DNA of 64,000 nucleotides, from the NCBI GenBank assembly GCA_021790195.1, contig JAJYIF010000001.1, positions 62,001 to 126,000 of the forward strand, written 5' to 3'. Position numbers and translations under genes: made by a program. The notes under the pieces are model-generated. The model searched no databases, was not told the DNA's origin, and saw only the letters and a list, made by a program, of their open reading frames with translations. This DNA is from Nitrospirota bacterium. Lineage in GTDB: Bacteria; Nitrospirota; Thermodesulfovibrionia; Thermodesulfovibrionales; UBA9159. Within the stretch, counting starts at the first letter, position 1, and every line of letters starts with the position of its first letter. Positions 1 through 64,000 of this stretch are shown in pieces.

Positions 1-130
1 TTATCGGCGGGACCTTTCTTCTTTCTTCCGGATGCCATCTCAAGAATTATAACAGACCTGACGATCTCACTACAATCAGACGAATTACGCCACCCAAAAC
101 GCAACCATATGAATAATAGCGACATTTCCA

Positions 131-391
131 GTGGGGCGGATCCGGACACCAGGCAGACCCAAACGCCGTCAGATCCGCTTTGCTCTCTTCACCGCACGAC
201 ACATCTTTGACATCTGCTGTGATATAATAATTCAGAATATATCTTACAGGCAGGTGATTTCATCGAGCAGGATAGGCGCACTTCTTGTCTCGATCATTTT
301 TGTTTTCTCTCTTGCAGGAATGGCTCATTCTGTAGAGATGGAAGATCTTTTTCCTGAAGAGATCTCAAACAAACCCGAGAAACCCCTTTGA
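131..391 (+). CDS. Doubtful 86-codon ORF with signal-like segment
   Basis: This GTG-started frame ends in a TGA that overlaps the possible TTG start of the next gene. Its second half has a hydrophobic stretch (IGALLVSIIFVFSLAG) followed by AHS and an acidic tail, which resembles a small exported peptide; an internal GTG near 254 would give about 45 residues. The first half is basic and unconvincing. No family is recognised and no good ribosome site is seen. It may be a degenerate remnant or chance. Bases 1-130 hold nothing I can support on either strand. Confidence 0.2.
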   Translation: MGRIRTPGRPKRRQIRFALFTARHIFDICCDIIIQNISYRQVISSSRIGALLVSIIFVFSLAGMAHSVEMEDLFPEEISNKPEKPL

Positions 392-405
392 CAAATATTG
401 GTATT

Positions 406-1566
406 ATGAAGCGCCTACACGAAGAAGTCACTTTTATCTATATGGAAAGACCGCTCGATGAGCCTTCCACAGAGGAACTGCTTCTTCGGAAAGTATCGAA
501 AGAGACGTTCCATGCCGGAAATTCTCTTAAGACCGTCGTGTCGGAAGACCCCTGCACGGTTTCGGTCAAAATGATTCGGGAAGAGGTCGCAACCCCTCTT
601 GCGGCCATTTCGCTTGACGACACAGTTTACTACTCGGACAATTGGCTTGAGCCTCTGAAAGAGGCCCTGAGAACCGGTATTGAACTTGCCTCTCCAGTTT
701 GCGGTGATATCTTCAAGGTGGACGTGCCGTATTTTTCCCGCCTTACCTTCAACGATGCCGCGGCATTGATGACGAAAAACCATGCGGGAACCTACGTTCG
801 AGATTCCAAAATCCCTCCCCTGACATACCTTCTGCGCACCGAGGCTCTCCTGAAGCTGCCGCCTGAAACAAAGCTCGGCGAAGTCCCCGTCTTTTTGAAA
901 AACGCACTTGTGCCGTCGTCCCTTATTCATAGATTCGGCGACTATTTCGCATTCCGCAGAGAGGATATACTTCCTTTTGTCCCCCACGGACTGAGAAAGG
1001 TCCTCGACGTCGGCTGTGCAAAGGGCCTTATGGGTGAAATGATCAAAAGGGAGAGGGGATGCAGGGTTTTCGGTGCAGAAGTCAACAGGAAGGCCGCGCG
1101 TATCGCCATGGACAGACTTGACGAAGTCTTCTGTATTGATATTGAGAAGTCTGACCTTCCGTTTGACGGAGAGCTGGACGCCGTCATTTTTGCCGACATC
1201 ATAGAGCACCTGTTTGATCCGTGGAGCGTTCTTGAAAAAGCCCGAAAATGGCTGAAACCAGGAGGTATCGTTATTGCCTCTATTCCGAATACGGGACATT
1301 ACTCCGTCATTCTGGACCTGCTGAGAGGACGGTGGGATTACTTGCCTTTCGGACACCTCTGTATCTCGCACATCAGGTTCTTTACCAAAATATCCATAGA
1401 GGACATGTTCAGAAGGAGCGGTTATTCAATAGTAGAGATGAAGCCCCAGGATTTCCCCTTGCGCTTTAGAAAGCAGATTACGGCAATGTTGAGTAAGTTC
1501 GTCAAGATAGAGAACGTCGGCGACGATATCTTCAATCCGGGCTATTACGTTGTCGCAAAGAGATAG
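406..1566 (+). CDS. Class I SAM methyltransferase with GT-A-like N-terminus
   Basis: The C-terminal half is a class I S-adenosylmethionine methyltransferase: LDVGCAKG is the glycine-rich SAM loop, followed by an acidic strand end (GAEVN), DAVIFADIIEHL and LKPGGIVIASIPN. Such domains methylate sugars or small molecules in surface-glycan clusters. The first ~190 residues are not methyltransferase. The stretch LDDTVYYSDNWLEPL resembles the metal-binding loop and following helix of GT2 glycosyltransferases, so a reduced glycosyltransferase domain is inferred. I chose ATG 406 because earlier TTG 388 and later ATG 442 are no better; none has a clear ribosome site. It is followed 6 bases later by a GT4 gene, so it is probably first in a three-gene plus-strand operon. 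Confidence 0.8.
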   Translation: MKRLHEEVTFIYMERPLDEPSTEELLLRKVSKETFHAGNSLKTVVSEDPCTVSVKMIREEVATPLAAISLDDTVYYSDNWLEPLKEALRTGIELASPVCGDIFKVDVPYFSRLTFNDAAALMTKNHAGTYVRDSKIPPLTYLLRTEALLKLPPETKLGEVPVFLKNALVPSSLIHRFGDYFAFRREDILPFVPHGLRKVLDVGCAKGLMGEMIKRERGCRVFGAEVNRKAARIAMDRLDEVFCIDIEKSDLPFDGELDAVIFADIIEHLFDPWSVLEKARKWLKPGGIVIASIPNTGHYSVILDLLRGRWDYLPFGHLCISHIRFFTKISIEDMFRRSGYSIVEMKPQDFPLRFRKQITAMLSKFVKIENVGDDIFNPGYYVVAKR

Positions 1567-1572
1567 ACCGTT

Positions 1573-2628
1573 ATGGCATCCCGTCCCCTGAGGATAACTT
1601 ATCTTCTTGAAAGCACGGAACTCTGGGGCGGGAACAAGGTTGTGCTTGAACAGGCCGAGCTTCTCTCGGATGCGGGACATGAAGTTACGGTCCTCTCAAA
1701 GGACGCCGGACCGACCTGGTATCCCTTCAGGTTGAGAGTCGTTAAAGCGGCCCGTTTCGATGCTTCCACCATTCCTGATTCAGATATAGTCATAGGCACA
1801 TACTGGCCCACGGTAAGAGACGCGTATGAAGCGAAAAGAGGGATGGCAGCTCACCTGTGTCAGGGCTATGAAGGCGGCTTTAAAGAACTGTCCTCCTTTA
1901 AGACGGCTATCGATGAGGTCTACTCTTACAGGATCCCGAAACTAACGGTTTCTCCGCATATGAACAAGTTCCTTGAAGAGAGGTTCAATGCAAAGACCTA
2001 TTACATAGGCCAGATGCTGAACGGGGATATCTTCTATCCGCAGAGGCCCATAGCCGCAGGTGGACATCCCGACATTCTGAATGTACTTGTAATAGGTCCC
2101 TTTGAGGCCGATGTGAAGAATATCAGGACAACACTCGAAGGGGTGGCAATGGCGAGGAACAGTCTTTCGGTACCGCTTAAGTTGGTAAGGGTGTCTCAGT
2201 TTGCCATTTCTGATGACGAGAGGGGAATAATAACGCCGGACATATATCGTTCCCACGTGCCTCATCCTGCCATGGGCGATATTTACAGGGATTCCGATGT
2301 TCTCGTCTCGATGTCGAAAGCGGAGGAAGGATTTGGATTGCCCCCGCTCGAGGCTATGGGATGCGGGGTGCCGACTATCCTGAGCAGAATCCCGTCCCAT
2401 CTCTCCTACGGCGACCCGCATGATTACGCGCTCTTTGTGGAATCCGACCCCAAAGCGGTTTCTGAAGGTGTACAGTCGATCTGGAGGGACAGAGGTCTTA
2501 GACAAAGTCTCTCGGAGAGAGGTCTTTCGGTCGCCGCCAGGTATACCGGAGAGTCCGTCTTGGAGAGGCTTGTACGCGCGCTTAACGAGATCGTTGCGTT
2601 TGCGGGTAATCGCTCACATGATATCTGA
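1573..2628 (+). CDS. GT4-family glycosyltransferase
   Basis: Predicted retaining glycosyltransferase of the GT-B fold that would move a sugar from a nucleotide donor onto a growing surface glycan in the cytoplasm. The N-terminal domain opens with ITYLLESTELWGGNKVVLEQ, the usual glycine-rich acceptor-side loop. The C-terminal domain carries the family signature EEGFGLPPLEAMGCGVPTI, whose first glutamates contact the donor. At 351 residues it has normal family length. It starts 6 bases after the methyltransferase and its end overlaps the next gene, so the three are probably co-transcribed. Donor and acceptor cannot be told from sequence. Confidence 0.88.
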   Translation: MASRPLRITYLLESTELWGGNKVVLEQAELLSDAGHEVTVLSKDAGPTWYPFRLRVVKAARFDASTIPDSDIVIGTYWPTVRDAYEAKRGMAAHLCQGYEGGFKELSSFKTAIDEVYSYRIPKLTVSPHMNKFLEERFNAKTYYIGQMLNGDIFYPQRPIAAGGHPDILNVLVIGPFEADVKNIRTTLEGVAMARNSLSVPLKLVRVSQFAISDDERGIITPDIYRSHVPHPAMGDIYRDSDVLVSMSKAEEGFGLPPLEAMGCGVPTILSRIPSHLSYGDPHDYALFVESDPKAVSEGVQSIWRDRGLRQSLSERGLSVAARYTGESVLERLVRALNEIVAFAGNRSHDI

Positions 2629-4285
2629 CGAAGCCATGGACAGAACAACCGGCAGGAGAGGGACCGTCTTATATCTTTCCTTAATTATTGCGGTCCTTCT
2701 CGTCTTTGGCTTTATTTATGTGCCTCTTGCGAAAAACTGGTTCCTCTCCGACGATACCCAATGGATTTGGTCGTCCGCAACGCATCAATTCAAAGAAATG
2801 TTCCTCTCCCCGGAAAGATACAGGTCTATGGCGAGCAATTTCACACCCATGCTCGGCGCTTCCTTCAGGATCGACTGGCTGCTTTTCAAGATGGACCCGA
2901 CCGGTTATTCTATTCACAGTTTGCTCTCATTGGCGGCAGCGGCAGCGACGTTATATTTCTTTCTCCGGCTCTATGCGAAAAGAAACCCTGCGCTCTTTGG
3001 GGTCCTGCTTTTCTTGATGAGCCCGATTACGCTCACCGTTACAAGCTGGTTTTCCACCCGTCATTACATTGAGGGACTTTTCTGGGCGTTGCTCGGCCTC
3101 ACCCTTTTTGTGAATAGCGAAAGAAAGAACAGGATTTCCGCAGCCGCAGGAGTTTGCTATGTCCTCGCCTCGTTAAATAAGGAGGTCTACGTCGTGCTTC
3201 CCGCGGTTGCACTCCTGCTTTCGGCGGGAACCGTGTTGAAGCGCCTGAAATACACCTTTCCCTTTTGGCTCGGATTGGCGGTCTATACAGTCTGGAGATT
3301 GTGGATCATGGGGGGAATCGGGGGATATCCGAGCAATCAGCCGCTGAGTTCCGACGTTATCTTGCCGCTTCTCTACGGGATAATCAGGTCCTTTTCATCT
3401 CACTTGTTCGGAGATTATTCGGCGCTTTTCTATCTTTTCCTGTTCCCGGCCCTTGTTCTCTCCTTCAGGAAGATCGAAATGCTCCTCATTCTCCTCATTC
3501 TAATGGTCCCCATATTGCCGGTCGCAAACATATTGAACGGCGACCATTATACAGGCAGATATTTCTTCCATATGATGGTCTTCCTGATATGCTCTTCTTG
3601 TATACTCCTCGGTCGCGCAGCAGAAGGCCGGTGGCGGATATTTGGAATCGGGCTTTTCTTGGTATACCTCCTGACCGCTGCCGCATTCCTCAAGAGGGAC
3701 TTCGATCTTTCAAAGGACATACGAGATGAGAGGATTAATGCAAGAGAATCAGCGACAGCCTTCGTCTCTTCAGAAAACAAATATATTGGAGCCGACCAGC
3801 CTTCCTGGTTCTACGAAAGCATACGCAAGATCGACAGGAAATTCCTTGGAAGGGAAATCAGGACACAAATTGTCCCTCCGGCAGGCTTTCTTGAGTACTC
3901 CGATCCGAAAAGATTGAAAGACATAAGAGAATCAGGATTTGCCATCCCCTACAAGAGATTAATTGCCTCACAGAAGAGATTCGAGCAAGGACCTCTTTCC
4001 GTGAAGATACTCATTGACAATTATAAGCTCACCTGGGATTTCGGCCCCGACAAACACGTTCTGTATACTGTGCTGCGCGGACCAGCGAGCGGCCTCTATT
4101 ATAATCAATCGGTATTGGGGCCTTCCGGTTCGATCATGCTGGGTCAAGCGAACCAAGGTGAGCCGGATATCGTATATGTCAAAGTCTTCTACCATTCTGA
4201 AGAAGGGAAGGTCGTAGTATCTCCGGAATTTGTCCTGAAGATACCGGGTTATGAGAAAATAGAGTTCAGTCATTGTGAAGATTAA
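2618..4285 (+). CDS. GT-C type integral membrane glycosyltransferase
   Basis: Multi-pass membrane protein of about 555 residues. After a first membrane helix near residues 18-38 comes a short periplasmic loop with adjacent acidic residues (FLSDDTQWIW), the arrangement of GT-C enzymes that use polyprenyl-phosphate sugars outside the membrane. Many hydrophobic segments follow up to about residue 365, then a soluble C-terminal domain of ~180 residues. I chose ATG 2618, which overlaps the preceding gene by 11 bases; ATG 2636 is also possible. The upstream-extended frame would overlap the GT4 gene by ~200 bases and is unlikely. Likely role: adding or transferring a sugar to a surface polymer. Exact substrate unknown. 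Confidence 0.75.
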   Translation: MISDEAMDRTTGRRGTVLYLSLIIAVLLVFGFIYVPLAKNWFLSDDTQWIWSSATHQFKEMFLSPERYRSMASNFTPMLGASFRIDWLLFKMDPTGYSIHSLLSLAAAAATLYFFLRLYAKRNPALFGVLLFLMSPITLTVTSWFSTRHYIEGLFWALLGLTLFVNSERKNRISAAAGVCYVLASLNKEVYVVLPAVALLLSAGTVLKRLKYTFPFWLGLAVYTVWRLWIMGGIGGYPSNQPLSSDVILPLLYGIIRSFSSHLFGDYSALFYLFLFPALVLSFRKIEMLLILLILMVPILPVANILNGDHYTGRYFFHMMVFLICSSCILLGRAAEGRWRIFGIGLFLVYLLTAAAFLKRDFDLSKDIRDERINARESATAFVSSENKYIGADQPSWFYESIRKIDRKFLGREIRTQIVPPAGFLEYSDPKRLKDIRESGFAIPYKRLIASQKRFEQGPLSVKILIDNYKLTWDFGPDKHVLYTVLRGPASGLYYNQSVLGPSGSIMLGQANQGEPDIVYVKVFYHSEEGKVVVSPEFVLKIPGYEKIEFSHCED

Positions 4286-4308
4286 GAACTTTCCGCCGCA
4301 CTTCTCTG

Positions 4309-5319
4309 TCAAAAAAGGTCGCTGTCTCCTATGGAGTAATAGAAAGATTTCCTTATCGTCTCTACAGTTCGCAGATCGCGGTGGATAGGAAGAGTAAAAT
4401 GGAGGTTGTTCGGCTCGGTCTCTCTCTGAAAACCGATTCCTTCCAATGTCCTGTCCCACCATTGCGGCCTTGGAGGAAACCAGCACTCGACTGTATCAGC
4501 GCCACGAGCGACCTTATGAGACGATAAGCGGTTAAGGAGGGCCTTGACCGCCTCCAGATCCCCGGCCCTGAAAAGCGCATCCCCCCAGATCAGTTTGTTC
4601 CCCTCCCTGAAAAACACCGACCAGCCCGCAAACCTGTCTTTTGACCTGACCGAAAGAATGAGATACTTCCTGTCGGGTCTCAGGACATAGCGCCAGGAAA
4701 GGTAGGCGGCGTCCCTTTTCACAAGGCATCCGTAGTCGGCCGCAACAGAATAAAAGAAATCTGTCCATTGGGTCCCCATCGAGCCCTCCTCTCTTGCCTC
4801 CGCCGGAGAGAAGATCCTCCTCAGGCCGCCTCCGACCGATTTCTTCAGCCGGTCGAGAGAGATCCTCCTGTACGGGATAGGCTCTATGTCCGCATATTGA
4901 AGGACGCTCACTCCGAAGCGCAGGCTGTGATGTGCTGCAAATCCATAGCAGAAAGGAACAGTATCGTCTACATACGATTCCTTGAACCGGGCATAGGTTC
5001 GTGCAATCAGGGCGCTCCTCCCGAACCCCACAGACCTATAGGCCTTCCTCGTCATCTTGTCGCCGAGCTGATAAGCCGTGGTTTCAAGAGGCATGCCGGG
5101 CAGGGCAGAAGAAAATACCCTGACCGGATAACCTGCATAGTGAGCTCCGAGTATGCCCTCCTCCGAGATTGCAAGACTGATCCGATAGGACCCGTAAGGA
5201 TTGTCCCTGTATTTCCAAAACCAATGGGCAAGATCACGTCTTTGTCCGAAGACCTCGTTAAACATCACGATGATCTTATCTTCGTCCCCCGGGATATAGT
5301 TTCTAATGATGAAATTCAT
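4309..5319 (-). CDS. GNAT-family N-acetyltransferase
   Basis: The protein opens IIRNYIPGDEDKIIVMFNEVF, a typical first strand and helix of GNAT acyltransferases, followed by a WFWKYRDNPYG segment seen in GNAT proteins of polysaccharide clusters. It has 336 residues, longer than a single GNAT domain, suggesting a double GNAT fold. It is the last gene of a four-gene cassette; its ATG overlaps the stop of the GT2 gene by four bases (ATGA). A role in acetylating a sugar amine or a lipid-linked intermediate is inferred from context. It converges on the plus-strand GT-C gene, with only 23 bases between them. Confidence 0.75.
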   Translation of the reverse strand: MNFIIRNYIPGDEDKIIVMFNEVFGQRRDLAHWFWKYRDNPYGSYRISLAISEEGILGAHYAGYPVRVFSSALPGMPLETTAYQLGDKMTRKAYRSVGFGRSALIARTYARFKESYVDDTVPFCYGFAAHHSLRFGVSVLQYADIEPIPYRRISLDRLKKSVGGGLRRIFSPAEAREEGSMGTQWTDFFYSVAADYGCLVKRDAAYLSWRYVLRPDRKYLILSVRSKDRFAGWSVFFREGNKLIWGDALFRAGDLEAVKALLNRLSSHKVARGADTVECWFPPRPQWWDRTLEGIGFQRETEPNNLHFTLPIHRDLRTVETIRKSFYYSIGDSDLF

Positions 5320-6389
5320 GCCTCCTTCCTCCAGAAGCCTGTCGTATGCCTTAGCGTTCCGCAGGATGGGGGCGTCAATCGTATATAGTATCTTCCGTTG
5401 TCCAGGAGATCCCAGACCTGGGACGAAAGGTCGAACCTCTGTCCCTTACCGAAGCATCCTATCGAGGGAACGAACAAGGGATTGGGACTCCATTCGAAGA
5501 GGTAATTATCCGGCAACGCATAGGGGACCGGGAATGACGGCGGGGCACTCCAGGTTCCGTAATCGTGATATCCGCCTTCCATAGGACCCTCCGGAAGCAA
5601 AGACGAGATCCGCAGGAGAAAGCTCCTGCAGAAGTGTTTCTCATAGTAAAGCCGGCCCGTCTTTGACATTATCTCGATCTTCTTTTCACTGTGGCTGTAA
5701 TTATGTACCGCTCTTGCTCCGGGGACCGTGTAAAGACGGTACCCTCTCTTCCTCAGCCTGAGGAAAAGGTCGGTATCCTCATAAAAAAGAAAAAACCTCT
5801 CGTCAAACAGTCCCCCGGCCCTTTCTACGGCAGACCTTCTTAGCATGACCGCCCCGCCATGGAGGTTATTCACCTCAAAAGGTGCGGAAGATTTCCAGAG
5901 CTTGAGGTTCTTCCGTCTTTCCAAGAGTGAATAAATGGTTCTGAAAGTCCGGGAGAGAGACGCAAGCCGCACGCAGAAATCCATAGACGGAGACGGTAAG
6001 GTATAACGGGGGAAAAAATACCGCATTTCATCATCCCAGTACACCTGTGGAGATGCGGAACCTGCGGCGGGTACATTTTCAAGAAAGTCTCTCAATATAC
6101 GGAGGCAGGAGGGCATGACAAAGGCGTCCGGGTTCAAGAGGAAGACATAATCTCCCTTTGAGCAGGCGAACGCCTGATTGCAGGCTTTTGCGAAGCCGAC
6201 GTTCTTGTCATTGAGGATAAGACCGAAGCCATATGTTCTCCGCATCCCATCGAGAGCTTCTCTTTCGACGGCCGTGCAGGTATTGTCGACAACGACGATT
6301 TCGATTTCCGTCCCGCTCTTCAGAACGGAATCGACAGCCCTCTCCGTCTGGCGTGCTGAACCGTAATTGACAATAATAACGGAAATCAT
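5316..6389 (-). CDS. GT2-family glycosyltransferase (rhamnosyltransferase-like)
   Basis: GT-A fold inverting glycosyltransferase. Visible are the nucleotide-binding start ISVIIVNYGSARQTERAV, the NDKNVGFAKACNQ loop, the DxD-equivalent FLLNPDAF, the GGAVMLRRSA acceptor-side strand, and FYEDTDLFLRLRKRGYR holding the catalytic acidic pair. This set is typical of WbbL/RfbF-like rhamnosyltransferases, although the sugar is not certain. I chose ATG 6389 because it forms an ATGA overlap with the upstream acyltransferase gene; an in-frame ATG at 6422 would run 37 bases into that gene. It is translationally coupled to the GNAT gene downstream. Confidence 0.87.
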   Translation of the reverse strand: MISVIIVNYGSARQTERAVDSVLKSGTEIEIVVVDNTCTAVEREALDGMRRTYGFGLILNDKNVGFAKACNQAFACSKGDYVFLLNPDAFVMPSCLRILRDFLENVPAAGSASPQVYWDDEMRYFFPRYTLPSPSMDFCVRLASLSRTFRTIYSLLERRKNLKLWKSSAPFEVNNLHGGAVMLRRSAVERAGGLFDERFFLFYEDTDLFLRLRKRGYRLYTVPGARAVHNYSHSEKKIEIMSKTGRLYYEKHFCRSFLLRISSLLPEGPMEGGYHDYGTWSAPPSFPVPYALPDNYLFEWSPNPLFVPSIGCFGKGQRFDLSSQVWDLLDNGRYYIRLTPPSCGTLRHTTGFWRKEA

Positions 6390-7390
6390 CCAAGAACTCC
6401 GTCTATGGATTTTTCGCGACACTCAGAAGAACCGGGATGATCCGGTGACGTTAAACCCTCCGGGCCTCTTGAAAGTGCCTCTCCGTACTGCTGGATCACA
6501 GGCAGCGCCATCCATTGCCAGGGTTTTCTCTTCACATAGTCCGAAAGCCGGTCTGCATACACCTGGAGAACCGCCCCGGCATCCGCATTCCCTGTCTCGA
6601 TCGGACTATCGACTGTCAATAATCGATAGAAGCCCTGCGCGCCCGCTTCAACGCTGTTCCAGCCCGTGAGGAAGACGGCCTTCTTCCTGATCCCCCATTG
6701 AATTATTCCTGAAGGAAGAGTCGCTGGTTGCCCGAACAGTCTTACCGGAAGATGTTTGAGCCGATAGACCCGCCATGGGAAGTCGAGAGCGACCCAAAAG
6801 ATTCCGTTGTCCTTAGCCACCGAGACGATCTTGCGGTCCATCTTTCCCGAGAAATCGGTCAAGATGAACTTCCCCGGAAAACGTCTCTCGATAAATCGAT
6901 AGTTGAGGGCAAGATACAGACGCGTTACGAACGGAGTGGAAGAAGACCTGCTTACGCTCCTTGCGATCGGATAGACCTCAAACCCAAGCCGGGAAAATGC
7001 AATGGAGGGATTGAAGAAACTCCCGATATGGCCTGTCAGGATAATCACGGGTCGCTTCTCTTCTCGCGCAGAGCGCAAGTGGTCCATCCCCTCAAAATGA
7101 AAATGCCGCGAGAGATTCTTTCCCGTCATCCGTAAAGACATATATGCATCCGATTCCCTGATGATCTTTACCCAGAATGTTTTCTGCACTACATCTTCGA
7201 TCTCCGGTTCAGTCACCGTTATATTCATATAGCGGGCGAGTACCTCATAGCCGCTTCTTATCGAGGGCATATCGGGTCTAAAATTCTCATAGAGGCGTCT
7301 TTCCAGGGCGCCGTTTCTGCAACCCCAGGCCCACAGGGGCAGATCGACAAAATAGTAAAGCAGCCTCTTCAGGTCCTGCTTATCAATCAC
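6386..7390 (-). CDS. LpxL/HtrB-like acyltransferase lacking the usual acidic partner
   Basis: The fold matches the lauroyl/myristoyl acyltransferase family (LpxL/HtrB) acting on lipid A or related lipids at the inner membrane. VIILTGHIGSFFNPSIAF corresponds to the catalytic HX4(D/E) block, but the position five after His is Phe, not Glu or Asp. FWVALDFPW aligns with the later conserved DxP-like motif, and RKPWQWMALP with the C-terminal WxW segment. Length (334) is near the family norm of ~300. It starts with GTG overlapping the radical SAM stop (GTGA) and ends in an ATGA with the GT2 gene. The missing acid suggests a different acyl chemistry or an inactive paralogue. Confidence 0.75.
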   Translation of the reverse strand: MIDKQDLKRLLYYFVDLPLWAWGCRNGALERRLYENFRPDMPSIRSGYEVLARYMNITVTEPEIEDVVQKTFWVKIIRESDAYMSLRMTGKNLSRHFHFEGMDHLRSAREEKRPVIILTGHIGSFFNPSIAFSRLGFEVYPIARSVSRSSSTPFVTRLYLALNYRFIERRFPGKFILTDFSGKMDRKIVSVAKDNGIFWVALDFPWRVYRLKHLPVRLFGQPATLPSGIIQWGIRKKAVFLTGWNSVEAGAQGFYRLLTVDSPIETGNADAGAVLQVYADRLSDYVKRKPWQWMALPVIQQYGEALSRGPEGLTSPDHPGSSECREKSIDGVLG

Positions 7391-8460
7391 TTAAACATCC
7401 TCCCGATAGACTCTATAACCGCCCTCCACTTTCTTCCCGAGGGACGGCGCTTCTTCAACATGGCCAGGAACCAATCATCTTTGTCTTCATCCTCCGCCTT
7501 CCTGATCGTACAATATAAACAGTCGATCTCCGGCTTCCGCTCTTCGAACTCTTTCCTTATTGCCTCATAAGCAGGACTGTTCCATACAGCTTCAAAGCTA
7601 TGCCGGGCCATGTTGCCTCCTCCCCGGCGGTGCCAGGTTATACAGGGAAAGACGTCACCGTTGGGATGAATGGCCGCCGTATCCCACGGGCGACGGCAAG
7701 TCACCTTTTCGCCTGATTGATCCCTCAATTGAAAGACCTCATCCGGACGTCTCAAATATCCTACATCTTCGACTCCATTCTCCTGAGTCCATAATCGCAG
7801 TTTATCTCTTGCTTGCTCGACCCCGCGAAAGAATGAATCGTCTTCCCGCCCCTGATATCTTGCGTTTTGACACGGCAAAACCGTGCGTACGTCTATAGCA
7901 TGAACCTCCAAGGATGCCGCTAGGCCGAGGAATGCATCAAACTCGCCTATATTAACAGCCGACAGCACGTGGTTGATGCGAAGGCGTGGCAGGTCCGACT
8001 GTTTCTCCTTCTTTATTGAATTCAACCTCCTGACATTCCCGATCACCCTGTCGAACTTAGCCCCCTGGCGGATAGATTCATAAACCTTAGGAGAGGCCCC
8101 GTCCAGCGATATGGCGAGCCTCGAAATACGCGCGTCGATCATCCTGACTATTATGGGTTCAGTGAGCAGCGTGCCGTTCGTCACAACCTCGGTAAAAGGC
8201 ACCGCATATGTCTTTACGAGGTCGAGCCGTTCCGCGAAGTCCCTTGTCATAAGCGGCTCTGTAAGACATGACAGCGCGAGGTACTTGGCAGAGGGAAAGA
8301 CTTCCTTCGCTATTCTCTCGAAAAGCCAGAAAGGCATGTCGTATTTGCGTATCCTTCGCGCGCGCGGATCGCTGAAGCCGCACATAATGCATCTCAGATT
8401 GCACTTGTTGTTCTGATCCATGAAGACATTAAGGAATCTGCCCGAATCATCCGCCATCAT
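7387..8460 (-). CDS. Radical SAM/SPASM domain protein
   Basis: The CX3CX2C motif at residues 20, 24 and 27 (CNLRCIMC) binds the SAM-cleaving [4Fe-4S] cluster. EVVTNGTLLTE and RLAISLDGA are the following barrel strands. A C-terminal SPASM-type region (CRRPWDTAAIHPNGDVFPC ... CLYC) would bind an auxiliary cluster. It is the first gene of the four-gene cassette, with a good ribosome site (GAGGAG) four bases before the first of two ATGs. The substrate is unknown. Cytoplasmic radical SAM/SPASM proteins of this type occur in polysaccharide clusters, so modification of a sugar or lipid precursor is as plausible as peptide modification. Confidence 0.85.
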   Translation of the reverse strand: MMADDSGRFLNVFMDQNNKCNLRCIMCGFSDPRARRIRKYDMPFWLFERIAKEVFPSAKYLALSCLTEPLMTRDFAERLDLVKTYAVPFTEVVTNGTLLTEPIIVRMIDARISRLAISLDGASPKVYESIRQGAKFDRVIGNVRRLNSIKKEKQSDLPRLRINHVLSAVNIGEFDAFLGLAASLEVHAIDVRTVLPCQNARYQGREDDSFFRGVEQARDKLRLWTQENGVEDVGYLRRPDEVFQLRDQSGEKVTCRRPWDTAAIHPNGDVFPCITWHRRGGGNMARHSFEAVWNSPAYEAIRKEFEERKPEIDCLYCTIRKAEDEDKDDWFLAMLKKRRPSGRKWRAVIESIGRMFK

Positions 8461-8584
8461 TCCACTCCTCTTTTCCCTCCGTCTTCATTTTACCTTACAG
8501 CTCCATAAGAAATCAGCGCAGTTGGCCATGGAGGTTCGAAAGGGTCTATTTAAGTGTAGCGTACCGCTCCGGGCTCCGGCCGCT

Positions 8585-11542
8585 TCAGCGGGAAGCGGCC
8601 TTCTTCCTTGAAGCCATAAGAATTACGGACCACGTAATAAACGTCAATATCGAAATAATGAAGCCGGCGTAAAGACTCATAGGCCGGTAATAAAACAGGA
8701 CCTCAGTCTTGCCTCCTCCCACCAGGACCCCTCTGAAAAGACCGAAGACCTTTACTATCCTGCTCTCCCTTCCGTTGACCTTGACCTTCCAGCCCGGGTA
8801 ATACAAATCACTCAAGACAAGCAAACCGCCTTTTGAGCTTACCTCTATCGCAATTTCTTCAGGCGTATATTTCTTTATCACAACCTTATCTCCCTCGCTC
8901 CCGTCCTCTTGCGAAGTTCTCCCGACTGAAGGATTCTCTCCGTCAAGGAGAGACAGCCCCTTACTGCCCTTTCCATCGGCGGAGAGAAGAGCATGCGATG
9001 TTACAAGGCCGACCTCTCTGAAATTGAGTCCTTCCTGCAGTTGCCTTATAGTGTCATCGAGGTCTTTTGCGGCTTTTACCCTGTGCAGCATAAAAGCCCT
9101 GCTCATGACATTGCTATTTTCATAAATATGCATGCCCTCGTATTCACCCAGGTATCTCAAAATATCAAATTCTTTTTTGTGAAGCATCAGTAGGTTGTTA
9201 TAAAGGACCCCCTCCTTTTCGGGGCCGGGAGAAAGACCGACATTCCCCACAACTATCCTTCCGGTACCGGAATTCGTTCCCTCGATCCTGAGCGTGACAA
9301 ACTTCCCTATATAATCCGAGACGTCGAGCCACTGATCTTTCCAGCTGCCTTCCCCTATGCTCGCTTCCACGATCCTGTCCTTCACTTTCATTTTCACACT
9401 TGCGGCCGAGCCCTTCGGGACATCCGTAAGCGTAAAGCCTGCGGCAATGAAAGGCTCGGTTATCCTGAGTCTTGTCTCAAAGGTGAACCTCATCGGGAAG
9501 AAGAGAGAGAACCTCTTTTCGCCCCCCTGCTCAAAAAAACCGTAAGTGGCCTCGCCTCTAATGGAATGGGTCTTCATCGCCTCAAACAAGCGCACTAACC
9601 TCATGGAACCGACCTGAGACCTGACCTCTTCTTCGAGCTTCGACTTCTCCAGGGGTTTTTCACTCATTATATACTTAACCCCCGCGAGATCGATAAAGGG
9701 TGAAGTTCCAGTGAAGAGCGGGTCCGGATTGTTCGTGCCCGGAAGGGTAAACCCCATAAGGGACTCGAAAAAAACATAATAGTCCCGGGGCATCAAGACG
9801 CTGATAGCCCTTATGTCATGCAATCCGACGGCGGCGCTTACAAGTGGGGGGACGGAGCTTCCTCCTCCGGTAATCCTGTAAGGGTCTCTCTCTTTTATGA
9901 CCTTAAGATATGGCGGTCTTTCGTAGGGGTAGTATCTGTCCGGGTGGTCTCTGGGCATATAAAGGAGAAGCTCGCCTATGAGGAGCAGAAAGGCGACAGC
10001 CCCGGATATTTGTCTGTTTCTGAAGATATAGAAGCTAAGGGCCATGACGAAAAGTCCCGACAGGGAACAGAGAAGAACGGCTATCATGTAATCGTTCATA
10101 CCCGGAGGACTCATTCTGTGCAGGATGACGAAATAGACGAGTATTAATATTGAGGCTGCGACTATGGAAAGGTACAGTCTTCTTCCCGACGACTCCGGAG
10201 ACATCAGTGCGTTAAAGGCGTGCGCCGAAATTATGCTCAGGGAGAAGTAGAACATAGAGTTGTACTTCAGGAATTCTATGCTTCTTATTACGGGCAGTTT
10301 CGAGATTACATTGGACGGCAAGAGACCATATACCTCAAGAAATAGAACTAATGAAAAGGCAAAGAAGGGCAGTGTCTCCCTTAAAACCTTCCGGTCGAGC
10401 AGCGCATAGATAACTACGGTCAGCGTCACTATACCCAAATTAGGAAGCATAGCATCCGGCGTCCACTTGAGCCACGAACCGTAGAAATAATTCTTCCATC
10501 CAAGGAAGAGGGGCTGGAAGAGTGACACCGATGTGACAAGGGGAATCGAATGGCCTGCCGCTCCGGTCCTTATCGCCTTTGCGAGAGGAGACGCATGAGA
10601 GTAAAGTTCGAAAAATGGGATAAGCGCAATTGCCGCCATGGAGGCGCCGGAGGCCGTGACAAGAACAACCTTCCACATTTCCCTGAGCATTGGTTTGAGA
10701 AAGGAGCCGTCAACTTTGTCATGCCGGCTTGTCCGGCATCCTTCTTGAGGAAAGATTCCCGACAAGCGGGAATGACAACCTGAAGTTTCATCGCCGCCTT
10801 TTCCTATCCTTTCCCTTGAAGTGAGGGGATGGTGATTGTGATTCCTCACCACCCCTCTCCAGATCGCATAAAGAAACAGAAGCGCCAACCCCATAATTGC
10901 ATCGGGAATTTTCCCTGCTACAAGCGCAAAAGATAGCATCAGGGACATGAGAAACGCATTCTTGAGGTCTTTTCGATTGCACCATCTTTCATAGAAATAG
11001 AAGACCCCCGGCAGATACATTACAGTGCTGAGGGGATGGAGATTGATCCACCAGACCGAATAGCCCGAGAGCATGAACGATGCAGCGCCGAAGAGAGACG
11101 CAAAAGAGGAGAGCCTTTTTTCTTTCAGGAAGAGATATGTGAATATACCCATGACAAGGAGTCTAAGGAGAAAGAACAGGTCCTGACGAAATGGATTCGG
11201 CGCGAGGTTCAGAAACACCTTTAAAGGGTTAAAGACTTCATTGTTCAGATTGGCGATGAAAGGCATACCAAGACCCTCGTTTGGGTTCCATTCGAGTAGC
11301 GTGTTCTCACTCAGCTCCCTTTTTATTATGTATGGGTTCGGCTCGTTGACCCATGCGTTTCCTGCAGTATCGAAGGAAAAAGGCATTTGGGGTCTGTAGC
11401 CGGAAAAGCCATAAGGACCTGAGGGAGTAGTACCCGGAATGAGAGACGAGCTGGAGAGGGTCTTGCCGGAAAAGAAAATATCGCTAAAGAAGATAAGTAT
11501 TAAGAGAGGAAGGATGAGAATCCATAGGGTATTCTTGTTCAT
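8585..11542 (-). CDS. YfhO-family integral membrane protein
   Basis: A large membrane protein (985 residues) of the bacterial YfhO family, a GT-C-like group linked to glycosylation of surface polymers. Hallmarks are the N-terminal helix, a loop with NEPNPYIIKRELSE and WNPNEGLGMPFIANLN, and many membrane segments up to about residue 510. A long extracytoplasmic domain follows, ending in GLLVLSDLYYPGWKVKVNG and two final helices. Residues ~245-285 are anomalous: they are encoded in part by a palindromic repeat (separate entry) and fall in a loop between membrane segments. The start codon lies 5 bases from a 16-bp perfect hairpin. No clear ribosome site is left outside that hairpin. Confidence 0.85.
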   Translation of the reverse strand: MNKNTLWILILPLLILIFFSDIFFSGKTLSSSSLIPGTTPSGPYGFSGYRPQMPFSFDTAGNAWVNEPNPYIIKRELSENTLLEWNPNEGLGMPFIANLNNEVFNPLKVFLNLAPNPFRQDLFFLLRLLVMGIFTYLFLKEKRLSSFASLFGAASFMLSGYSVWWINLHPLSTVMYLPGVFYFYERWCNRKDLKNAFLMSLMLSFALVAGKIPDAIMGLALLFLYAIWRGVVRNHNHHPLTSRERIGKGGDETSGCHSRLSGIFPQEGCRTSRHDKVDGSFLKPMLREMWKVVLVTASGASMAAIALIPFFELYSHASPLAKAIRTGAAGHSIPLVTSVSLFQPLFLGWKNYFYGSWLKWTPDAMLPNLGIVTLTVVIYALLDRKVLRETLPFFAFSLVLFLEVYGLLPSNVISKLPVIRSIEFLKYNSMFYFSLSIISAHAFNALMSPESSGRRLYLSIVAASILILVYFVILHRMSPPGMNDYMIAVLLCSLSGLFVMALSFYIFRNRQISGAVAFLLLIGELLLYMPRDHPDRYYPYERPPYLKVIKERDPYRITGGGSSVPPLVSAAVGLHDIRAISVLMPRDYYVFFESLMGFTLPGTNNPDPLFTGTSPFIDLAGVKYIMSEKPLEKSKLEEEVRSQVGSMRLVRLFEAMKTHSIRGEATYGFFEQGGEKRFSLFFPMRFTFETRLRITEPFIAAGFTLTDVPKGSAASVKMKVKDRIVEASIGEGSWKDQWLDVSDYIGKFVTLRIEGTNSGTGRIVVGNVGLSPGPEKEGVLYNNLLMLHKKEFDILRYLGEYEGMHIYENSNVMSRAFMLHRVKAAKDLDDTIRQLQEGLNFREVGLVTSHALLSADGKGSKGLSLLDGENPSVGRTSQEDGSEGDKVVIKKYTPEEIAIEVSSKGGLLVLSDLYYPGWKVKVNGRESRIVKVFGLFRGVLVGGGKTEVLFYYRPMSLYAGFIISILTFITWSVILMASRKKAASR
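10718..10776. repeat. REP-like double palindrome inside the YfhO gene
   Basis: Two 23-base units face each other around a 13-base spacer. Unit 1 begins GTCATGCCGGCTTGTCC and unit 2, read on the opposite strand, begins GTCATTCCCGCTTGTCG. Both follow the pattern GTCAT-stem-CTTGTC-stem-TC, each forming its own small hairpin with compensating stem changes. This is the layout of bacterial REP/MITE-like intergenic repeats, yet here it is read in frame within a membrane protein. Confidence 0.8.
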
Positions 11543-11547
11543 GATCT

Positions 11548-11586
11548 CTCAACCCTAAGAGGGGGAATCTCCCTCTTAGGGTTGAG
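11548..11586. terminator. 16-bp perfect hairpin between two minus-strand genes
   Basis: The arms 11548-11563 and 11571-11586 are exact reverse complements (CTCAACCCTAAGAGGG) around a 7-base loop. The hairpin starts 8 bases after the stop of the CARDB protein gene and ends 5 bases before the YfhO ATG. There is no run of T on either side, so a classical Rho-independent terminator is not certain. It could instead protect the upstream mRNA end or control YfhO translation. Confidence 0.55.
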
Positions 11587-11594
11587 CAGATTAC

Positions 11595-13046
11595 CTATAG
11601 GCAGGAAAATCCCTGGTACACTACATTGTTTGTCTTATCGGTCTCTGTAACAGCACCGCCTTCATCAATCACGCCCCATTCGTAGTATGAGCTGTGGGTG
11701 GCGATGCCGCTGATCGTAGTAGGAATGACGAGGCTCACGGATTGTCCGGCGGCAAGGCTATTGACCGTCACAGTGGTTATGAATGTGTCATGCTGCGTCG
11801 TGGTGTTAGGCGCATAAGAGAAGATGGGCATCCACGTTGTAAAGTTGGTTGTCACATATGTATACGTATTCACGGCGCCATAGAGAGTTCTCCATCCTGC
11901 GTTCCAGTAGAGTTTCACACTAAAAGTGCCCGCTGCACCGACTCCCTGGTTCTTAATTGTAATATAAGTGTTGAAGGGCTGGCCGTCTTTTATTGCGCCC
12001 GGTCCTTGGAAAGAGGTTATCATAAGATCGGGCAGGGCCGAGCTCATGGCTGAGCAACTGGCGTTTGTCCCGCCGTTCGATCCGTTACAGGTCCAATTCC
12101 ACGGTCCTGACCCGCTCAGTGTGGATGGCAACGGCGTGCCGGTAGTGCATAAACTCGTTGGAGGATTGGGCAAGCCTGTCGTATATGTCACACACGCTCC
12201 GTTGATCAATTGGTTGGCCGAGCAGCCGACTGTGGACCCTCCGAAGGCGCCATTACAACTCCAGCTCCACGGTCCCGGCCCGCTCAGCGTGGAAGGCGAG
12301 GGCGTGCCGGTAGTGCAGAGATTTGTGGGAGGACTGGACAATCCTGTGCTGTATGCGACGCAGGACCCATCGATAGTCTGGTTGGCGGAACAGGTTGCGT
12401 TAGAGCCTCCGTTTGCCCCGTTACAGGACCAGCTCCATGGTCCTGAGGCGCTTAGTGTAGAAGGCGAGGGCGTGCCGCTGGTGCAGAGATTCGTTGGAGC
12501 TGAGATAAAGTTCTGGCCGTTGCTCCTGTTGTCGCACGCGCCATTTACGATGGTATTGTTGACAATGCTATATTCCATCACCATAAGACCGCCATTTGTG
12601 CAGAACAGGTATGTAGTGCCAGTTGAAGGGTCTAAAGTTATGCTCAGATCGGGAAGCGACGCATTGTTGTTGTGTATCGTATAGAACTTATTTGTCGCAT
12701 TGAAGGTCGGCGTGCCCGTGCAGACGCCGGAGTTGCAGGTGAGCCCACTATCACAGTTTGCACTGGTAGTGCACGGAGACTTTGTAATATCGGTCACCGA
12801 TACTCCCTGCGGATCCTGGGGCGTCAGGAGATTGCCGCTTGTATCCCTCACTTCGAGATATATGGAGTATGTCGGCGGATTTGCCGGCGTGTTACCCGTG
12901 CAGTCGCCGCCCGTACAGACGGAGTAGGCCCTCGTAATTATCTTCTCCGCGTCGTCAAATACGCTCGCCTCCGAGGCCCACGCGATGCTATTAAAACACA
13001 GGGCGGCCAACATCAATATCCCTAATGAAAGATACAGCTTCTTCAT
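11595..13046 (-). CDS. Secreted repeat protein with C-terminal CARDB-like domain
   Basis: An exported protein of 483 residues. KKLYLSLGILMLAALCFNSIAWA is a clear signal peptide. ATG 13046 was chosen because AGGAGGTG stands just upstream; an in-frame start at 13112 would precede the signal peptide. Middle: a cysteine-rich stretch (CTTSANCDSGLTCNSGVC) and three tandem ~55-residue repeats with GPWSWSCNG and NGG. End: LPDLMITSFQGP...FNTYITIKNQGVGAAG, which resembles a CARDB adhesion-type domain. Likely an envelope or extracellular binding protein; ligand unknown. It may share a transcript with nothing upstream, as 270 bases with a promoter-like site precede it. Confidence 0.75.
   Translation of the reverse strand: MKKLYLSLGILMLAALCFNSIAWASEASVFDDAEKIITRAYSVCTGGDCTGNTPANPPTYSIYLEVRDTSGNLLTPQDPQGVSVTDITKSPCTTSANCDSGLTCNSGVCTGTPTFNATNKFYTIHNNNASLPDLSITLDPSTGTTYLFCTNGGLMVMEYSIVNNTIVNGACDNRSNGQNFISAPTNLCTSGTPSPSTLSASGPWSWSCNGANGGSNATCSANQTIDGSCVAYSTGLSSPPTNLCTTGTPSPSTLSGPGPWSWSCNGAFGGSTVGCSANQLINGACVTYTTGLPNPPTSLCTTGTPLPSTLSGSGPWNWTCNGSNGGTNASCSAMSSALPDLMITSFQGPGAIKDGQPFNTYITIKNQGVGAAGTFSVKLYWNAGWRTLYGAVNTYTYVTTNFTTWMPIFSYAPNTTTQHDTFITTVTVNSLAAGQSVSLVIPTTISGIATHSSYYEWGVIDEGGAVTETDKTNNVVYQGFSCL
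12050..12548 (-). repeat. Three tandem ~165-base coding repeats
   Basis: Three copies of a ~55-residue unit, each with G-A/S-C near its start, then LCTxGTPxPSTLSxxGPW, WSCNGxxGG and a final CSA. The copies differ by scattered substitutions and keep the same four cysteines, which suggests disulfide-stabilised beta repeats. Confidence 0.8.
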
Positions 13047-13167
13047 CCTTGCACCTCCTGAGAAAACCGTGTTATTAATATCTCGGATGTGCCACGGAAA
13101 GAACTCCGGCACCCCGCGTTTCGTTCATTCTTAGCAGAGTTCGTGAGTGAGAACATAATCTTTAGAT

Positions 13168-13196
13168 ATTGAAGCATAGAAAAAAAGCTTTGTCAA
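13168..13196 (-). promoter_or_regulatory. Promoter-like site before the CARDB protein gene
   Basis: On the minus strand TTGACA (13191-13196) is followed after 17 bases by TTCAAT (13168-13173), a perfect -35 with a weak -10. It lies about 120 bases upstream of the ATG at 13046. The rest of the 270-base gap 13047-13317 is AT-rich and shows no other feature. Confidence 0.4.
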
Positions 13197-13317
13197 GAAA
13201 TTTCTTTCTTTATTAAGCATTATTAGGAAAACTTAATCTAATGCTTTAAAGCTCTTCATCTGCCGGAATTGTGCGGCGGCACGGGCCATCGACTCACAAA
13301 GGCGCGCGCAAATCGTA

Positions 13318-13755
13318 TCACGATTTGCGCGGCACATGTTTCCATTGTCCGTTGCGGTAGATCCAATAGTCATCAAGCGGTTGAGGAAGGGTCTTTGGTA
13401 TGTTGGGAAGCTTCATGTCGAACTGGACAATTACAGTGCCTTTATCGCCGTCCACGCTCACTTCCTTAATCGAGTGAGAGACAACGTCTATCTTTCTCAT
13501 CAGCAAACATAAGTCGCGGTATTTATCGAAGGGAGGCAGCCCCTCCTTGTCTTCCATTTTGTATGTGTCTTCGTATTTGTCCTGCATGCGCTTGTTCCAA
13601 TACTCTTGGGCGGCGCTCCGCAGCGACGCCTTCATGTCCGCCTCTCTTGGAAGCGTGGCGCAGGCGCCGGCAAGGCAGAGCATCACCGCAGCAAGCAGGA
13701 GCATTCCAACATTCCTTCCCGCAAATAGTCTTCCAAAAATTATTCTTTGAGCCAT
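13318..13755 (-). CDS. Small lipoprotein of unknown function
   Basis: 145 residues. A basic N-terminus and hydrophobic core lead to the lipobox LAGAC, predicting lipidation of that cysteine and outer- or inner-membrane anchoring. The mature part is charged, with a helical first half (KASLRSAAQEYWNKRMQDKYEDTYKM, partly coiled) and a beta-rich end (GTVIVQFDMKLPN ... YWIYRNGQWKHV), a layout seen in small periplasmic NTF2-like lipoproteins. Family not recognised. It follows the FG-GAP lipoprotein by 6 bases and is probably in its operon; GGAGG lies 13 bases before the ATG. Confidence 0.7.
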   Translation of the reverse strand: MAQRIIFGRLFAGRNVGMLLLAAVMLCLAGACATLPREADMKASLRSAAQEYWNKRMQDKYEDTYKMEDKEGLPPFDKYRDLCLLMRKIDVVSHSIKEVSVDGDKGTVIVQFDMKLPNIPKTLPQPLDDYWIYRNGQWKHVPRKS

Positions 13756-13761
13756 CGAACT

Positions 13762-15018
13762 TTATTTACCTCCGAAATTTATCCTGTACGCCCTGAGTCC
13801 ATAATGAAAACCGGGCGCTTTATAACCGAGATTATATGCGACTAACAGCGATCCGTCCGGCTCCCTGGCCGCTCTCAGGTCGAAGGCCCCGTCGGTTTCC
13901 GCCGCTTCCAATTTATGGAACCCCATCTTCTCCCAGCGGCCCTTGGCATATCTGTAAACGCCGAGGCCGTCTTCCAGGAGAACTACCAATTCCTTCTTAC
14001 CGTCTCCAAAGGCATCCACGAGGTCGAAGACCGCGGGTTTGTCGGCTGCTTCGAGCCCGTCCGATATTTCCGCAAAACCCTCGCCGCTCCACTTGAATGC
14101 CATCAGCTTGGCCCTCCCGGACGCACCCACCTGCTGTACCCTGTAGACTATCTCGTCCTTTCCGTCCCCGTCCACGTCCCCTGCTGCAACACTCGTCGTC
14201 ACCATGTCGCCGACGAGGTCTCCTTCGTAGTTCTTGAAATTGCCCTTGCCGTCTCCAAACCAGACGAGTTTTTTTAGTTCCTTTATTCCTGTTATGGGGG
14301 CTATCGCAATGTCCTTGTGACCGTTTCCTTTGAAGTCTCCTATGGCCATGGAGTCGCCGTCTATCCCCGCGCTCTCCTTCACTAGATTTATGTCCCAGCC
14401 CTTGCCTTGCTTGTTCAGCGCAATCAAAATGCCCGCGGACTTATAGCCCTGAACGAACCCCGCCTCAGAAAAGGAAACGATGTCGGGCCAGCCGTCGCCG
14501 TTCATGTCCGCAATATCAACCGTCCGCGAATAGAAAGGCTCCTTCGGTTGGAAAGGCGACTCCACAAAACCGCCCTTCTTGTCGTTTTCCAGAACCATTA
14601 CGGGACCCGCATGGGCAGCGAGTACCAGATCAGGATATCCGTCCTTATTGAGGTCCCCGACCGCTATGCCGCCGTAGCTGAAGCCTTTGGCCTGGAATGT
14701 GTACTTCCCTTCCTTCCATTTCCCGTCCTTTTGGTCCCACAGAAAAATATAAGGTCTGTTCTTTCCCGCCTCGCCCGCCCCTGCCAATCTCGGGGGCGCG
14801 GTTATGATATCCGGAAAGCCGTCCCCGTTCATATCGTGGAGCGCGATCTCCTGACGCCAAAGACCTTCGGTGGGCAGGCCTTTGGATATTTGAGTGAAGG
14901 TCACACCGCCGTGCATATTTCCGGCAAGTCCCTTGCCGATATTGCCTGAAGTTGTGGCGCAGCCAATGAGCAGCAGAAGGGGAAGAACATAGGCTGCGGT
15001 TTTGAGAGCTCTTTTCAA
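13762..15018 (-). CDS. FG-GAP/VCBS-repeat lipoprotein
   Basis: A 418-residue lipoprotein: LPLLLLIGC is the lipobox. The mature protein consists of repeated blades containing D-x-N/D-G-D-G/x-x-D calcium-binding loops, such as DMNGDGFPDI, DLNKDGYPDL, DMNGDGWPDI and DVDGDGKDEI, the mark of integrin-alpha-like FG-GAP/VCBS beta-propellers. It is therefore predicted to be a calcium-stabilised seven-bladed propeller at the cell envelope, used for binding or assembly. The start is TTG, chosen for AAGGAGG five bases upstream. It lies just downstream of a strong terminator, so it may be expressed by read-through or its own promoter. Confidence 0.82.
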   Translation of the reverse strand: MKRALKTAAYVLPLLLLIGCATTSGNIGKGLAGNMHGGVTFTQISKGLPTEGLWRQEIALHDMNGDGFPDIITAPPRLAGAGEAGKNRPYIFLWDQKDGKWKEGKYTFQAKGFSYGGIAVGDLNKDGYPDLVLAAHAGPVMVLENDKKGGFVESPFQPKEPFYSRTVDIADMNGDGWPDIVSFSEAGFVQGYKSAGILIALNKQGKGWDINLVKESAGIDGDSMAIGDFKGNGHKDIAIAPITGIKELKKLVWFGDGKGNFKNYEGDLVGDMVTTSVAAGDVDGDGKDEIVYRVQQVGASGRAKLMAFKWSGEGFAEISDGLEAADKPAVFDLVDAFGDGKKELVVLLEDGLGVYRYAKGRWEKMGFHKLEAAETDGAFDLRAAREPDGSLLVAYNLGYKAPGFHYGLRAYRINFGGK

Positions 15019-15041
15019 ATTTCCTCCTTAAAACACTTCGC

Positions 15042-15075
15042 AAAAAAGAGGGGGATGAGAACATCCCCCTCTTTT
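15042..15075 (-). terminator. Rho-independent terminator
   Basis: A 14-bp perfect stem (15044-15057 with 15062-15075; core GAGGGGGATG) closes a four-base loop and, on the minus strand, runs into six T. It ends the transcript of the 388-residue secreted protein. Its symmetry (AAAA/TTTT flanks) could let it work on both strands. Confidence 0.9.
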
Positions 15076-15104
15076 ATACTAAAGCACTGATATAGACTTA
15101 ATTA

Positions 15105-16271
15105 TTAGCAACCACCGCCGGTGCAGGTGCAGGCTTCGAGGTTATCCGGAGCAGTCGTCGGGCCGCCCGGAACGCCGGAGCAATATGTCCTGTGGATCGG
15201 GTTGATGACATCCCAACTCGCAAGCACGCTGGCCGCCTGGACCTTCTGATGGGACCAGCCGAAGAACGAATAATAGCCGGTGCTGTTCGTCAGTACGGTG
15301 CTTATGATGCCGGCTGAATCCATTGTGCCGGTAGAGCTGTAAGCCGACGGGGTGCCGCCGACTACGCGGGTGCCGCTTTCACCGATCACGCAAGAGGCAA
15401 AGCCGTTATGCGGGAAAGAGGTGAAGGGAACCGTCAGATAGTCCGCAACATTGATGATGTCGAGCTCGTTCGGGATAGGGATATGGTTGGAGCCGTGCGT
15501 CTCCTGCTCATCCCAGAAGTCGCAATTGAGGCTCCTCGAAATCTGCAGGTTCATTGTTCCAAACTTTGTCGCAAGGTCGGCCCTGCCGAAGAGGAGTATC
15601 CACCAGTCCCTTGTCAGGGCTGCGTTGTTCTGAATGACATACCTCGGGTAGATGTGGTTCGCCGCAACGGCAACGAGGGAGCCTTTTCCGTTCTCTTCGA
15701 GCTCGCCGCCGGTCGGGATAACGCCGCCTTCAAAATCAACGCCATTAAAGCCCGACGCATAGCCATTCGCCAAGTCAGTGAGGTATACCCAGGAAACGAG
15801 GGTGTCGACCATTGTTACGGTCGGGGCCTGCTGCTCATAAATCACATAGCCGACATAATAGGCGCTGGAGCCTGTCCCGTCATTGATTGTCTGCACAAGC
15901 TTTGCCTTGTTGGTCGCGTCGATCGTCGAGACCACACGAGAGCAGAGATCGGTCAGAACGTCATTGGGTGTGAGATAAAAATCATCGTCCTTCACGACAG
16001 CGGAATTAACCGGCTCGTGAACGGTGAGATGCACATGGATCGAATAGTTGTGCAGGATGTCGAATACCGAGGTCGGGTTCTTTGCATCTGCAATCGCCCA
16101 TCCGGTGTCCGTCTGATTGGTTTGGGTAGGGGTCTGGATGCAGATGATCGGGAAACCGACGTCTCTGCCCGGGACATCATCGGCAACGCCGTAAACAGCA
16201 TAGGCAGATCCGACGCCGATAAGCAAAATACTAAGCATTGCTACGACTGTTAATAAGCTTCTAATCTTCAC
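15105..16271 (-). CDS. Abundant-looking secreted protein, family unknown
   Basis: 388 residues with a clear signal peptide (KIRSLLTVVAMLSILLIGVGSAYA). GTG 16271 is preferred over TTG 16277 because GGAGG lies 7 bases before GTG but only 1 before TTG. The mature protein is rich in Thr, Ser, Val and aromatic residues with few lysines. It has a C-terminal cysteine cluster (ACTCTGGGC) and another Cys near CVIGESG. No family is recognised. Two consensus promoters, a ~200-base leader and a perfect terminator flank it, which predicts a monocistronic and strongly expressed gene. A surface-layer or extracellular structural role is a guess from these expression signals only. Confidence 0.75.
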   Translation of the reverse strand: MKIRSLLTVVAMLSILLIGVGSAYAVYGVADDVPGRDVGFPIICIQTPTQTNQTDTGWAIADAKNPTSVFDILHNYSIHVHLTVHEPVNSAVVKDDDFYLTPNDVLTDLCSRVVSTIDATNKAKLVQTINDGTGSSAYYVGYVIYEQQAPTVTMVDTLVSWVYLTDLANGYASGFNGVDFEGGVIPTGGELEENGKGSLVAVAANHIYPRYVIQNNAALTRDWWILLFGRADLATKFGTMNLQISRSLNCDFWDEQETHGSNHIPIPNELDIINVADYLTVPFTSFPHNGFASCVIGESGTRVVGGTPSAYSSTGTMDSAGIISTVLTNSTGYYSFFGWSHQKVQAASVLASWDVINPIHRTYCSGVPGGPTTAPDNLEACTCTGGGC

Positions 16272-16313
16272 TTTCAAACCTCCTTCTTTTTTAAACTGCT
16301 CTTACGAAACTTC

Positions 16314-16330
16314 CTTAGCCGATGGCTAAG
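16314..16330 (-). promoter_or_regulatory. Leader hairpin
   Basis: CTTAGCC and GGCTAAG form a perfect 7-bp stem with a 3-base loop in the leader of the secreted-protein mRNA, about 45 bases before its start codon. It overlaps the stop codon of a nine-codon ORF. Confidence 0.5.
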
Positions 16331-16355
16331 AACTAAAAAAACCAAAGAGACTCAT
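16326..16355 (-). CDS. Possible nine-codon leader peptide MSLFGFFSS
   Basis: ATG to TAG, nine codons, with AGGAGG nine bases upstream, inside the transcribed leader of the secreted-protein gene. Three of nine residues are Phe. A second near-perfect ribosome-site sequence (AAGGAGGTGAT) lies about 25 bases further upstream without an obvious start. It may be a translated leader or chance. Confidence 0.3.
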   Translation of the reverse strand: MSLFGFFSS

Positions 16356-16487
16356 TCTGCTACGCCTCCTTTCCTTTAATCTATCACCTCCTTTTCAAAA
16401 AAATTGGATAATAAAGCTGCTATCAATGATAGCTGATAATTATTGCCGGATTGCCCATCACCCCCTCACAAGATCATATTTGCTTCA

Positions 16488-16516
16488 ATTCTAATGAAAG
16501 GCAATGCCCTTGTCAA
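16488..16516 (-). promoter_or_regulatory. Downstream promoter (TTGACA-17-TAGAAT)
   Basis: On the minus strand TTGACA (16511-16516) and TAGAAT (16488-16493) are 17 bases apart, a near-perfect housekeeping sigma promoter. Start of transcription would be near 16480, giving a leader of about 200 bases. Confidence 0.75.
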
Positions 16517-16565
16517 GCATTTTTTTAGATTCGTAAACATGCTGTTTAATCCCTTAGACTGTAGA

Positions 16566-16594
16566 AGTATAAACACTCAGTCGACTCTTGTCAA
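16566..16594 (-). promoter_or_regulatory. Upstream promoter (TTGACA-17-TATACT)
   Basis: A second minus-strand promoter with TTGACA (16589-16594), 17-base spacer and TATACT (16566-16571), 78 bases upstream of the first. The AT-rich run beyond it (ATTTTTAAAAAATAATTAAT) resembles an UP element. Tandem consensus promoters suggest strong expression. Confidence 0.75.
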
Positions 16595-16755
16595 GTATTT
16601 TTAAAAAATAATTAATGATATTTGAAGCAAGAAATAGGCCAGGATAATCTTCGCCCGATTCCTTGATTTTACAGCACATTTAAACCTCAGCTTGTGTACT
16701 TTATGCATCATACCATGTATTTTTATGATACACCCGAAAAGACGAAGGCAAAAGA

Positions 16756-16875
16756 CAGGTTAAGATTAAGAATCAGGTTAAGGTTGAGGTTGAGAAACTC
16801 CTCTTTAGCCTTAGCCTTTATTCTTAGTCCTAGCCTTAACCTTAACCTATCCTTAGTCACCCTTGACCTTACCTG
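16756..16875. repeat. Degenerate AGGTTAAG word repeats in inverted arms
   Basis: The left arm (about 16757-16795) is built of purine-rich words such as AGGTTAAG, AGATTAAG and AGGTTGAG. The right arm (about 16806-16872) has the complement (CCTTAGCC, CCTTAACC, CCTTGACC), so the two can pair imperfectly over ~40 bases around AAACTCCT. The right end reaches into the last codons of the PIG-L gene. The remainder of the gap 16278-16852 holds the promoters and leader listed above. Confidence 0.6.
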
Positions 16876-17731
16876 ATTCTTCCTGTGTGAAGCTTAGCCA
16901 TGCAATTATTTCTTCGTCAGTCAACGGCCGCTCGACAAGCCAGAATGCCTCAACATATCTCGGTCCGTTCACGGTCAGTGCCCTGATTGCATTCAAGGCA
17001 GTGAAGTGCCTGACATAATCCATAAGCTTCAGCTGAGATCCATATCGTTTCGCAGCTTTCTTCTTTGAATTATAAACAGACGTGATGTCGACAAGGATGT
17101 TCGGTCTCAAAGGGGTAGTGACCTCATAGAAGACGGCCTTCAGCGTTGGTGCATTCCCCGCGCCGCTCGGTCGGATACTCCTCTGCAGCTCTCCGGCCAG
17201 GGCCGCTGCGGCCCTGTGGTCGGGATTGAGCTCGACCATGGACGGGGCATAAATAGCGTCGGGACTGAACTCCTCTGATATTGCGAGAAGCTTGTGGAGA
17301 ATATCTTCATGCTGATTATAGACCCCCCTGTCCGGAAACCTCATAAACATATAGTCGGCAACACCGAGTATCTTGAGCGCCTTCTCCGCCTCTGTCTCTC
17401 TCATCAGGGAATACTCGGTAATATGGTCGGCCTTCGCGCCATCAGGCAATAAAGCCTCTTCTATTTCCTCCCTCTTAAGATAAGAAGGGCCTGCCTGTCC
17501 GGCAGGCAGGGGCTGGGGAGTTTTGATCAGTTTCGATCTATGATCCGAAGGGTCTGCCTTGTCTCCGCTTGTCAGGAACAGTACTTTGACCTTTTTCCCG
17601 GCGTTGATGAGTGTCCTTATCGTTCCCCCACATCCGAAGGTCTCGTCGTCCGGATGGGGAGCGAAGACCAAGATTCTTTCCCCGGGCGGAGAGGAAAGAT
17701 GATAAGGAATGATTTCATGTTCCTGAAGCAT
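16853..17731 (-). CDS. PIG-L/LmbE-family deacetylase
   Basis: Zinc-dependent N-acetyl-sugar deacetylase family. The metal-binding PHPDDE is near residue 26 and the second block, NPDHRAAA, lies in the middle. Members remove acetyl from GlcNAc-linked lipids or small glycosides. At 292 residues it is longer than the ~230 norm, partly because residues ~62-80 (ending TPQPLPAGQAGP) are encoded by a palindromic DNA insertion. Its last residues, ESGKVKGD, come from the short-word repeat that follows. It lies 27 bases downstream of gspD, so they may share a transcript. It has no clear ribosome site. Confidence 0.85.
   Translation of the reverse strand: MLQEHEIIPYHLSSPPGERILVFAPHPDDETFGCGGTIRTLINAGKKVKVLFLTSGDKADPSDHRSKLIKTPQPLPAGQAGPSYLKREEIEEALLPDGAKADHITEYSLMRETEAEKALKILGVADYMFMRFPDRGVYNQHEDILHKLLAISEEFSPDAIYAPSMVELNPDHRAAAALAGELQRSIRPSGAGNAPTLKAVFYEVTTPLRPNILVDITSVYNSKKKAAKRYGSQLKLMDYVRHFTALNAIRALTVNGPRYVEAFWLVERPLTDEEIIAWLSFTQEESGKVKGD
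17489..17510. repeat. Short palindrome within the PIG-L gene
   Basis: GCCTGCC and GGCAGGC pair around TGTCC. It is read in frame as LPAGQAG. The same core words recur at 52826-52842 between genes, so this is a dispersed repeat rather than family-conserved coding sequence. Confidence 0.65.
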
Positions 17732-17758
17732 GAAATGTGGAAGAGTCAGCGGGCCCGA

Positions 17759-19885
17759 CTACTTGGAGTCTTTGGCTCCTCCGTTTTCGTCTTTCGGTTT
17801 AATCTCACTCTTCTCTTGAAGGAATTTATGTATGTCTTTATCTTTCGTGCCGGCCTTATACCTTTCGACATAACCCGAGGTCACTTTTTCGGCCTCTTCC
17901 ATATTTCTCATGACGTGAGGCGTGAGAAGGACGATTATCTCTGACCTGTCGCTCGTGTTTGACGTATTGCCGAAGAGATTGCCGATTATCGGGATCTTGC
18001 TTAAAAATGGAATGCCGTCTTTGGATTTTGAGCTGTCTTCCCTAATGAGTCCGCCTATGATAATGGTCTCGCCATCCTGCGCGATGAGGTTTGACGTAAC
18101 TTCTTCCTTGTCTATGGATGTAAAATCCTGGCCGGCTATCACAGTGGGGGTAGTTCCAACAGAGGAAACCTCCTGGGTCAACTCAAGGGTGACCAGCCCG
18201 CTATCGTTGATCTGGGGCTTTACCTTAAGGATTATTCCGATGTCCTTATACTGAATTGTTGAAGTGCTCGTATTAAGAACCGAAGGGGTAGTGGAAGTCG
18301 TCGTGCTGACCGTAGATAAAGGGGTGGTAGTGGTCGAGGTCGCGATAGGTATCTGTGAGCCGACCTGGATCCTCGCTTCGCGATTGTCCGAAACAAGGAT
18401 GTGAGGCGCAGCGAGAACTTTCGCCTTCGACTCACCTTCAAGCGCGTTAATAACAGCCCTGACATGCCCGGTCGGGTCGTACCCGATAAACGTAAAACCT
18501 GTCGAGGACGGGCTTGGATTACCATTCGAGTCGGTCGGCAAAATCCCCGGATTATCCGTGACATTACCGTGCAGGTTGATGTCGTTCTTAAATGGTTTAA
18601 CTCCACTTATCTTTACGCTGTTGCTGAAAGACCATGAAAACCCGAAGCTCAGGTTATTGTTCAGCTGCACCCTGACAATAAGCGCCTCGAGGACCACTTG
18701 TCTCTGGACCGTATCTATCTTCCTGATCGTGTCCTTGATAAAATCATAGTCGGCCGGAATCGCCAGGATGACCAAAGAATTCGTAATCTCATCTGCAAAA
18801 ATCTTGGTCTCGGGCGAAACAAGGAAGCCCGTCCCCGTAACAGTGGCCGCGGGGCCGGTATGAAGGGCCTGAGTCGGACCTCCGAGCGTAGGCCCACCGG
18901 TCGGCGTCGCCATCGCTGTCCTGGGCGCAAGAGGCGCTCCCAATGTAGGCGCAGCGCCTCCTCCGCCGCCACCGCCTCCGGAAAAAATCGATTGGAGCAT
19001 GGACGCAACATGGGCCGCCTTGCTGTTTTGCAAAGGATACACCATTATCGTCGGCTTCGCGTCCGCAAACATGGTATCAAAGGCCTTGACCCAGGCCCTG
19101 ACATAATCGAGATCTCTCTTGTCGGACGCAACGGCAAGGATCGCATTCAGGCGGTATATGGGGACTATCCTGACCTTTCCGAACTGCGAGCTTAACCCGA
19201 TGGCATTCTCGATGTCCGACATCGAATCTTTTATGTTGACGTTCTTGAAGGCAAAGAGCTCGATGGCGACATTCTTGGGCATCTTACCCATCTGAGCGTA
19301 TACCAGCTCGTTGGAGACTTCCGAAAGAGGAAGGATGCGGTAGAGCCCCTTCTCCTCCACAAAGCCGATGCCGTTCAGCCTCAGGACGACCTCCATAACC
19401 GAAAGGACCTCGTCCCTCGGTATGGGATTGACCGTCCTGAAGGTGACCTTGCCCTTGACCCTTTGGTCGATTATATAATTCGCCTTGAGGATATCGCCGA
19501 ACACCGTCTGAGTAACGTCGAAGATGTCCGCGTCCTCGAAATAGAAACTCACAGGGCCGCCGCCCGCAGGTTTTCCCGGCTGGGCCGCCTCGGACTTCCC
19601 CGCCTGCTCGCCTGGGGTGCCCGACGTCTGCTCAGGTTTTACCGGTGCGGGCTGCTGTCCCGGGACAGGCTGTGCAGCCTGGGGCTTGCCGGGCGCGGGA
19701 GGCTGCGGCGTTTGCGCCGGGGCTTTAGGCTGGGCCTGCGCCATCAATACATAGTTTTGCGGCTGCTGCTGCAAAACAGAAGACGCCATACCGGCGGTTG
19801 CATTTCTATCAGATGAAAAAGAAAAGGCTAATGCAAGAACCGGGGCTAAAAAGAATGTCATACGCGCAATGCGCAAAGCCTTCAA
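17759..19885 (-). CDS. gspD: Type II secretion secretin GspD-like
   Basis: Outer-membrane secretin of 708 residues. Order: N-terminal hydrophobic segment; a Pro/Gln/Ala-rich linker; an N0 domain (VSFYFEDADIFDVTQTVFG); N1/N2 repeats including VRIVPIYRLNAILAVAS; a Gly-rich insert of eight glycines; then the secretin core with VQRQVVLEALIVRVQL, VLAAPHILVSDNREARIQVG and the C-terminal DGIPFLSKIPIIGNLFG. It forms a multimeric pore for export of folded proteins. TTG start chosen for GGAG six bases upstream. No gspC/E/F/G or pilus gene is present in the window, so it is an orphan locally; a type IV pilus-like secretin is the alternative. Confidence 0.88.
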   Translation of the reverse strand: MKALRIARMTFFLAPVLALAFSFSSDRNATAGMASSVLQQQPQNYVLMAQAQPKAPAQTPQPPAPGKPQAAQPVPGQQPAPVKPEQTSGTPGEQAGKSEAAQPGKPAGGGPVSFYFEDADIFDVTQTVFGDILKANYIIDQRVKGKVTFRTVNPIPRDEVLSVMEVVLRLNGIGFVEEKGLYRILPLSEVSNELVYAQMGKMPKNVAIELFAFKNVNIKDSMSDIENAIGLSSQFGKVRIVPIYRLNAILAVASDKRDLDYVRAWVKAFDTMFADAKPTIMVYPLQNSKAAHVASMLQSIFSGGGGGGGGAAPTLGAPLAPRTAMATPTGGPTLGGPTQALHTGPAATVTGTGFLVSPETKIFADEITNSLVILAIPADYDFIKDTIRKIDTVQRQVVLEALIVRVQLNNNLSFGFSWSFSNSVKISGVKPFKNDINLHGNVTDNPGILPTDSNGNPSPSSTGFTFIGYDPTGHVRAVINALEGESKAKVLAAPHILVSDNREARIQVGSQIPIATSTTTTPLSTVSTTTSTTPSVLNTSTSTIQYKDIGIILKVKPQINDSGLVTLELTQEVSSVGTTPTVIAGQDFTSIDKEEVTSNLIAQDGETIIIGGLIREDSSKSKDGIPFLSKIPIIGNLFGNTSNTSDRSEIIVLLTPHVMRNMEEAEKVTSGYVERYKAGTKDKDIHKFLQEKSEIKPKDENGGAKDSK

Positions 19886-19918
19886 TAAGATCTCCTATGG
19901 ACAAAAAGATTTAGTAAT

Positions 19919-19948
19919 ACGATACCCTCATAATATGGGGCTTGTCAA
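19919..19948 (-). promoter_or_regulatory. Promoter-like site before gspD
   Basis: Minus-strand TTGACA (19943-19948) with TATCGT (19919-19924) 18 bases away, about 35 bases upstream of the TTG start. The remainder of 19886-20061 shows nothing else clear. Confidence 0.45.
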
Positions 19949-20061
19949 GGCGTGAATGTTACTTCAGATGAGATGGTCCCGTCATATTCTCTCGATGAGA
20001 TTATTTACCCTGTCATCGTCCTTCAGGCCGTATAGAGCGGCCTTACAGACCGCTTCTAAAT

Positions 20062-20751
20062 TCATCTGAAGAGATTATACTTTAAGATACAAATTGCAGT
20101 GCGGATGCCGTCTTTCCATCCTATCTTTTTCCCCTCGGCGTAAGTCCTCCCATAATATGAGATGCCGACCTCAAAAATCCTGCAGTTCATCTTTGCGATC
20201 TTTGCAGTGATTTCGGGCTCAAACCCGAACCTGTCTTCCTCGATCCTGATCGACTGGATGACCTCCCTTCTGAAGACCTTGTAGCAGGTTTCCATATCGG
20301 TCAGGTTGAGGTTCGTAAAGATGTTGGAGAGAAGCGTCAGGAAACCATTGCCGACCCTGTGCCAGAAATACAAAACGCGATGGGGCTCATTTCCCATAAA
20401 CCGCGAGCCATACACCACATCCGCTTTACCTTCAACGATGGGTCTTACGAGTTTCTGATATTCGCCGGGATCGTATTCGAGATCAGCGTCCTGGATGATC
20501 ACGACATCGCCCGTGGCAGCAGCAATCCCAGTCCTTATCGCAGCGCCCTTGCCCCTGTTGGATTCGTGATAAATCACCTTGTGCACAACAGGCCCGATTC
20601 TATCCTTGAGCTTGATCCTCGTCCCGTCAGTCGAGAAATCGTCCACGACTATGATCTCCTTGTTCTCGTAAGAGGAGCCCCTCACGGCGTTGACCAGCTC
20701 AACAATCGTTTCGGCCTCGTTAAAACAGGGGATGATCACGGATAGTTTCAT
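20062..20751 (-). CDS. DPM1-like GT2 glycosyltransferase
   Basis: Single-domain GT2 enzyme of 229 residues. [18 protein letters not shown] opens the nucleotide-binding fold, [12 protein letters not shown] follows, [11 protein letters not shown] is the DxD metal site, and [19 protein letters not shown] is the amphipathic C-terminal helix. This matches dolichyl/polyprenyl-phosphate hexose synthases, which load a sugar onto a lipid phosphate at the inner face of the membrane for use by GT-C enzymes. No C-terminal membrane helices are present. It stands downstream of the GT4 gene with a 65-base gap. Confidence 0.87.
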
Positions 20752-20816
20752 TGCTTCATCCTAACCCGGCATAGGCCGGACCAAAAAAGACTTTCTCGCG
20801 CAGAGGAACCAGGCTG

Positions 20817-22025
20817 TCACCGCAGGGAATTGTATATGCGGAAATGTTCTTCGACCATATCGTCAACGGTCTTGAGCCTCTTCCTTGCCTCCTGCACGCG
20901 CTCCCGCAGAAACCTTATCACCTCCGGATGTTGTCTGACGTCTTCGATTATTTCGAGCGTCCTCGGCAGCGGGTTTTCCACCGGAACGAGAAAACCGACC
21001 GCTTCCTTGGAGACCCTTCCCCTCAATGCCCCTCCATCCGTAGCTATGACCGGGACGCCGCTGGCTATGGCCTCGGACAGCGTATACGAGAAGGTCTCGG
21101 GCCAGTTTGAAAGGAGAAGAATCAGGTCCGGGCCTGTCTTATGGATCGTCCGCACCACATCGTCTCTCGAATAACCGCCGACCACGTCGAGGTTCTTGTA
21201 AGACGGTATGATCGAGGGGTCGAAGATGTTTCCGATAATGCTGAAATCGACCGCCTCGGAGTTCCTGTAATGTTTCATCAGCTGCAGGAAGGTCGCGTTC
21301 CCTTTGTAATGCAGGAAGTTCCCGAGGAATGCCAGATGCAGGGCGCCGTTCCTCTTATGCGTTCCATTGCCGTTTTCTTCCCTTAGGATCTCCTTTTCCA
21401 CTCCGAGTTCCACCACTTCGCACTTTTCGTACGCCAGGCCCGTATATAGGTTGAGGAGGATATCTTTGACGTACAAGGACGGAACAATAACCCTGTCGGC
21501 CAGACTGAAAAGGTAATCGATGTATTGGCGCCTCTCTCTTACATATCCTTTCTGGACCTTATACCCGTTCCCGGCAAGACACTCGTGGCATTTGTCCTCG
21601 TCTTCCTCGAACCAGCAGAAATCCGGCGCAAGCATGACGCAGTTAATACACCAGAAATAATACTCGTGAAGAGTCAGCAGGACTTTCTTCCCCTTGCGCT
21701 TCGCAACCTCTATAAGAGAGAGCGGAAGGGTCCTGATGCTCTGAAAGTGCACGATGTCCGCGTCTATATCATCCAGGACCGAGTTGAAGATGTCTTCAAG
21801 CCGGGGGTCCCTCAGTCTGTGGTCGTCCAGTCTTCCGCCCTCGTAAGCGGTCTCGTGTATCTTATAGTCCTCATAGCGTCTCAACTGCAGACAGTTTGCC
21901 TCGGGGAAAAGTATATGGACGGGGATCCTTTTCCTGATGAAACGGCCCAGTATATCCAGAAGGTGGTACTCAATGCCGCCCGGATAGCCGTCCGGCTTTT
22001 GGTCTATCACGTAAAGTATCTTCAT
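20817..22025 (-). CDS. GT4-family glycosyltransferase
   Basis: GT-B fold, 402 residues: KILYVIDQKPDGYPGGIEYHL at the start, then a cysteine-containing insert (WCINCVMLAPDFCWFEEDEDKC, HECL) that may bind metal, and the C-terminal donor domain with GNFLHYKGN and SYTLSEAIASGVPVIATDGG. It begins directly at the stop of the bidomain GT2 gene, giving a GT2-coil-GT2/GT4 pair duplicated at 30.8-35.2 kb. The two GT4s share the cysteine-rich loop after the first ~130 residues. Probably adds a sugar to the same glycan as its partner. Confidence 0.85.
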   Translation of the reverse strand: MKILYVIDQKPDGYPGGIEYHLLDILGRFIRKRIPVHILFPEANCLQLRRYEDYKIHETAYEGGRLDDHRLRDPRLEDIFNSVLDDIDADIVHFQSIRTLPLSLIEVAKRKGKKVLLTLHEYYFWCINCVMLAPDFCWFEEDEDKCHECLAGNGYKVQKGYVRERRQYIDYLFSLADRVIVPSLYVKDILLNLYTGLAYEKCEVVELGVEKEILREENGNGTHKRNGALHLAFLGNFLHYKGNATFLQLMKHYRNSEAVDFSIIGNIFDPSIIPSYKNLDVVGGYSRDDVVRTIHKTGPDLILLLSNWPETFSYTLSEAIASGVPVIATDGGALRGRVSKEAVGFLVPVENPLPRTLEIIEDVRQHPEVIRFLRERVQEARKRLKTVDDMVEEHFRIYNSLR

Positions 22026-24161
22026 CTATTTGCTCTCCATCGACCTTAGCCTCAGGTTGAGATACTGGTGAAATGGACCGAGACTTTCGGAAAGGGCCTT
22101 CTCCACAAGGTGGGTGTATTCCGGATGAAGGGTCCTCAGAGTCTCGAGATTCCTCTCTATCATCTCGTTCTTGGCCTTTATGATTTCGGGCTCATTTACG
22201 GATTCAAACGAGACCCCCCCGATATGGTAGATGTAGGTCGCGTCGTCCAGGACATGCAGGAAGCCTTCTTTCAGTGCCCTCATGCAGAAATCCGTCTCCT
22301 CTGCGTATCCCTTTCCAAATCTGGTCTCGTCGAAATAACCCATATGATTCAGCACCTCGCGCTTGATATACATGCAGAACCCCACTCCGGCGGGGATCTC
22401 AGGGTAATAGCGCAGCGAAATCCTCTCCAGGAAATCAGAAAAGGCCTCAACGTCCATCCCGTCCGGGACCTTGTTGAACTGAAACGGTCTCGGCACGCCG
22501 TTGATAGTCACATAATTCGAGAGAGGCGTCGCCGTAGCAATGCGCGGCTTTGAGTACACCGCCCTCTGGAGCTTGTTCACCCAGTTCCTGGTCACGAGCG
22601 TATCGGAGTTCAGGATAATGACGTCTTCCGCCGTGCGCCTCATGCCGCTGTTTATGGTCTTTACAAAGCCGAGGTTCTCAGTGTTAAAGAGCACATCTAT
22701 CTTCCTGCCGTTTCTCCCTTCCTTCAGTCTCTGAAGATAGGTCTGGACCCTCTGGTCAGTGCTCTTGTCGTCGATGAGGACCAGGGTATGAAAGCCGAGG
22801 TCGGTATTCCGGAAAATGCTCTCGATGCAGCTTTTCAAGCATTCATACCCATTGAACACAGGCATGACAATGTGCACCGGCTTTTGGACGAAGCAATAGG
22901 CCTCGGTAGGCTTTACCCCTCTGTAAAGGAGCGCCGGGCCGGACTTCTTGAACAAGGCCCTGAACCTCGCATGCCCCGGTCTGAAGCGGAGCTTCCTCCT
23001 CGCCCTGACAAAGAGACCTCTCATGCCTTCCTGCTGCGCGACCTTCACGCTCTTCAAGAGCATCTCGTAAAAGACCCTTCTTCTTGAGCCTATAGGGGCT
23101 GTGGCGTCCTTGAACCGCCGGTACCTGTCTATCACCTTCCAGCTCAGGCTGCCGGCTATCTCCCTGCGCAGATTCAGAAGCTCATTGAGTACCCTGTCCC
23201 TCTCGGTCTCCAATTGCTGTCTCTCGATCTCCATCTGTTGTCTTTCGGACTCGAGCCTCTTCAGCCTGCTCAGGAACTCCTCCATCTCAACCGAGGTACT
23301 CGACTCGCTCCTTACAAGCTCCGACTCGATCCTCTGCTTTTCGGACCCGACCCGTATAAGTTCGTTGATGAGCCTCATCCTCTCGGTCGCATTGCTCACG
23401 CAATACGTGTAGATAGCCGTCGGCGTGATCTTGCCGATGTTCTGGTCCAGGACCTTCTTATAGGCGACCTGGCTGAAATTCTCGGAAAGCGCCCTTCTGT
23501 TGATTTGCGATTTATCGCACCACTGGATATACCGTGCCGTCACGCTCTTTACGTGCTCAAACCAGTATTTCTCGGACAGCTTGACAAGAAGCTTCCAGTC
23601 TTCGAAAATCTCGAAGCTCTCATCGAACCGGACACCTCCCATGGCCGATTTATGAAACAAAAGGCACAAAAAGGGGATATAGTTCTGGATAAGCAGCATC
23701 TCGGGAGAAAAGTCCTGGGAATAAAACACATACTTGAATTTCTCCACTATCTCGTCTTCCCCGACGATATCGACGAAGGCTATCTCGGCCTCGGTATAGG
23801 CGATCCTCAGAAGGGGGGAATTCCTGAGCCTTCCGACAAGGATCTTGAGATGCTCGGGATAGAGCTCGTCGTCATCGTCCAGAAACCCGATATACTCACC
23901 CTTTGCATTCTCCAGCCCGACGTTGCCGGCGTGCGCCCTGCCGGTGTTCTCTTTAAGCCTGATATAATTCAGGGACACGTCCCCCAGGACGCCTTTAAGG
24001 CTTTCAATATCGAGATCGCAGCCGCCGTCGTTCACGAGCACAACCTCGATCGGCCTGTGGGTCTGCGCGGCAACACTTCTCAGGGCGTTCCTTAGAAGCT
24101 TGGGCCTGTCCTTCGTCCTTACGATTATGGAGACCAGCGGACTATTCGACGTCTCAGCCAC
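22026..24161 (-). CDS. Two-domain GT2 glycosyltransferase with coiled-coil linker
   Basis: 711 residues. GT2 domain 1 (about 1-250): PLVSIIVRTKDRPKLLRNAL, VLVNDGGCDLD, YIGFLDDDDELYPEH. A linker of about 90 residues is rich in Glu/Arg/Gln (RLESERQQMEIERQQLE) and should form a coiled coil. GT2 domain 2 (about 410-700): VHIVMPVFNGYECLKSCIES, VLIDDKSTD, VIILNSDTLVTRNW, and CMYIKREVLNHMGYFDE. Two active sites in one chain suggest alternate addition of two sugars. Domain 1 is strongly similar to that of the 1048-residue protein at 32.0-35.2 kb. The stop abuts the GT4 start. Confidence 0.87.
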   Translation of the reverse strand: MAETSNSPLVSIIVRTKDRPKLLRNALRSVAAQTHRPIEVVLVNDGGCDLDIESLKGVLGDVSLNYIRLKENTGRAHAGNVGLENAKGEYIGFLDDDDELYPEHLKILVGRLRNSPLLRIAYTEAEIAFVDIVGEDEIVEKFKYVFYSQDFSPEMLLIQNYIPFLCLLFHKSAMGGVRFDESFEIFEDWKLLVKLSEKYWFEHVKSVTARYIQWCDKSQINRRALSENFSQVAYKKVLDQNIGKITPTAIYTYCVSNATERMRLINELIRVGSEKQRIESELVRSESSTSVEMEEFLSRLKRLESERQQMEIERQQLETERDRVLNELLNLRREIAGSLSWKVIDRYRRFKDATAPIGSRRRVFYEMLLKSVKVAQQEGMRGLFVRARRKLRFRPGHARFRALFKKSGPALLYRGVKPTEAYCFVQKPVHIVMPVFNGYECLKSCIESIFRNTDLGFHTLVLIDDKSTDQRVQTYLQRLKEGRNGRKIDVLFNTENLGFVKTINSGMRRTAEDVIILNSDTLVTRNWVNKLQRAVYSKPRIATATPLSNYVTINGVPRPFQFNKVPDGMDVEAFSDFLERISLRYYPEIPAGVGFCMYIKREVLNHMGYFDETRFGKGYAEETDFCMRALKEGFLHVLDDATYIYHIGGVSFESVNEPEIIKAKNEMIERNLETLRTLHPEYTHLVEKALSESLGPFHQYLNLRLRSMESK

Positions 24162-24224
24162 GGTCAGACTCCGGAACGATCTTCCCTGTTCTCATTCTGA
24201 CGCCTCTCAAGACGCCTTCCATGC

Positions 24225-25184
24225 TCATCTTTCGCCTATCTTCCCCGCCAGCAAATTCGGCAGATGAAAAAAAAGGTCGGCGACCCTCCGTCTCGCGGTG
24301 CCCTCGGGCAGGAAGCGGTCCCTGAACTTGTAATATCTCATCAGGAGCTTCCAGCCGTTGCCGGCGTAAACGCGCTGGATATGGGACTCGCGCTCCCTCA
24401 GGTCGGAAATTATATGCCCCAGGTTTTCGACAAAGGTATGTTCGTGCTTTTCGCAGATGTACCTGATGATCTGCCGGTGGTTGTCCGGGATGTTGCAGCC
24501 GGAGACCATGGAATTCCTGCGCACCCTGTAATCAAAAAGCACTTCCTCTATCAGGCGGAATTTCCAGCCCTTCTCCATGGCGCAGATCCACAGGTCCCAG
24601 TCTTCAAACCCTATGACCATCGAAGGGTCATAGCCGTTGCATTCATCCCAGATCTTCTTCCTGAAGACCGAGCACGCCTCTACGAAATTCTCCAGGAGAA
24701 GCTTCTCCGCGTCGAACGGAGGGAAGACCCATGTCCCCTTCTTCTCGCCGAACAGATTTGCGTACGCATAAACGACCCCGATTTCTCTGTCGCTGTCCAA
24801 TATCTCCACGGCCTTTTTCAGATAGTCCGGCCTGATCTTGTTGTCCGCGTCGAGGGGGAGTATGTATTGCCCTCTCGCCTCTCTTATTGCCGAATTGCGG
24901 GCGCCGGAAAGGCCCAGGTTTTGCTGGTGGATGATCTTCATCTTGCCGTTGCCGGGGGAACGCAGCTCGAAGTCCTTGAAGACCTTCAGTGTAAACGGGT
25001 CCGTCGAGCCGTCGTTCACGATGATGATCTCGTAATCCCTGAAGTCCGAAGCGAGTACACTGCCGACCGCATCGCCAAGGAATTTCCCATGGTTGTAACA
25101 GGGGATGACGACCGAGACCTTGACATCGGCCACAGTTTCGTAGTCAGGCTTCTTATTCATAAGCGTTTCAGGACTTCCCGGCAA
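24225..25184 (-). CDS. GT2-family glycosyltransferase
   Basis: 319 residues. VSVVIPCYNHGKFLGDAVGSV and IIIVNDGSTDPFT form the nucleotide site, ILPLDADNKIRPDYL the metal-binding DxD, and GFEDWDLWICAMEKGWK the catalytic region. A TTG start at 25184 is favoured by AGAGGA six bases upstream; ATG 25160 lacks a site. The C-terminus (SHIQRVYAGNGWKLLMRYYKFRD) echoes the end of the coiled-coil linkers in the two large GT2 proteins, hinting at common descent. It is probably the first gene of the operon running to 20.06 kb. Confidence 0.85.
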   Translation of the reverse strand: MPGSPETLMNKKPDYETVADVKVSVVIPCYNHGKFLGDAVGSVLASDFRDYEIIIVNDGSTDPFTLKVFKDFELRSPGNGKMKIIHQQNLGLSGARNSAIREARGQYILPLDADNKIRPDYLKKAVEILDSDREIGVVYAYANLFGEKKGTWVFPPFDAEKLLLENFVEACSVFRKKIWDECNGYDPSMVIGFEDWDLWICAMEKGWKFRLIEEVLFDYRVRRNSMVSGCNIPDNHRQIIRYICEKHEHTFVENLGHIISDLRERESHIQRVYAGNGWKLLMRYYKFRDRFLPEGTARRRVADLFFHLPNLLAGKIGER

Positions 25185-25358
25185 GACAGATCCTCTTCAG
25201 AATCCCCGTAACATCTTGTTTTTCCATACTGAATTATATGGTCTTACGACGGGTTAATGCAAGCTTTCAGGCATGGAGATGTGGGCCTCGATTTGAAGAC
25301 CAAAGTTTACTAACAAAGTCTCGCTGAAGAGCATCGCAGAAACGTATGAGTCGGATGC

Positions 25359-26303
25359 TTAGGAGAAAGGGTCTATATTATGCTTCTCCGCAATAATAAA
25401 AAGCGGCCTCTTCTTTACTTCTGCGTAAATCTTCCCTATATATTCGCCGATCAGGCCTAAAAATAGTATATTAAGTCCACCTATAAAGAAAAGCGGAATA
25501 ACAATAGAAGCCCATCCAGGGATAGCGCTGCCTATCATCTTGGTATAAAATGCCCACCCAATAAGTCCGATAGAGCCGACGGATATCATGAGACCGGTGA
25601 AGGACGCAATCCTGAGAGGGATGCTGCTGAATGAGGTTATCCCCTCCCAGGCAAACGCAAGCATTTTTTTCAGGGGATACTTGGTCTCTCCCGCGCGCCT
25701 CTCTTGCCTCTCATAGCGGACAATTCCGCGTCTAAAACCCATGTAAGGGAAGATCCCCCTGAGGAATAAATTGACTTCTTTTATCTTCTTGAATTCATCG
25801 ACGACTTTTCGGGAGATCAACCTGAAGTCGGCATGATCGTAAATGAGGTCCACCCCCATGGACTGCATAATTCTGTAAAACACTCTTGCAGTCCATCGCT
25901 TAAAAAGCGTGTCGGTCTTTCTTCCCTCTCTCACCGCGTAGACTATGTCATGCCCCGACTTGTAAACTTCGATCATCTCCCCGATCAATTCGGGAGGATC
26001 CTGCAGATCGGCATCCAGACTGACCACTGCATCTCCCGATGAATGGAGGATGCCGGCCGCCAATGCAGGCTGATGTCCAAAATTTCTGCTGAACGCGAGC
26101 ACCTTGATCTTAACTGACCCGGCAGCGAGGCCTTTCAAGATGCTTAGAGAATTATCCTTTGAACCATCGTCCACATACATTATCTCGTAATCGTCGATCA
26201 ACTGCCTGTTCATCATATCAACGGAGATATTAGATATGCGCTCGTGCGTACTCCTTAGTACGGCCTCTTCGTTAAAGACCGGAATGACAATACTTAGTTT
26301 CAT
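25359..26303 (-). CDS. GtrB-type polyprenyl-phosphate glycosyltransferase
   Basis: GT2 domain (LSIVIPVFNEEAVLRST, IMYVDDGSKDNSL, VVSLDADLQDPPELI) followed by two C-terminal membrane helices near residues 230-250 and 265-290 and the tail GEYIGKIYAEVKKRP. This is the classical GtrB/ArnC-like layout of enzymes that transfer glucose or another sugar to undecaprenyl phosphate. The product is flipped and used by a GT-C enzyme; two such candidates lie divergently at 26.5-30.0 kb. The Q-D-P-P motif and 314-residue length fit the family well. The 174-base gap before it (25185-25358) holds nothing recognisable. Confidence 0.9.
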   Translation of the reverse strand: MKLSIVIPVFNEEAVLRSTHERISNISVDMMNRQLIDDYEIMYVDDGSKDNSLSILKGLAAGSVKIKVLAFSRNFGHQPALAAGILHSSGDAVVSLDADLQDPPELIGEMIEVYKSGHDIVYAVREGRKTDTLFKRWTARVFYRIMQSMGVDLIYDHADFRLISRKVVDEFKKIKEVNLFLRGIFPYMGFRRGIVRYERQERRAGETKYPLKKMLAFAWEGITSFSSIPLRIASFTGLMISVGSIGLIGWAFYTKMIGSAIPGWASIVIPLFFIGGLNILFLGLIGEYIGKIYAEVKKRPLFIIAEKHNIDPFS

Positions 26304-26480
26304 TGAGCTCTCATATTAGGCATTCGACCCTTGAAGAAAGAAGGGGTCTTTAAGTAAAATTTACACAAAATTATATCATAGACGGGGCAATTGACACGAG
26401 GTTTATGGCGATCTCTTTTGAGAAACTATCTCGGGTCTGAGAAAATTTCTTAAATCCAACAGATATCATTGATAATCAAA

Positions 26481-28271
26481 ATGGAAAACATGAGCCAACA
26501 AATTGGAATACACAAGAGCGCGGAAAGTGAGAAAGGGTTGACGAGTCTACCCCTAATCAAGCGAAACTATTTATTCCTCTTTGTTTTCTGTTTTCTTAGT
26601 TTTAACGGATTTATCATCTATTTCATAGGCCAGGAACATTATGTCTATTTTTGGGATTACTCAGGTTATTGGAATCAATATAAAGATCTGAGCAACCTGT
26701 TTAGGCACAGCCCGATTCACGCTGTAAAGGCATTAATAACGTCCATACGTTATGATGACTACAATTCTCTGCCGGTCTTGTTCCTGGTCCCGTTCAATTT
26801 CATCTTCGGAGACAGTCGGTTAGCGTATGTTCTATCCATAACTAATTTATTTGTTTTACCGACGGTAGTCGCTTTCGGCCTCTTAATGGAGAAAATCGTC
26901 TCTATTCCCTGGGAAAGAAGATCATTTGCTGTCTATTTCATATCGATTCTGACTGCCGCATCATTCCCTCACTTGTGGATTCCGGTCGTGTTAGGGAAAG
27001 TCGATATCTCAGGAATGCTCGTAATTAATCTAATACTCCTCTTTTATATCGATAAACCTGTTGAAAAACAGGGCTTTGTCAATTTGCTCTTGATCGGAAC
27101 CCTACTTTGCATCCTGATTCTTCTCAGACGCTGGTATGCCTATTGGGTAGTCGCTTTCTTCGTTTCCATGACCTTAGAGAGAATAGTTTCTTCATTTCGT
27201 GAATACCGCTTCAAAATAGGGGCTTATCTTCCCTTTCTGAAGATAGTCATTATTGGCGTTTTTTCGGTTTTGCTATTCTTTTTGATCGCCGGTCCCGTGG
27301 CAAAGAGAATGCTCCTGACTAATTATGCTGACATTTATTCAGCATACAAGACCTCTAAGACAACAGGGCAAGCGTTTCTGAGAGTTTGCTCCTCTTTGGG
27401 GATTTTTTTCATTTCCCTGGCATTCATGGGTTTAGTCAAATCGCTGGGAGGCAATAAAACAAGGCGCCTTTCCTTCTTCCTGCTGATATTGCTGATCGTC
27501 ACATTCTTCCTGTTCAGCAGGACGCAGGATTTTGCGACTCAGCACTATTATTTGCTGATACCCACCGTACTTATTTATATATCATTTCTCCTCGTGAGTC
27601 TCTATCGCATTTTAAATGGCCGGGCCTCGAAAATCATATTTCTTGTCGTGTGTTTCGTCCTGCTATCTATCAATTTTTCTGTGGTCTTCTTCCCGAAAGC
27701 GCCGGTCCTACTGAAACGAATTACCTACCTGCTGCCCCAGGAAAGATCTTTTCCATTAGTAAGAACGGACTTAGATCAGATTCACAGCCTGATAAATGTA
27801 TTGAATACGATAGCGCAAACAAATCGCGATAATATTTACGTGATGTCAAGCTCGACAATCCTGAATGACGATATCCTAAGAAATGCATGCAATGAAGACA
27901 AGCGGAGCAAGGACATGTGCGGTCGTATTCAGCCATCGAGCAACGTCGATAAACGGGATGGTTTCCCGTTCCAATTCTTGACTGCACGTTATGTGGTAGT
28001 TGCAGATCCAGTCCAATACCATTTGAGCCCCGACGATCAACGAGTGATTGGTATCCCTGCGGAAATGATATTGCATCAGAAAGAGATCGGCTCCTCATAT
28101 AAGAGACTATCTTATGCTTTCACGCTTGATAATGACGTAAGGGTCTTTATATATGAAAAGATTAAGCCCTTCAGTGGAACTGATCTTGATAATCTCTCAA
28201 AGATGTTTATATCCTATTATCCTGATAAAGAAGATATATTCAGAATTGACCACGTTCTATATTCTCAGTGA
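26481..28271 (+). CDS. Membrane glycosyltransferase-like protein (GT-C)
   Basis: About 596 residues with a first membrane helix near 27-47. A loop with YFWDYSGYWNQYKDL bears the acidic residues expected of GT-C active sites. Roughly ten more hydrophobic segments follow to about residue 410, then a C-terminal soluble domain. No sharper family signature is seen. ATG 26481 is taken; an in-frame TTG at 26469 and ATG at 26490 exist, none with a ribosome site. It is divergent from the GtrB-type gene, with ~175 AT-rich bases between. By eye, base composition is more AT-rich than in the flanking minus-strand genes. Probable role: decorating a surface glycan outside the membrane. Confidence 0.65.
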   Translation: MENMSQQIGIHKSAESEKGLTSLPLIKRNYLFLFVFCFLSFNGFIIYFIGQEHYVYFWDYSGYWNQYKDLSNLFRHSPIHAVKALITSIRYDDYNSLPVLFLVPFNFIFGDSRLAYVLSITNLFVLPTVVAFGLLMEKIVSIPWERRSFAVYFISILTAASFPHLWIPVVLGKVDISGMLVINLILLFYIDKPVEKQGFVNLLLIGTLLCILILLRRWYAYWVVAFFVSMTLERIVSSFREYRFKIGAYLPFLKIVIIGVFSVLLFFLIAGPVAKRMLLTNYADIYSAYKTSKTTGQAFLRVCSSLGIFFISLAFMGLVKSLGGNKTRRLSFFLLILLIVTFFLFSRTQDFATQHYYLLIPTVLIYISFLLVSLYRILNGRASKIIFLVVCFVLLSINFSVVFFPKAPVLLKRITYLLPQERSFPLVRTDLDQIHSLINVLNTIAQTNRDNIYVMSSSTILNDDILRNACNEDKRSKDMCGRIQPSSNVDKRDGFPFQFLTARYVVVADPVQYHLSPDDQRVIGIPAEMILHQKEIGSSYKRLSYAFTLDNDVRVFIYEKIKPFSGTDLDNLSKMFISYYPDKEDIFRIDHVLYSQ

Positions 28272-28386
28272 AGGAAGTAGCTGACCTCTTTTTGGGGAAG
28301 CGCAGAACGGCTGGAAGGCTTTACGTTTTTCACATATTACAGATTTAAGTTTAAAGAAAGGGAATACAAGCTAAGAACAATACACG

Positions 28387-30030
28387 ATGAGTGAGAAAAT
28401 CAAGCCGCTACATATCATAGTTTTACTATGCCTTTCGTCGATCATCCTGACCTGGGCCAATCACATCTGGATCAAGAATAATCTTTCCCATTTGCCCATT
28501 ACCTGGGATCCCTCAAATTATGCATATATGACTCTTTTTGAATACAAAACCCTTCACAACGGGGGGCTCCTGCAGTTTCTCCGGACCGTTCAAACTCAGG
28601 CTCCGGCTCTTGCCCCTCTGTTTCCGGTAACCGGCGTTCCCTTTCTTTTTCTCTTCGGTCTCGATCTTAACAATATCTATCTTGCAAACGGAATCTATCT
28701 ATTCATTCTCCTAACATCTGTCTTTTTCATAGCAGAAAGGATCAGCGGGAGAACAGCGGCCATTGTAGCCTCATTTTCTGTTGCGACCTTTCCAGGCATC
28801 ATAGCTTTCTCGCGGGACTATTTCTTTGAATTCCCATCGGCAGCAATGACCGCCCTGGTCTATATGTTTCTTCTGAAGACAGATTCCTTCAGAAACAAAA
28901 GGGCCTCTGTTCTTTTTGGCATAGCCTCCGCCCTTTCGCTCCTCACGAAGACAATGGGAATCGTCTTCCTCACAGTTCCATTTCTCTACGCGTTCTATAT
29001 CTTTGCAAGAAAGAGGACTCCATGGACTATAAGAAAGCATGTCCTCTATGCTTTCTTGTCATTCTCACTTGTTGCGGGAATATATTACATCCCGAACTTC
29101 AAAGCCATCTTCGGATACCTTTTCTTCTATGGCGTAGGCAAAGGCGCTGCCCGGTATAGCGCCGGACTGTCCAATATGCTTTCTATTCAATATTGGACTT
29201 ATTACGTCTCGCCTATCATACACAAAGGGATATCACCCGGCTACTTGTTGATCTTTGTCTTATCGGCGACAGCATTCCTTATTTCATCTGGCGCAAGGAA
29301 ACTGTCAAGGGACTATTGGATAGTCCTGTTATGGCTTGTCTGCGGCTACGTCCTTCTTTCAATACCCTCAAACAAGGTCGGAGAGAGATACGCATTACCC
29401 ATTCTCCCGCCCATCGCCATCATGATGGCGGCACATATCACAAGAATTTCAATGAGACCTCTAAAGGTTTTGATTATAGGCTTAGCTTTTCTAATCGGTA
29501 TTGTGAACTATGCTTATCAAACATTCGCGGAAGGTTGCAACTACGAGCGATATTTCCTTAAGAGTACGCGCATTGCTCTCCTTGAACCAGTTCATGTGTC
29601 CTGCAACATGCAAAGAGGCCTTATGATCGACTCCTCGAAAGATTGGAGCTTGCTGCCCATGTTGAAATACATGGATGACAACAGCCAACATTATAAGTCT
29701 GTCAACGTCCTTGTGGCGGTCGATCATAATTTCTTAAATAATTATGGGTTGCGTCTCTATGCGCTCTGGGGTGAACTGAAAGGGATTTTGAAGTCGGAGT
29801 TTACATTCGACACCGCTGCATTCAGGCCTTATAGTGAAGACGAGATCAAGCAATTGCTGGCCAAGCGTCAATTTATCATTGTTAAGACAGACTACCAGGG
29901 ACCGGGCGACACCAATGAATATAATGGCGTCATAAAGAATCTTCTCAAGAAAGAAAAGCCCTTGAAGAGCTTTGATATGAGTGACGGCTCGACCGTCTCA
30001 ATTTATTCAAGCATTATAGGAACGAGATAA
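28387..30030 (+). CDS. PMT/ArnT-like membrane glycosyltransferase (GT39-type)
   Basis: 547 residues. The N-terminal helix leads to a periplasmic loop with ITWDPSNYAYMTLFEYK, carrying the aspartate used by GT-C/GT39 enzymes to activate a polyprenyl-linked donor. Further helices run to about residue 385, including FLFGLDLNNIYLANGIYLF and SRDYFFEFPSAAMTALVYMF (the latter similar to the second acidic loop of ArnT/PMT proteins). A soluble C-terminal domain follows. It stands 115 bases downstream of the other plus-strand GT-C gene; the gap shows no terminator. Predicted to act with the GtrB-type enzyme. Substrate unknown. Confidence 0.78.
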   Translation: MSEKIKPLHIIVLLCLSSIILTWANHIWIKNNLSHLPITWDPSNYAYMTLFEYKTLHNGGLLQFLRTVQTQAPALAPLFPVTGVPFLFLFGLDLNNIYLANGIYLFILLTSVFFIAERISGRTAAIVASFSVATFPGIIAFSRDYFFEFPSAAMTALVYMFLLKTDSFRNKRASVLFGIASALSLLTKTMGIVFLTVPFLYAFYIFARKRTPWTIRKHVLYAFLSFSLVAGIYYIPNFKAIFGYLFFYGVGKGAARYSAGLSNMLSIQYWTYYVSPIIHKGISPGYLLIFVLSATAFLISSGARKLSRDYWIVLLWLVCGYVLLSIPSNKVGERYALPILPPIAIMMAAHITRISMRPLKVLIIGLAFLIGIVNYAYQTFAEGCNYERYFLKSTRIALLEPVHVSCNMQRGLMIDSSKDWSLLPMLKYMDDNSQHYKSVNVLVAVDHNFLNNYGLRLYALWGELKGILKSEFTFDTAAFRPYSEDEIKQLLAKRQFIIVKTDYQGPGDTNEYNGVIKNLLKKEKPLKSFDMSDGSTVSIYSSIIGTR

Positions 30031-30182
30031 TTCCAGATTCTATTTTGACTGCATTGCTTCAGAACATATCACCAGACAATCGCACACGTGCAGGCTTCAG
30101 CCGGGGAACCCTGTGCCCTTCTCATGACAGTGTTCCTTTCTCCGACCCTGTCCTTCCGTAATCTGAACTTGACTTATGTTTA

Positions 30183-30755
30183 TTATAGTTTGACCTTTTC
30201 AACAATTGCGCGAGTCTTGTCATTGTCTGAAGGAATTCCGCCGGATGATTCGATTTTCATACGCCCAGTGGATTCCATAGAATACATCCCAATTTTGATC
30301 ATTATTTCTTTTCCTATAGCTGCTGGAGCAATGTCAATTACAAAGGGCTCTTCGATAAACTTGCCTTTTAATTCCTTAAATGGTTTGTCCTGACAAAAAT
30401 CGTGGTCATTTCCGAACAATTCCTTATCATCTTTATCCGTAAAGTGCACGAATACAGTATTAAAAGAACCAAGATCATCCATGAGCTGCCAATAATATGA
30501 AATTTTCAGCTTATTCAGGGGCTGTTTTTCGGCTGTTATCCCAAGGAGCTTTATCTTGTTTCCATAATTAATCTCGACAGGTGTTGCTATGCCCGCGGGC
30601 AATTTATCATATACTTGACAAGGACCGGTTATCCTCAGCGGCTTCTGGACCTTCTCCTTTTCGCAAGCCGACAAAACGATCAGCATTAACGCAACCAGAC
30701 ACGATATCGCCACTCTCGCTTTCCCCGATAACGCCGTTCCATTCTTTCCAGACAT
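30183..30755 (-). CDS. Lipoprotein with a domain found with GT39 enzymes
   Basis: 190 residues, lipobox VLSAC after a hydrophobic helix, strong AAGGAGG before the ATG. The mature part reads as a beta-sandwich: KIKLLGITAEKQPLNKLKI, YYWQLMDDLGSFNTVFVHF, GNDHDFCQDKPF and EIMIKIGMYSMESTG. The V-H-F-T-D / D-H / G-M-Y pattern resembles the small domain appended to some PMT-type membrane glycosyltransferases and secreted glycan proteins; that resemblance is an inference. Likely tethered in the periplasm. It lies between the two glycosyltransferase groups, and the 152 bases 30031-30182 beside it contain nothing clear. Confidence 0.65.
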   Translation of the reverse strand: MSGKNGTALSGKARVAISCLVALMLIVLSACEKEKVQKPLRITGPCQVYDKLPAGIATPVEINYGNKIKLLGITAEKQPLNKLKISYYWQLMDDLGSFNTVFVHFTDKDDKELFGNDHDFCQDKPFKELKGKFIEEPFVIDIAPAAIGKEIMIKIGMYSMESTGRMKIESSGGIPSDNDKTRAIVEKVKL

Positions 30756-30788
30756 ATGATTCCTCCTTATTTTTGAGCAATATTATAT

Positions 30789-32030
30789 TTAAGACAAAAG
30801 CTCCCTGTAAATCAACTCGGTATTAAAAGCCTCTTCCTCTACACGGATAGGATAGCGTATATTCCTCTTGAAGTCATTCAGTCGCTCAGGGTGGGCTGCG
30901 ATGAGATCGATCTTCTTCGCTAAATCGTCCGGGTCCCCCGCTCTAAACGTCAATCCGTTTTCCCCGTCAACAATCATCTCACTCATGCCGCCTATATCAG
31001 AGGTCAGGACAGGAATGCCGTATGCAAGGCTCGTTGTGATAGTAAGAGGGGCGTTTTCGTACCAAACCGATGGGACAATCACCATGTCGATAGGCTCAAG
31101 AACTGCCTCAATGTTGTTGAAGCCGTATGCGCCCTTGAACTCGATGCGCGAATCGTCTTCGGAGCTCTTTAACAGGTTGTTACGGTAGTCGATCTCATGA
31201 AAACATCCCCCCCAAACTTCCAAGCGGATGTTCCGATATTGGCTCTTCTTGAAAGCCTCGACCATAATATGCACGCCTTTGTGGTACTGAATTGTGCCGA
31301 TATATCCAAATCTTACTATCTCCTGGCGTCCGTTGGTCGAATAATTCCTCTTCCGTGTGTAGTCAAATCCGTGCCGGGATAGAATAAACCTATCAGCCGG
31401 AATAAAACCGGCCCGATCGAAGAGCGTAATGAGGAACTGGGACGGGGAAAGCAAATAGTCGCAGCAATCGAGCAGCATATTGGCGTCCGCAATCCTCCTC
31501 TGCATCCGCGCGTCGTCGACCTGAGGGAAGCAGTATTTCAAACATTTTTGACCGCCGTCCGGGCCATCGCACAGCGAATTATCCGGCCTCAGCATAATGC
31601 CCATGGGGCACATCATAAAGTAATCGGTGACCATCAAAACGACCTTTACACCGGAATCCCGCGCGGCCTTAATCGAGGAGGCGATCCGGAGAGGGTGTGC
31701 GCAATGGTAAAGATCATAGTCCCCTATTTCAAAGAGTTCTCTGACCTTTCCATAGATATCCATATCCATAAAGTCGAACACAAAGGTGAGGTCGTCAGGC
31801 TGCTGCCTGTGCTTCAGTGAAATAACCGGTACACCCTCATACGAATACTCTCTAAAAAGCAATCCCGAGGAATGTTCTTCCTGCGAATCATGATCCTCCC
31901 TGAAGGCATAAGTCAGGACCCTTACAAAATGTCCCATCCTCTGGAGCTGCTTGGCAAGATTAAGGACATACCTTTCAGTGCCGGTATAATGATTAGGAAA
32001 GAATTGATGCACTCCCAAGAGGATTCTCAA
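30789..32030 (-). CDS. GT4-family glycosyltransferase
   Basis: 413 residues, GT-B fold: RILLGVHQFFPNHYTGTERYV at the start and GYIGTIQYHKGVHIMVEAF plus TITTSLAYGIPVLTSDIGG in the donor domain. It contains a cysteine-rich insert (MMCPMGIMLRPDNSLC, KCLKYCFPQ) comparable to the one in the 402-residue GT4. It overlaps the upstream 1048-residue GT2 by four bases (ATGA), so it is translated with it. The pair is a second copy of the 20.8-24.2 kb pair. Donor and acceptor unknown. Confidence 0.86.
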   Translation of the reverse strand: MRILLGVHQFFPNHYTGTERYVLNLAKQLQRMGHFVRVLTYAFREDHDSQEEHSSGLLFREYSYEGVPVISLKHRQQPDDLTFVFDFMDMDIYGKVRELFEIGDYDLYHCAHPLRIASSIKAARDSGVKVVLMVTDYFMMCPMGIMLRPDNSLCDGPDGGQKCLKYCFPQVDDARMQRRIADANMLLDCCDYLLSPSQFLITLFDRAGFIPADRFILSRHGFDYTRKRNYSTNGRQEIVRFGYIGTIQYHKGVHIMVEAFKKSQYRNIRLEVWGGCFHEIDYRNNLLKSSEDDSRIEFKGAYGFNNIEAVLEPIDMVIVPSVWYENAPLTITTSLAYGIPVLTSDIGGMSEMIVDGENGLTFRAGDPDDLAKKIDLIAAHPERLNDFKRNIRYPIRVEEEAFNTELIYRELLS

Positions 32031-35000
32031 ATGCCGCCTCCGCTGAAACAGTCAATTCTGGTCTGCGTATTCTCGCCAAGATAGTTTCCGGCAGTAACGC
32101 TGAATAATTTGTAAACGGTGCCCAGAAAATCCTCCTCTATGTCTTGCATAGAGGCATAACTTGTCACAAACTTTGAGAAACTCAGAAAGTTGTTCATCAG
32201 ATTAGTGTACATGCCACCAATTATCTCTTTATGATGGTAAGGCTCAACCTTCCCGAAAAAATCATCAAGGAGCGCGTCCCCTCTGAGTGATCGCCAGGAG
32301 GGGTTGAAAGCATTGATGCTATTGCGGAGGCTATCGCTCAGCAAATGAAGAAATAAATAGGGCCTTTCGCGAACATCTTCCCTGCTTCTCAGCGTTGTCA
32401 GGCATGCTTTAAGGGCTGCATACAAGCAACAGGCCGCTCCCGTTACATGTTCGACCGGAATATCATTCTTCGTTATCTTTAACATATTCCATAGCGAAGA
32501 TGTATCAATATAGCTTCTTTTAAGAAAATAGCCGGCCGGCCTGTTATGAGAATGAATAACGGCATTGGACGATTGGAGAAGAATCGTGTGGCCGTCATCC
32601 AGTAATCGGAGGCCCAGGTCAAGATCTTCCGCATAATCAGAATCAAACAGGTATTTGTCGAATGTTGATTTGCCAATTCCCAGACAAACACTGTCCAGGC
32701 TCGCCATCACCCTTTTTGTTGACGTACTAAGGGTCTTAAAACTATCAACTGCCGACTTACTATAGCGATGATCCCTATCGCCTCCCAGATAGTTGACGTT
32801 ATGGTTCCAGTATGACCAGCTAGCAAAAAGGTCCGCGTCGGCGCGAGGTATCTGCCTGGCTGAAACAGCGGAAGCCTCGCCGGAATGAATAGGGCGAAGA
32901 AGCTTGTAAAGCCAGGAATTACTGACGGGGATGGCGTCCTGGACGGTAAACACAAGAAAATCGCCTGTTGCCTTCTCAGCCCCGAGATTGCGAGTCATGG
33001 CGTGATGGAAGTCCCCGGGCGAAATACGAAATACCTTTTGCGTATAACGTCCGGCGATTTCGAGGGTCCTGTCCTCGGAGCCGGAATCGATAACGATCAC
33101 TTCTTTATCTTCAACCCCCTCCTGCTGCGTGATTCTGCGCAAGGTGTATTCGAATTCCTCGCCTGCGTTCTTCGTGGGAATGATTATCGATGCCCTTGAC
33201 CGTATCGGTTCGGCGATAACATTATTGAACAAGCTGCCGTATACACTGCCCCGTCTATGACGCGTCCTTGCATCCTGTCCGGAAATTGTCTTAATGGATG
33301 ACCAGCCTCTCTCCTTCTTCGCCTGAAGCTCAATGTTGTTCCCCCTCAGATGGCCCGATGCTGCGACCGTATCGGCAGTCTTCTTCCCTGCATCGATCTT
33401 CCGATAGATGCGGTCCCTTATGCTCCGATATTTCTCCAAGAGCAGCCAGCCACGCGTGTTCTTCATCGCGGTTAACAATGAATCCTTTTCGCGTATTAGA
33501 TTCTGCAAGATCAGGACCTCGGCCTTCTTACTCTCCAACTCCGACGATATGACATCGAGGCTGGAATCCTTCTTCCTGACGCTCGAGATAAAGGTATCGA
33601 TCTGGGAATTCCTTTCGCTCAGTTCGGCCGAGAGAGAGAATATCCGTGCGTCCCTGTCCCTAAGCTCGATGTTGAGGGAATTGATAAGGGAATCCCTTTC
33701 CCCTATCTCGGCATAGAGCTTGACCATCTGAGCATCCCCTTCGCGCAGATCAGAATGGAGTTTGATAAGTTGAGCAGCTCTTTCCCTTAAATCAGCCTGG
33801 AACTCGACAAGTTTGGCGTCCCTCTCGCTTATTCCGGAACTTAGGACTTCCACCTGGGAGCCCCGTTGCCCCAGCTCGGCCGCGAGGGCTTCTATCTGCG
33901 CCTTTCTCTCCCTGAGCTCCGCAGTAAGGGCGCTTATCTGGGAATCTCTGTCCCTCAACTCGTTATATAAATTCTCGACCCTGGGTCCTTTCTCCTTCAA
34001 CTCGGTGTAGAGTTTGTCGATCTGTTGGTCCTTGCCCCTCAATTCGCTGTTGAAGATGTCTATCTGAAACTCACTCCTTTTCATCTCATCCGCAAGTGCG
34101 ATGACCTTTTCATCCCTCTGCCTTAACTCCTCAATCAGCCTTCCTGATTCCGAAGTCTTTTCCCTCAGGCCGGCTTCGAGCTCGTCACTGCGCCTTTCCT
34201 TCTCCTTCAACTCGTCCCGCAGCTTCTCTATCTGAGGACCTTTTTCTTTCAGCTCCTCGAGTATTCTCCCCAATTCAGCGCCTTTCTCTCTCAGGCCGGC
34301 ATAAAGGCCGTCTATACGCGAATCCCTGTCCTTTAAGGCCTCTTTGTAAACATCGGATTCACGTTTGAACTCTTTAAGGATATGCCTTGTGTGAACATAC
34401 TCTGACATATAATCATGGATCCGGTTTGGAGTGATCTTATCGCTATGCGTGGACAATACTTTGAGATACGCCTGCCTCAGAAAGACGGGGTCCCGGTTCA
34501 CCTGCGATATCTGGAAGTCCACGCTCCACTGGTTGTAGTTTGCCGTGATTTCCCTGATATGATAGAAAGGATACTTTCTGCCGACCCTTATAAGCAGGTC
34601 CCAGTCTTCGTAAAGATCAAAACTATTGTCGAAGCCGCCTGAACCGACGAGCACCTTTCTCCCGAACATCAGGCACATAAGGGGGATGTAGTTTTCGAAT
34701 ACGAGCTTGTCGTAATTAAAGTCCTGCGAAAATGCGAGCTCTCTTTTCACATCTTTATCGAGATCATGAGTGTCAGGATTGTATTCCTTGTAGACCATGA
34801 CCGAATCGGTATAGGCGACGCTATAGTCACTTTTTTCGAGGAACGAGACAAGCGTTACCGCGTGGTTGGGGCAGAACTCGTCGTCGTCGTCCAGGAATCC
34901 TACATACTTCCCCTTTGCGTTTTCAATCCCCGTATTGCCGGCGTGAGACCTCCCCATGTTCTTTTCGAGTCTGACATAATTGAGCGGTATGTCGCCGAGG

Positions 35001-35173
35001 GTCCCCTTCAGTTCGCGGACGTCCAGGTCGCAGCCGCCGTCGTTCACAAGCACGACCTCTATGGGACGGTAGATCTGGGCCGAGATGCTCTTCAGCGCGC
35101 GCTTCAGGAGCTTGGGCCTGTCTTTTGTCCTGACGATTATGGAGACCAAGGGATTATGAGTCACATTTGCCAT
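32027..35173 (-). CDS. Two-domain GT2 glycosyltransferase with long coiled coil
   Basis: 1048 residues. Domain 1 (1-250): PLVSIIVRTKDRPKLLKRAL, VLVNDGGCDLD, YVGFLDDDDEFCPNH, close to domain 1 of the 711-residue paralogue. Residues ~265-590 are a long heptad-rich coil made of ~14-residue units such as LREKGAELGRILEE and LRDRDARIFSL. Domain 2 (about 660-900): RASIIIPTKNAGEEFEYTLR, VIVIDSGSEDRT, FLVFTVQDAIPVSN, DYAEDLDLGLRLLDDGHT, rhamnosyltransferase-like. A ~150-residue all-helical tail follows. Such coils in polysaccharide enzymes can act as spacers between active sites or as length rulers; applying that here is inference. Confidence 0.87.
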   Translation of the reverse strand: MANVTHNPLVSIIVRTKDRPKLLKRALKSISAQIYRPIEVVLVNDGGCDLDVRELKGTLGDIPLNYVRLEKNMGRSHAGNTGIENAKGKYVGFLDDDDEFCPNHAVTLVSFLEKSDYSVAYTDSVMVYKEYNPDTHDLDKDVKRELAFSQDFNYDKLVFENYIPLMCLMFGRKVLVGSGGFDNSFDLYEDWDLLIRVGRKYPFYHIREITANYNQWSVDFQISQVNRDPVFLRQAYLKVLSTHSDKITPNRIHDYMSEYVHTRHILKEFKRESDVYKEALKDRDSRIDGLYAGLREKGAELGRILEELKEKGPQIEKLRDELKEKERRSDELEAGLREKTSESGRLIEELRQRDEKVIALADEMKRSEFQIDIFNSELRGKDQQIDKLYTELKEKGPRVENLYNELRDRDSQISALTAELRERKAQIEALAAELGQRGSQVEVLSSGISERDAKLVEFQADLRERAAQLIKLHSDLREGDAQMVKLYAEIGERDSLINSLNIELRDRDARIFSLSAELSERNSQIDTFISSVRKKDSSLDVISSELESKKAEVLILQNLIREKDSLLTAMKNTRGWLLLEKYRSIRDRIYRKIDAGKKTADTVAASGHLRGNNIELQAKKERGWSSIKTISGQDARTRHRRGSVYGSLFNNVIAEPIRSRASIIIPTKNAGEEFEYTLRRITQQEGVEDKEVIVIDSGSEDRTLEIAGRYTQKVFRISPGDFHHAMTRNLGAEKATGDFLVFTVQDAIPVSNSWLYKLLRPIHSGEASAVSARQIPRADADLFASWSYWNHNVNYLGGDRDHRYSKSAVDSFKTLSTSTKRVMASLDSVCLGIGKSTFDKYLFDSDYAEDLDLGLRLLDDGHTILLQSSNAVIHSHNRPAGYFLKRSYIDTSSLWNMLKITKNDIPVEHVTGAACCLYAALKACLTTLRSREDVRERPYLFLHLLSDSLRNSINAFNPSWRSLRGDALLDDFFGKVEPYHHKEIIGGMYTNLMNNFLSFSKFVTSYASMQDIEEDFLGTVYKLFSVTAGNYLGENTQTRIDCFSGGGI
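33430..34380 (-). repeat. Degenerate ~42-base coding repeats of the coiled coil
   Basis: About twenty 14-residue units, most starting L-R-E/D-R/K-D/G and continuing with I-x-x-L-x-x-E-L. The DNA shows the same period, with recurring words such as TCCCTCAACTC and GAATCCC. It is built by tandem duplication and then diverged, so length could vary between strains. Confidence 0.7.
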
Positions 35174-35284
35174 AGAAATTCTTCCCCAATGAATAATCCT
35201 TCCGGAGGAACCTCAGCCGAGGATTCCCGAAACGGATACCTGATATTTTACAAGAAATAGAGACGAAATGTGCAAAAAAAGCAG

Positions 35285-37636
35285 CTACCATCCTATGAAA
35301 AGCCTCTTCATGTTTCGCCACTCCCCGGAGATGCTCTCGGCCCTCTCAAACCGGCACTCCCTGAACGTCTTCACCTCCGGGCCTCCGCCGTCAGGTGAAT
35401 CGGTGATCTTTATGGCCCCGTCCCTGTCCGTTCTGTACATCTTTACGCCCCGGAACCTTTCGAGGGTATCAGCGTGCGGGTGTCCGTAAGGGTTGTCCCT
35501 GCCGACACTGATTATCCCTATCGAAGGGGAGACCGCCCTCACGAAATCCTCTGTTGATGAAGTCCGGCTGCCGTGATGGGCGACCTTCATTACGTCGCCC
35601 TTGAGCCATGTGCCGAGATGGAGCATATCTTCCTCAGCCTCTTCAGAGGCATCGCCGGTAAAGACAAAAGAGCTCCGCGGGCCGGCAACCTTCATAACGA
35701 GGGAGTCGTTGTTCTCGACAGCGGCCTCGTTGTCCGAAAAGGTGTAAAAGCCCCTGTAAGGGTGCAGGACGTAGAGCGATAGCCCATCCGCCGTGACTAC
35801 GTCTCCCCTTTCGAGGGAGCGATGGGTCACGTTTTTCATGAGGTCGTCTGGATAGATGAGCAGCCCGCTGTCCCAGATCTCCCTGACGGGAAAGCTCTTC
35901 ATTATGTAGGGCACTCCTGCGGAGTGGTCGTCGTCTGCGTGGGTGACCACAAGTGCGTCTATAGTCCTTTTGCCGAGATAGCGCAGATAGTGGTCCAGCT
36001 CTTTCCCGGTCCTCCCCGTATCGACGACTATAGTCTTTCCGTGAGATGTCTCTATTACGGCCGAATCGCCCTGCCCGACATCGAGAAAGGTGACAGCCGC
36101 GTCCCTCTTCCACGGAACCAACGGCAATAAGCAGACAGCCAGCGCAGCAAAAGGTATGAGCAGGGCATACGGCCTTTTGCCCGAGAGGAAGTATATGATA
36201 AGCCCCGCATAAAAGACCGCTATCACCGCCGGCGGGAAACCCGGCATCCTTACGTCCGCATACGGCACGGATGCAAAAAGGTTTATCCCTTTTATGGCCG
36301 CGCCCGAGGCGAGAGCGATCAAGGAATGAAAAAGATAGTGTCCCGTGAATATGAACGCAAATGCCGAGACGAGAGACAGGGAAACGAGGACAAACCCGAT
36401 AAACGGCGTCATGATCAAGTTTGCAAGCGGAGATATGACCGAGAAGTAATGGAAGTAATATGCGACGAGAGGGGCGGTGCCGAGAGACGCCGACAGACTC
36501 ACCATGAGCGGACCGTAGAGCATGTTCTTTAGCCAGCCTGTTTTGACCTTGACCTTGTCCTTAATACTTTCAGCTTCTTTGTCGACCACGAAAAGACCTA
36601 TAAAGAGTACGGCGAGAAACGAGAGCTGGAAGGAGATATTCGTCACGGAGGAGGGGTCCCACAGGCAGATCAGAAATGCCGCAAGAAGGAGCGAGTTGAG
36701 CCAGAAGCCTCTTCTGTCTATAAGAAGGCCGACGAGGAAGATATTTATCATTATGAAGGACCTGAGGGCCGGGATGCTTGAACCCGAAATGAAAAGGTAC
36801 ATGAGCACAAACGGAATAGAGATAACTGCGGCGGCCTGCGAAGGCGTAACATATGCTGTAATCCACTGGAGGAAACGATGGGGGCTGGAGCGTATCAGCA
36901 GCCTGAATATACCGAAGACGAGCATCGAAAACAATCCGAAATGTGTGCCCGAGATGCTGAGGAGATGTGCGAGACCGGTCGTACTGAAGGCGCTCTTGAG
37001 CTCTCCGCTCATGCCGGAGGTCTCTCCTATCGTGATGGAAGAAAGGAGAGCGGCGGTGTCGGGATCAAAAACGTCCTTGAGGTAATAGTGAAGTCTCTCC
37101 CTTCTTTCCCGGAGCCAGGCGCTTATGAAGTTTCCCCTAGTCGCCTCCGATCCAAGGACTTCCTGAAGATAGATATACGGTGCGTCTGCTTCCGTCGTAC
37201 CCGGATTCAACCTCTCACCTGCTCTTCCCGACTCCGCTGCGAGCCTGTATCTCCGGCCCTGCTTTAATCCCTCATCCGAGATGATATTCACCTCCCTGCC
37301 GTGAAGAGCCGGAATGTCCTTTCCCGTATCCGTATCGACCGCGGACCTGACTGTTACCCGGTTCGTATATTTCCCTGAAGAGGTCTCCTGCGGCAGATTG
37401 CCGACGACGCAATCAAGGACCATTTCCCTGCCGCCCAAAAGAGAGGGGCCTACCGGAGGACTGTACCTGAGAAACGCGAAGGTGAAACCTATGACAAAGG
37501 GGAGAATGAGCAGGTAACGCTTGTTCCTTATAAGCAAAGCAGCCGAAAAGACGAAGGCAGCCGCGGAGGCAAAGGGGAAGAGAAGAAAAAAATGGAATAA
37601 GACGGCCCCGGACAGGAAGAAGAGAAAGAAATACAT
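35285..37636 (-). CDS. comEC: DNA internalization protein ComEC/Rec2
   Basis: 783 residues, normal family length. Early membrane helices and an OB-like N-terminal domain (DCVVGNLPQETSSGKYTNRV) are followed by the competence membrane core, starting AFSTTGLAHLLSISGTHFG, with many helices. The C-terminal metallo-beta-lactamase-like domain has VTFLDVGQGDSAVIE, VVDTGRTG and the metal-binding VVTHADDDHSAG and KVAHHGSRTSS. ComEC forms the inner-membrane channel for single-stranded DNA uptake. It starts one base inside the glmM stop (TGATG), so it is translationally coupled to the cdaA-cdaR-glmM operon. No other competence gene is in the window. Confidence 0.93.
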   Translation of the reverse strand: MYFFLFFLSGAVLFHFFLLFPFASAAAFVFSAALLIRNKRYLLILPFVIGFTFAFLRYSPPVGPSLLGGREMVLDCVVGNLPQETSSGKYTNRVTVRSAVDTDTGKDIPALHGREVNIISDEGLKQGRRYRLAAESGRAGERLNPGTTEADAPYIYLQEVLGSEATRGNFISAWLRERRERLHYYLKDVFDPDTAALLSSITIGETSGMSGELKSAFSTTGLAHLLSISGTHFGLFSMLVFGIFRLLIRSSPHRFLQWITAYVTPSQAAAVISIPFVLMYLFISGSSIPALRSFIMINIFLVGLLIDRRGFWLNSLLLAAFLICLWDPSSVTNISFQLSFLAVLFIGLFVVDKEAESIKDKVKVKTGWLKNMLYGPLMVSLSASLGTAPLVAYYFHYFSVISPLANLIMTPFIGFVLVSLSLVSAFAFIFTGHYLFHSLIALASGAAIKGINLFASVPYADVRMPGFPPAVIAVFYAGLIIYFLSGKRPYALLIPFAALAVCLLPLVPWKRDAAVTFLDVGQGDSAVIETSHGKTIVVDTGRTGKELDHYLRYLGKRTIDALVVTHADDDHSAGVPYIMKSFPVREIWDSGLLIYPDDLMKNVTHRSLERGDVVTADGLSLYVLHPYRGFYTFSDNEAAVENNDSLVMKVAGPRSSFVFTGDASEEAEEDMLHLGTWLKGDVMKVAHHGSRTSSTEDFVRAVSPSIGIISVGRDNPYGHPHADTLERFRGVKMYRTDRDGAIKITDSPDGGGPEVKTFRECRFERAESISGEWRNMKRLFIGW

Positions 37637-38982
37637 CAGGCAGATATCTTCTTTATGACATCCGCCAACCCATGCGCGATCTTATCCGCGAGTTTCCCTT
37701 CGCGGGCCTCAACCATAACTCTAATCTTGTTCTCAGTACCCGATGGCCTCACGAGGACCCTTCCCTGGTCGCGGAGCCGGGCCTCCGCTTCCTTTACCGC
37801 CTGCGCCACCTCGGGAGCCGACTTTATGTCGAACCTCTTTTCGACCGCCACATTTATCAGGACCTGGGGATAGAAGGTGATCCCGCGGACAAGCGACGCA
37901 AGTGAAGCATCAGCCTTTTTCATCATGTAAAGGACATTGAGGGCGGTTACGGGTCCATCACCGGTTGTATTGCAATCAAAGCATATGATATGTCCCGACT
38001 GCTCCCCCCCCAAAACGTATCCGTCCGCAATCATTCGCTCTGCGACAAACCGGTCTCCGACCTTCGTCCTCACAAGGCCGATACCGTGACGGGAAAAATA
38101 ATGTTCGAGTCCGAGGTTCGACATGACGGTCGAGACCACAGTGTCCCCCTTCAGCCTGCCCTCCTTCTTCATCTGCAACGCCCAGATGCCCAATATCTTG
38201 TCGCCGTCGATCACAGAGCCCTTTTCATCACACATGAGCGTCCTGTCCGCATCGCCGTCATGTGCGATGCCGGCGTGCGCCTTGTATGCTTTCACCGCCG
38301 AGCAGAGGCCCTCCATGTGGAGGCAGCCGCAGCCCGCGTTTATGTTTACGCCGTTTGGCTTGTCGTTTATAGCGATGACTTCCGCCCCGAGCTCCCGCAA
38401 AACCCATGGGGTCACCTTGTAAGCCGCACCGTTTGCACAGTCCACGACGACGCGCAGTCCTTCGAGCGTGCTCCCCCTCGGTATCGAGGATTTTATATAT
38501 TCGATATACCTTCCCGTAGAATCTTCGAGCCTGTACGCCTTGCCGATATCGGCGCCCGAAGGCCTCCTCGCGCCGAGGCCGTCCTCCTGAACAAGCTCCT
38601 CGATTCTTTTTTCGAGGGCGCCGGGAAGCTTAAACCCGTCAGAGGAAAAGAACTTTATACCGTTGTCCTCAAAGGGATTATGTGAAGCGGAGATGACCAC
38701 TCCCGCGTCGAGCCTCAGCGCCCTTGTCAGAAACGCGATGCCGGGTGTCGGAAGGGGCCCCGAGAGGGTGACGTTCATGCCCATGGAGCATATCCCGGAC
38801 GTCAGGGCGCTCTCGATCATATACCCTGAGAGCCTGGTGTCCTTGCCGATAAGGACCATGTTCCTGCCGTGCTCTTTCCTGAGCACCTTTGCTGCGGCCA
38901 TGCCTATCCTCAGGACATGCTCGGGCGTCATGGGCGACCTGTTTATCGTCCCTCTTATGCCGTCGGTCCCGAAGAGTTTCAT
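37636..38982 (-). CDS. glmM: Phosphoglucosamine mutase
   Basis: Converts glucosamine-6-phosphate to glucosamine-1-phosphate, on the way to UDP-GlcNAc for peptidoglycan and LPS. The 448-residue protein has all four blocks: KLFGTDGIRG at the start, the phosphoserine loop VVISASHNPFEDNG, the magnesium loop HDGDADR, GGEQSGHII for sugar recognition, and VRPSGTENKIRVMVE for phosphate binding. Overlaps cdaR by four bases upstream and comEC by one base downstream. The cdaA-cdaR-glmM order is conserved in many bacteria; GlmM can restrain CdaA, which fits their coupled translation. Confidence 0.96.
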   Translation of the reverse strand: MKLFGTDGIRGTINRSPMTPEHVLRIGMAAAKVLRKEHGRNMVLIGKDTRLSGYMIESALTSGICSMGMNVTLSGPLPTPGIAFLTRALRLDAGVVISASHNPFEDNGIKFFSSDGFKLPGALEKRIEELVQEDGLGARRPSGADIGKAYRLEDSTGRYIEYIKSSIPRGSTLEGLRVVVDCANGAAYKVTPWVLRELGAEVIAINDKPNGVNINAGCGCLHMEGLCSAVKAYKAHAGIAHDGDADRTLMCDEKGSVIDGDKILGIWALQMKKEGRLKGDTVVSTVMSNLGLEHYFSRHGIGLVRTKVGDRFVAERMIADGYVLGGEQSGHIICFDCNTTGDGPVTALNVLYMMKKADASLASLVRGITFYPQVLINVAVEKRFDIKSAPEVAQAVKEAEARLRDQGRVLVRPSGTENKIRVMVEAREGKLADKIAHGLADVIKKISA

Positions 38983-39629
38983 CTGGACCTCCGCGCTATC
39001 CCTATATGGACCTCTACCTTGTCGGTCTTCCCTCTCAGGCTGCCGTCAGGAAGCTCGATCTCGGCCCGCTGCCTGAAATCCTCGGACAGGCCGGAGATGT
39101 CGATAGGCTCGGTCTTTAAAACGTTCACCTTCTTCACCTCGGATTTGGGCCCTTCTATGACTACCTCAGGGGGGATAACGTCAACTGATTTCACATAGTA
39201 GCCGCTCTTCGGGCTGCCCGTAATGTCCGGTTTGACGGCCACTTTTCTCGAAAGCGTCTCTTCAAAGACCGCCTTCACCGCTGAAGGCTCTATCTCCAAA
39301 ACAGTCGCCCCGAAGGGTACTCTGGCGTTGTCCGTATTGATAGGAAAGATCTCCTCGCCTTTCTTCGCCTTGGAGACATCTACATGCACTTTCACGTTGT
39401 CCGGTCTGATATTCTTGCTGAGGCTTTCGTGGGTCCTCACGACGACACTCACCGAGCTCACCGACAGTCTCGAAATCTCGAGTCCCGCCGGGATGTTGGT
39501 GAATTCAAGCGGCACCTTCAGTGATATCTCAGTCTGGCCCTTGGAGACTACGAAGATCCACAGTATTATTGCGAGCACAACCGCTGAAACCTTCAGGCCG
39601 ATATTCTCTATGAAAAGCTTTCTTATCAT
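38979..39629 (-). CDS. cdaR: YbbR-domain regulator of diadenylate cyclase
   Basis: 216 residues. One membrane helix near the N-terminus (VSAVVLAIILWIFVVS) then a periplasmic part with two YbbR-like beta domains: LEFTNIPAGLEISRLS...VKVHVDVSKAK and VAVKPDITGSPKSGYYVKSVDVIPPEVVIEGP. The family contacts CdaA and adjusts c-di-AMP synthesis. It is shorter than the four-domain Firmicutes protein. ATGA overlaps on both sides show tight coupling to cdaA and glmM. Confidence 0.9.
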   Translation of the reverse strand: MIRKLFIENIGLKVSAVVLAIILWIFVVSKGQTEISLKVPLEFTNIPAGLEISRLSVSSVSVVVRTHESLSKNIRPDNVKVHVDVSKAKKGEEIFPINTDNARVPFGATVLEIEPSAVKAVFEETLSRKVAVKPDITGSPKSGYYVKSVDVIPPEVVIEGPKSEVKKVNVLKTEPIDISGLSEDFRQRAEIELPDGSLRGKTDKVEVHIGIARRSR

Positions 39630-40426
39630 ACCGTCTCCCTGAAGTCCGAAGGCCTCTTTGGGACCCTGCGCGCTTCGCTCGTAGTGAAGATCTCGGTCAG
39701 CTTGTTCCTCAGGACCTCCATATCGATGCGGGACTCCAGCTTCCCTGCCACGGCAAGCGATATGCTTCCGGTCTCCTCCGAGACTATTATGGCAATGGCA
39801 TCGGTCTCCTCTGTAAGGCCTATCCCCGCCCGATGCCGTGTGCCAAGCGCCTTGCTGACGTCGGAGCTCAGGGCGATCGGCAGGAAACAGCCCGCCGCCA
39901 GGATCCTGTTGCCCCTGATCACCACCGCGCCGTCATGAATGGGAGAAGTCGTATGAAAGATGCTGAGGAGGATCTCCTTCGACACCTTGGCATCAAGAGG
40001 CGTGCCCATCTCCACGAAGTCCTTGAGGCTCGTCTCCCTCTCTATGACGATAAGCGCGCCCATCTTTCTGTTGGCAAGGGCGACTGAGGCCTTCACGATC
40101 TCGTCAAGTGATTTCAGCTCTTCGGCTGAGGTGAATGCCTGAAGGAACCTCGCCTCTCCCATCTGAGCGAGGGCGCGCCTGATTTCGGGCTGGAAGAGCA
40201 CTATCAGGACAATGACGATCTGCGCCCAGAGACTCTGGATGATCCAGTTCACCGTATACAATCCGAGATAGCCTGAGAAGATCGAGGCAAGGAGCAATAG
40301 GCCGAGTCCTATGAGCATCTGGGCTGCCTTCGTCCCTTTGATGATCAGGAGGAGCCTGTAGACGATTATCGATACAAAGACGATATCAAGAAAATCCTGC
40401 CAGCGTATTTCCCTCAATATCTCCAT
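39626..40426 (-). CDS. cdaA: Diadenylate cyclase CdaA
   Basis: Makes the second messenger c-di-AMP from two ATP. The 266-residue membrane protein has about three N-terminal helices (LDIVFVSIIVYRLLLII, MLIGLGLLLLASIFSGY, IIQSLWAQIVIVLIVLF) and a DisA_N catalytic domain with the essential DGAVVIRG (DGA) and GTRHRAGIGLTEETDA (RHR) motifs. The first gene of the cdaA-cdaR-glmM-comEC operon. No clear ribosome site precedes the ATG, and only 26 bases separate it from the GeoRSP SPASM gene, so transcription may come from upstream. Confidence 0.94.
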   Translation of the reverse strand: MEILREIRWQDFLDIVFVSIIVYRLLLIIKGTKAAQMLIGLGLLLLASIFSGYLGLYTVNWIIQSLWAQIVIVLIVLFQPEIRRALAQMGEARFLQAFTSAEELKSLDEIVKASVALANRKMGALIVIERETSLKDFVEMGTPLDAKVSKEILLSIFHTTSPIHDGAVVIRGNRILAAGCFLPIALSSDVSKALGTRHRAGIGLTEETDAIAIIVSEETGSISLAVAGKLESRIDMEVLRNKLTEIFTTSEARRVPKRPSDFRETV

Positions 40427-40452
40427 GTTATCAATTATAAGCCATCGGACTC

Positions 40453-41361
40453 CTAATTGACAAAACTAAAGCAGGCCGGGTCGCGCCGGCTCAGGGAGCC
40501 CGTCATTGCAAAGGTCCTGCCTCTGCAGCCGCCGAAGCAGAGTTTAAGTTCCCCGCATCCTAGACATTCCTCAGGAGGTTCGAGCAGGTCTTTCCTGACG
40601 CTCTTCTTGTAGTCCGAAGAGAGGACCGTTTTTAGCGCCGATTCTCTGAGGTCGCCCAGCTCTACCGGCATTGAGGGACAGGGCAGGACTCTGGCATCAG
40701 GTGAGATATAAGCCATCGTATTAGCGGCCTGACAGCCCGAACCGGGGAATGCGACGCCGGGATAAAATGTCCTCCACAGGAAGGGGTCATGAACTGTGAG
40801 TTTCATGTTCCGCATTTCTATCTCCTGCAACTTTGCCGAAAGGGCGCCTCTTTCTTCCGGCGTGATATAAGAGGACCCTTTCTCTGCGGGGAATCGATGC
40901 ATCGGGAAAACAAGTCGGTCAATGTCATTTTCGAGGCAGAAGGACAGGACATGCGGCAGGCCCTGATAATTACCCTTTCCGCGACTGAAAGAGATCCCCA
41001 AGGTCATATTACCGTTTGTACGATGCCGTATAATTTCGGCCGCCGACGCGAGGTCTTCTTCGCCGGACACATCAATAAGCAGCTCACCGATTTTCAGGCC
41101 GGACAAGAGACCGAGGGTCGAAGTATCCACAGCCGAACAAGATGCGGTCAGGGCCACAGATATGTTCTGGTTTTTCAGTTCTTCAAGTATATTGAGACAT
41201 ACATTGCTTAAAACGCCGCCCACATTCAACAAACTCAGGCCAAAAACCCCGAGCTCAACTATCTCTTCGCAAATCTCCTTGAAGTCGAACTCCGTTCCAG
41301 ACGGCGCAGGCGTCGGGTCCCAGTAAATCCTGAGAGGAAAGGAAAGTTCTTTAAGATTCAT
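40453..41361 (-). CDS. GeoRSP-system SPASM domain protein (no radical SAM cysteines)
   Basis: 302 residues. It has the barrel-like part and a C-terminal SPASM region (GCQAANTMAYISPDARVLPC, then CLGCGELKLCFGGCRG) for auxiliary iron-sulfur clusters, but no CX3CX2C radical-SAM motif near the start, where only LRIYWDPTPAPSG stands. This is the layout of the SPASM partner in GeoRSP cassettes (Geobacter-type radical SAM / SPASM / PqqD). ATG 41361 was chosen because it forms an ATGA overlap with the radical SAM gene; an earlier in-frame ATG at 41466 would bury 100 bases in that gene. Probably works as a complex with the next protein. Confidence 0.82.
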   Translation of the reverse strand: MNLKELSFPLRIYWDPTPAPSGTEFDFKEICEEIVELGVFGLSLLNVGGVLSNVCLNILEELKNQNISVALTASCSAVDTSTLGLLSGLKIGELLIDVSGEEDLASAAEIIRHRTNGNMTLGISFSRGKGNYQGLPHVLSFCLENDIDRLVFPMHRFPAEKGSSYITPEERGALSAKLQEIEMRNMKLTVHDPFLWRTFYPGVAFPGSGCQAANTMAYISPDARVLPCPSMPVELGDLRESALKTVLSSDYKKSVRKDLLEPPEECLGCGELKLCFGGCRGRTFAMTGSLSRRDPACFSFVN

Positions 41362-42359
41362 TCCATCCAGCAGTGGGGGTCGGGATTGTTGATATCTCCG
41401 GTAAGGGCCAGGGCCCTCGCTGTGCAGCCCCCGAGACAATCGGAATAATGTCCGCAGTTGAGACATTTCCCGCGCGGGGTTTTGTTCCTCATCGCCTCCA
41501 GCACCGGCGAATTGCTCCAGAGCTCCATGAGATCATCCTTGCAAAGGTTCCCGATGACGATCGGGATGAACCCGCAGGGCGTAACGTCGCCGTTTGCCTT
41601 TATGTTCAGGGATAGCTTCCCGCACACGCTTCCCCTCACAAGAGAATCGCTGTTCCCCTGGCCGAGCGAGGCGATAATCGGGTCTTCAAGTGAAATATGG
41701 AGGTCTTTAATCTTCTCTCTCTGTTCTACTGCGAACACATAGAACTCCCTCCACTCCCGGGGACTGAGATCGAGGGAATCCTTATTGACGAAACCAAGCC
41801 CCGAACACTTGAAATTGTGGAAATTCAGACTGCCCGCGCCGAGGGAGAGGGCCTGCCCTATCAAGCCTTCGATATCTTCGACATTGATCCGGCATATGAC
41901 TGAAGAAATGGAAGTTTCGATCCCTGCCTCCTTCAGATATCTCAATGCCTCAGCTGCCCTTCCGTGGCATCCCTTTACCCCCCTGAATTCATCGTGGACC
42001 TCCGGGACCGCACTGTCCAAGCTTACCCCGACCTTTTGGAAACCCGCCTCTTTCAATCTTCGCGCGGTCGCCCTGTCAATAAGAAAACCGTTGCTGTTCA
42101 TCGACACAGCAAGCCCGAGCCCCGACGCCTTTGCAGCCAGATCGAAGATTTCACCTCGCATAAGGGGCTCCCCACCCCCGAAATTCACAGAAAAGACTTT
42201 TGCGCTGCCGAGCTTCGCAAGTATAGAGCACAATTCCCCGAAACTCAGCTCCTCATTCGTGTCGGTCCTGCTGTAACAGTGTCTGCACCTGAAATTGCAC
42301 CTGTTGGTGATTGCCCAGTTGACAGTCACCGGCGCAGACGGCATCCATTCATTCTTCAT
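41358..42359 (-). CDS. GeoRSP-system radical SAM/SPASM protein
   Basis: Peptide-modifying type radical SAM enzyme. CNFRCRHC (Cys 21, 25, 28) binds the SAM cluster; NFGGGEPLMR is the GGE motif; SMNSNGFLID and KVGVSLDSA are following barrel motifs. The SPASM end has CGKLSLNIKANGDVTPCG and CLNCGHYSDCLGGC. I chose ATG 42359, which overlaps the PqqD-like gene by 11 bases and has AAGGAG upstream; a TTG at 42371 is possible. Substrate peptide is not identified. Radical SAM/SPASM enzymes with PqqD partners typically form C-C or thioether links in a ribosomal peptide. Confidence 0.88.
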   Translation of the reverse strand: MKNEWMPSAPVTVNWAITNRCNFRCRHCYSRTDTNEELSFGELCSILAKLGSAKVFSVNFGGGEPLMRGEIFDLAAKASGLGLAVSMNSNGFLIDRATARRLKEAGFQKVGVSLDSAVPEVHDEFRGVKGCHGRAAEALRYLKEAGIETSISSVICRINVEDIEGLIGQALSLGAGSLNFHNFKCSGLGFVNKDSLDLSPREWREFYVFAVEQREKIKDLHISLEDPIIASLGQGNSDSLVRGSVCGKLSLNIKANGDVTPCGFIPIVIGNLCKDDLMELWSNSPVLEAMRNKTPRGKCLNCGHYSDCLGGCTARALALTGDINNPDPHCWME

Positions 42360-42660
42360 AGATAAGGCCAAGCTCCTTTAAGTCCTTCAGGAATGCTTTG
42401 ACGTCCCTCTCCAGGACTTCCCGTTCCACGTCGAAGCCGTCGCTGAGAATAGAGACCATTTCCTCACCGGTCTTTCCGTCGCACAGTTTCCAGACCTCTG
42501 TGCCGAGGACATTCAGGGCATGCATCTTCCCTGAGGAAAGGACTATGGAAGTCCCTATTTCGGCGACATCCTCTCCCATTTCAAATCCTTTCATGACAAG
42601 GTTCTTCGAGGCCTCTTCCTCCCGCCACATCGCATCAGGTTTCCTGTAATACCTGGGCAT
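42349..42660 (-). CDS. GeoRSP-system PqqD-like peptide chaperone
   Basis: 103 residues with the PqqD (RRE-type) fold pattern: IGTSIVLSSGKMHALNVLGTEVWKLCDG, GEEMVSILSDGFDVE and VKAFLKDLKELGLIY. Such proteins bind the leader of a precursor peptide and bring it to the radical SAM enzyme. It starts one base after the cupin stop with GGAG six bases upstream and overlaps the radical SAM gene. Its position completes the three-gene GeoRSP set. Confidence 0.85.
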   Translation of the reverse strand: MPRYYRKPDAMWREEEASKNLVMKGFEMGEDVAEIGTSIVLSSGKMHALNVLGTEVWKLCDGKTGEEMVSILSDGFDVEREVLERDVKAFLKDLKELGLIYEE

Positions 42661-42661
42661 G

Positions 42662-42982
42662 TCAGTCTCCAGCCGCCGTAATGGAGGCGATAACGAGGTC
42701 CTCCTTTGAGGTGTTGCGTATCCCGTGTTCCACGAGGGCGGGAACGACGACTATCTTTCCGGCGCCGATGACCTGTGACTCGCCGCCGGAAAAGAATTCT
42801 CCGCCGCCCTCAATTACAATCCAGATATGGTTTCCGTGATGGGTGTGCGTAGTCAGTTCCTGTCCCTGCTTCATGCAGATGAGATTTATCCTTCCCTGGT
42901 CGTCAGCCCATATAGTCTCCTTGTGGTGTCTCGCATCGTCAAACTTCTTGAGCTTCAGGGTATCCAGAATCTGTGCCTTCAT
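42662..42982 (-). CDS. Small cupin-domain protein
   Basis: 106 residues, one cupin barrel: ELTTHTHHGNHIWIVIEGGG supplies the first metal-binding histidine cluster, and IVVVPALVEHGIRN the second histidine. ATG 42982 chosen for AGGAGG six bases upstream. A metal-dependent sensor, isomerase or dioxygenase role is possible; none is shown. It is packed against the PqqD-like gene (one base between) so is likely part of the same operon, either as an extra modifying enzyme or as a metal-binding accessory. Confidence 0.8.
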   Translation of the reverse strand: MKAQILDTLKLKKFDDARHHKETIWADDQGRINLICMKQGQELTTHTHHGNHIWIVIEGGGEFFSGGESQVIGAGKIVVVPALVEHGIRNTSKEDLVIASITAAGD

Positions 42983-43079
42983 ACTTATCCTCCTCTTTTT
43001 GTGCCGACTTACAGCCGCAGAGGTCTCCGGGCATAAGAGAACTTCCACCTCTTGCTCCACTCTTTCCGCAGCTGATTCC

Positions 43080-44990
43080 TCACGCCTTATGCATAAACTT
43101 CAGGACCCTCCCGAGGATGGCCGACGTCTTGTCCAGGAAATAAGACGACGATGACACGTGAAGCTTATCGGCATCCTTGACGGACCCGGAAAAAACAACG
43201 CCGTAGCGGGAAGAGATGCTGTTTGCAGCCGCCATATCATACGAATCTTCGGGATGCTCCCCGGCGACAATAAGCATGCCTTTTCCGTCATCGACAAACC
43301 GCGAAACAGCCTCCAGCTCCTTGCCGCCAAAATACAGCCCGGGGCCTTCGCCACCGAAAAAAAGCCATAGCTGGTCGTATGGTTCGAGCAAACGTTCCGA
43401 AATCCGGGGGGTGTCCCTCCTGTCCGTCACTCTAACAGCAAATCCCTTTCTTTCGAGGGCCTCGACAATCTTGCCGCTGATCGCCTTCCCGTCCACTCCC
43501 GATTTCGTAAACGTATCATAAACCAGTATACGTTTCCCTGACGAAAACGTGTTGTTTTCTTTCAGCCATTCAGCGATATTAGCCGCGTATTTACGGTTGT
43601 CGAACTTGTCCGCCGAGCCGTCAAGGAACCTTCCGAAGCCCGAGTCGAATACGATGCCGCCTTCTCCATTCACGTCGTTGCTGTAAGTCGCGATCATGCC
43701 TTTGCCTCCGGGGTCCATAACCATCTGCACATCTTTGTTCTGTTTGTTGATGACGGACGCGCTCCCTCCGGATAACGAACTCACATCTGCCAGGAGGGGG
43801 TTGCCCATGTCTACGCCGGGGACAAACACAAAGAATTGAAACGCATAGGAGATCAGGATCGTGCCCACGATACAGATAAACATATAGAGGAAGAAGACCC
43901 TCTTTTTGAACACGGTCCAGAACATCACCATAGTGGGTATGGCCGTCACCGGCCCCCCTATCATAAAGGCAAGTCCCGCGCCCCCGTCGAGCGTACCGTG
44001 AAGGGAGCTCTTTATATGATAGAGAATACTCGAGGCGCTGATCTGATGCAGGAATATCGGGACCGATCCGAGCGTGACCCACACAATGCTGAGCGGATCC
44101 CTTTCGCCGAACAGACGGTAAATCCATTCATAGGGCATGTACCTCTCAACAACAGCTCCTATCGAGACCCCGACGAGAACGTATTTGCCTACCAGCCAGA
44201 GCATCTCGGAGGACTTGGCAAGGAAGACGAGGAACATGTTGCCCGTCTTCGCGGCAACGCGGTTGCCGAACCTCTCCTTGCAATTACATCTCAGGCGCTC
44301 GTCGGGATAAGCCTTGTCATGAAAGTCTCCCAGCGGGACAGCGCCTTCAATCAGTACTTCACCTGTCTGAAAGCCCTTGTCCCTGAGCAGATAGGTCACT
44401 ACGCCGGCAAAGATGCCCATAAGGAAGGCTGCAAAGGCCCTGATCGCAGTCCATTCCGGTCCGAGGTCGTTCAGGGTAAGGAGATAAGTCGTCGGGCTCA
44501 GCAGAGGCGAGGTAATTAGAAGGGCCATGACAGGCGCCAGAGGAAAACGGGCAAATATCAGACTTATCGCGGTCGTCAGGGTGCCGCAGGCGCACAAAGG
44601 CGTTATCATTCCGATCAGGGTCGCCAGGAAGACGCTGAGGATGCCATGGCGCCTCATCGATTTTTGGAGCCTGGTCGCGATCTTATATGTCCGCATGTAG
44701 CCGGCGAGGAATATCCCGACGAGGAAATAGGGCAGAATGTCCCGCAACTCCGCAACGATGCCGTGCCCGTTGAATACCAGGTCCCATATCTCGCCCCAGA
44801 TTAGGAGCGGAAAAGGTCTCGTCGCTGATCCCGCGCTTGTTGTCTGACCGCTCGGTCCGTAGACCCATACATGCCAGATTATCAGCGAAAGCGAAGCCGC
44901 GACCATAAGAACAAGTGCCCTGTTCGCGGCCCTGGAAGGCGCCCCATGGATATCACATGCATGGTTTTGCTTGGAGCTTTTAGCTCCCAT
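43080..44990 (-). CDS. ArsP/DUF318-type permease fused to a soluble C-terminal domain
   Basis: 636 residues. About residues 25-400 are a permease of the ArsP/SO_0444 type: PYFLVGIFLAGYM, TLIGMITPLCACGTLTTAIS (the conserved cysteine pair in a helix), APVMALLITSPLLSPTTY and a second half with QISASSILYHIKSSL and GAGLAFMIGGPVTAIPTM. Relatives export arsenicals or heavy metals. Extra cysteines (HACDIHG at the N-terminus, CNCKERF in the central loop) suggest metal handling. The last ~200 residues are an added Rossmann-like or GATase1-like domain (KRILVYDTFTKSGVDG, YDQLWLFFGGEGPG, GKGMLIVAGEHPED). GAGGAG lies 11 bases before ATG. Substrate not known. Confidence 0.8.
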   Translation of the reverse strand: MGAKSSKQNHACDIHGAPSRAANRALVLMVAASLSLIIWHVWVYGPSGQTTSAGSATRPFPLLIWGEIWDLVFNGHGIVAELRDILPYFLVGIFLAGYMRTYKIATRLQKSMRRHGILSVFLATLIGMITPLCACGTLTTAISLIFARFPLAPVMALLITSPLLSPTTYLLTLNDLGPEWTAIRAFAAFLMGIFAGVVTYLLRDKGFQTGEVLIEGAVPLGDFHDKAYPDERLRCNCKERFGNRVAAKTGNMFLVFLAKSSEMLWLVGKYVLVGVSIGAVVERYMPYEWIYRLFGERDPLSIVWVTLGSVPIFLHQISASSILYHIKSSLHGTLDGGAGLAFMIGGPVTAIPTMVMFWTVFKKRVFFLYMFICIVGTILISYAFQFFVFVPGVDMGNPLLADVSSLSGGSASVINKQNKDVQMVMDPGGKGMIATYSNDVNGEGGIVFDSGFGRFLDGSADKFDNRKYAANIAEWLKENNTFSSGKRILVYDTFTKSGVDGKAISGKIVEALERKGFAVRVTDRRDTPRISERLLEPYDQLWLFFGGEGPGLYFGGKELEAVSRFVDDGKGMLIVAGEHPEDSYDMAAANSISSRYGVVFSGSVKDADKLHVSSSSYFLDKTSAILGRVLKFMHKA

Positions 44991-45029
44991 ATTGTAAGAA
45001 TCTCCTCAATTCAAAACTCAACATCTTCG

Positions 45030-46157
45030 TTAATCAAGTCCTGACTGGAACTCGGGAGCGAAACTCTCTCCCCTTCGCCGATAGACAAGTCCGACCACCA
45101 ATAAAGCGCAGATGCCGAACAGAACGGCAAGCTTCCCCTCGTACGGCGTGCCCGCCGCATTTCCGCCCAGCCCCCAGTTCTGCACAAGCGCGGCCCCTGT
45201 CAGCATCCCGAGGACGGCAGCACCCGCGTCGGTGTCACCCTGTCCGGCCAATATCAATTGTCTGAAGGGACACCCCTTGATGAGGACGGACCCGAATCCG
45301 ACCATGACCATCCCGAGAAAATTCCAGATGTAACTTTCGTTCGAGCTCGGCTGCCCGTGCCAGCCCAGAGAAAACTGTCCCGTGAGCATGCTAGCCGCAA
45401 GCGCAAAGACAAAGAACGATCCTATGCCTGCAAGGAGACCGGAGGACCTGGGGCAGACGCTGATTTCCCTCGGTCCCCAGAGGAAAAGCCTGGAGAGCCC
45501 TCCTGTAACGCAAAAACCCGTTCTCTGGGCCAGGGCCCCGACGATGAGCCCGATAAGGAGAGAAATAAAAGCAGGGGCATGTTCGGCTCCCGGGCCTTTA
45601 GCGCTCATGGAGATGAAGTCAGGCTTCCATATAAGGGCGGCAAGAAGCAACAGCATAAGACCCGGCACCAGGAGTGCGTTCGCCTGGGGAAGTGAGCCAG
45701 GCCTTCCGAGGCTAAAGCCGTTTTCTAGGAACTTCATCCCGATATAGACACCGGCGCAAAGTCCGCCGACGCCGAGGAGAGCGGTCAGATCGCCGGCCGA
45801 CAGCCTCAGAACCATCTTTATGGGGCAACCCATAAAAACCGAGCAGCCGACTATCAGGAGAATCCCGACAAAATATCGCAGAAGAGGAGAGCTTCCACCC
45901 GAGGCCCTGAATTCCCTCTTGTAAGCCGATATCAGGAAAGACCCGATCACGAACCCAATGATCTCGGGTCTCAGGTACTGCATCCTTATGTTTCCATGAA
46001 GGCCCAGTGAGCCGGCAATATTCTCCATAAAGCAGGAGACGCAGAAACCGGTATTGCGGGGATTCCCAAGCCAGCTGAGCATGACCCCTCCGGCGCCTAT
46101 TACCGCGCCTGCAAGGAGGAACAACGATTTCGGATAACAAGAATCGCTCTGTCGCAC
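45030..46157 (-). CDS. yedE: Selenium-metabolism-type YedE/YeeE membrane protein
   Basis: 375 residues, two YeeE/YedE repeats. Conserved cysteines stand in NTGFCVSCFMENIAGSLG, VFMGCPIKMVLRL, RTGFCVTGGLSR and LIKGCPFRQLILAG. The first block (ENIAGSLGLHGNIRMQYLRPE) is what I know from the YedE/FdhT subfamily associated with selenium use, while other YeeE members carry thiosulfate. It likely moves a sulfur or selenium species across the inner membrane through cysteine relay. It starts with GTG (46157) and lies 39 bases upstream of the permease gene, so they may be co-expressed. Confidence 0.82.
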   Translation of the reverse strand: MRQSDSCYPKSLFLLAGAVIGAGGVMLSWLGNPRNTGFCVSCFMENIAGSLGLHGNIRMQYLRPEIIGFVIGSFLISAYKREFRASGGSSPLLRYFVGILLIVGCSVFMGCPIKMVLRLSAGDLTALLGVGGLCAGVYIGMKFLENGFSLGRPGSLPQANALLVPGLMLLLLAALIWKPDFISMSAKGPGAEHAPAFISLLIGLIVGALAQRTGFCVTGGLSRLFLWGPREISVCPRSSGLLAGIGSFFVFALAASMLTGQFSLGWHGQPSSNESYIWNFLGMVMVGFGSVLIKGCPFRQLILAGQGDTDAGAAVLGMLTGAALVQNWGLGGNAAGTPYEGKLAVLFGICALLVVGLVYRRRGESFAPEFQSGLD

Positions 46158-46197
46158 TTTCTATATCCTAATAAGCATGCATGTCATTCCGGCCCGT

Positions 46198-46725
46198 TCA
46201 ACTGCAACTTCCGGCGATCTTCCTTTGAAGATAATAAATGATCTTTCTATCGGCCCTCAAGGATTCATCTCCAGGATTGAGCTTCATCTTCCTCTCTATC
46301 TCGACCAGGGCCTCACCGACAGCTACCTTCAACTTCTTCCCCTGGAAAAGAGGAGTCTTCTTATCGAGGTAATCGGGATTGAGGTCTATCGCCTCCCTAT
46401 ACTCGAGCATCGCCTTTACCGCTTCCTGTTTCCTCATAAGGATATCGCCCATCAGCATTCGAGGTTCGCCCTCATACGGATATTTCTGTATCAGCTCCAT
46501 TGCCATTGCTTCGGCTTTGACGGGGCTATCTCCCTCAAGTATGTTCCTGATCTGCTTTATCCTGTCGCCCATCTCGACGTTCGCAGCCGCATAATCAGAC
46601 GATACCTTTCTTTGCTGCGAGCTGCGGTCCGGCCTCGCCTCTCCCGTATGACGACCCATCAAGGCAAAGGAGCTGATAATAAGAGCGACTATCGCCCAGA
46701 TCGAAATCCTGTCAAGCCTGTCCAT
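46198..46725 (-). CDS. Membrane-anchored TPR-like protein
   Basis: 175 residues. One N-terminal helix (ISIWAIVALIISSFALMG) is followed by a periplasmic part with tetratricopeptide-like helices: AEAMAMELIQKYPYEGEPRMLMG and EAVKAMLEYREAIDLNPDYLD. ATG 46725 chosen for GAGG five bases upstream rather than a TTG 36 bases earlier. It lies 40 bases upstream of yedE and may help assemble that system; the TPR may dock c-type cytochrome or transport partners. No enzymatic motif. Confidence 0.72.
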   Translation of the reverse strand: MDRLDRISIWAIVALIISSFALMGRHTGEARPDRSSQQRKVSSDYAAANVEMGDRIKQIRNILEGDSPVKAEAMAMELIQKYPYEGEPRMLMGDILMRKQEAVKAMLEYREAIDLNPDYLDKKTPLFQGKKLKVAVGEALVEIERKMKLNPGDESLRADRKIIYYLQRKIAGSCS

Positions 46726-46985
46726 ATAGACCTCGATCTTTCTTTTTGCCGGCGCCGGCAAACATTTCGAGAGCGGTTGCCTGACAGTTGCAGAAAAGAT
46801 CAGCGCAGTATGGCATGGAGACTGAAAAAAGCTTTATATGCGACACCATATATTCGTTGCAGCCCAACTTGCTGTGCTCATCAGGGCTACACCGGATGTA
46901 AAAGCCGGCTTTGAGATTGTGACTATGTAACCTTGTCGTCATTTATAAAGTTTTTTCGGGCTGCATGCCCCACAGAATGCAAGGG
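46726..46985. other. 260-base gap without a recognised gene
   Basis: On the minus strand this leader region contains CCCTGATGAGCACAGCAAG, followed by GGGCTGCAACGAATATATGG and TGTCGC, which can form small stems (CAGC with GCTG). No ORF, tRNA or known riboswitch pattern can be supported. It separates the PhnD-like gene from the TPR gene and may hold a promoter or a structured leader. Confidence 0.3.
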
Positions 46986-47906
46986 TTAGTATTTCTGATA
47001 AGGCGGCATATTGGTCCTCTTCGCCATGTCCCTTACTACGTCATAGTCCTTGTCTTTGATCTCTTCATAGCCGTCTATCTGTGCCCTATCGAGGACCCTG
47101 ACGACTTCCCCGTCCACTTCCACTGTATCGCTCTTCTTCAAATCAAGGAGTGCCTTTCTAAACCTCTTTGCCAGTGAATCGTCGACCCGCTGCGTCACCC
47201 CGAAGGTGCAATACGGGATATGCATCCCCTCTGCCACGATCGTGAAGTCGCTCCGGTCGATCTTGCCTTCGTCCGCCATCCTCTCAAAATCAAGCATGGG
47301 GACGGCCCCTGCATCGTATTTGCCGAACATAACCGCGTAGATCACTTTCTCATGCTTGAAAGAACCGGGAGGGATCGTATAGAATGCGAGGTCGTTTTCG
47401 GGGTTTATCCCGGCCCTCAGGAGCAGATCCAGCTGCGACATATAGGCAGTCGGCCCGAGCATGGGCCCGAAAACCATGGTCTTGCCTTTCAGGTCTCTCA
47501 GGGTCTTTATGCCGCTTTTCTTGAGCGCAATGATCGCGCCTTCCGACCTCGCGCCGAGGGAGCCCGCTTTTTCCGCGGCGAGCACGTCCACTCCGTGGTT
47601 TCTGTTCAGGATGATATAAAGCAGCGAGTTAGTGTGCGTAAAATCCAGCTCATCGACATGTTTCGAAAAGTCAATAGTATCGATGGCCACCGCTTCGAAT
47701 TTCACTCCAAGTTTCTTGCTCAGGTATGCGGTGAGAGGCTTAAAGCGGTGAAGCGTCTCTTGTTCACTGTTGCATATCATATAGCCGATCTTATACGTGC
47801 GCCCTTTTTCTTTTGCAGAAGGCGAACTGCATGATGCAACCAGAAGGAGGAGGGCAAGAAGAAACACAAGTAACCTGCCGGCCTTTGAATTATAGTTTTT
47901 TTCCAT
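46986..47906 (-). CDS. PhnD-like substrate-binding lipoprotein
   Basis: 306 residues. Lipobox LLVASC after a strong hydrophobic helix. The mature protein matches the phosphate/phosphonate/PhnD family: YKIGYMICNSEQETLHRFKPLTAYL, DFTHTNSLLYIILN, LRDLKGKTMVFGPMLGPTAYM, PGSFKHEKVIYAVMFGKYDAGAV. It binds a small oxyanion or similar ligand in the periplasm. No permease or ATPase gene is adjacent; its first 17 bases overlap the ResB-like gene instead. The missing transporter partners suggest a sensing or delivery role, perhaps towards the YedE system downstream. Confidence 0.85.
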   Translation of the reverse strand: MEKNYNSKAGRLLVFLLALLLLVASCSSPSAKEKGRTYKIGYMICNSEQETLHRFKPLTAYLSKKLGVKFEAVAIDTIDFSKHVDELDFTHTNSLLYIILNRNHGVDVLAAEKAGSLGARSEGAIIALKKSGIKTLRDLKGKTMVFGPMLGPTAYMSQLDLLLRAGINPENDLAFYTIPPGSFKHEKVIYAVMFGKYDAGAVPMLDFERMADEGKIDRSDFTIVAEGMHIPYCTFGVTQRVDDSLAKRFRKALLDLKKSDTVEVDGEVVRVLDRAQIDGYEEIKDKDYDVVRDMAKRTNMPPYQKY

Positions 47907-48810
47907 AAAGTCTCCCGAAGAGATACATCACGGACCCCAGGGCCAGGACCGCAAACCCGAAAAAGACATAAGGCTTCCCGGGGTCTTTGCTAATCTGGAT
48001 TCCGGCGAAGGGCGTGCCGTAGCTGTCCGCGCTGATCTTTGTGTTATAGAAATTGAGCCCTCCCCATGCGAAGGGCCTGTTGACCTCTGCAGTTCCCTCC
48101 GCTACTACGCCGGAGCCTCGTGACAGCGCCAAATCGAGCCACGCCCTCTTGATGGAAGGGTTCTTATACGCCACGAGCCTGAATTCATAGGGAAAGTCCG
48201 CCGGGAGATCTCTTGCTCCCGACGTGTCGGCAGAGCCTATGAAGCGCCCCCCGCTATAGACGCTCATCTTCAGATTCTCGGAGGGAAAGTCAAACGAATC
48301 AGCCCTCACGTCGTATCCTTCGAGGTCAAAGCTCTCGCCTGTCTTCAGAACGAAGAGGGCAAATTTCTCCTTCCCTCTGAGGACCCCGACCTTTACGGGA
48401 ACCGGATAGTATTCCATGTTTATCTTCCTCACCGTCAGATCAACCCCTAAGGGCATGTCTTCCTTGATATCCCATCGATATACGGTATTGACCGTTGTGC
48501 CCTCATATATATTCACAGTCGCGACGAAGCCGAGGGAGCTTATCACGGCGCCTGCAAGGACCAGTACCGCCCCCACGTGTATGACAAGGACTGACTTCGG
48601 GAGCGTCCTTAGCCGCCGCAGGGTACATGCCGCCAGGTTCAGCCCAATAAGCGCTATCAGGATATTGCTTGCCGTGCTTAAATATATGTTCTCTGCGTCC
48701 CAAAAGGTCCTCGGAATCAATACCAGACAGAGGAGAAAAAACAGGACTGCGGCCAACTCCTTCGATGCAAGAAAGCGATAAGACCATTCAAACCCTCTCG
48801 GAAATCGCAT
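47890..48810 (-). CDS. Short ResB-like cytochrome c biogenesis protein
   Basis: 306 residues. Helices near 17-33, 43-62 and 74-96, a long periplasmic beta-rich domain, and a final helix (YVFFGFAVLALGSVMYLFG). Motifs such as FWDAENIYLSTASNI, IHVGAVLVLAGAVISSLGF, FAWGGLNFYNTKI and GIQISKDPGKPYVF fit ResB/Ccs1, which with ResA/CcsA carries haem and reduces apocytochrome c. It is much shorter than the usual ~450-550 residues. Sandwiched between two substrate-binding proteins without CcsA in the window. It may serve the multihaem cytochrome at 62.5 kb, or a different redox role. Confidence 0.8.
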   Translation of the reverse strand: MRFPRGFEWSYRFLASKELAAVLFFLLCLVLIPRTFWDAENIYLSTASNILIALIGLNLAACTLRRLRTLPKSVLVIHVGAVLVLAGAVISSLGFVATVNIYEGTTVNTVYRWDIKEDMPLGVDLTVRKINMEYYPVPVKVGVLRGKEKFALFVLKTGESFDLEGYDVRADSFDFPSENLKMSVYSGGRFIGSADTSGARDLPADFPYEFRLVAYKNPSIKRAWLDLALSRGSGVVAEGTAEVNRPFAWGGLNFYNTKISADSYGTPFAGIQISKDPGKPYVFFGFAVLALGSVMYLFGRLYGKKL

Positions 48811-48822
48811 CGCCTGCCGGTG

Positions 48823-49398
48823 TCATATGAGCTTTCTTGATTTCAGAAAATCTCTCGCGACCTTGTGGGGTTTTTCCCCGGCCTCCACGGATTTGATCAT
48901 CCGCGAATTCACCTCATCATTGATGGCGCCCCCAAGCTTTCCGATCACTCTCGGCAGCGCAGGGAAATTGTTTAAGACATCGTCCCTCAGCACTGCAGCG
49001 GTATAAGAAGGATGACCGCCGTTGCCGCTTACAAAACCAAACGGCTTAAGCCAGACCAACCCCTTTTCCTTTTCATAATCGGCCTTGACAACCTCGTACG
49101 CCTTCCTGGCATCGCCTTCGAACGGCTTGTTCAGGACATGCATAGCCATCGAGGTATTCTCTATCAAAATATCCAGCTGCTTAGCCCTCACCGCCTCATA
49201 AAGCTCCTGGGTATTCTTATAAAGCTTCACATTGGCGGTTGTTCCAGTCCTCTCGTTAATCAGAGTAGAGAGCATCTCGGCGAGGACCTGTCCTTCCGGA
49301 GAGTTGAGAGCACCGATATTGAGCGTTTTCCCTACACAGGCATCGGCCCTCTCGAAAAAGAAAAGGACCACCGACAAAACCAAAAGCGCCTTTTTCAA
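48823..49398 (-). CDS. OpuAC-like periplasmic binding protein
   Basis: 191 residues. KKALLVLSVVLFFFERADA is a signal peptide. TTG 49398 chosen because GGGAGGTGG lies just upstream and the longer frame adds residues before the signal. LNIGALNSPEGQVLAEMLSTLI, KLYKNTQELYEAVRAKQLDILIENTSM and PALPRVIGKLGGAINDEVNSRMI are typical of glycine-betaine/choline-type (OpuAC) binding proteins, but it is shorter than their ~270-300 residues. It starts the trio with ResB-like and PhnD-like genes. Ligand unknown, and no ABC components nearby. Confidence 0.78.
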   Translation of the reverse strand: MKKALLVLSVVLFFFERADACVGKTLNIGALNSPEGQVLAEMLSTLINERTGTTANVKLYKNTQELYEAVRAKQLDILIENTSMAMHVLNKPFEGDARKAYEVVKADYEKEKGLVWLKPFGFVSGNGGHPSYTAAVLRDDVLNNFPALPRVIGKLGGAINDEVNSRMIKSVEAGEKPHKVARDFLKSRKLI

Positions 49399-49465
49399 TT
49401 GACCACCTCCCAAGAAGCCGATACCGGCCTCTTTATAGGAACTATTATAAAACAACCGCCCTTCT

Positions 49466-50173
49466 TCATTTGACGGGGCCGGACCCCCGTACTATGACAA
49501 TGCCCGCCTTGTCCGTATCAAGCGTCATCTCCTTGTAAATGAGATAATCCCGGCCCGGCGGAAATTCCAGAGCGGAGCCCACGTAGTACCTGCCTTTTGG
49601 GACATATAATGTAAACCGTCCTTCCTCGTCGGCCCAGGACGATACATAATCAGGAATTCCGGGCTCCTTCTCTTTTGCGTTTGCAAAGACGTAGGCCCTC
49701 CTTAGCGGAGAGCCGTCGCTGCCGACGATCTTTCCGCTTATCTTAACAGGACCCTCGCTTGTCCTTGTTCTTGACATAATGGCTTCCCTGAGATCGGCCA
49801 CCGTAAAATCCGTACTGACCTCTCTCCCGGGTCCGAGTTCGATTTCGACGGGGTCTCCGGAATGTTTGTCCCCGGGCATGAGCGGTCCGAATCCCTCCGT
49901 TTTCTTCAGTCTGGCAACCGCCCAGTATTTCCCGGGAGGCAGCGGCAGACGAAAAAGACCGTTCTTGTCGGCAGGAGAGGAAATAAAGTCCGCAGGCCGC
50001 CTCACGTCCGGACTGTTATAAACAAACACCCTTGCCCCATCAGCGCCCTTCCCGCCGACGTCGGTCACCCTCCCTTTTAGCAGGGATACATCTTCCGCTG
50101 CGACCTGAAGGTTGAGAAGAACCACGCAGAGTAAAATGAGACCGGAAAGACGAACAAGTCCTCTATTGTGCAT
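49466..50173 (-). CDS. Exported carboxypeptidase-regulatory-like protein
   Basis: About 235 residues with a signal peptide (LVRLSGLILLCVVLLNLQVAA). Two carboxypeptidase-regulatory-like beta domains follow: LLKGRVTDVGGKGADGARVFVYN...GLFRLPLPPGKYWAVARL and KISGKIVGSDGSPLRRAYVFANA...GRFTLYVPKGRYYVGS. ATG 50173 is taken so the protein begins at the signal peptide; an upstream in-frame ATG at 50242 would overlap the beta-helix gene. Paralogous in layout to the protein at 52.9-53.7 kb. Likely structural or adhesive at the envelope. Confidence 0.78.
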   Translation of the reverse strand: MHNRGLVRLSGLILLCVVLLNLQVAAEDVSLLKGRVTDVGGKGADGARVFVYNSPDVRRPADFISSPADKNGLFRLPLPPGKYWAVARLKKTEGFGPLMPGDKHSGDPVEIELGPGREVSTDFTVADLREAIMSRTRTSEGPVKISGKIVGSDGSPLRRAYVFANAKEKEPGIPDYVSSWADEEGRFTLYVPKGRYYVGSALEFPPGRDYLIYKEMTLDTDKAGIVIVRGSGPVK

Positions 50174-50196
50174 CTGTCCGGGTCTTTCGGGCCTTG

Positions 50197-52731
50197 TCAG
50201 TTCTCTGTCTTTCCTGCAGCCGGCTGTTTCTTGCAGTTCCATATCTCGTCGTTATCTCCGCCCGATACGTCTATCTTAAATCTCTCCTTTGAATACGGCT
50301 CAAATTTGACCTTTCCTATACCGGGTTCCCTTCTCGCATCATAAATCTTTTCTGTCGGCGCCGCCCTCCCCCACCAGTTGTCTTTGGCATCCACGTCTTC
50401 ATCGTTGAAATCGCCAACCCGGACATTGTATTCGGAATTGTCGAAAATGTTATTTCTCCTGATCTTCAGCCCTCCGCCTTTTTCCCTGACAAAGATCCCA
50501 GTTTCATTGCCGGTGATGACATTCTCAAAAATAGACGCGTTTCCCCTGTATGACCGGAGGCCGATGACATCGCCCTTGAAGAGAGAATGCCTGATCTCAA
50601 TCGGGCCGCTCCTGAACCTTATGCCGCCGTAGTTCCTAGCAAAAATGCAATCCTCGATATGAAGGTCCGTGAAATGAATGTGAAGCGCCCAGTCGGCATT
50701 TTCAAAGGTGCAGTGTGAAAAGACGCTCCCGTCCGCGTGCTCAAGAAAGATCTCATCCCAATATCCAGGACCGCCCGGTTTTTCGGAAGTAAAGGTAATC
50801 CTTGCATTTTTTTTGCCGCAGGCCGTTATCTTACCTCTTATCGCCAGGCCTGCGCCTTTCGAGAATAACACATTTACGAAAGGTGAAATTGCAAGATTTG
50901 TGCCGGGAGTCAGAGTAGTGTTGCCTTTCACAACAATATCCCCGCGCCATATCGTATCCGTTTCTATCGTCTTCAGAGGCCAGAGGAAGCTTATTGGCTT
51001 GTTTCTGAAAGGCTTGTAGTGGGCTTTGCCTTTCGACGGGTCGCTTTCCTTATCAAAGATGACTCTTGCCGGGCTATCGCCTCCCCACCAGTTCATGCCG
51101 GCGGAGACGTCACCCTGTCCGTCTATCCCGAGTGCATAGGTTCCGTTCTTGGCTATATTATTGCCGGTTATGACGCCCTCGAAGGACATAATCCCGATTC
51201 CTCTTTCGCCGTTGTCCGAGACCAGATTGCCCTCTATCAAAGCGGCCGAGTCCTGAATGTTTATCCCATTGAAACCGTTCCCCTGGACCGCGTTTCCGCT
51301 GACCTCGATGTTGTCGGTCCTCTTCAGAGAAATGCCCGATTCGAGATTGTGCGAGACGACATTGCCGCTGAACTTTCCGTAAACAGAACCGCTTATCATA
51401 AGACCATATCGGTTGCCGTCTATAAGGTTTCCTTCGACAATAGGAACTCCCTCCCTCAATCTCAGCCCTTCTTTGTAGTTGTCTGCTATCCTGTTGTCTT
51501 TGGCGGTAACATTGCACCGGAAAAGATTGATCCCGGAATAGTTTCCGAAAACGTAATTGCCGGAAAAGACAACATCGGAATCCCGCGCCTGAAGTCCGCT
51601 CTTGTTCCCGTAGATATACGTCCCCGCGATTTCGACCGTCGATTCCTGAAATTGGATACCTCTGTAATTGTTTTTCAGTATGGATCCCTTTACCGCAACA
51701 TTTGAAAAGTGAAAGTGAAGTCCCCTGTAGGCGTCTTCTATCTGGCAGTACTCGATCAGGTTCTGCGCCCTGTCGCTGTCCATTATATTGATGGAGTCCC
51801 AGTCCCCCATCTTCTTTCGGGCTTCGGCGGACCTGAAGATGATCGGCCTCTCGGGCGTACCCTTCGCTATAATAAGCCCCATGACAAGGATACCGTTTTC
51901 ACCGATATTGTCGCCGTCCGTATCCTTCTTCCCGAACTCTATGGTTGTGCCCGGCATCACGACCAGTCTTGCGCCTTCAGGCACTCGAAGCACTCCGTTC
52001 ACCTCTATCTTTCCCTGCCAGACGGTCGTCCCCAATAAGGCATCATCGCCGTATACTTTGACCCCGTCCTTCTTCTCTTCCTTATATTCCTTCTCCGGGA
52101 AACGGCCATTCCTTGCAGGCGAAGAGTAGTTATCCTTCTTCCTGTTTCCTTCAACCAGAGTGCCCTTGCTCTCGACCTTGGCACCTCCCAGCAGGAATAT
52201 CCCATAGTCGTTATCCTTCACCTGAGCGCTATCAATACTGACATCAGCACTCATGCCCTGGACAACGAGACCGTAACGGTTCTTCATCAGTATCGAATCC
52301 TTCACCCTGACAGATCCTCCTACGACGTAAAGACCTGTCTCGGCATTCTGAATCCTGCAGGACCTAAGAGAGACTTTGCCCCCGTCGACGATTATCCCGG
52401 CCCAGTCGGGCGATTTGTCTCCCCCTGATAAAACAAAAACAATCGGCGATTCTCTCGTTCCTTCAGCTCTGAGCGTTCCTCTTACGGTGATTTCAGTCAG
52501 GGGTGACATATACTCGGGGTCGGTCTTTGTGCTTTCAGAGGGCGATACGTGGATAGTCGTTCCGGGCAAGATTGTCAGGACAACTCCCTCGGGTACCAGA
52601 ACGTCTCTGGTCACGGATACCTCTCCCGACCATACTGTGTCGGATTTTATGACGTCGCTCTTCGCTCCAGCGGGAAAAAAGAAAAGAAACGGAAAGACCA
52701 GAAAGACGGCTGCTGCAAATCTCCGGCTCAT
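50197..52731 (-). CDS. Exported right-handed beta-helix (NosD-like) protein
   Basis: 844 residues, signal peptide FAAAVFLVFPFLFFFPAGA. Three homologous blocks start near residues 28 (SDTVWSGEVSVTRDVLVPEG), 235 (TVWQGKIEVNGVLRVPEG) and 590 (TDTIWRGDIVVKGNTTLTPG). Each is followed by short parallel beta-helix coils with N-x-x-G-I/L repeats such as DNDYGIFLLGG, NNYRGIQFQES, GNYSGINLFRC and RNYGGIRFRSG. This is the fold of NosD-like, polysaccharide-binding and adhesin proteins. It stands between two carboxypeptidase-regulatory-like proteins. Substrate unknown; surface binding of sugar or metal is likely. Confidence 0.82.
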   Translation of the reverse strand: MSRRFAAAVFLVFPFLFFFPAGAKSDVIKSDTVWSGEVSVTRDVLVPEGVVLTILPGTTIHVSPSESTKTDPEYMSPLTEITVRGTLRAEGTRESPIVFVLSGGDKSPDWAGIIVDGGKVSLRSCRIQNAETGLYVVGGSVRVKDSILMKNRYGLVVQGMSADVSIDSAQVKDNDYGIFLLGGAKVESKGTLVEGNRKKDNYSSPARNGRFPEKEYKEEKKDGVKVYGDDALLGTTVWQGKIEVNGVLRVPEGARLVVMPGTTIEFGKKDTDGDNIGENGILVMGLIIAKGTPERPIIFRSAEARKKMGDWDSINIMDSDRAQNLIEYCQIEDAYRGLHFHFSNVAVKGSILKNNYRGIQFQESTVEIAGTYIYGNKSGLQARDSDVVFSGNYVFGNYSGINLFRCNVTAKDNRIADNYKEGLRLREGVPIVEGNLIDGNRYGLMISGSVYGKFSGNVVSHNLESGISLKRTDNIEVSGNAVQGNGFNGINIQDSAALIEGNLVSDNGERGIGIMSFEGVITGNNIAKNGTYALGIDGQGDVSAGMNWWGGDSPARVIFDKESDPSKGKAHYKPFRNKPISFLWPLKTIETDTIWRGDIVVKGNTTLTPGTNLAISPFVNVLFSKGAGLAIRGKITACGKKNARITFTSEKPGGPGYWDEIFLEHADGSVFSHCTFENADWALHIHFTDLHIEDCIFARNYGGIRFRSGPIEIRHSLFKGDVIGLRSYRGNASIFENVITGNETGIFVREKGGGLKIRRNNIFDNSEYNVRVGDFNDEDVDAKDNWWGRAAPTEKIYDARREPGIGKVKFEPYSKERFKIDVSGGDNDEIWNCKKQPAAGKTEN

Positions 52732-52814
52732 TGGTTATTATACTTATGTAGCCGCAACTAAAGCCACATAGTAGATCTTAAGCCCTAACAGGATACCGGA
52801 AAAGTCTTTCTATG

Positions 52815-52861
52815 TCACCCTGAACCTGCCTACCGGCAGGCCGGTCTTTTTCAGGGTCCCA
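52815..52861. repeat. Intergenic palindromic repeat
   Basis: GTCACCCTGAA pairs with TTTTTCAGGGTC, and an inner palindrome CTGCCTACCGGCAG lies between. It lies in the 190 bases between two minus-strand genes, ends 8 bases before the next stop, and shares the CCTGCC/GGCAGG core with the repeat inside the PIG-L gene. It may also act as a terminator. The rest of 52732-52868 holds nothing else clear. Confidence 0.65.
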
Positions 52862-52868
52862 TAACTAT

Positions 52869-53678
52869 TTACTTTAACTTCTTGCCCGGCGCCGGTCCTT
52901 TTGGGCCACGGCCCTCGAACCTGATTACCTTTATGTCAATGCCCCGCGTTGTCTCTCCGGTCATCACAGAGACAGGGATAGGGGCCGCTTCCGCATAGCT
53001 TCCGATAATGGCGCCTTCTACAGGGGGGCCTCCTCCGTAGATGTCCCTGACCTTCAGATAGAACTTGCCTCCACCGCTCACTCTCAGCTCATATCTTCCG
53101 TCCTTGCCTGTCCTTTCAGAGACAAAGATGGGTTTCCCGACCATGGTCGGGCTCGTATAGGCAAAAACCAAGGCCCCTTCCGCGGGTTTTCCGTCCCGGA
53201 AAACGACAGTGCCTTCAATAGCAGAGATCTTATCAGTGATCGGGGGTCTCTTAAAGGGGGTGGCGCCGGAAACAACGCCGATGTCCATCTTTTCGCCCTT
53301 CTTGATCACATATTCTTTGGGCTTTCCGCTCTCGTCACGGCTTGCGAAGAACATCTCTCCGTCTCGGGGCGGGCCTATCTCTTTTCTCGAAGCACGCTTG
53401 ATCGCACCGAGATAATACTTGCCCTCCGGAAGTTCCACCGAGAATCTTCCCTCGCTGTCCATATCCACTATCTGATCGGGAACACGCCAGTATCTTTCAG
53501 GAGACGGAGGGGGACCCGACTCCGCATTGAAGAAGAAAACCTTTCCGTCGGACATCGGACCTCCGTCTTTGATCATCAGCTTTCCCGTGATCAGTCCCTT
53601 CTTGACTTCCTGAGAAAAACCGGTAACTGCCGTCATGGAAAAAACAAGGAAAATCACCCAAAAGCCTATTCTCTTCAT
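52869..53678 (-). CDS. Exported carboxypeptidase-regulatory-like protein
   Basis: 269 residues. Signal peptide KRIGFWVIFLVFSMTAVTGFSQ; ATG 53678 chosen for GAGGAG six bases upstream. Two beta-sandwich domains: KKGLITGKLMIKDGGPMSDGKVFFF...GRFSVELPEGKYYLGAI and AIEGTVVFRDGKPAEGALVFAYT...GRYELRVSGGGKFYLKV. The GRF/Y-x-V-x-x-x-G-K-Y/F-Y-L pattern is the family mark. The tail GRGPKGPAPGKKLK is basic and Pro-rich, perhaps wall-facing. It shares layout with the 235-residue protein at 49.5 kb. Confidence 0.78.
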   Translation of the reverse strand: MKRIGFWVIFLVFSMTAVTGFSQEVKKGLITGKLMIKDGGPMSDGKVFFFNAESGPPPSPERYWRVPDQIVDMDSEGRFSVELPEGKYYLGAIKRASRKEIGPPRDGEMFFASRDESGKPKEYVIKKGEKMDIGVVSGATPFKRPPITDKISAIEGTVVFRDGKPAEGALVFAYTSPTMVGKPIFVSERTGKDGRYELRVSGGGKFYLKVRDIYGGGPPVEGAIIGSYAEAAPIPVSVMTGETTRGIDIKVIRFEGRGPKGPAPGKKLK

Positions 53679-53929
53679 CCCCTTCTCCTCAGCCTTTATA
53701 CGGCAAGTCATGATTAGGGAAATAATAACATACCCTGACAGAAACTTCTCTCAGAAGACAAAAGGGCTTATCCGATGGATTGTCAATACGGCATCAGCAA
53801 GGATGCACAGTCGCAACACCCACGATCCTCGGGGCTACATATTTCTTCTTTCTCATATTCCGGCTCCTTTCTGTCTCCGCTTTCTTAATTTATGTTCGCT
53901 GTACGCTGCCCGCTATACTCTACGCTGTT
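53679..53929. other. 250-base gap with degenerate CGCTG words
   Basis: Just beyond the stop of the giant gene, bases 53890-53926 contain words such as CGCTGTACGCTGCC and CGCTATACTCTACGCTG, a short-period repeat of CGCT(G/A)TA. Elsewhere in the gap I see no ORF with a ribosome site and no clear promoter. Confidence 0.4.
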
Positions 53930-56900
53930 CTAATCGCAGGTATTGCATCCAGGCGCATAAGACGGCGTTGTTACATATAATTCATCGCTGTATGCCGAGT
54001 ATTTATAGGCGCACGAACCACCGCTCCCGCAGGTGCATGGGTTATTGCCGGAGTCTTCGCATTTGAAGGCCCTGGCCCTGTAGCGGTACCCGCTGTTGGG
54101 GTTTCTTGCGATCTTGTCTATAAAGGAGTGCGTCGCGGCGCTTGTCGTCGCAAATTGGGTCCAGATCCCTTCACGCAGCTTCGCCTCGATCGAGACACCA
54201 TCAATGTCGCTCCTGCACGAATTGGGAGAACAGGAATTAGGGTCATAAGTCCAGGTCAACTGGATCTCCTGACAGCTCAAGGCATTGCCGGAAAGGGTCG
54301 GCTTGGCAAGGTCGGATGTCATGAGGCAAACCTCGTTGAAGCCGGAGTCTCTGTTGCTGTCCGTATTGTATGCCGTCACCTCATAACAATAATTGGCGTT
54401 CTCTGACAGCCCGGTGTCGGAATATGTCGTGGTTATCGGGGACAGGACGGTGCATCCGACATAAGGATACAATTGGTTGCAATACAGCTCCTGATAGGCG
54501 ACCGGATCGTTATAATTCGGCGAGCCCGGATATGACCCCGGATCCTGCCTTCTATATATCTTATAGTTGGTTGCACCATATATCACCGGCCACGAAAGGG
54601 TGATCTGCGAGGGAGAATCTGCACTAAGGGTCACCTGCGGCTGGCACGGCGTCGTCCTTGCGCACTTCTCATTGCTGCCCACGGAATAATAGCCTTCATC
54701 GTTCTTGGCGTAAACCTGATAGCAGTAATATTCCCCTGACTTAAGACCCGGATTGGTGTAGGGACTCGCAGAAGGGGTAGCAATCGCAGCGTAAGTCCCT
54801 CCTGTCCCTGTCTTCCTCTGTATCTGGTATCCCGTCGGCGCACCGCTCCCGCTGTAGGTCCAGCTGAGGTCCATAGAACTGCTGTTGTTGGGTAAAGTAA
54901 CGCACGTAGCCGGATTCGTAACAAAGTTATAAGGGTCGTTTAACACAGGCTTAATAGGCGGTGTCTGCCGCTGCCCAGCCGGGCTGAACGCGGAATATCC
55001 GTTCGCATCGGAGCAGTTGTATGCCCGGCAAGCGCGTACGGCAAAGCAATAATATGTGTCGGCACTCAGACCGGTAACAGGATAAGTCGCCGCCCAGGCT
55101 GTATAGTTCTCTCCTGCAGCATATGATGGCAACGATGGCCAGCCATTAACTCCCACTCCTGGCGCTGGGCAACTGGCCCTCTCGTTGCAGGTATTCCCGG
55201 AACCGCAATCCACTGTCTGCGTAGCGACCGTGCAGGGCTTGTAAACATTATTGGAGCAATTGCTCCTCGGCATATAAAACAACTGATAACCCACATCGCC
55301 GGTCACATCGTTCCAGTAGGCGTTGACCTGGCTGTCAGAGACCGGAGATAATCCGTTCTGCGCGTCGGCGTGCCATGTAGGCGCGGACGGATATGTCCTC
55401 GTGAACGCCGGCGAGGTAAAGGCCGTATATAATCCGGGGCCGTTAAACAAGGCCCTTACCTGATATTTGTATCCGTAACCTGCCGTCAGACCGGCATCAA
55501 TATAGGTCGTAGTGCTGGGAGTGGCCAGGGCAAGCGGGAAAAACGTAATCAAATCGAAATAAGCGGCGCCGTTTGGAGCACCGTCTGCAAAACATCTGAT
55601 ATTGACCGAGGAAGTCCCGGAGGGAATCGTTACGGTCTCGGTCAGATAGTGCCAATTGCTGTCATTGTTTGGATCGCCCTGGGCGTTAATTCCAATCCCG
55701 GGAGAATCGATTCCTGAACCCTGCACATCGCACTGCGCCCTTCCGGTGGCGCCTGTCAGAGAGGTTCTTAGGTTTCCCGATAGGACATACTGAGCGCCCA
55801 CAGTTACCGATACTGTTTGATACCTTCCAAGAGTCGCTCCAGTCGCGGTCAATTTGAGGCTCTTCCCTCCGCTGAAATAAACCGATGTATCAAAGCTGAC
55901 GCCCGTCAGGGTACCGACCGTGCCGGTCCAGCTTGTAGTGGAATTTTCGAAATCCGGATCAGCAGCCAAGTTGCCCGCAATTGTTGTCCAGCTTCCCCAA
56001 TTGGAAGTATTGCTGTCGTATTCGGGATTATTTGTATATGAGGCCTGCGACCTCTGTATTTCATAACCTGTATACTTTCCGCCGCCGTTATTTTGCCAGT
56101 TCAACTGTATCTGGGACGTTGTTACGTTAGTCAAAGTAAGAGGGTCCGGCGACGGCGGAGGTGTGGCCAGACACTGCGCATTGCTATAGACATCGGTAGG
56201 AGGGTTGAGTCCGTTGACCGCATTCTGAGGGAAAGTAGCGATGAAATTATCTACCTGTGCCTTCAAGCTGATCGCATTATTCCTCAAGGCATTCTGGAAG
56301 ACATAAACCCTTGCAGGTGTTCCGACAAGACTGGCATCCGATGCCTGGGCCAAAAGCTGCCAGGCCGCGCCTGTCCATACATAAGCATACACGGTCGATC
56401 CGGTCCTGGTTATTCTTAATATGCCTGACGTATCATCGCTCGTTAGATAGTTAATATTTAGTGCAGTCCCGTTGACGAAAACGCCGGCCGTATATCCGTT
56501 GCCTGTGCCCTCGACATGCCGCTGGACAGCTACCCTGGTATTGCCGTCAGAAGAAAAATCGACTCGAAAATCCACATAGTAATTCATTCCCCACGAGGGG
56601 TCCGGGATCAGCTGGCCGGAGGGCAGGCTATAACTGATCTGGGAATCAAAATCGCCTGCGAAAGGAGCGATATTGTTAAGACCTATTTGAGCCTGGTTTG
56701 TACCCGATGTGTCGTTTCCGTTGCTCGCAGTGTCAAACTCAACCGCACCGGCTGCCCAAGTCACACTCGCAGAGCCGTTTCCGTCGCTCAGGTTTATGGG
56801 CGGCGAAGTTGCAGAGGTCGACCCCAGATATCCCGCCTGCCACCAGGTCGTAGAGTTTATTCCGCTGGTGAAGGCGTCGTTTATTGTCGGATTTGTCCCT

Positions 56901-59900
56901 GCTACAGCCGAGTTATACGCTCTGATGATGTAACTGTATGACGTGTTCTGCGCAAGTCCGGCATCAGGATAAGAGTTAACATTGTAGCCGAGGGCGGGTG
57001 GGATTGTGTTGTAAGTCCCGCCGCTGCAGGTGCCTCCGTTGCAAGGCCCGGTGCAGTCCTTCCTCTGCACATCATAATTGGTAGCTCCGGTGATGTCTGT
57101 CCAGTTAGGTTTCAGCGACGTATTGGATAGTGGGATAATAGTATTCTGGGTCAAGGTACCGAGACAGGCCCAGACATACCCGACACTGCTGGGAGCTGAT
57201 TTTGCGCCTCCGTTATTCACAGTTGAATACACCCTGAATTTATAGGCCCACCCCGGATTCATAGAATAAGCATATGTCTTCTGGGTCGGGTATGCGAGAG
57301 CCTGCCAGTAGTTAAATGAGTAGCCTCCGGAGCAATTACTAGGGTTCGCATCATTACAGTATGAATACTCGATGTAATAGCCTGTCTGTGCGCCCGGTCC
57401 GTTCCAGTCCCAAGAGATAGTGGCATTGTTGTCGCTACAGGTAGCGCTACGAGTTACGCTGGAGAGCGTCGGCGCCGTGGGAATCGTAAACGTACTGGCC
57501 TCATTGCTCCAGTCCGAGTCGCCAGAGCCGTCCGTGGCTTTCAACTGGAAGTAGTATAGAGTGCCCGGGGTCAAGCCTGTTACAGTACAAGACGTTCCTG
57601 TTACCCCAACGCAACCGGAACAGGGTCCGTATGAGCCCCCGGAGGCCTTGCATTGAGCGCTGTAGCTGGATGCCCCGGCGACGCTGCCCCAGGTCAGGTC
57701 CACTCGATCAGTCTGGACATTCGACGGATTGTTCAGTGCCGGCTTTGCAGGCAATGTGTAAGCCGTGACCTGGTTGCTCCACACCGAATCACCATTGGCA
57801 TCGGTAGCCTTGACGGCAAAATAATATAGGGTGCCAGACGGAAGACCCGAAGGAGCACAGCTTGTGGTCCCGATGCCGGTGCAGTTGGTAGGGGTTGTGA
57901 TATTCGTATACGCTGTAGTACTGCCATTAGTGTTATATCCCAAAGTATATGAAGTCGCCTGAGTGCAGTTTTGTCCTGTTAAACCCGAGGTCGGGCAGGG
58001 AGTCGGGCCCGGACCGGCAATGCTGTTCCAGGAAAAGTTCATGCTGCCGGTTGTTATGCCCGAGGGACTGTTCAAAATTGGCGACCGAAGGGTCGTCGTA
58101 ACGGCAGCCACCGGCTTTCTCGACGGCAGGGTACCCGTGAATGACTCGATCCTGTAACAATAATTAGCGTCTTCAAGCAGAGGACCCGCATCCGTCCAGG
58201 AGGTCGGAACGCTTGTGCCCGGATTGATAGTATTGATCAGGGTCCAGCCCCCGTCCGAGGGCGAAGGACATGACGGCAGGCCGGGAAGAGTAGCCGCAAT
58301 CCTCTCGATCCTGACGCCTGTCGTAGCGGTGCAGGTCCCTTTGCCCGAGGACGAGCAGTCCGAATCCGCAGAGCATATCATCGTAGTGTCGCCGGAACAC
58401 AACTTCGTGTTATTGTGCCAGCTTAGGTTGGCCTTATAGACGTTGCCCGGGTCTGTGACCGCGACGGCAGAGAAGGGCGCAGGGGACATTAGATATTTAT
58501 TGTCCTGCTTCAAAACAACAATGTCTTGATTATTGTTCGGGTTCATGGAATAGCCGGCGATAAACGCCTCGCCCCGATAATTGATCGCCATCGCGCTCGC
58601 AGAGTCGTCGCCGCTTATGCAGTGCTCGTTTGAAGGGCAATTTGAGTCTGTCAGGCAGGACGCAGCGGTTGTCACGGAACACCATGCGCGGTTGTAAGTC
58701 ATAGCGCCGAGGAATGTCCCTTCATAGTCGTATATCACCGATAATATGTCCAGGTTCGATCCGTTCTTGGTGTCGCCTGCAACGTAGATGTAGCCTGAAG
58801 AATCCATCTCCATGGCGGCCACGAGATCATCATTATTGTTCTGTCTTTCGAAATTCCTTTCCCAGACGACCGAACCATCCGTCGCGGCATAGCGTATGAT
58901 ATGAAAATCGTGATTGTCGCAATCCGAATTCACCGAACAACTCCTCGTCGGATAGTTGGAGCATGCGCTCGGCGAGCCCGAACAGGTCCCTGATGAAGCG
59001 AGGCTCCTCCCTGCCACAACGACCGCTCCGTCGATAGGGTCCACCCTCACCGTCTTAGCTTCGTCGTCCCCATGCGCAGGTCCGTCATAGGTCTTCTGCC
59101 AGACAATCCTGTTGCCGTTTGGACATGAACTGAGCATGTTCGAGCCGCAGTACTTGGTCGTCAGCCAGTCCTCGTTGCCGGAAGAGTTCACAGAGTAGCC
59201 CGTGACAAAGACGTTTCCGTAACTGTCCATTGCTAATGACGCCGCATGATCATTGCCGCTGCCCGAGCCATTAAAGGTGTCGGACCATATGACCTGTCCC
59301 TTGGTCTGGCCGTTGCACTTGGAATATATACCGCCGCAGGTGCCTTCGTTCAGCGCCTGGCTGCAGTCCGAGTCCCTGCCGCAGGCCTTGTCAAGCTTAT
59401 TGGAACAGGCTGAGCTGCCGCAGTATTTTGCGGTAAACCAGTCGTCCTGATTAGTCGCTCCATTGTAAATATAACCCGTCACAAATATGTTCCCGTCTGC
59501 ATCAAAGCTAACTGCAGCAGGGCGGTCATCTCCGTGAGAGGGGCCGTCATAGCGCACAACCCAATCGGCGCTTGCCGTGCAGAAACCCGGGAAGACGCAG
59601 TCCTGGTCCGAAGTGCAAGAGGTGCCTGTGTTGTTGGAACACACACCGCCGGAAAGATACTTGATAATGTAGATATCGTCGTTGCCGGATGTGTTCTTGC
59701 CGTAGCCGGCAACAACTATGTTGTTGTAACTGTCCAGGGCCGTGGCGACCGTTATGGCATCAACGTTCTTCTGGAAAGGGTTATTGTACTGCGCCTCCCA
59801 CAATTTCAGTTCGCCTGATGTGGGGTACGCACCGGAATATTTAATCGTATAGATCTGATGTGCGTAGTCATAACCGCTGCCGCCTGGCACCGATACTTCA

Positions 59901-62380
59901 GAAAAACCCGATACGACCGCATTCCCGTTCTTGTCAACCGCAATGCAGGCCGCTTCGTCTTCCCTGTTGCTGTTACCGTACCTGTCGCTCCACTTTACGG
60001 TCATATTGGATCTGTCGAGCTTGAAAGTATAATAATCGTAATCGACTGACGAAGACGCGGAGTAGCCGGTTATGACAGGATTGTCGTCGGGTCCCGTTAC
60101 GATACCGGTTGCCGCATCGTTAGGAACGCTTATTTCGCAGACATTCGAATACGTGTCTTCGTGAGGACAATCCGTGTCTCTTGAACAAGGTGTTGTCCTG
60201 TCGGTACACACGTACGCCGCCTGGTTGTCATACAAATAGGTTCCTGTCGGAGATGACAGGGAGACCATTGTAGTCAGGGCATGCGCCTCATTGCTATAGT
60301 TGGAATACAGCGTCGAGTTGTGGGCCCTCAACCTGTAATAATAATAGTTATTCGCAGTTAATCCGGTATCCGTATATGAAACAGCGCCCATGCCGTTAGG
60401 CGGCGCCGGAGAGTTTATAGTCTGCACCTGCTGATAGCCATTTGGATCAAATTCGCCTTGTTTTCTTTCTATGACAAAATCAGCCTCATTGGTCGAGTTG
60501 TCCTGCCATGTGAGTTTTATCTTTGTGGCCGCGCAGGGCGTGTTTGCTCCGCAATCCGAGTCCTTGGTGCAGACGGTGGTATTGTCGCTGCACACCCCTG
60601 CTGTAGCGGTGAGACTCGTGGGCGGATTGAGCAAACCCCTATCATAATTAATCAGATAATAGTCATCGTCCGCCGCTCCGCTGGTCCATGCATCCGACCA
60701 ACCTGCAACGTACAAGTTGCCGCAGGTCCCGGGACTGCAGACAGAATCCGTGGCGCAGGGAGTGGCAGGCGAATTAGTGCATGTCTTGGAAAAAGCCACC
60801 ACGACTGCTTCGTCGTTGTGTTGGGCTCCGTCGAAGGTCTTCTGCCAGAGGAGGTTTCCGCTGCTTCCGCTATATTTGGCCGTCAACCAGTCAAAACCTG
60901 CCGAAGATGCTTTATAAACATATCCGGCCACAAACAGGTCTCCCGACAAGTCCATGGCCATACTGACTGCGGTAGCAGGGTCGTTATTGCCCGCGCCGAA
61001 TCCCACGGATTCCCATACCTTCTGCCCGCTGCTGCTGGAGCCGTTATACCTGGCGACATAGAATTTGTTGGACCCGTCCGGATTCGATGCGTAGCCTGCA
61101 ATATAGATATCTCCCGCTCCATCGACAAGTATGGCCTTGGGGACATCAGCAAAACCGCTGTTGTAGGTCCATGCGCCCATGGTCGCGCCACTCGCCCCGT
61201 TGTATTTTATGGTATAGATGTCGTTATCCCCGGCAGCATTCGTCACAGAATCAGTCACGATCACGTTACCGGCGGTATCCGCCTTTATAAGACGCTGACC
61301 GTTGTCCCCTCCTTTTCCCGTGCCTGCCTCAGGATATCTCTTCACCCACAGAGGAGACGAGCCGTTTGGGCCGAACTTGACAGTAAGATAGTCGAAATTA
61401 TTAGTGTCGCACGGACCGTTGCTGCCGCAATCGGCGTCAACCATACAGTTCGCAGAATTGTCGAGATGACAGATGTTTCTTTGCGAATATCCCGCGGCAG
61501 CGACACCGGTGCCGTCACCTGTCCAGACAAGGGACGTGAGTATATCCGTCTTACCCTGATAATTGCAGGAATTTCCGGAACCGCAGTCTGTATCCGCAGT
61601 GCATACCTTTGTATGATTGTTGGAACACCTGAGAGCGTCATAGGTCGCCGGCCAGCCCCCTTGAAGGTTGCCTGCCGAATCATACTTCAGGACGAGAAAA
61701 TCCTGCTGCCCGCCCGCGCCGCTATAGCCTCCCACATAAATATTATCGGAGCCGTCGACAGCTATAGCGGCACAGTAGCCGTTGCTGGGCGTCGCATAGG
61801 TTTGCTTCCATAAGACCAGTCCGTTTGCGCCGCTATATTTGACTATCTGACACTGAAAATTGCTCCCGTTATATATATATCCCGCAACTATCACGTTGTT
61901 GGCCGAGTCGACTGCCACGGCGCTTATCTGATCGTTGCCTGGCGGCGCGACATTGCAAGAATTCCCCGAGCCGCAGTCCGAATCAACGGAACAAATTATG
62001 GAAGAGTTATTGGAGCACCTGTTGAGAGTGGCCGTCCACGCCACAACAGGACTTCCAGGGGTTGAGGTATTGACCTTTACCGTATAGAACTGCGTGACTC
62101 CCGTCAGGTTCTCGGAGCCTGCAATGATGACATTTCCCTGTGAATCCACGACAGTGGCCGCGGGAATTTGCTGCCCTGCTTTAGAGTCCCTGACCTGCCC
62201 TATTACGTCTCCACCAACGCCGTAAGCCGGAAGGGCAAAACCGCCTGACATGGACAAGACGAGAACAAGAAAAGATAACCACAGAGGCACAGAGACACGG
62301 AGACTTAAACTTGCCCCTCTTGCACGTATCATTCCCCGTAGTGTCTCTTTGTTCGTGTGTATTTTCGGACAGCCCGCCAT
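53930..62380 (-). CDS. Giant exported beta-propeller / fibronectin III protein
   Basis: 2816 residues. The first hydrophobic segment (VSVPLWLSFLVLVLSMSGG) acts as signal or anchor. ATG 62380 is kept because AGGTAGGA stands seven bases upstream. First ~1100 residues: SBBP-type propeller blades such as DSQGNVIIAGSEN, VDSANNVIVAGYIYN, DLSGDLFVAGYVY and GNVFVTGYSV. Then about ten fibronectin III domains with KIKLTWQDNSTNEADFVIERK, ITLSWPVIYGATNYKIYRR and similar. It includes a jelly-roll region (DFDSQISYSLPSG) and a carbohydrate-binding-like module (DPDFENSTTSWTGTV). About twelve four-cysteine inserts interrupt the domains. Probably a large extracellular filament or adhesin. Confidence 0.85.
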   Translation of the reverse strand: MAGCPKIHTNKETLRGMIRARGASLSLRVSVPLWLSFLVLVLSMSGGFALPAYGVGGDVIGQVRDSKAGQQIPAATVVDSQGNVIIAGSENLTGVTQFYTVKVNTSTPGSPVVAWTATLNRCSNNSSIICSVDSDCGSGNSCNVAPPGNDQISAVAVDSANNVIVAGYIYNGSNFQCQIVKYSGANGLVLWKQTYATPSNGYCAAIAVDGSDNIYVGGYSGAGGQQDFLVLKYDSAGNLQGGWPATYDALRCSNNHTKVCTADTDCGSGNSCNYQGKTDILTSLVWTGDGTGVAAAGYSQRNICHLDNSANCMVDADCGSNGPCDTNNFDYLTVKFGPNGSSPLWVKRYPEAGTGKGGDNGQRLIKADTAGNVIVTDSVTNAAGDNDIYTIKYNGASGATMGAWTYNSGFADVPKAILVDGAGDIYIAGYASNPDGSNKFYVARYNGSSSSGQKVWESVGFGAGNNDPATAVSMAMDLSGDLFVAGYVYKASSAGFDWLTAKYSGSSGNLLWQKTFDGAQHNDEAVVVAFSKTCTNSPATPCATDSVCSPGTCGNLYVAGWSDAWTSGAADDDYYLINYDRGLLNPPTSLTATAGVCSDNTTVCTKDSDCGANTPCAATKIKLTWQDNSTNEADFVIERKQGEFDPNGYQQVQTINSPAPPNGMGAVSYTDTGLTANNYYYYRLRAHNSTLYSNYSNEAHALTTMVSLSSPTGTYLYDNQAAYVCTDRTTPCSRDTDCPHEDTYSNVCEISVPNDAATGIVTGPDDNPVITGYSASSSVDYDYYTFKLDRSNMTVKWSDRYGNSNREDEAACIAVDKNGNAVVSGFSEVSVPGGSGYDYAHQIYTIKYSGAYPTSGELKLWEAQYNNPFQKNVDAITVATALDSYNNIVVAGYGKNTSGNDDIYIIKYLSGGVCSNNTGTSCTSDQDCVFPGFCTASADWVVRYDGPSHGDDRPAAVSFDADGNIFVTGYIYNGATNQDDWFTAKYCGSSACSNKLDKACGRDSDCSQALNEGTCGGIYSKCNGQTKGQVIWSDTFNGSGSGNDHAASLAMDSYGNVFVTGYSVNSSGNEDWLTTKYCGSNMLSSCPNGNRIVWQKTYDGPAHGDDEAKTVRVDPIDGAVVVAGRSLASSGTCSGSPSACSNYPTRSCSVNSDCDNHDFHIIRYAATDGSVVWERNFERQNNNDDLVAAMEMDSSGYIYVAGDTKNGSNLDILSVIYDYEGTFLGAMTYNRAWCSVTTAASCLTDSNCPSNEHCISGDDSASAMAINYRGEAFIAGYSMNPNNNQDIVVLKQDNKYLMSPAPFSAVAVTDPGNVYKANLSWHNNTKLCSGDTTMICSADSDCSSSGKGTCTATTGVRIERIAATLPGLPSCPSPSDGGWTLINTINPGTSVPTSWTDAGPLLEDANYCYRIESFTGTLPSRKPVAAVTTTLRSPILNSPSGITTGSMNFSWNSIAGPGPTPCPTSGLTGQNCTQATSYTLGYNTNGSTTAYTNITTPTNCTGIGTTSCAPSGLPSGTLYYFAVKATDANGDSVWSNQVTAYTLPAKPALNNPSNVQTDRVDLTWGSVAGASSYSAQCKASGGSYGPCSGCVGVTGTSCTVTGLTPGTLYYFQLKATDGSGDSDWSNEASTFTIPTAPTLSSVTRSATCSDNNATISWDWNGPGAQTGYYIEYSYCNDANPSNCSGGYSFNYWQALAYPTQKTYAYSMNPGWAYKFRVYSTVNNGGAKSAPSSVGYVWACLGTLTQNTIIPLSNTSLKPNWTDITGATNYDVQRKDCTGPCNGGTCSGGTYNTIPPALGYNVNSYPDAGLAQNTSYSYIIRAYNSAVAGTNPTINDAFTSGINSTTWWQAGYLGSTSATSPPINLSDGNGSASVTWAAGAVEFDTASNGNDTSGTNQAQIGLNNIAPFAGDFDSQISYSLPSGQLIPDPSWGMNYYVDFRVDFSSDGNTRVAVQRHVEGTGNGYTAGVFVNGTALNINYLTSDDTSGILRITRTGSTVYAYVWTGAAWQLLAQASDASLVGTPARVYVFQNALRNNAISLKAQVDNFIATFPQNAVNGLNPPTDVYSNAQCLATPPPSPDPLTLTNVTTSQIQLNWQNNGGGKYTGYEIQRSQASYTNNPEYDSNTSNWGSWTTIAGNLAADPDFENSTTSWTGTVGTLTGVSFDTSVYFSGGKSLKLTATGATLGRYQTVSVTVGAQYVLSGNLRTSLTGATGRAQCDVQGSGIDSPGIGINAQGDPNNDSNWHYLTETVTIPSGTSSVNIRCFADGAPNGAAYFDLITFFPLALATPSTTTYIDAGLTAGYGYKYQVRALFNGPGLYTAFTSPAFTRTYPSAPTWHADAQNGLSPVSDSQVNAYWNDVTGDVGYQLFYMPRSNCSNNVYKPCTVATQTVDCGSGNTCNERASCPAPGVGVNGWPSLPSYAAGENYTAWAATYPVTGLSADTYYCFAVRACRAYNCSDANGYSAFSPAGQRQTPPIKPVLNDPYNFVTNPATCVTLPNNSSSMDLSWTYSGSGAPTGYQIQRKTGTGGTYAAIATPSASPYTNPGLKSGEYYCYQVYAKNDEGYYSVGSNEKCARTTPCQPQVTLSADSPSQITLSWPVIYGATNYKIYRRQDPGSYPGSPNYNDPVAYQELYCNQLYPYVGCTVLSPITTTYSDTGLSENANYCYEVTAYNTDSNRDSGFNEVCLMTSDLAKPTLSGNALSCQEIQLTWTYDPNSCSPNSCRSDIDGVSIEAKLREGIWTQFATTSAATHSFIDKIARNPNSGYRYRARAFKCEDSGNNPCTCGSGGSCAYKYSAYSDELYVTTPSYAPGCNTCD
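55184..62032 (-). repeat. Dispersed four-cysteine module within the giant gene
   Basis: About twelve copies, each ~20-28 residues with four cysteines in the pattern C-x(5-9)-C-x(2-3)-D-x-D/N-C-x(4-8)-C, e.g. CTKDSDCGANTPC and CTADTDCGSGNSC. DNA copies share a core equivalent to GACTGCGG. Clear positions are near 55184-55265, 58325-58405, 58615-58685, 59572-59650, 60128-60213, 60537-60602, 61408-61474, 61566-61632 and 61960-62032. Confidence 0.8.
62276..62306. repeat. CACAGAG-type repeat coding for the signal segment
   Basis: On the plus strand the bases read ACCACAGAGGCACAGAGAC then ACGGAGAC. From general knowledge this is a widely dispersed intergenic word repeat in several bacterial genomes. 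Here the minus strand encodes SLRVSVPLWLSF, the start of the hydrophobic signal of the giant protein. Confidence 0.6.
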
Positions 62381-62399
62381 ATTGATTCCTACCTCATTT

Positions 62400-62475
62400 C
62401 CTTCTTAAACTTCTTAACCCGTTCACCCTCTTGACCTGTTTGACCTTTTTCACCTTCTTGATCTTTGCCCCTATA
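62400..62475. repeat. Degenerate AGGTCAAG word repeat between two genes
   Basis: On the minus strand words of 8-10 bases recur: AAGGTGAA, AGGTCAAAC, AGGTCAAGAG, GGTGAACG, GGTTAAGA and AGTTTAAG. It fills the gap between the cytochrome stop and the giant gene, and resembles in style the repeat at 16756-16875. Confidence 0.6.
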
Positions 62476-62479
62476 TCTC

Positions 62480-64000
62480 TTACCACGGCGTCTTATTATT
62501 CCATTGCTGGTTGTCCGGCCAGCCGCCCGATCCGTTGGCGTTTGAGCTGCCATGGCATATGGCTGTGCTGTAACCGCCAAATGCGTTGTTCCACCAGCCG
62601 TAAGGGAACCTTCCGAACTGATACTGCCGACTCCATCCTCCGTTGCTTAAGGCGCTTCCCCCGGATGCCACACGGCCTCTGTGCTTATAATCAAGACAGT
62701 CGGTCTGGAGCAGTCTGGGAAGGCCTGAATTATGGGGTTGATGGCACTTTGAACACGGGTAAGAATGTTCCCTGTTGGCGCCCCAGCCTTTAACTGTCTC
62801 ATGGACCCGGTCAAGGGTCTTGAAAGCCTGGTTCTGATTTATCCCGTCCGTCAAGGTAGGCTTTGGATGACAGTTCAAGCACAGTCCGGCGAACTTGCTG
62901 TCATCCTCTCTTATTCGGTTTAGATTATTGACCGAGTCTTTAGCGCTCAGGTCGACGCTGTTGAATGTATTCCTGTCGGTCCTCCATACGCCGGCCGGCT
63001 GGGGGTTCGATTTCTGCGGATAAGGTCTCGGATACCAACTGTTCCAGTAATTCTCGTAGTTCTGGAAACCGGTCTTTCCGTTGTATCCGTCATTTTGCAT
63101 GGGAGGAAGATCTTCTTTATAAGGAGAAGTGAGCCATGTCCCCTTCAGAAGCGGCACGCCGTATGCCTGATTTGAGCCGAGGGTCGGGCTGACTCCGTGC
63201 GGGTCATGGCACGGCGTGCAAAGACCGTTTATCGTTGCCGCATATGGCACAACCTTATAGGTATCTCCCGAACTCACAGGATTCGAGAATGCATCAACAT
63301 TAAGAGTGGGCGGACTTACGGAGCTTGAGGTAATCTTCCTTACCTGACCGATGTTTGCCCCGGTCTGCATATAAAGATAATAATTGGTCCACTTGTTAGC
63401 GGTCCAGGACGTCTTTGACGAGTCGGTCAATGTCGTAGTCGAACCGCCCGACGCAGTGCCAGAATCCTTTGTCAAATCAGGGGTCTCTGCCTTCAGATGT
63501 CCTCCAAGGATAGTGTTCCTGCTCGCCCTGTAGCTGTAAAGCGACTGGGACGCCTTCACCCCCTGCCCGAAACGGGAAGTGTCCCTGAATCCCATAACGG
63601 GATTATTAATATTTATGCCGAAGGTCTCGGAATACCCCCACGGGATCCCCTTTGTGCTCCATATGCCGCCTCCGTTCTGGCAGTCGGTCTGGTTCGTGTA
63701 TTGAGTGAGACTGCACGCGGGTTTCAAAACCATAGCGTTCTCATGACAATCAAAGCACTGACCCGCGCCCGCCCCGTAAGGGTTGACTCCCGTCTGGCTG
63801 GGATTGGACGAGGCCTTATAATCCATAGCGTAGCCCCCCCTGCTCGCAACGGTCTCTTTGAGATTGCCGCCGTAGGGACCGGAGCTTGTGCATACCCCGC
63901 CAGTTCCGCAGTCTGAATCTTGAGAGCAGGAGCTATAGTTGTTCGTACATTTCTTGGGTCCGTAGGCAGTCGTATAACTCGATGTCTTCCCAACAAGCGT
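62480..64000 (-). CDS. Multihaem c-type cytochrome, 5' end outside the window
   Basis: The frame is open up to the window edge, so the N-terminus is missing; at least 506 codons are visible. Four CxxCH haem motifs are present: CFDCH, CTPCH, CLNCH and CSKCH, the second and fourth with the CH-x-PH pattern of dodecahaem-like periplasmic cytochromes. A final TAICHGSS has a CH without the first cysteine. A four-cysteine module (CTNNYSSCSQDSDCG...VC) lies at about 63890-63955, upstream of the first haem motif. It is expected to be exported and to carry electrons in the periplasm or outside. The next gene, 99 bases on, is the giant surface protein. Confidence 0.85.
   Translation of the reverse strand, partial: TLVGKTSSYTTAYGPKKCTNNYSSCSQDSDCGTGGVCTSSGPYGGNLKETVASRGGYAMDYKASSNPSQTGVNPYGAGAGQCFDCHENAMVLKPACSLTQYTNQTDCQNGGGIWSTKGIPWGYSETFGININNPVMGFRDTSRFGQGVKASQSLYSYRASRNTILGGHLKAETPDLTKDSGTASGGSTTTLTDSSKTSWTANKWTNYYLYMQTGANIGQVRKITSSSVSPPTLNVDAFSNPVSSGDTYKVVPYAATINGLCTPCHDPHGVSPTLGSNQAYGVPLLKGTWLTSPYKEDLPPMQNDGYNGKTGFQNYENYWNSWYPRPYPQKSNPQPAGVWRTDRNTFNSVDLSAKDSVNNLNRIREDDSKFAGLCLNCHPKPTLTDGINQNQAFKTLDRVHETVKGWGANREHSYPCSKCHQPHNSGLPRLLQTDCLDYKHRGRVASGGSALSNGGWSRQYQFGRFPYGWWNNAFGGYSTAICHGSSNANGSGGWPDNQQWNNKTPW

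Follow-up and report, generated by a model that had tools for sequence, protein, structure and literature searches.

The window is a stretch of 64,000 nt covering positions 62,001-126,000 of contig JAJYIF010000001.1 in assembly GCA_021790195.1 of a Nitrospirota bacterium (UBA9159; genome 3.3 Mb). As a sequence-only reading of this DNA had described, two loci in it each encode a protein (A and B) with two GT2 glycosyltransferase domains joined by a coil, followed by a GT4 glycosyltransferase gene on the same strand; B overlaps GT4b by 4 bp and A directly abuts GT4a (Table 1). By sequence, A and B are members of the GT2 family: PF00535 (Pfam) matched two stretches in each, with protein totals of 137.8 and 144.9 bits against a cut-off of 23.3, and the FLDDDD and EDW stretches of the N-terminal GT2 (N-GT2) were found in both, so that the GT2 catalytic acidic motifs are present. 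The adjacent GT4 genes matched PF13439/PF00534 (Pfam). Among NCBIfam models, the second GT2 of A most closely resembled HpsN and that of B MftF/EpsD, in each case below the cut-offs.

Table 1. Positions in the window of the coil proteins, their parts, and the neighbouring GT4 genes
Feature	Position	Strand	Evidence
Protein A, 711 aa, GT2-coil-GT2	22026..24161	-	ORF; Pfam; homologues
A N-terminal GT2, aa 1-256	23394..24161	-	Pfam; alignment of 21 homologues
A coil, aa 257-340, heptad repeat with 21-bp DNA array	23142..23393	-	lag-7 test; TRF
A post-coil basic platform (Trp 341)	22995..23177	-	platform profile E 5.9e-21
A second GT2, aa 423-711	22029..22895	-	Pfam; NCBIfam
GT4a, glycosyltransferase partner of A	20817..22025	-	Pfam
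Protein B, 1048 aa, GT2-coil-GT2	32027..35173	-	ORF; PF00535 two stretches; homologues
B N-terminal GT2, aa 1-258	34400..35173	-	Pfam; alignment of 21 homologues
B coil, aa 270-563, 21 unbroken 14-residue repeats	33485..34366	-	lag-14 test; unit table
B post-coil basic platform (Trp 576)	33302..33484	-	platform profile E 7.4e-13
B second GT2, aa 656-1048	32030..33208	-	NCBIfam; AlphaFold pLDDT mostly 70-90
GT4b, glycosyltransferase partner of B	30789..32030	-	Pfam
Protein C, 319 aa, GT2 with platform, ~30 aa spacer	24225..25184	-	platform profile; Pfam

The coil is followed by a conserved stretch, roughly GW(K/R)xLxxYRxxRDRxxPxGxxRR, which is here called the platform. Its net charge over 36 residues averaged +7.1, versus -0.5 in windows drawn at random from these proteins, as measured in 48 of the 62 homologues described below (those with an intact 5' end whose platform scored 30 bits or more). 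A platform profile made from 41 stretches matched proteins A, B, and C and nothing else in the 3.3 Mb genome; in the phylum sample it was found in 12 of 148 genomes at E 1e-5. Protein C adjoins A and matched the profile at 24264-24389 (E 4.1e-16); neither this protein nor the conserved post-coil motif had been noticed in the sequence-only reading. The order of N-GT2, spacer, and platform is the same in all three proteins, and the spacer measures about 30 aa in C, 83 in A, and 316 in B, the last two values being close to the ~90 and ~325 residues estimated by the sequence-only reading.

The two loci had been regarded as duplicated pairs with first GT2 domains near-identical in motif order. Pairwise comparison showed these domains to be homologous only (50% identity over 256 aa), and identity fell to 22% over 124 aa between the second GT2s and to 21% over 280 aa between GT4a and GT4b. 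Nearer relatives were found elsewhere (77% for A, 78% for B), and in a tree of 62 N-GT2 sequences, in which inner support was weak (26 of 59 branches open, with a long-branch warning), A grouped with A-type proteins of other genomes while B adjoined the protein of locus L088. Simple duplication of the two pairs was therefore rejected; the low identity outside the N-GT2 and the tree positions indicate that the pairs are old, and what they have in common is only the N-GT2-coil-platform module.

The coils of A and B were analyzed by self-comparison, coil scoring, and structure prediction. Self-identity of the B linker at lag 14 was 0.274, compared with 0.084 in shuffled sequences (none of 1000 as high), and its 21 units, with consensus DSQIDKLYAELRER, follow one another without a break of register, which bears out the earlier claim that the longer coil is made of 14-residue repeats. 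Each unit comprises two heptads, with hydrophobic residues at positions 4, 7, and 11 (fractions 0.86, 1.0, and 1.0), Arg or Lys at position 14 in 19 of 21 units, and a charged fourth core position. The A linker showed the corresponding signal at lag 7 (0.267 versus 0.106; none of 1000 shuffles as high), and its coding DNA contains a TRF array of 21 bp x 2.5. Coiled-coil prediction, whose failure was to have told against the proposal, was performed using a COILS-type score; it recognized the A coil at 284-340 and only two parts of the B coil (300-352 and 398-434), the remainder of B not being called as coil, probably because of its charged fourth core position. AlphaFold models placed helices across the linker of A and at 249-293, 301-437, and 445-571 of B, the long helices of B mostly at pLDDT about 70. 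Confidence was low in both, the A model being poor overall (mean pLDDT 47; shallow alignment of 6 rows) and that of B weak (mean pLDDT 63; 8 rows). The B stalk contains two Gly-Pro pairs and 14 Gly, which speaks against one rigid rod.

Homologues were collected from 60 relatives of the same order and 78 named loci, mostly from Nitrospirota metagenome genomes. A total of 94 N-GT2 proteins scored at least 150 bits after removal of rows sharing the first 250 residues with a protein already counted, and the coil-length counts were based on the 62 with a recognized platform downstream, the other 32 being excluded; 16 of the 17 seeds of the platform model belong to the 62 proteins counted with it. 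Linker length was measured from the end of the N-GT2, which is uncertain by a few residues, to the conserved Trp. Viral contigs yielded only weaker GT2 relatives, at no more than 39% identity. Some Desulfobacterota homologues have about 230 further residues before the N-GT2, and such an extra module was seen in L143, L144, L151-L154, and L159, which are mostly titled Desulfobacteraceae or Deltaproteobacteria; in these proteins the N-GT2 is thus not the distal end.

Coil-length variants, which the sequence-only reading had proposed to look for in related genomes, were found, the 62 linkers ranging from 26 to 316 aa with a median of 92.5. A coil was predicted in 53 of them by the COILS-type score, and coil residues made up 51.5% of linker positions versus 0.19% of the remainder of the same proteins. 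The comparison was then narrowed to 19 proteins selected by their second GT2 (A- or B-type), of which three are truncated at contig ends. Linkers of the B type (n=11) measured 42-316 aa with a CV of 0.79, and the distance from Trp to second GT2 was 70-105 aa with a CV of 0.10; for the A type (n=8) the values were 48-114 aa (CV 0.23) and 76-89 aa (CV 0.05). Across these 19 proteins the coil varied up to 7.5-fold and the spacing from platform to second GT2 stayed near 85 aa. The earlier suggestion that the coil is a spacer is supported in that the coil is the only part that changes strongly in size, the platform-to-second-GT2 distance being fixed. Lengths in L105, L112, L116, L131, and similar loci are provisional, as draft metagenome assemblies may collapse or extend long tandem arrays.

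The C-terminal partner of the module in the homologues may be an A-type GT2, a B-type GT2, none, or further GT-like stretches in chains as long as 1824 aa, and at least 19 changes of partner type were needed on the N-GT2 tree (shuffled mean 24.9). A GT4 of the matching type lay directly downstream in all six A-type and nine of ten B-type cases that could be assessed (15/16; the exception is in G018), three cases at contig ends being left out of this count.

Tandem arrays in the coil-coding DNA were searched using TRF (score of at least 50) and were present in 19 of the 62 stretches, compared with means of 0.8 when codons were shuffled and 1.6 when the shuffling was confined to heptad columns (20 replicates each). 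The period of the best array was a multiple of 3 bp in 19/19 and of 21 bp in 14/19, the remaining five being 54, 78, 138, 138, and 150 bp, and copies were up to 98% identical. Since the arrays consist mostly of whole heptads, coil length changes by duplication that preserves the heptad phase. Pooled self-identity of the 51 linkers of at least 60 aa was 0.218 at lag 14 and 0.136 at lag 7, over a background of about 0.07. In L116, a 42-bp unit is repeated 7.6 times at 98% identity over bases 450-768 of the coil DNA; provided the assembly is correct, this coil was expanded very recently. A probable assembly fault within the repeat interrupts the A-type gene of UBA2194, which is split inside the coil near an unresolved base (L118 7889-8184).

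Between B and its nearest relative, L088, the coil carries gaps of 14, 15, and 14 aa, and identity is 78% in the N-GT2, 42% in the coil, and 55% in the second GT2. No tandem array was detected by TRF in the coil DNA of B, and active slippage in B itself was rejected for this genome; arrays are present in the coils of the B-type relatives L088, L112, and L116. Close pairs, inspected by eye, did not show linker lengths in exact multiples of 7; the end of the domain is fixed only to within a few residues. Equal linkers occur in five of the closest pairs (51/51, 230/230, 218/218, 30/30, and 106/106), and coil length is hence heritable. With long and short coils divided at 130 aa, the N-GT2 tree required 9 changes, which, within the limits of a weakly supported tree, indicates more than one origin of long coils.

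A PgfS/GtrB-like GT2 (25359-26303) lies between the two pairs. Within the minus-strand cluster, two large plus-strand proteins (600 and 547 aa, the second PMT_2-like) are encoded at 26469-30030, where G+C is lower (0.42-0.44 versus mostly 0.50-0.55). After A and GT4a come a GT2 (20062-20751), a GspD-like secretin, and a PIG-L deacetylase. The secretin/PIG-L stretch (16853-19885) and 20817-24161 occur in the same order, without the extra GT2, in UBA2194 (L118 6983-13774), and the order A-GT4a-secretin-PIG-L was also found in G036 (L068, L069), with methyltransferase genes inserted; the secretin is present in Ess09-11 (L122) as well. The glmM and comEC genes (35285-38982) also precede an N-GT2 coil gene in G001, G003, and G005 of the same family, so that one and the same position in this locus is occupied by different coil proteins. 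At 53930-62380 an ORF of 2816 aa with fibronectin type III and beta-propeller repeats encodes what is likely a large surface or secreted protein.

Export genes were also considered. A wzm-wzt pair whose Wzt has a Wzt_C carbohydrate-binding domain is located on the same contig, 4 kb beyond the left edge of the window and at distances of 26 kb (A) and 36 kb (B) from the two coil genes (G000:C33 56044-58025; L224 14044-16025); it adjoins a second ABC-2 transporter, a GT4, and a methyltransferase. No wzm or wzt gene was found beside the 19 A/B-type genes, within flanks of mostly 7 kb and on some shorter contigs. Either wzm or wzt was near 11 of the 94 N-GT2 homologues, with the coil gene directly after wzt in G002 and G015. 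Wzt_C occurred in 10 of 16 genomes with strong N-GT2 matches (>200 bits) and in 14 of 45 others, a weak co-occurrence whose Fisher p of 0.04 ignores kinship and genome size.

Published coil rulers are arranged as distal enzyme, coil, membrane helix, and polymerase (PMC11231755). In WbdD, WbbB, and ORF6-O7 the coil carries the terminating enzyme at its distal end, and glycan size is determined by the length of the coil (PMC11231755, PMC5082667, and PMC3482155); in E. coli O9a, engineered coil length in WbdD alters O-antigen length (PMC5082667 and PMC11231755). As in A and B, WbbB (Klebsiella pneumoniae O12) and ORF6 (O7) have an N-terminal enzyme, a central coil, and GT module(s) after the coil, and in O7 part of the polymerase is on a separate protein, as may be so for A and B (PMC11231755). 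WbdD shares with A and B a distal catalytic head, a coil, and a C-terminal membrane part (proposed for A and B) and differs in being a trimeric kinase-methyltransferase terminator with no GT domain.

Extended coils follow the N-terminal catalytic domain in our proteins too, in A by score and in B partly by score and by the long helices of the model. Where rulers have a membrane-associated amphipathic helix, the A/B family has the conserved basic, Trp-containing platform, which may dock on the membrane, and the place of the membrane-proximal polymerase would be taken by the second GT2, 70-105 aa past the Trp in the 19 selected proteins, with the GT4 next in 15/16. The distal module of A and B is a GT2, whereas in the WbbB/ORF6 type it is a GT99, the activity of which is that of a Kdo-transferase, or a methyltransferase-kinase. 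A and B further differ from that type in that the GT4 is encoded next door, no ABC transporter is adjacent, several such proteins occur per cluster, and the family has natural coil lengths of 26-316 aa. By anatomy A and B resemble WbdD/WbbB-type rulers; membership in that class is not claimed, a role as terminator, docking on the membrane, and export by an ABC transporter being hypothetical for both.

A second comparison is with the two-domain GT2 polymerases E. coli K4 chondroitin polymerase (2z86/2z87) and heparosan synthase (8vh7), which have two GT2s per chain. These were related to the N-GT2 by a sequence match (E 1.4e-13) and by fold matches; neither is known to have a coil or a platform between the GT2 domains, and the GT2 domains of A and B are, unlike theirs, up to 400 residues apart. 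The best PDB sequence match of the B N-GT2 was PglI (9jma, a GT2 named for undecaprenyl-linked oligosaccharide; E 3.5e-17), which, unlike B, is a single enzyme of 306 aa without a coil partner. Glycosyltransferases were among the matches listed in a PDB fold search with B.

The reading that we tentatively prefer, at a probability somewhat short of even, is that the GT2-coil-platform module is anchored at the membrane and that coil length, tuned by heptad duplication, determines how far the N-GT2 is held from that membrane. The N-GT2, the helical coil, and the basic amphipathic platform would act as one module in A, B, and C, with the platform docking on the inner membrane. The membrane-proximal part of an assembly complex would, in A and B, consist of the second GT2, which lies about 85 residues beyond the platform Trp, and the GT4 encoded by the next gene. 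The coil, presumably oligomeric, would keep the N-GT2 away from the membrane, where it may act on the end of a lipid-linked glycan at the distance that the coil sets. As a fully extended helix (0.1485 nm per residue) the coil of A would span about 12 nm at most and that of B about 47 nm, and bending at the Gly-Pro kinks would shorten this reach. Coil length would be tuned through in-frame tandem duplication or loss of whole heptads, and glycan length could be influenced as in WbdD/WbbB. This ruler reading is plausible from the layout; a strict ruler is opposed by the kinked stalk of B, by the occurrence of more than one such protein per cluster, and by lengths that drift among relatives. Three such proteins lie in the window and three pairs in a row in G036, and several in one cluster would be odd for a single chain terminator. 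The more specific proposal of a Nitrospirota glycan-ruler family, in which the heptad-duplicated stalks of the paralogues (~30, 83, and 316 aa) and of sister-lineage homologues with the same second GT2 type (42-316) would give different glycan lengths with catalytic domains unchanged, is considered rather unlikely.

The strongest rival is a tether: the coil would only multimerise the enzyme and serve as a loose link between the N-GT2 and the membrane complex, its length drifting freely via tandem duplication once above a minimum. Relatives that retain N-GT2, C-terminal GT2, and GT4 differ strongly in coil length, and neutral drift would give the same pattern, the enzymes being kept while the stalk changes. 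The lower conservation of the coil than of the enzyme domains between B and L088 and the Gly-Pro kinks also fit a tether, as do DNA repeat units that are 92-98% identical and suggest recent duplication. It is less easily reconciled with the five close pairs of equal coil length, with A-type coils that stay within 48-114 aa, and with units that keep the heptad phase, by which the helix seems to be under selection. We regard free drift as a real possibility, though on balance doubtful.

An assembly line, in which the GT2-coil-GT2 and GT4 pairs work one after another, each attaching a single fixed oligosaccharide block to a lipid-linked glycan over a reach that its coil length merely suits, would account for the three consecutive pairs of G036, the three GT2-coil-GT2 genes of Ess09-11 (L097/L122), the match of each C-terminal GT2 type to its own GT4 type (15/16), and the three lengths of C, A, and B in the window. 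Coil lengths form no graded series in G036 (70, 42, 79) or in Ess09-11 (64, 64, 93), and we judge this arrangement distinctly improbable. Least credence is given to ordinary fusion of two unrelated GT2 enzymes on one chain with the coil as a functionless linker: it would agree with the wide range of C-terminal partners and the changes of partner type on the tree, yet coil and platform are retained in 62 of the 94 homologues although the partners change.

Within the collection covered, literature searches found no paper joining glycosyltransferases, Nitrospirota, coiled coils, and polysaccharide, and none on evolution of coil length by heptad tandem duplication in bacterial coiled coils, which is not proof of absence in print. 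In the sources cited, the length of a coil ruler was altered by engineering WbdD; here a natural length series exists with recognizably the same flanking enzymes. Such a series lets the question of stalk length and glycan length be asked by comparing relatives or by swapping coils alone. If length is irrelevant, long enzyme coils can drift freely, and caution would be due before every coil is taken for a ruler. Tandem duplication of heptad units is a simple mutational route by which bacteria could alter the length of a surface glycan without new enzymes.

Follow-up and report, generated by a model that had tools for sequence, protein, structure and literature searches.

The window, a stretch of 64,000 nucleotides from the genome of a Nitrospirota bacterium (3.3 Mb in 54 contigs), ends with two adjoining genes on the reverse strand. 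One (53930..62380) encodes a giant exported protein of 2816 residues in which SBBP/delta-60 β-propeller repeats are combined with fibronectin type III domains. The other (62480..64000) is the 3′ part of a multihaem cytochrome gene, whose 2292-residue frame holds 31 CxxCH motifs and extends beyond the end of the window. The giant protein contains 12 copies (55187-62017) of a module of about 21 residues with the pattern C-x7/8-C-x2-D-x-D-C-x4/7-C or close variants; 11 copies have the four module cysteines and one is permuted. The copies are spaced by about 50 to 1050 residues and sit within separate domains. A loose form of the pattern matched 11 times, compared to a mean of 0.08 in 1000 shuffles, and a strict form 7 times, compared to 0. 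The earlier note had counted some twelve copies in this protein and one in the adjoining cytochrome; both counts stand, and shuffled sequence yields practically none.

A second cytochrome/giant-protein pair, paralogous to the first and split across two contigs, is present in the same genome. The giant proteins of the window (A) and of this pair (B) are 61% identical and have most of their modules in common. All modules of A are encoded on the reverse strand. Those also found in B are module 1 (CSNNSSIICSVDSDCGSGNSC, 61955..62017), module 3 (CHLDNSANCMVDADCGSNGPC, 61409..61471, in a propeller strand pair), module 4 (CTNSPATPCATDSVCSPGTC, 60722..60781), module 5 (CSDNTTVCTKDSDCGANTPC, 60533..60592, at the start of a fibronectin domain), module 6 (CTDRTTPCSRDTDCPHEDTYSNVC, 60137..60208, diverged in B), module 7 (CSNNTGTSCTSDQDCVFPGFC, 59579..59641), module 8 (CSNKLDKACGRDSDCSQALNEGTC, 59336..59407), module 11 (CSGDTTMICSADSDCSSSGKGTC, 58331..58399) and the permuted module 9 (CSGSPSACSNYPTRSCSVNSDC, 58919..58984), which has an additional cysteine upstream and lacks Cys4. 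At the place of module 10 (CSVTTAASCLTDSNCPSNEHC, 58619..58681), B has a differently spaced module, and no counterpart in B was matched to module 12 (CSNNVYKPCTVATQTVDCGSGNTC, 55187..55258, in a fibronectin region). Module 2 (CSNNHTKVCTADTDCGSGNSC, 61565..61627) is present in A and missing in B, while A is empty and B filled between GYGKN and TSGND and between AVDGS and DNIYVGG, so that the two paralogous giant genes differ at three sites. Cytochrome B likewise has a module between GGQGS and QYF, within a stretch conserved in cytochrome A, which is empty there. Three places that had been read as domains cut by a module (a fibronectin start, GYSQR and AFSK) do hold in-frame inserts that interrupt domains, but they are filled in both paralogues and are not polymorphic.

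The module of the window cytochrome (CTNNYSSCSQDSDCGTGGVC, 63890..63949, reverse strand) is accompanied in the same frame by a second, unrelated kind of cysteine insert, C-x4-Y-x2-Q-x2-C-x3-GG-x-W (63647..63715, reverse strand). A cysteine motif in a CARDB protein (CTTSANCDSGLTCNSGVC, 12720..12773, reverse strand) had been taken for a related form of the module. Its spacing, C-x5-C-x5-C-x4-C, leaves only the Cys2-Cys4 core in common and is therefore a different arrangement, which makes this motif only a partial relative. A profile search of the whole genome recovered the copies, with per-genome E-values down to 1e-11, and located further ones in the paralogous giant protein, a PilY1-like protein and the second cytochrome.

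Modules at sites that are empty in relatives

Aligning homologues of the giant protein, as had been proposed to look for empty sites, was hardly feasible: only one distant match (34% identity) was found in 176 genomes and none in the named genome collection. Because orthologues are nearly absent, homologues of PilY1 and of the cytochrome served for these tests, and empty sites were found among both, as well as between the A and B paralogues and in Geomonas. The site of the cytochrome module is empty in 10 of 10 distinct homologues, where the sequence is continuous through SYASA-TTNGGILKDT; the second cysteine insert is absent from homologues too.

For PilY1 we aligned 60 sequences from one order after removing the modules. 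At least one module occurs in 37 of the 60 rows. Sixteen sites are closely flanked by conserved columns, with 1-8 filled and 40-59 empty rows per site. The length of the host is otherwise about unchanged between filled and empty rows. Most sites are filled in a single lineage among the 60, and parsimony on the PilY1 tree requires at least 25 changes across the 16 sites, of which one site accounts for five and another for four; these counts are of changes, gains and losses taken together, and set the order of events only in part. L120 and L122, filled and empty at a compared site, are 62% identical, and at one site L170 has a tandem pair of modules where L122 has a single copy. L137, considered as an empty relative of L136, was dropped as a fragment at a contig end.

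The same turnover is seen between congeners. In Geomonas, L288, L291, L299 and L300 carry a module after a DNSxSMYDL motif, and L290 is without it, which looks like a precise loss. Two adjoining modules are present in L293-L296 and absent from L297-L298. For L289, the automatically chosen frame was antisense and was disregarded. As Geomonas is a cultured genus, presence and absence between its members make an effect of the module on pilus-tip function testable. Empty sites are thus found at every scale, and the module is an insert that has been gained and lost repeatedly, with the reading frame kept. The earlier proposal of an in-frame insert in several exported proteins is borne out in this respect, and the outcome that the earlier note named as counting against spreading, homologues with every site filled, did not occur. 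Being insertable and removable at a hairpin without breaking its host, such a module is a natural case of modular protein evolution below the usual domain size.

Predicted fold and host proteins

The AlphaFold model of the module, based on an alignment of 59 copies, has a mean pLDDT of 81. Strands are predicted around Cys1 (positions 6-8) and Cys4 (28-30), with the DSDC segment (19-22) forming a helical turn between them. We also modelled a PilY1 protein, with medium confidence (pLDDT 67, pTM 0.76). Its two module copies each follow the order EEE-E-HHH-EEE and lie between two host strands, on β-hairpin turns; where homologues lack the module, a short turn takes its place. We infer from the models that the entry and exit strands of the module pair side by side. 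The earlier note had suggested disulfide cross-links between secreted proteins; a fold as compact as the one predicted speaks more for bonds within the module, and the connectivity is probably Cys1-Cys3 and Cys2-Cys4; these bonds would follow if Cys1 replaces the fourth cysteine of the Drosophila DPY module described below. Fold comparison with the PDB gave no convincing match for either the module model or the PilY1 model.

A module-only search of the phylum found 37 frames, of which 30 match PilY1 by BLAST; the others include two N-methylated pilin-like proteins and a protein with 8 CxxCH motifs. The PilY1 propeller domain (PF05567) scored 30.3 bits in L142 and 36.4 bits in L139, above the cut-off of 28.1, and 16.4 bits in L126, below it. 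Outside the phylum, the module core was found in Geomonas, Geobacter, other Deltaproteobacteria, Myxococcales, a Methylomirabilis, candidate phyla and Phycisphaerae. All identifiable hosts are exported. Tandem arrays of modules occur only in the N-terminal halves of some PilY1 proteins. The prevalence of PilY1 among the hosts could partly reflect that these proteins are long, exposed and tolerant of cysteines, instead of a specific need for the module.

Origin of the module copies

We consider it likely that the module is a disulfide-stabilised hairpin plug-in of exported proteins, gained and lost in frame by ordinary rare recombination. It would form an autonomous four-cysteine mini-domain of about 21 residues, closed on itself: a short strand ending at Cys1 would lead through a loop rich in Ser, Thr and Asn to Cys2, then through a helical turn (DSD) to Cys3, and Cys4 would open the closing strand. 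As the two ends of the module would meet, a host hairpin would tolerate the insertion, and a module placed on the turn would lengthen the hairpin while leaving the host fold unchanged. Gain, duplication and loss would take place in frame in the host genes, and which of the results survive would depend on the fold and on disulfide-forming secretion. The module is hosted mainly by PilY1, followed by minor pilins, cytochromes and, in this genome, the giant propeller proteins, in which it would have multiplied. The benefit is expected outside the cytoplasm, where the module most likely stiffens and shields exposed turns, or presents a variable binding tip. It may also serve protein design as a ready-made stabilising insert. 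A wider proposal, which we put forward only tentatively and regard as unlikely, is that bacterial exported proteins have in common a hitherto unrecognised set of plug-in disulfide cassettes of at least two unrelated kinds (the four-cysteine module and C...Y..Q..C...GG.W), repeatedly added and removed at hairpin turns across phyla by an in-frame process and tuning the surfaces that pilus-tip adhesins and electron-transfer proteins expose.

Similar disulfide-stabilised turns might instead have evolved independently in exported proteins that face oxidising conditions. Such convergence is suggested by the core CxxDSDCxxGxxC, which also occurs in knottins and inhibitors of clearly separate origin (squash inhibitors, a carboxypeptidase A inhibitor) and is thus easy to reach, and by the invisibility of DNA ancestry between genomes. 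On 84 copies with regular spacing, compared at 15 non-cysteine positions, similarity was 0.284 within genomes and 0.276 between them, a value reached by 169 of 500 label shuffles. In these 84 copies the ratio of observed to expected synonymous identity was 1.05 both within and between genomes. However, the consensus CSxTTxTxCxxDSDCPxGETC recurs in unrelated hosts and in different phyla, and the agreement extends far past the cysteines. Tandem duplicates at one site and a common codon kept in the giant gene also argue against independent origins, and we hold convergence to be quite improbable. The codon in question is TCC, which encodes the serine following Cys1 in 11 of 13 copies from the giant and cytochrome genes, where 20% is expected (P ~1e-6). 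Although the copies of A and B are not independent of one another, those of the window alone give 8 of 9; for other Cys-Ser pairs the figure is 12 of 41. Some pairs of copies at different places are also alike in their codons, with 11 of 16 identical between module 1 and a module present only in B, for example, against 6.5 expected. Together, the TCC relic and such codon-alike pairs point to an old multiplication within the giant gene, the only one that retains a DNA trace of old copying. The second insert kind was without such a relic (265 identical synonymous codons, 242 expected).

The TCC relic, together with dispersed copies that have empty sites and the three sites that differ between the paralogous giant genes, would also be expected of a mobile DNA cassette inserting in frame, like the Rickettsia palindromic elements or PARCELs. 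The earlier note had proposed a cassette spreading within coding sequence without breaking frame. The in-frame insert and its empty sites agree with this, but the idea that a mobile DNA element, or one favoured by recombination, has been spreading finds no support: the comparison of synonymous sites that was to reveal it gave no within-genome excess, the old trace in the giant gene apart. The likeness between copies at the DNA level did not exceed that set by host codon usage (84-86 copies), which the codons at conserved positions track in 86 copies over the phylum. Neither palindromes nor excess DNA folding were detected, six copies folding no better than shuffles (z from -0.45 to 1.37). No target-site duplication was seen at the L120/L122, Geomonas and A/B sites examined, although these sites have diverged. 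Every module match lies inside a long open frame free of stops, with none outside. A mobile cassette was thus rejected on the codon, within/between-genome similarity and folding tests, the TCC relic excepted; current movement of the module as a DNA element is not supported by these sequences, and we judge this explanation very unlikely.

That the modules are ancestral parts of their domains, lost here and there only, is the least credible reading: Geomonas L290, without a module common to its relatives, is best read as a loss and A and B have most giant-protein modules in common, but none of the cytochrome homologues is filled, PilY1 sites are for the most part filled in one lineage among 60, with tree counts that refute this reading for most sites, and an ancestor filled everywhere would have carried dozens of modules.

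Comparison with known systems

The module is closest to the DPY module of Drosophila Dumpy and to the myxobacterial repeat TIGR04201, and distinct from both in spacing and setting or in arrangement. DPY (PDB 1oig) was matched by the profile over the Cys2-Cys4 core (ECVLNSDCPSNQACV, 20 residues; hmmsearch E = 1.8e-5), a match that may reflect either homology or convergence. In DPY a fourth cysteine follows the core. Our module has its additional cysteine before the core, hence C-x7/8-C-x5-C-x4/7-C as opposed to C-x5-C-x5-C-x4-C; the CARDB copy, unlike the module, has the DPY spacing. DPY is a cysteine mini-domain of the extracellular space; it measures about 21-24 residues and recurs among the other domains of a giant protein (PMC2930355). 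The module resembles it in being such a mini-domain dispersed in a giant protein; however, DPY is found in an animal and alternates with EGF modules, whereas the bacterial module lies inside domains, at hairpin turns.

TIGR04201 (Myxo_Cys_RPT, from TraA) has the core C-x2-D-x-D-C-x-x-G-x-x-C in exported bacterial proteins and gave weak matches (E = 0.018 and 0.69). The cytochrome scored 10.2 bits and L139 15.1 bits, below the NCBIfam cut-off of 25 bits, and the giant proteins gave no match; L205, a positive control, scored 29.6 bits. Members of this family are chiefly repeated in tandem within TraA (PMC3325183). By contrast, our module has Cys1 upstream, usually stands as one isolated insert, and forms no tandem array in the giant protein. 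More weakly than DPY, the module profile also matched the carboxypeptidase A inhibitor and squash-type inhibitors over CxxDSDC. Squash knottin inhibitors (PF00299) have an identical CxxDSDC segment, with weak Pfam matches (E = 0.016 and 0.27; 15.7 and 11.7 bits, cut-off 22), but contain six cysteines and a knot instead of four cysteines, and convergence is the most likely source of the likeness.

Among mobile coding elements, Rickettsia palindromic elements are short and interrupt the genes of unrelated proteins in frame, at sites that are empty in relatives. They are palindromic DNA repeats, alike at the DNA level, and enter cytoplasmic proteins too. The module has empty sites in relatives in common with them, but neither palindromes nor DNA-level likeness. 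PARCELs are coding repeats of about 25 residues dispersed in surface proteins over distant taxa; they are tandem, amphipathic and palindromic in their DNA (PMC2996958). The module is similarly short and dispersed in surface proteins of distant taxa, but it is cysteine-based, mostly inserted singly and free of dyad symmetry.

Searches of Pfam, NCBIfam and the PDB gave only sub-threshold or partial matches, and no Pfam or NCBIfam model covers the module in the proteins scanned, even though it is carried by 37 of the 60 sampled PilY1-like adhesins. No publication on this insert turned up in our literature searches. A 2026 survey of myxobacterial PilY1 proteins describes a large variation in cysteine content, and searching its text revealed no reference to insertions (PMC13190605). 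Insertion of the module explains why automatic domain models are broken up in the host proteins.

Module arrays and insertion sites in PilY1 proteins

Tandem module-like repeats occupy the N-terminal half of some PilY1 proteins (L126, L142, L143 and L148), with a CxxGxxGxxCxxNxDC-like consensus, and these arrays read as a transition towards stalk repeats. Among the Geomonas PilY1 proteins L288-L300, those of several species have a module directly behind DNSASMYDL, a MIDAS-like motif of the VWA-like domain. One Geomonas species among them lacks the module at this site.

A second kind of insert

We also found inserts of the pattern C-x4-Y-x2-Q-x2-C-x3-GG-x-W, a second kind that is unrelated to the four-cysteine module. 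One copy lies in the window (63647-63715, minus strand) and is missing from the homologues compared; further loci are L030, L033, L031 and L241-L243. Profile searches gave 17 matches in the source genome, hosted mostly by multihaem cytochromes and once by giant protein B, and detected this insert in just 3 of 60 relatives.

Differences between the paralogous pairs

Cytochrome B is interrupted by a contig break, so that its cytochrome/giant-protein pair, the second in this genome, is divided between L033 (contig C13) and L031 (contig C1); the ends of the two contigs overlap by about 126 bases. A candidate LamG/concanavalin-type domain, spotted by eye, is placed between haem segments of cytochrome B (in L031:10575-12314 and close to the low end of L033), whereas cytochrome A is devoid of such a stretch. 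An insert of about 150 residues in the fibronectin region (residues ~2135-2287; protein at 53930-62380) is present in giant protein A but not in B.
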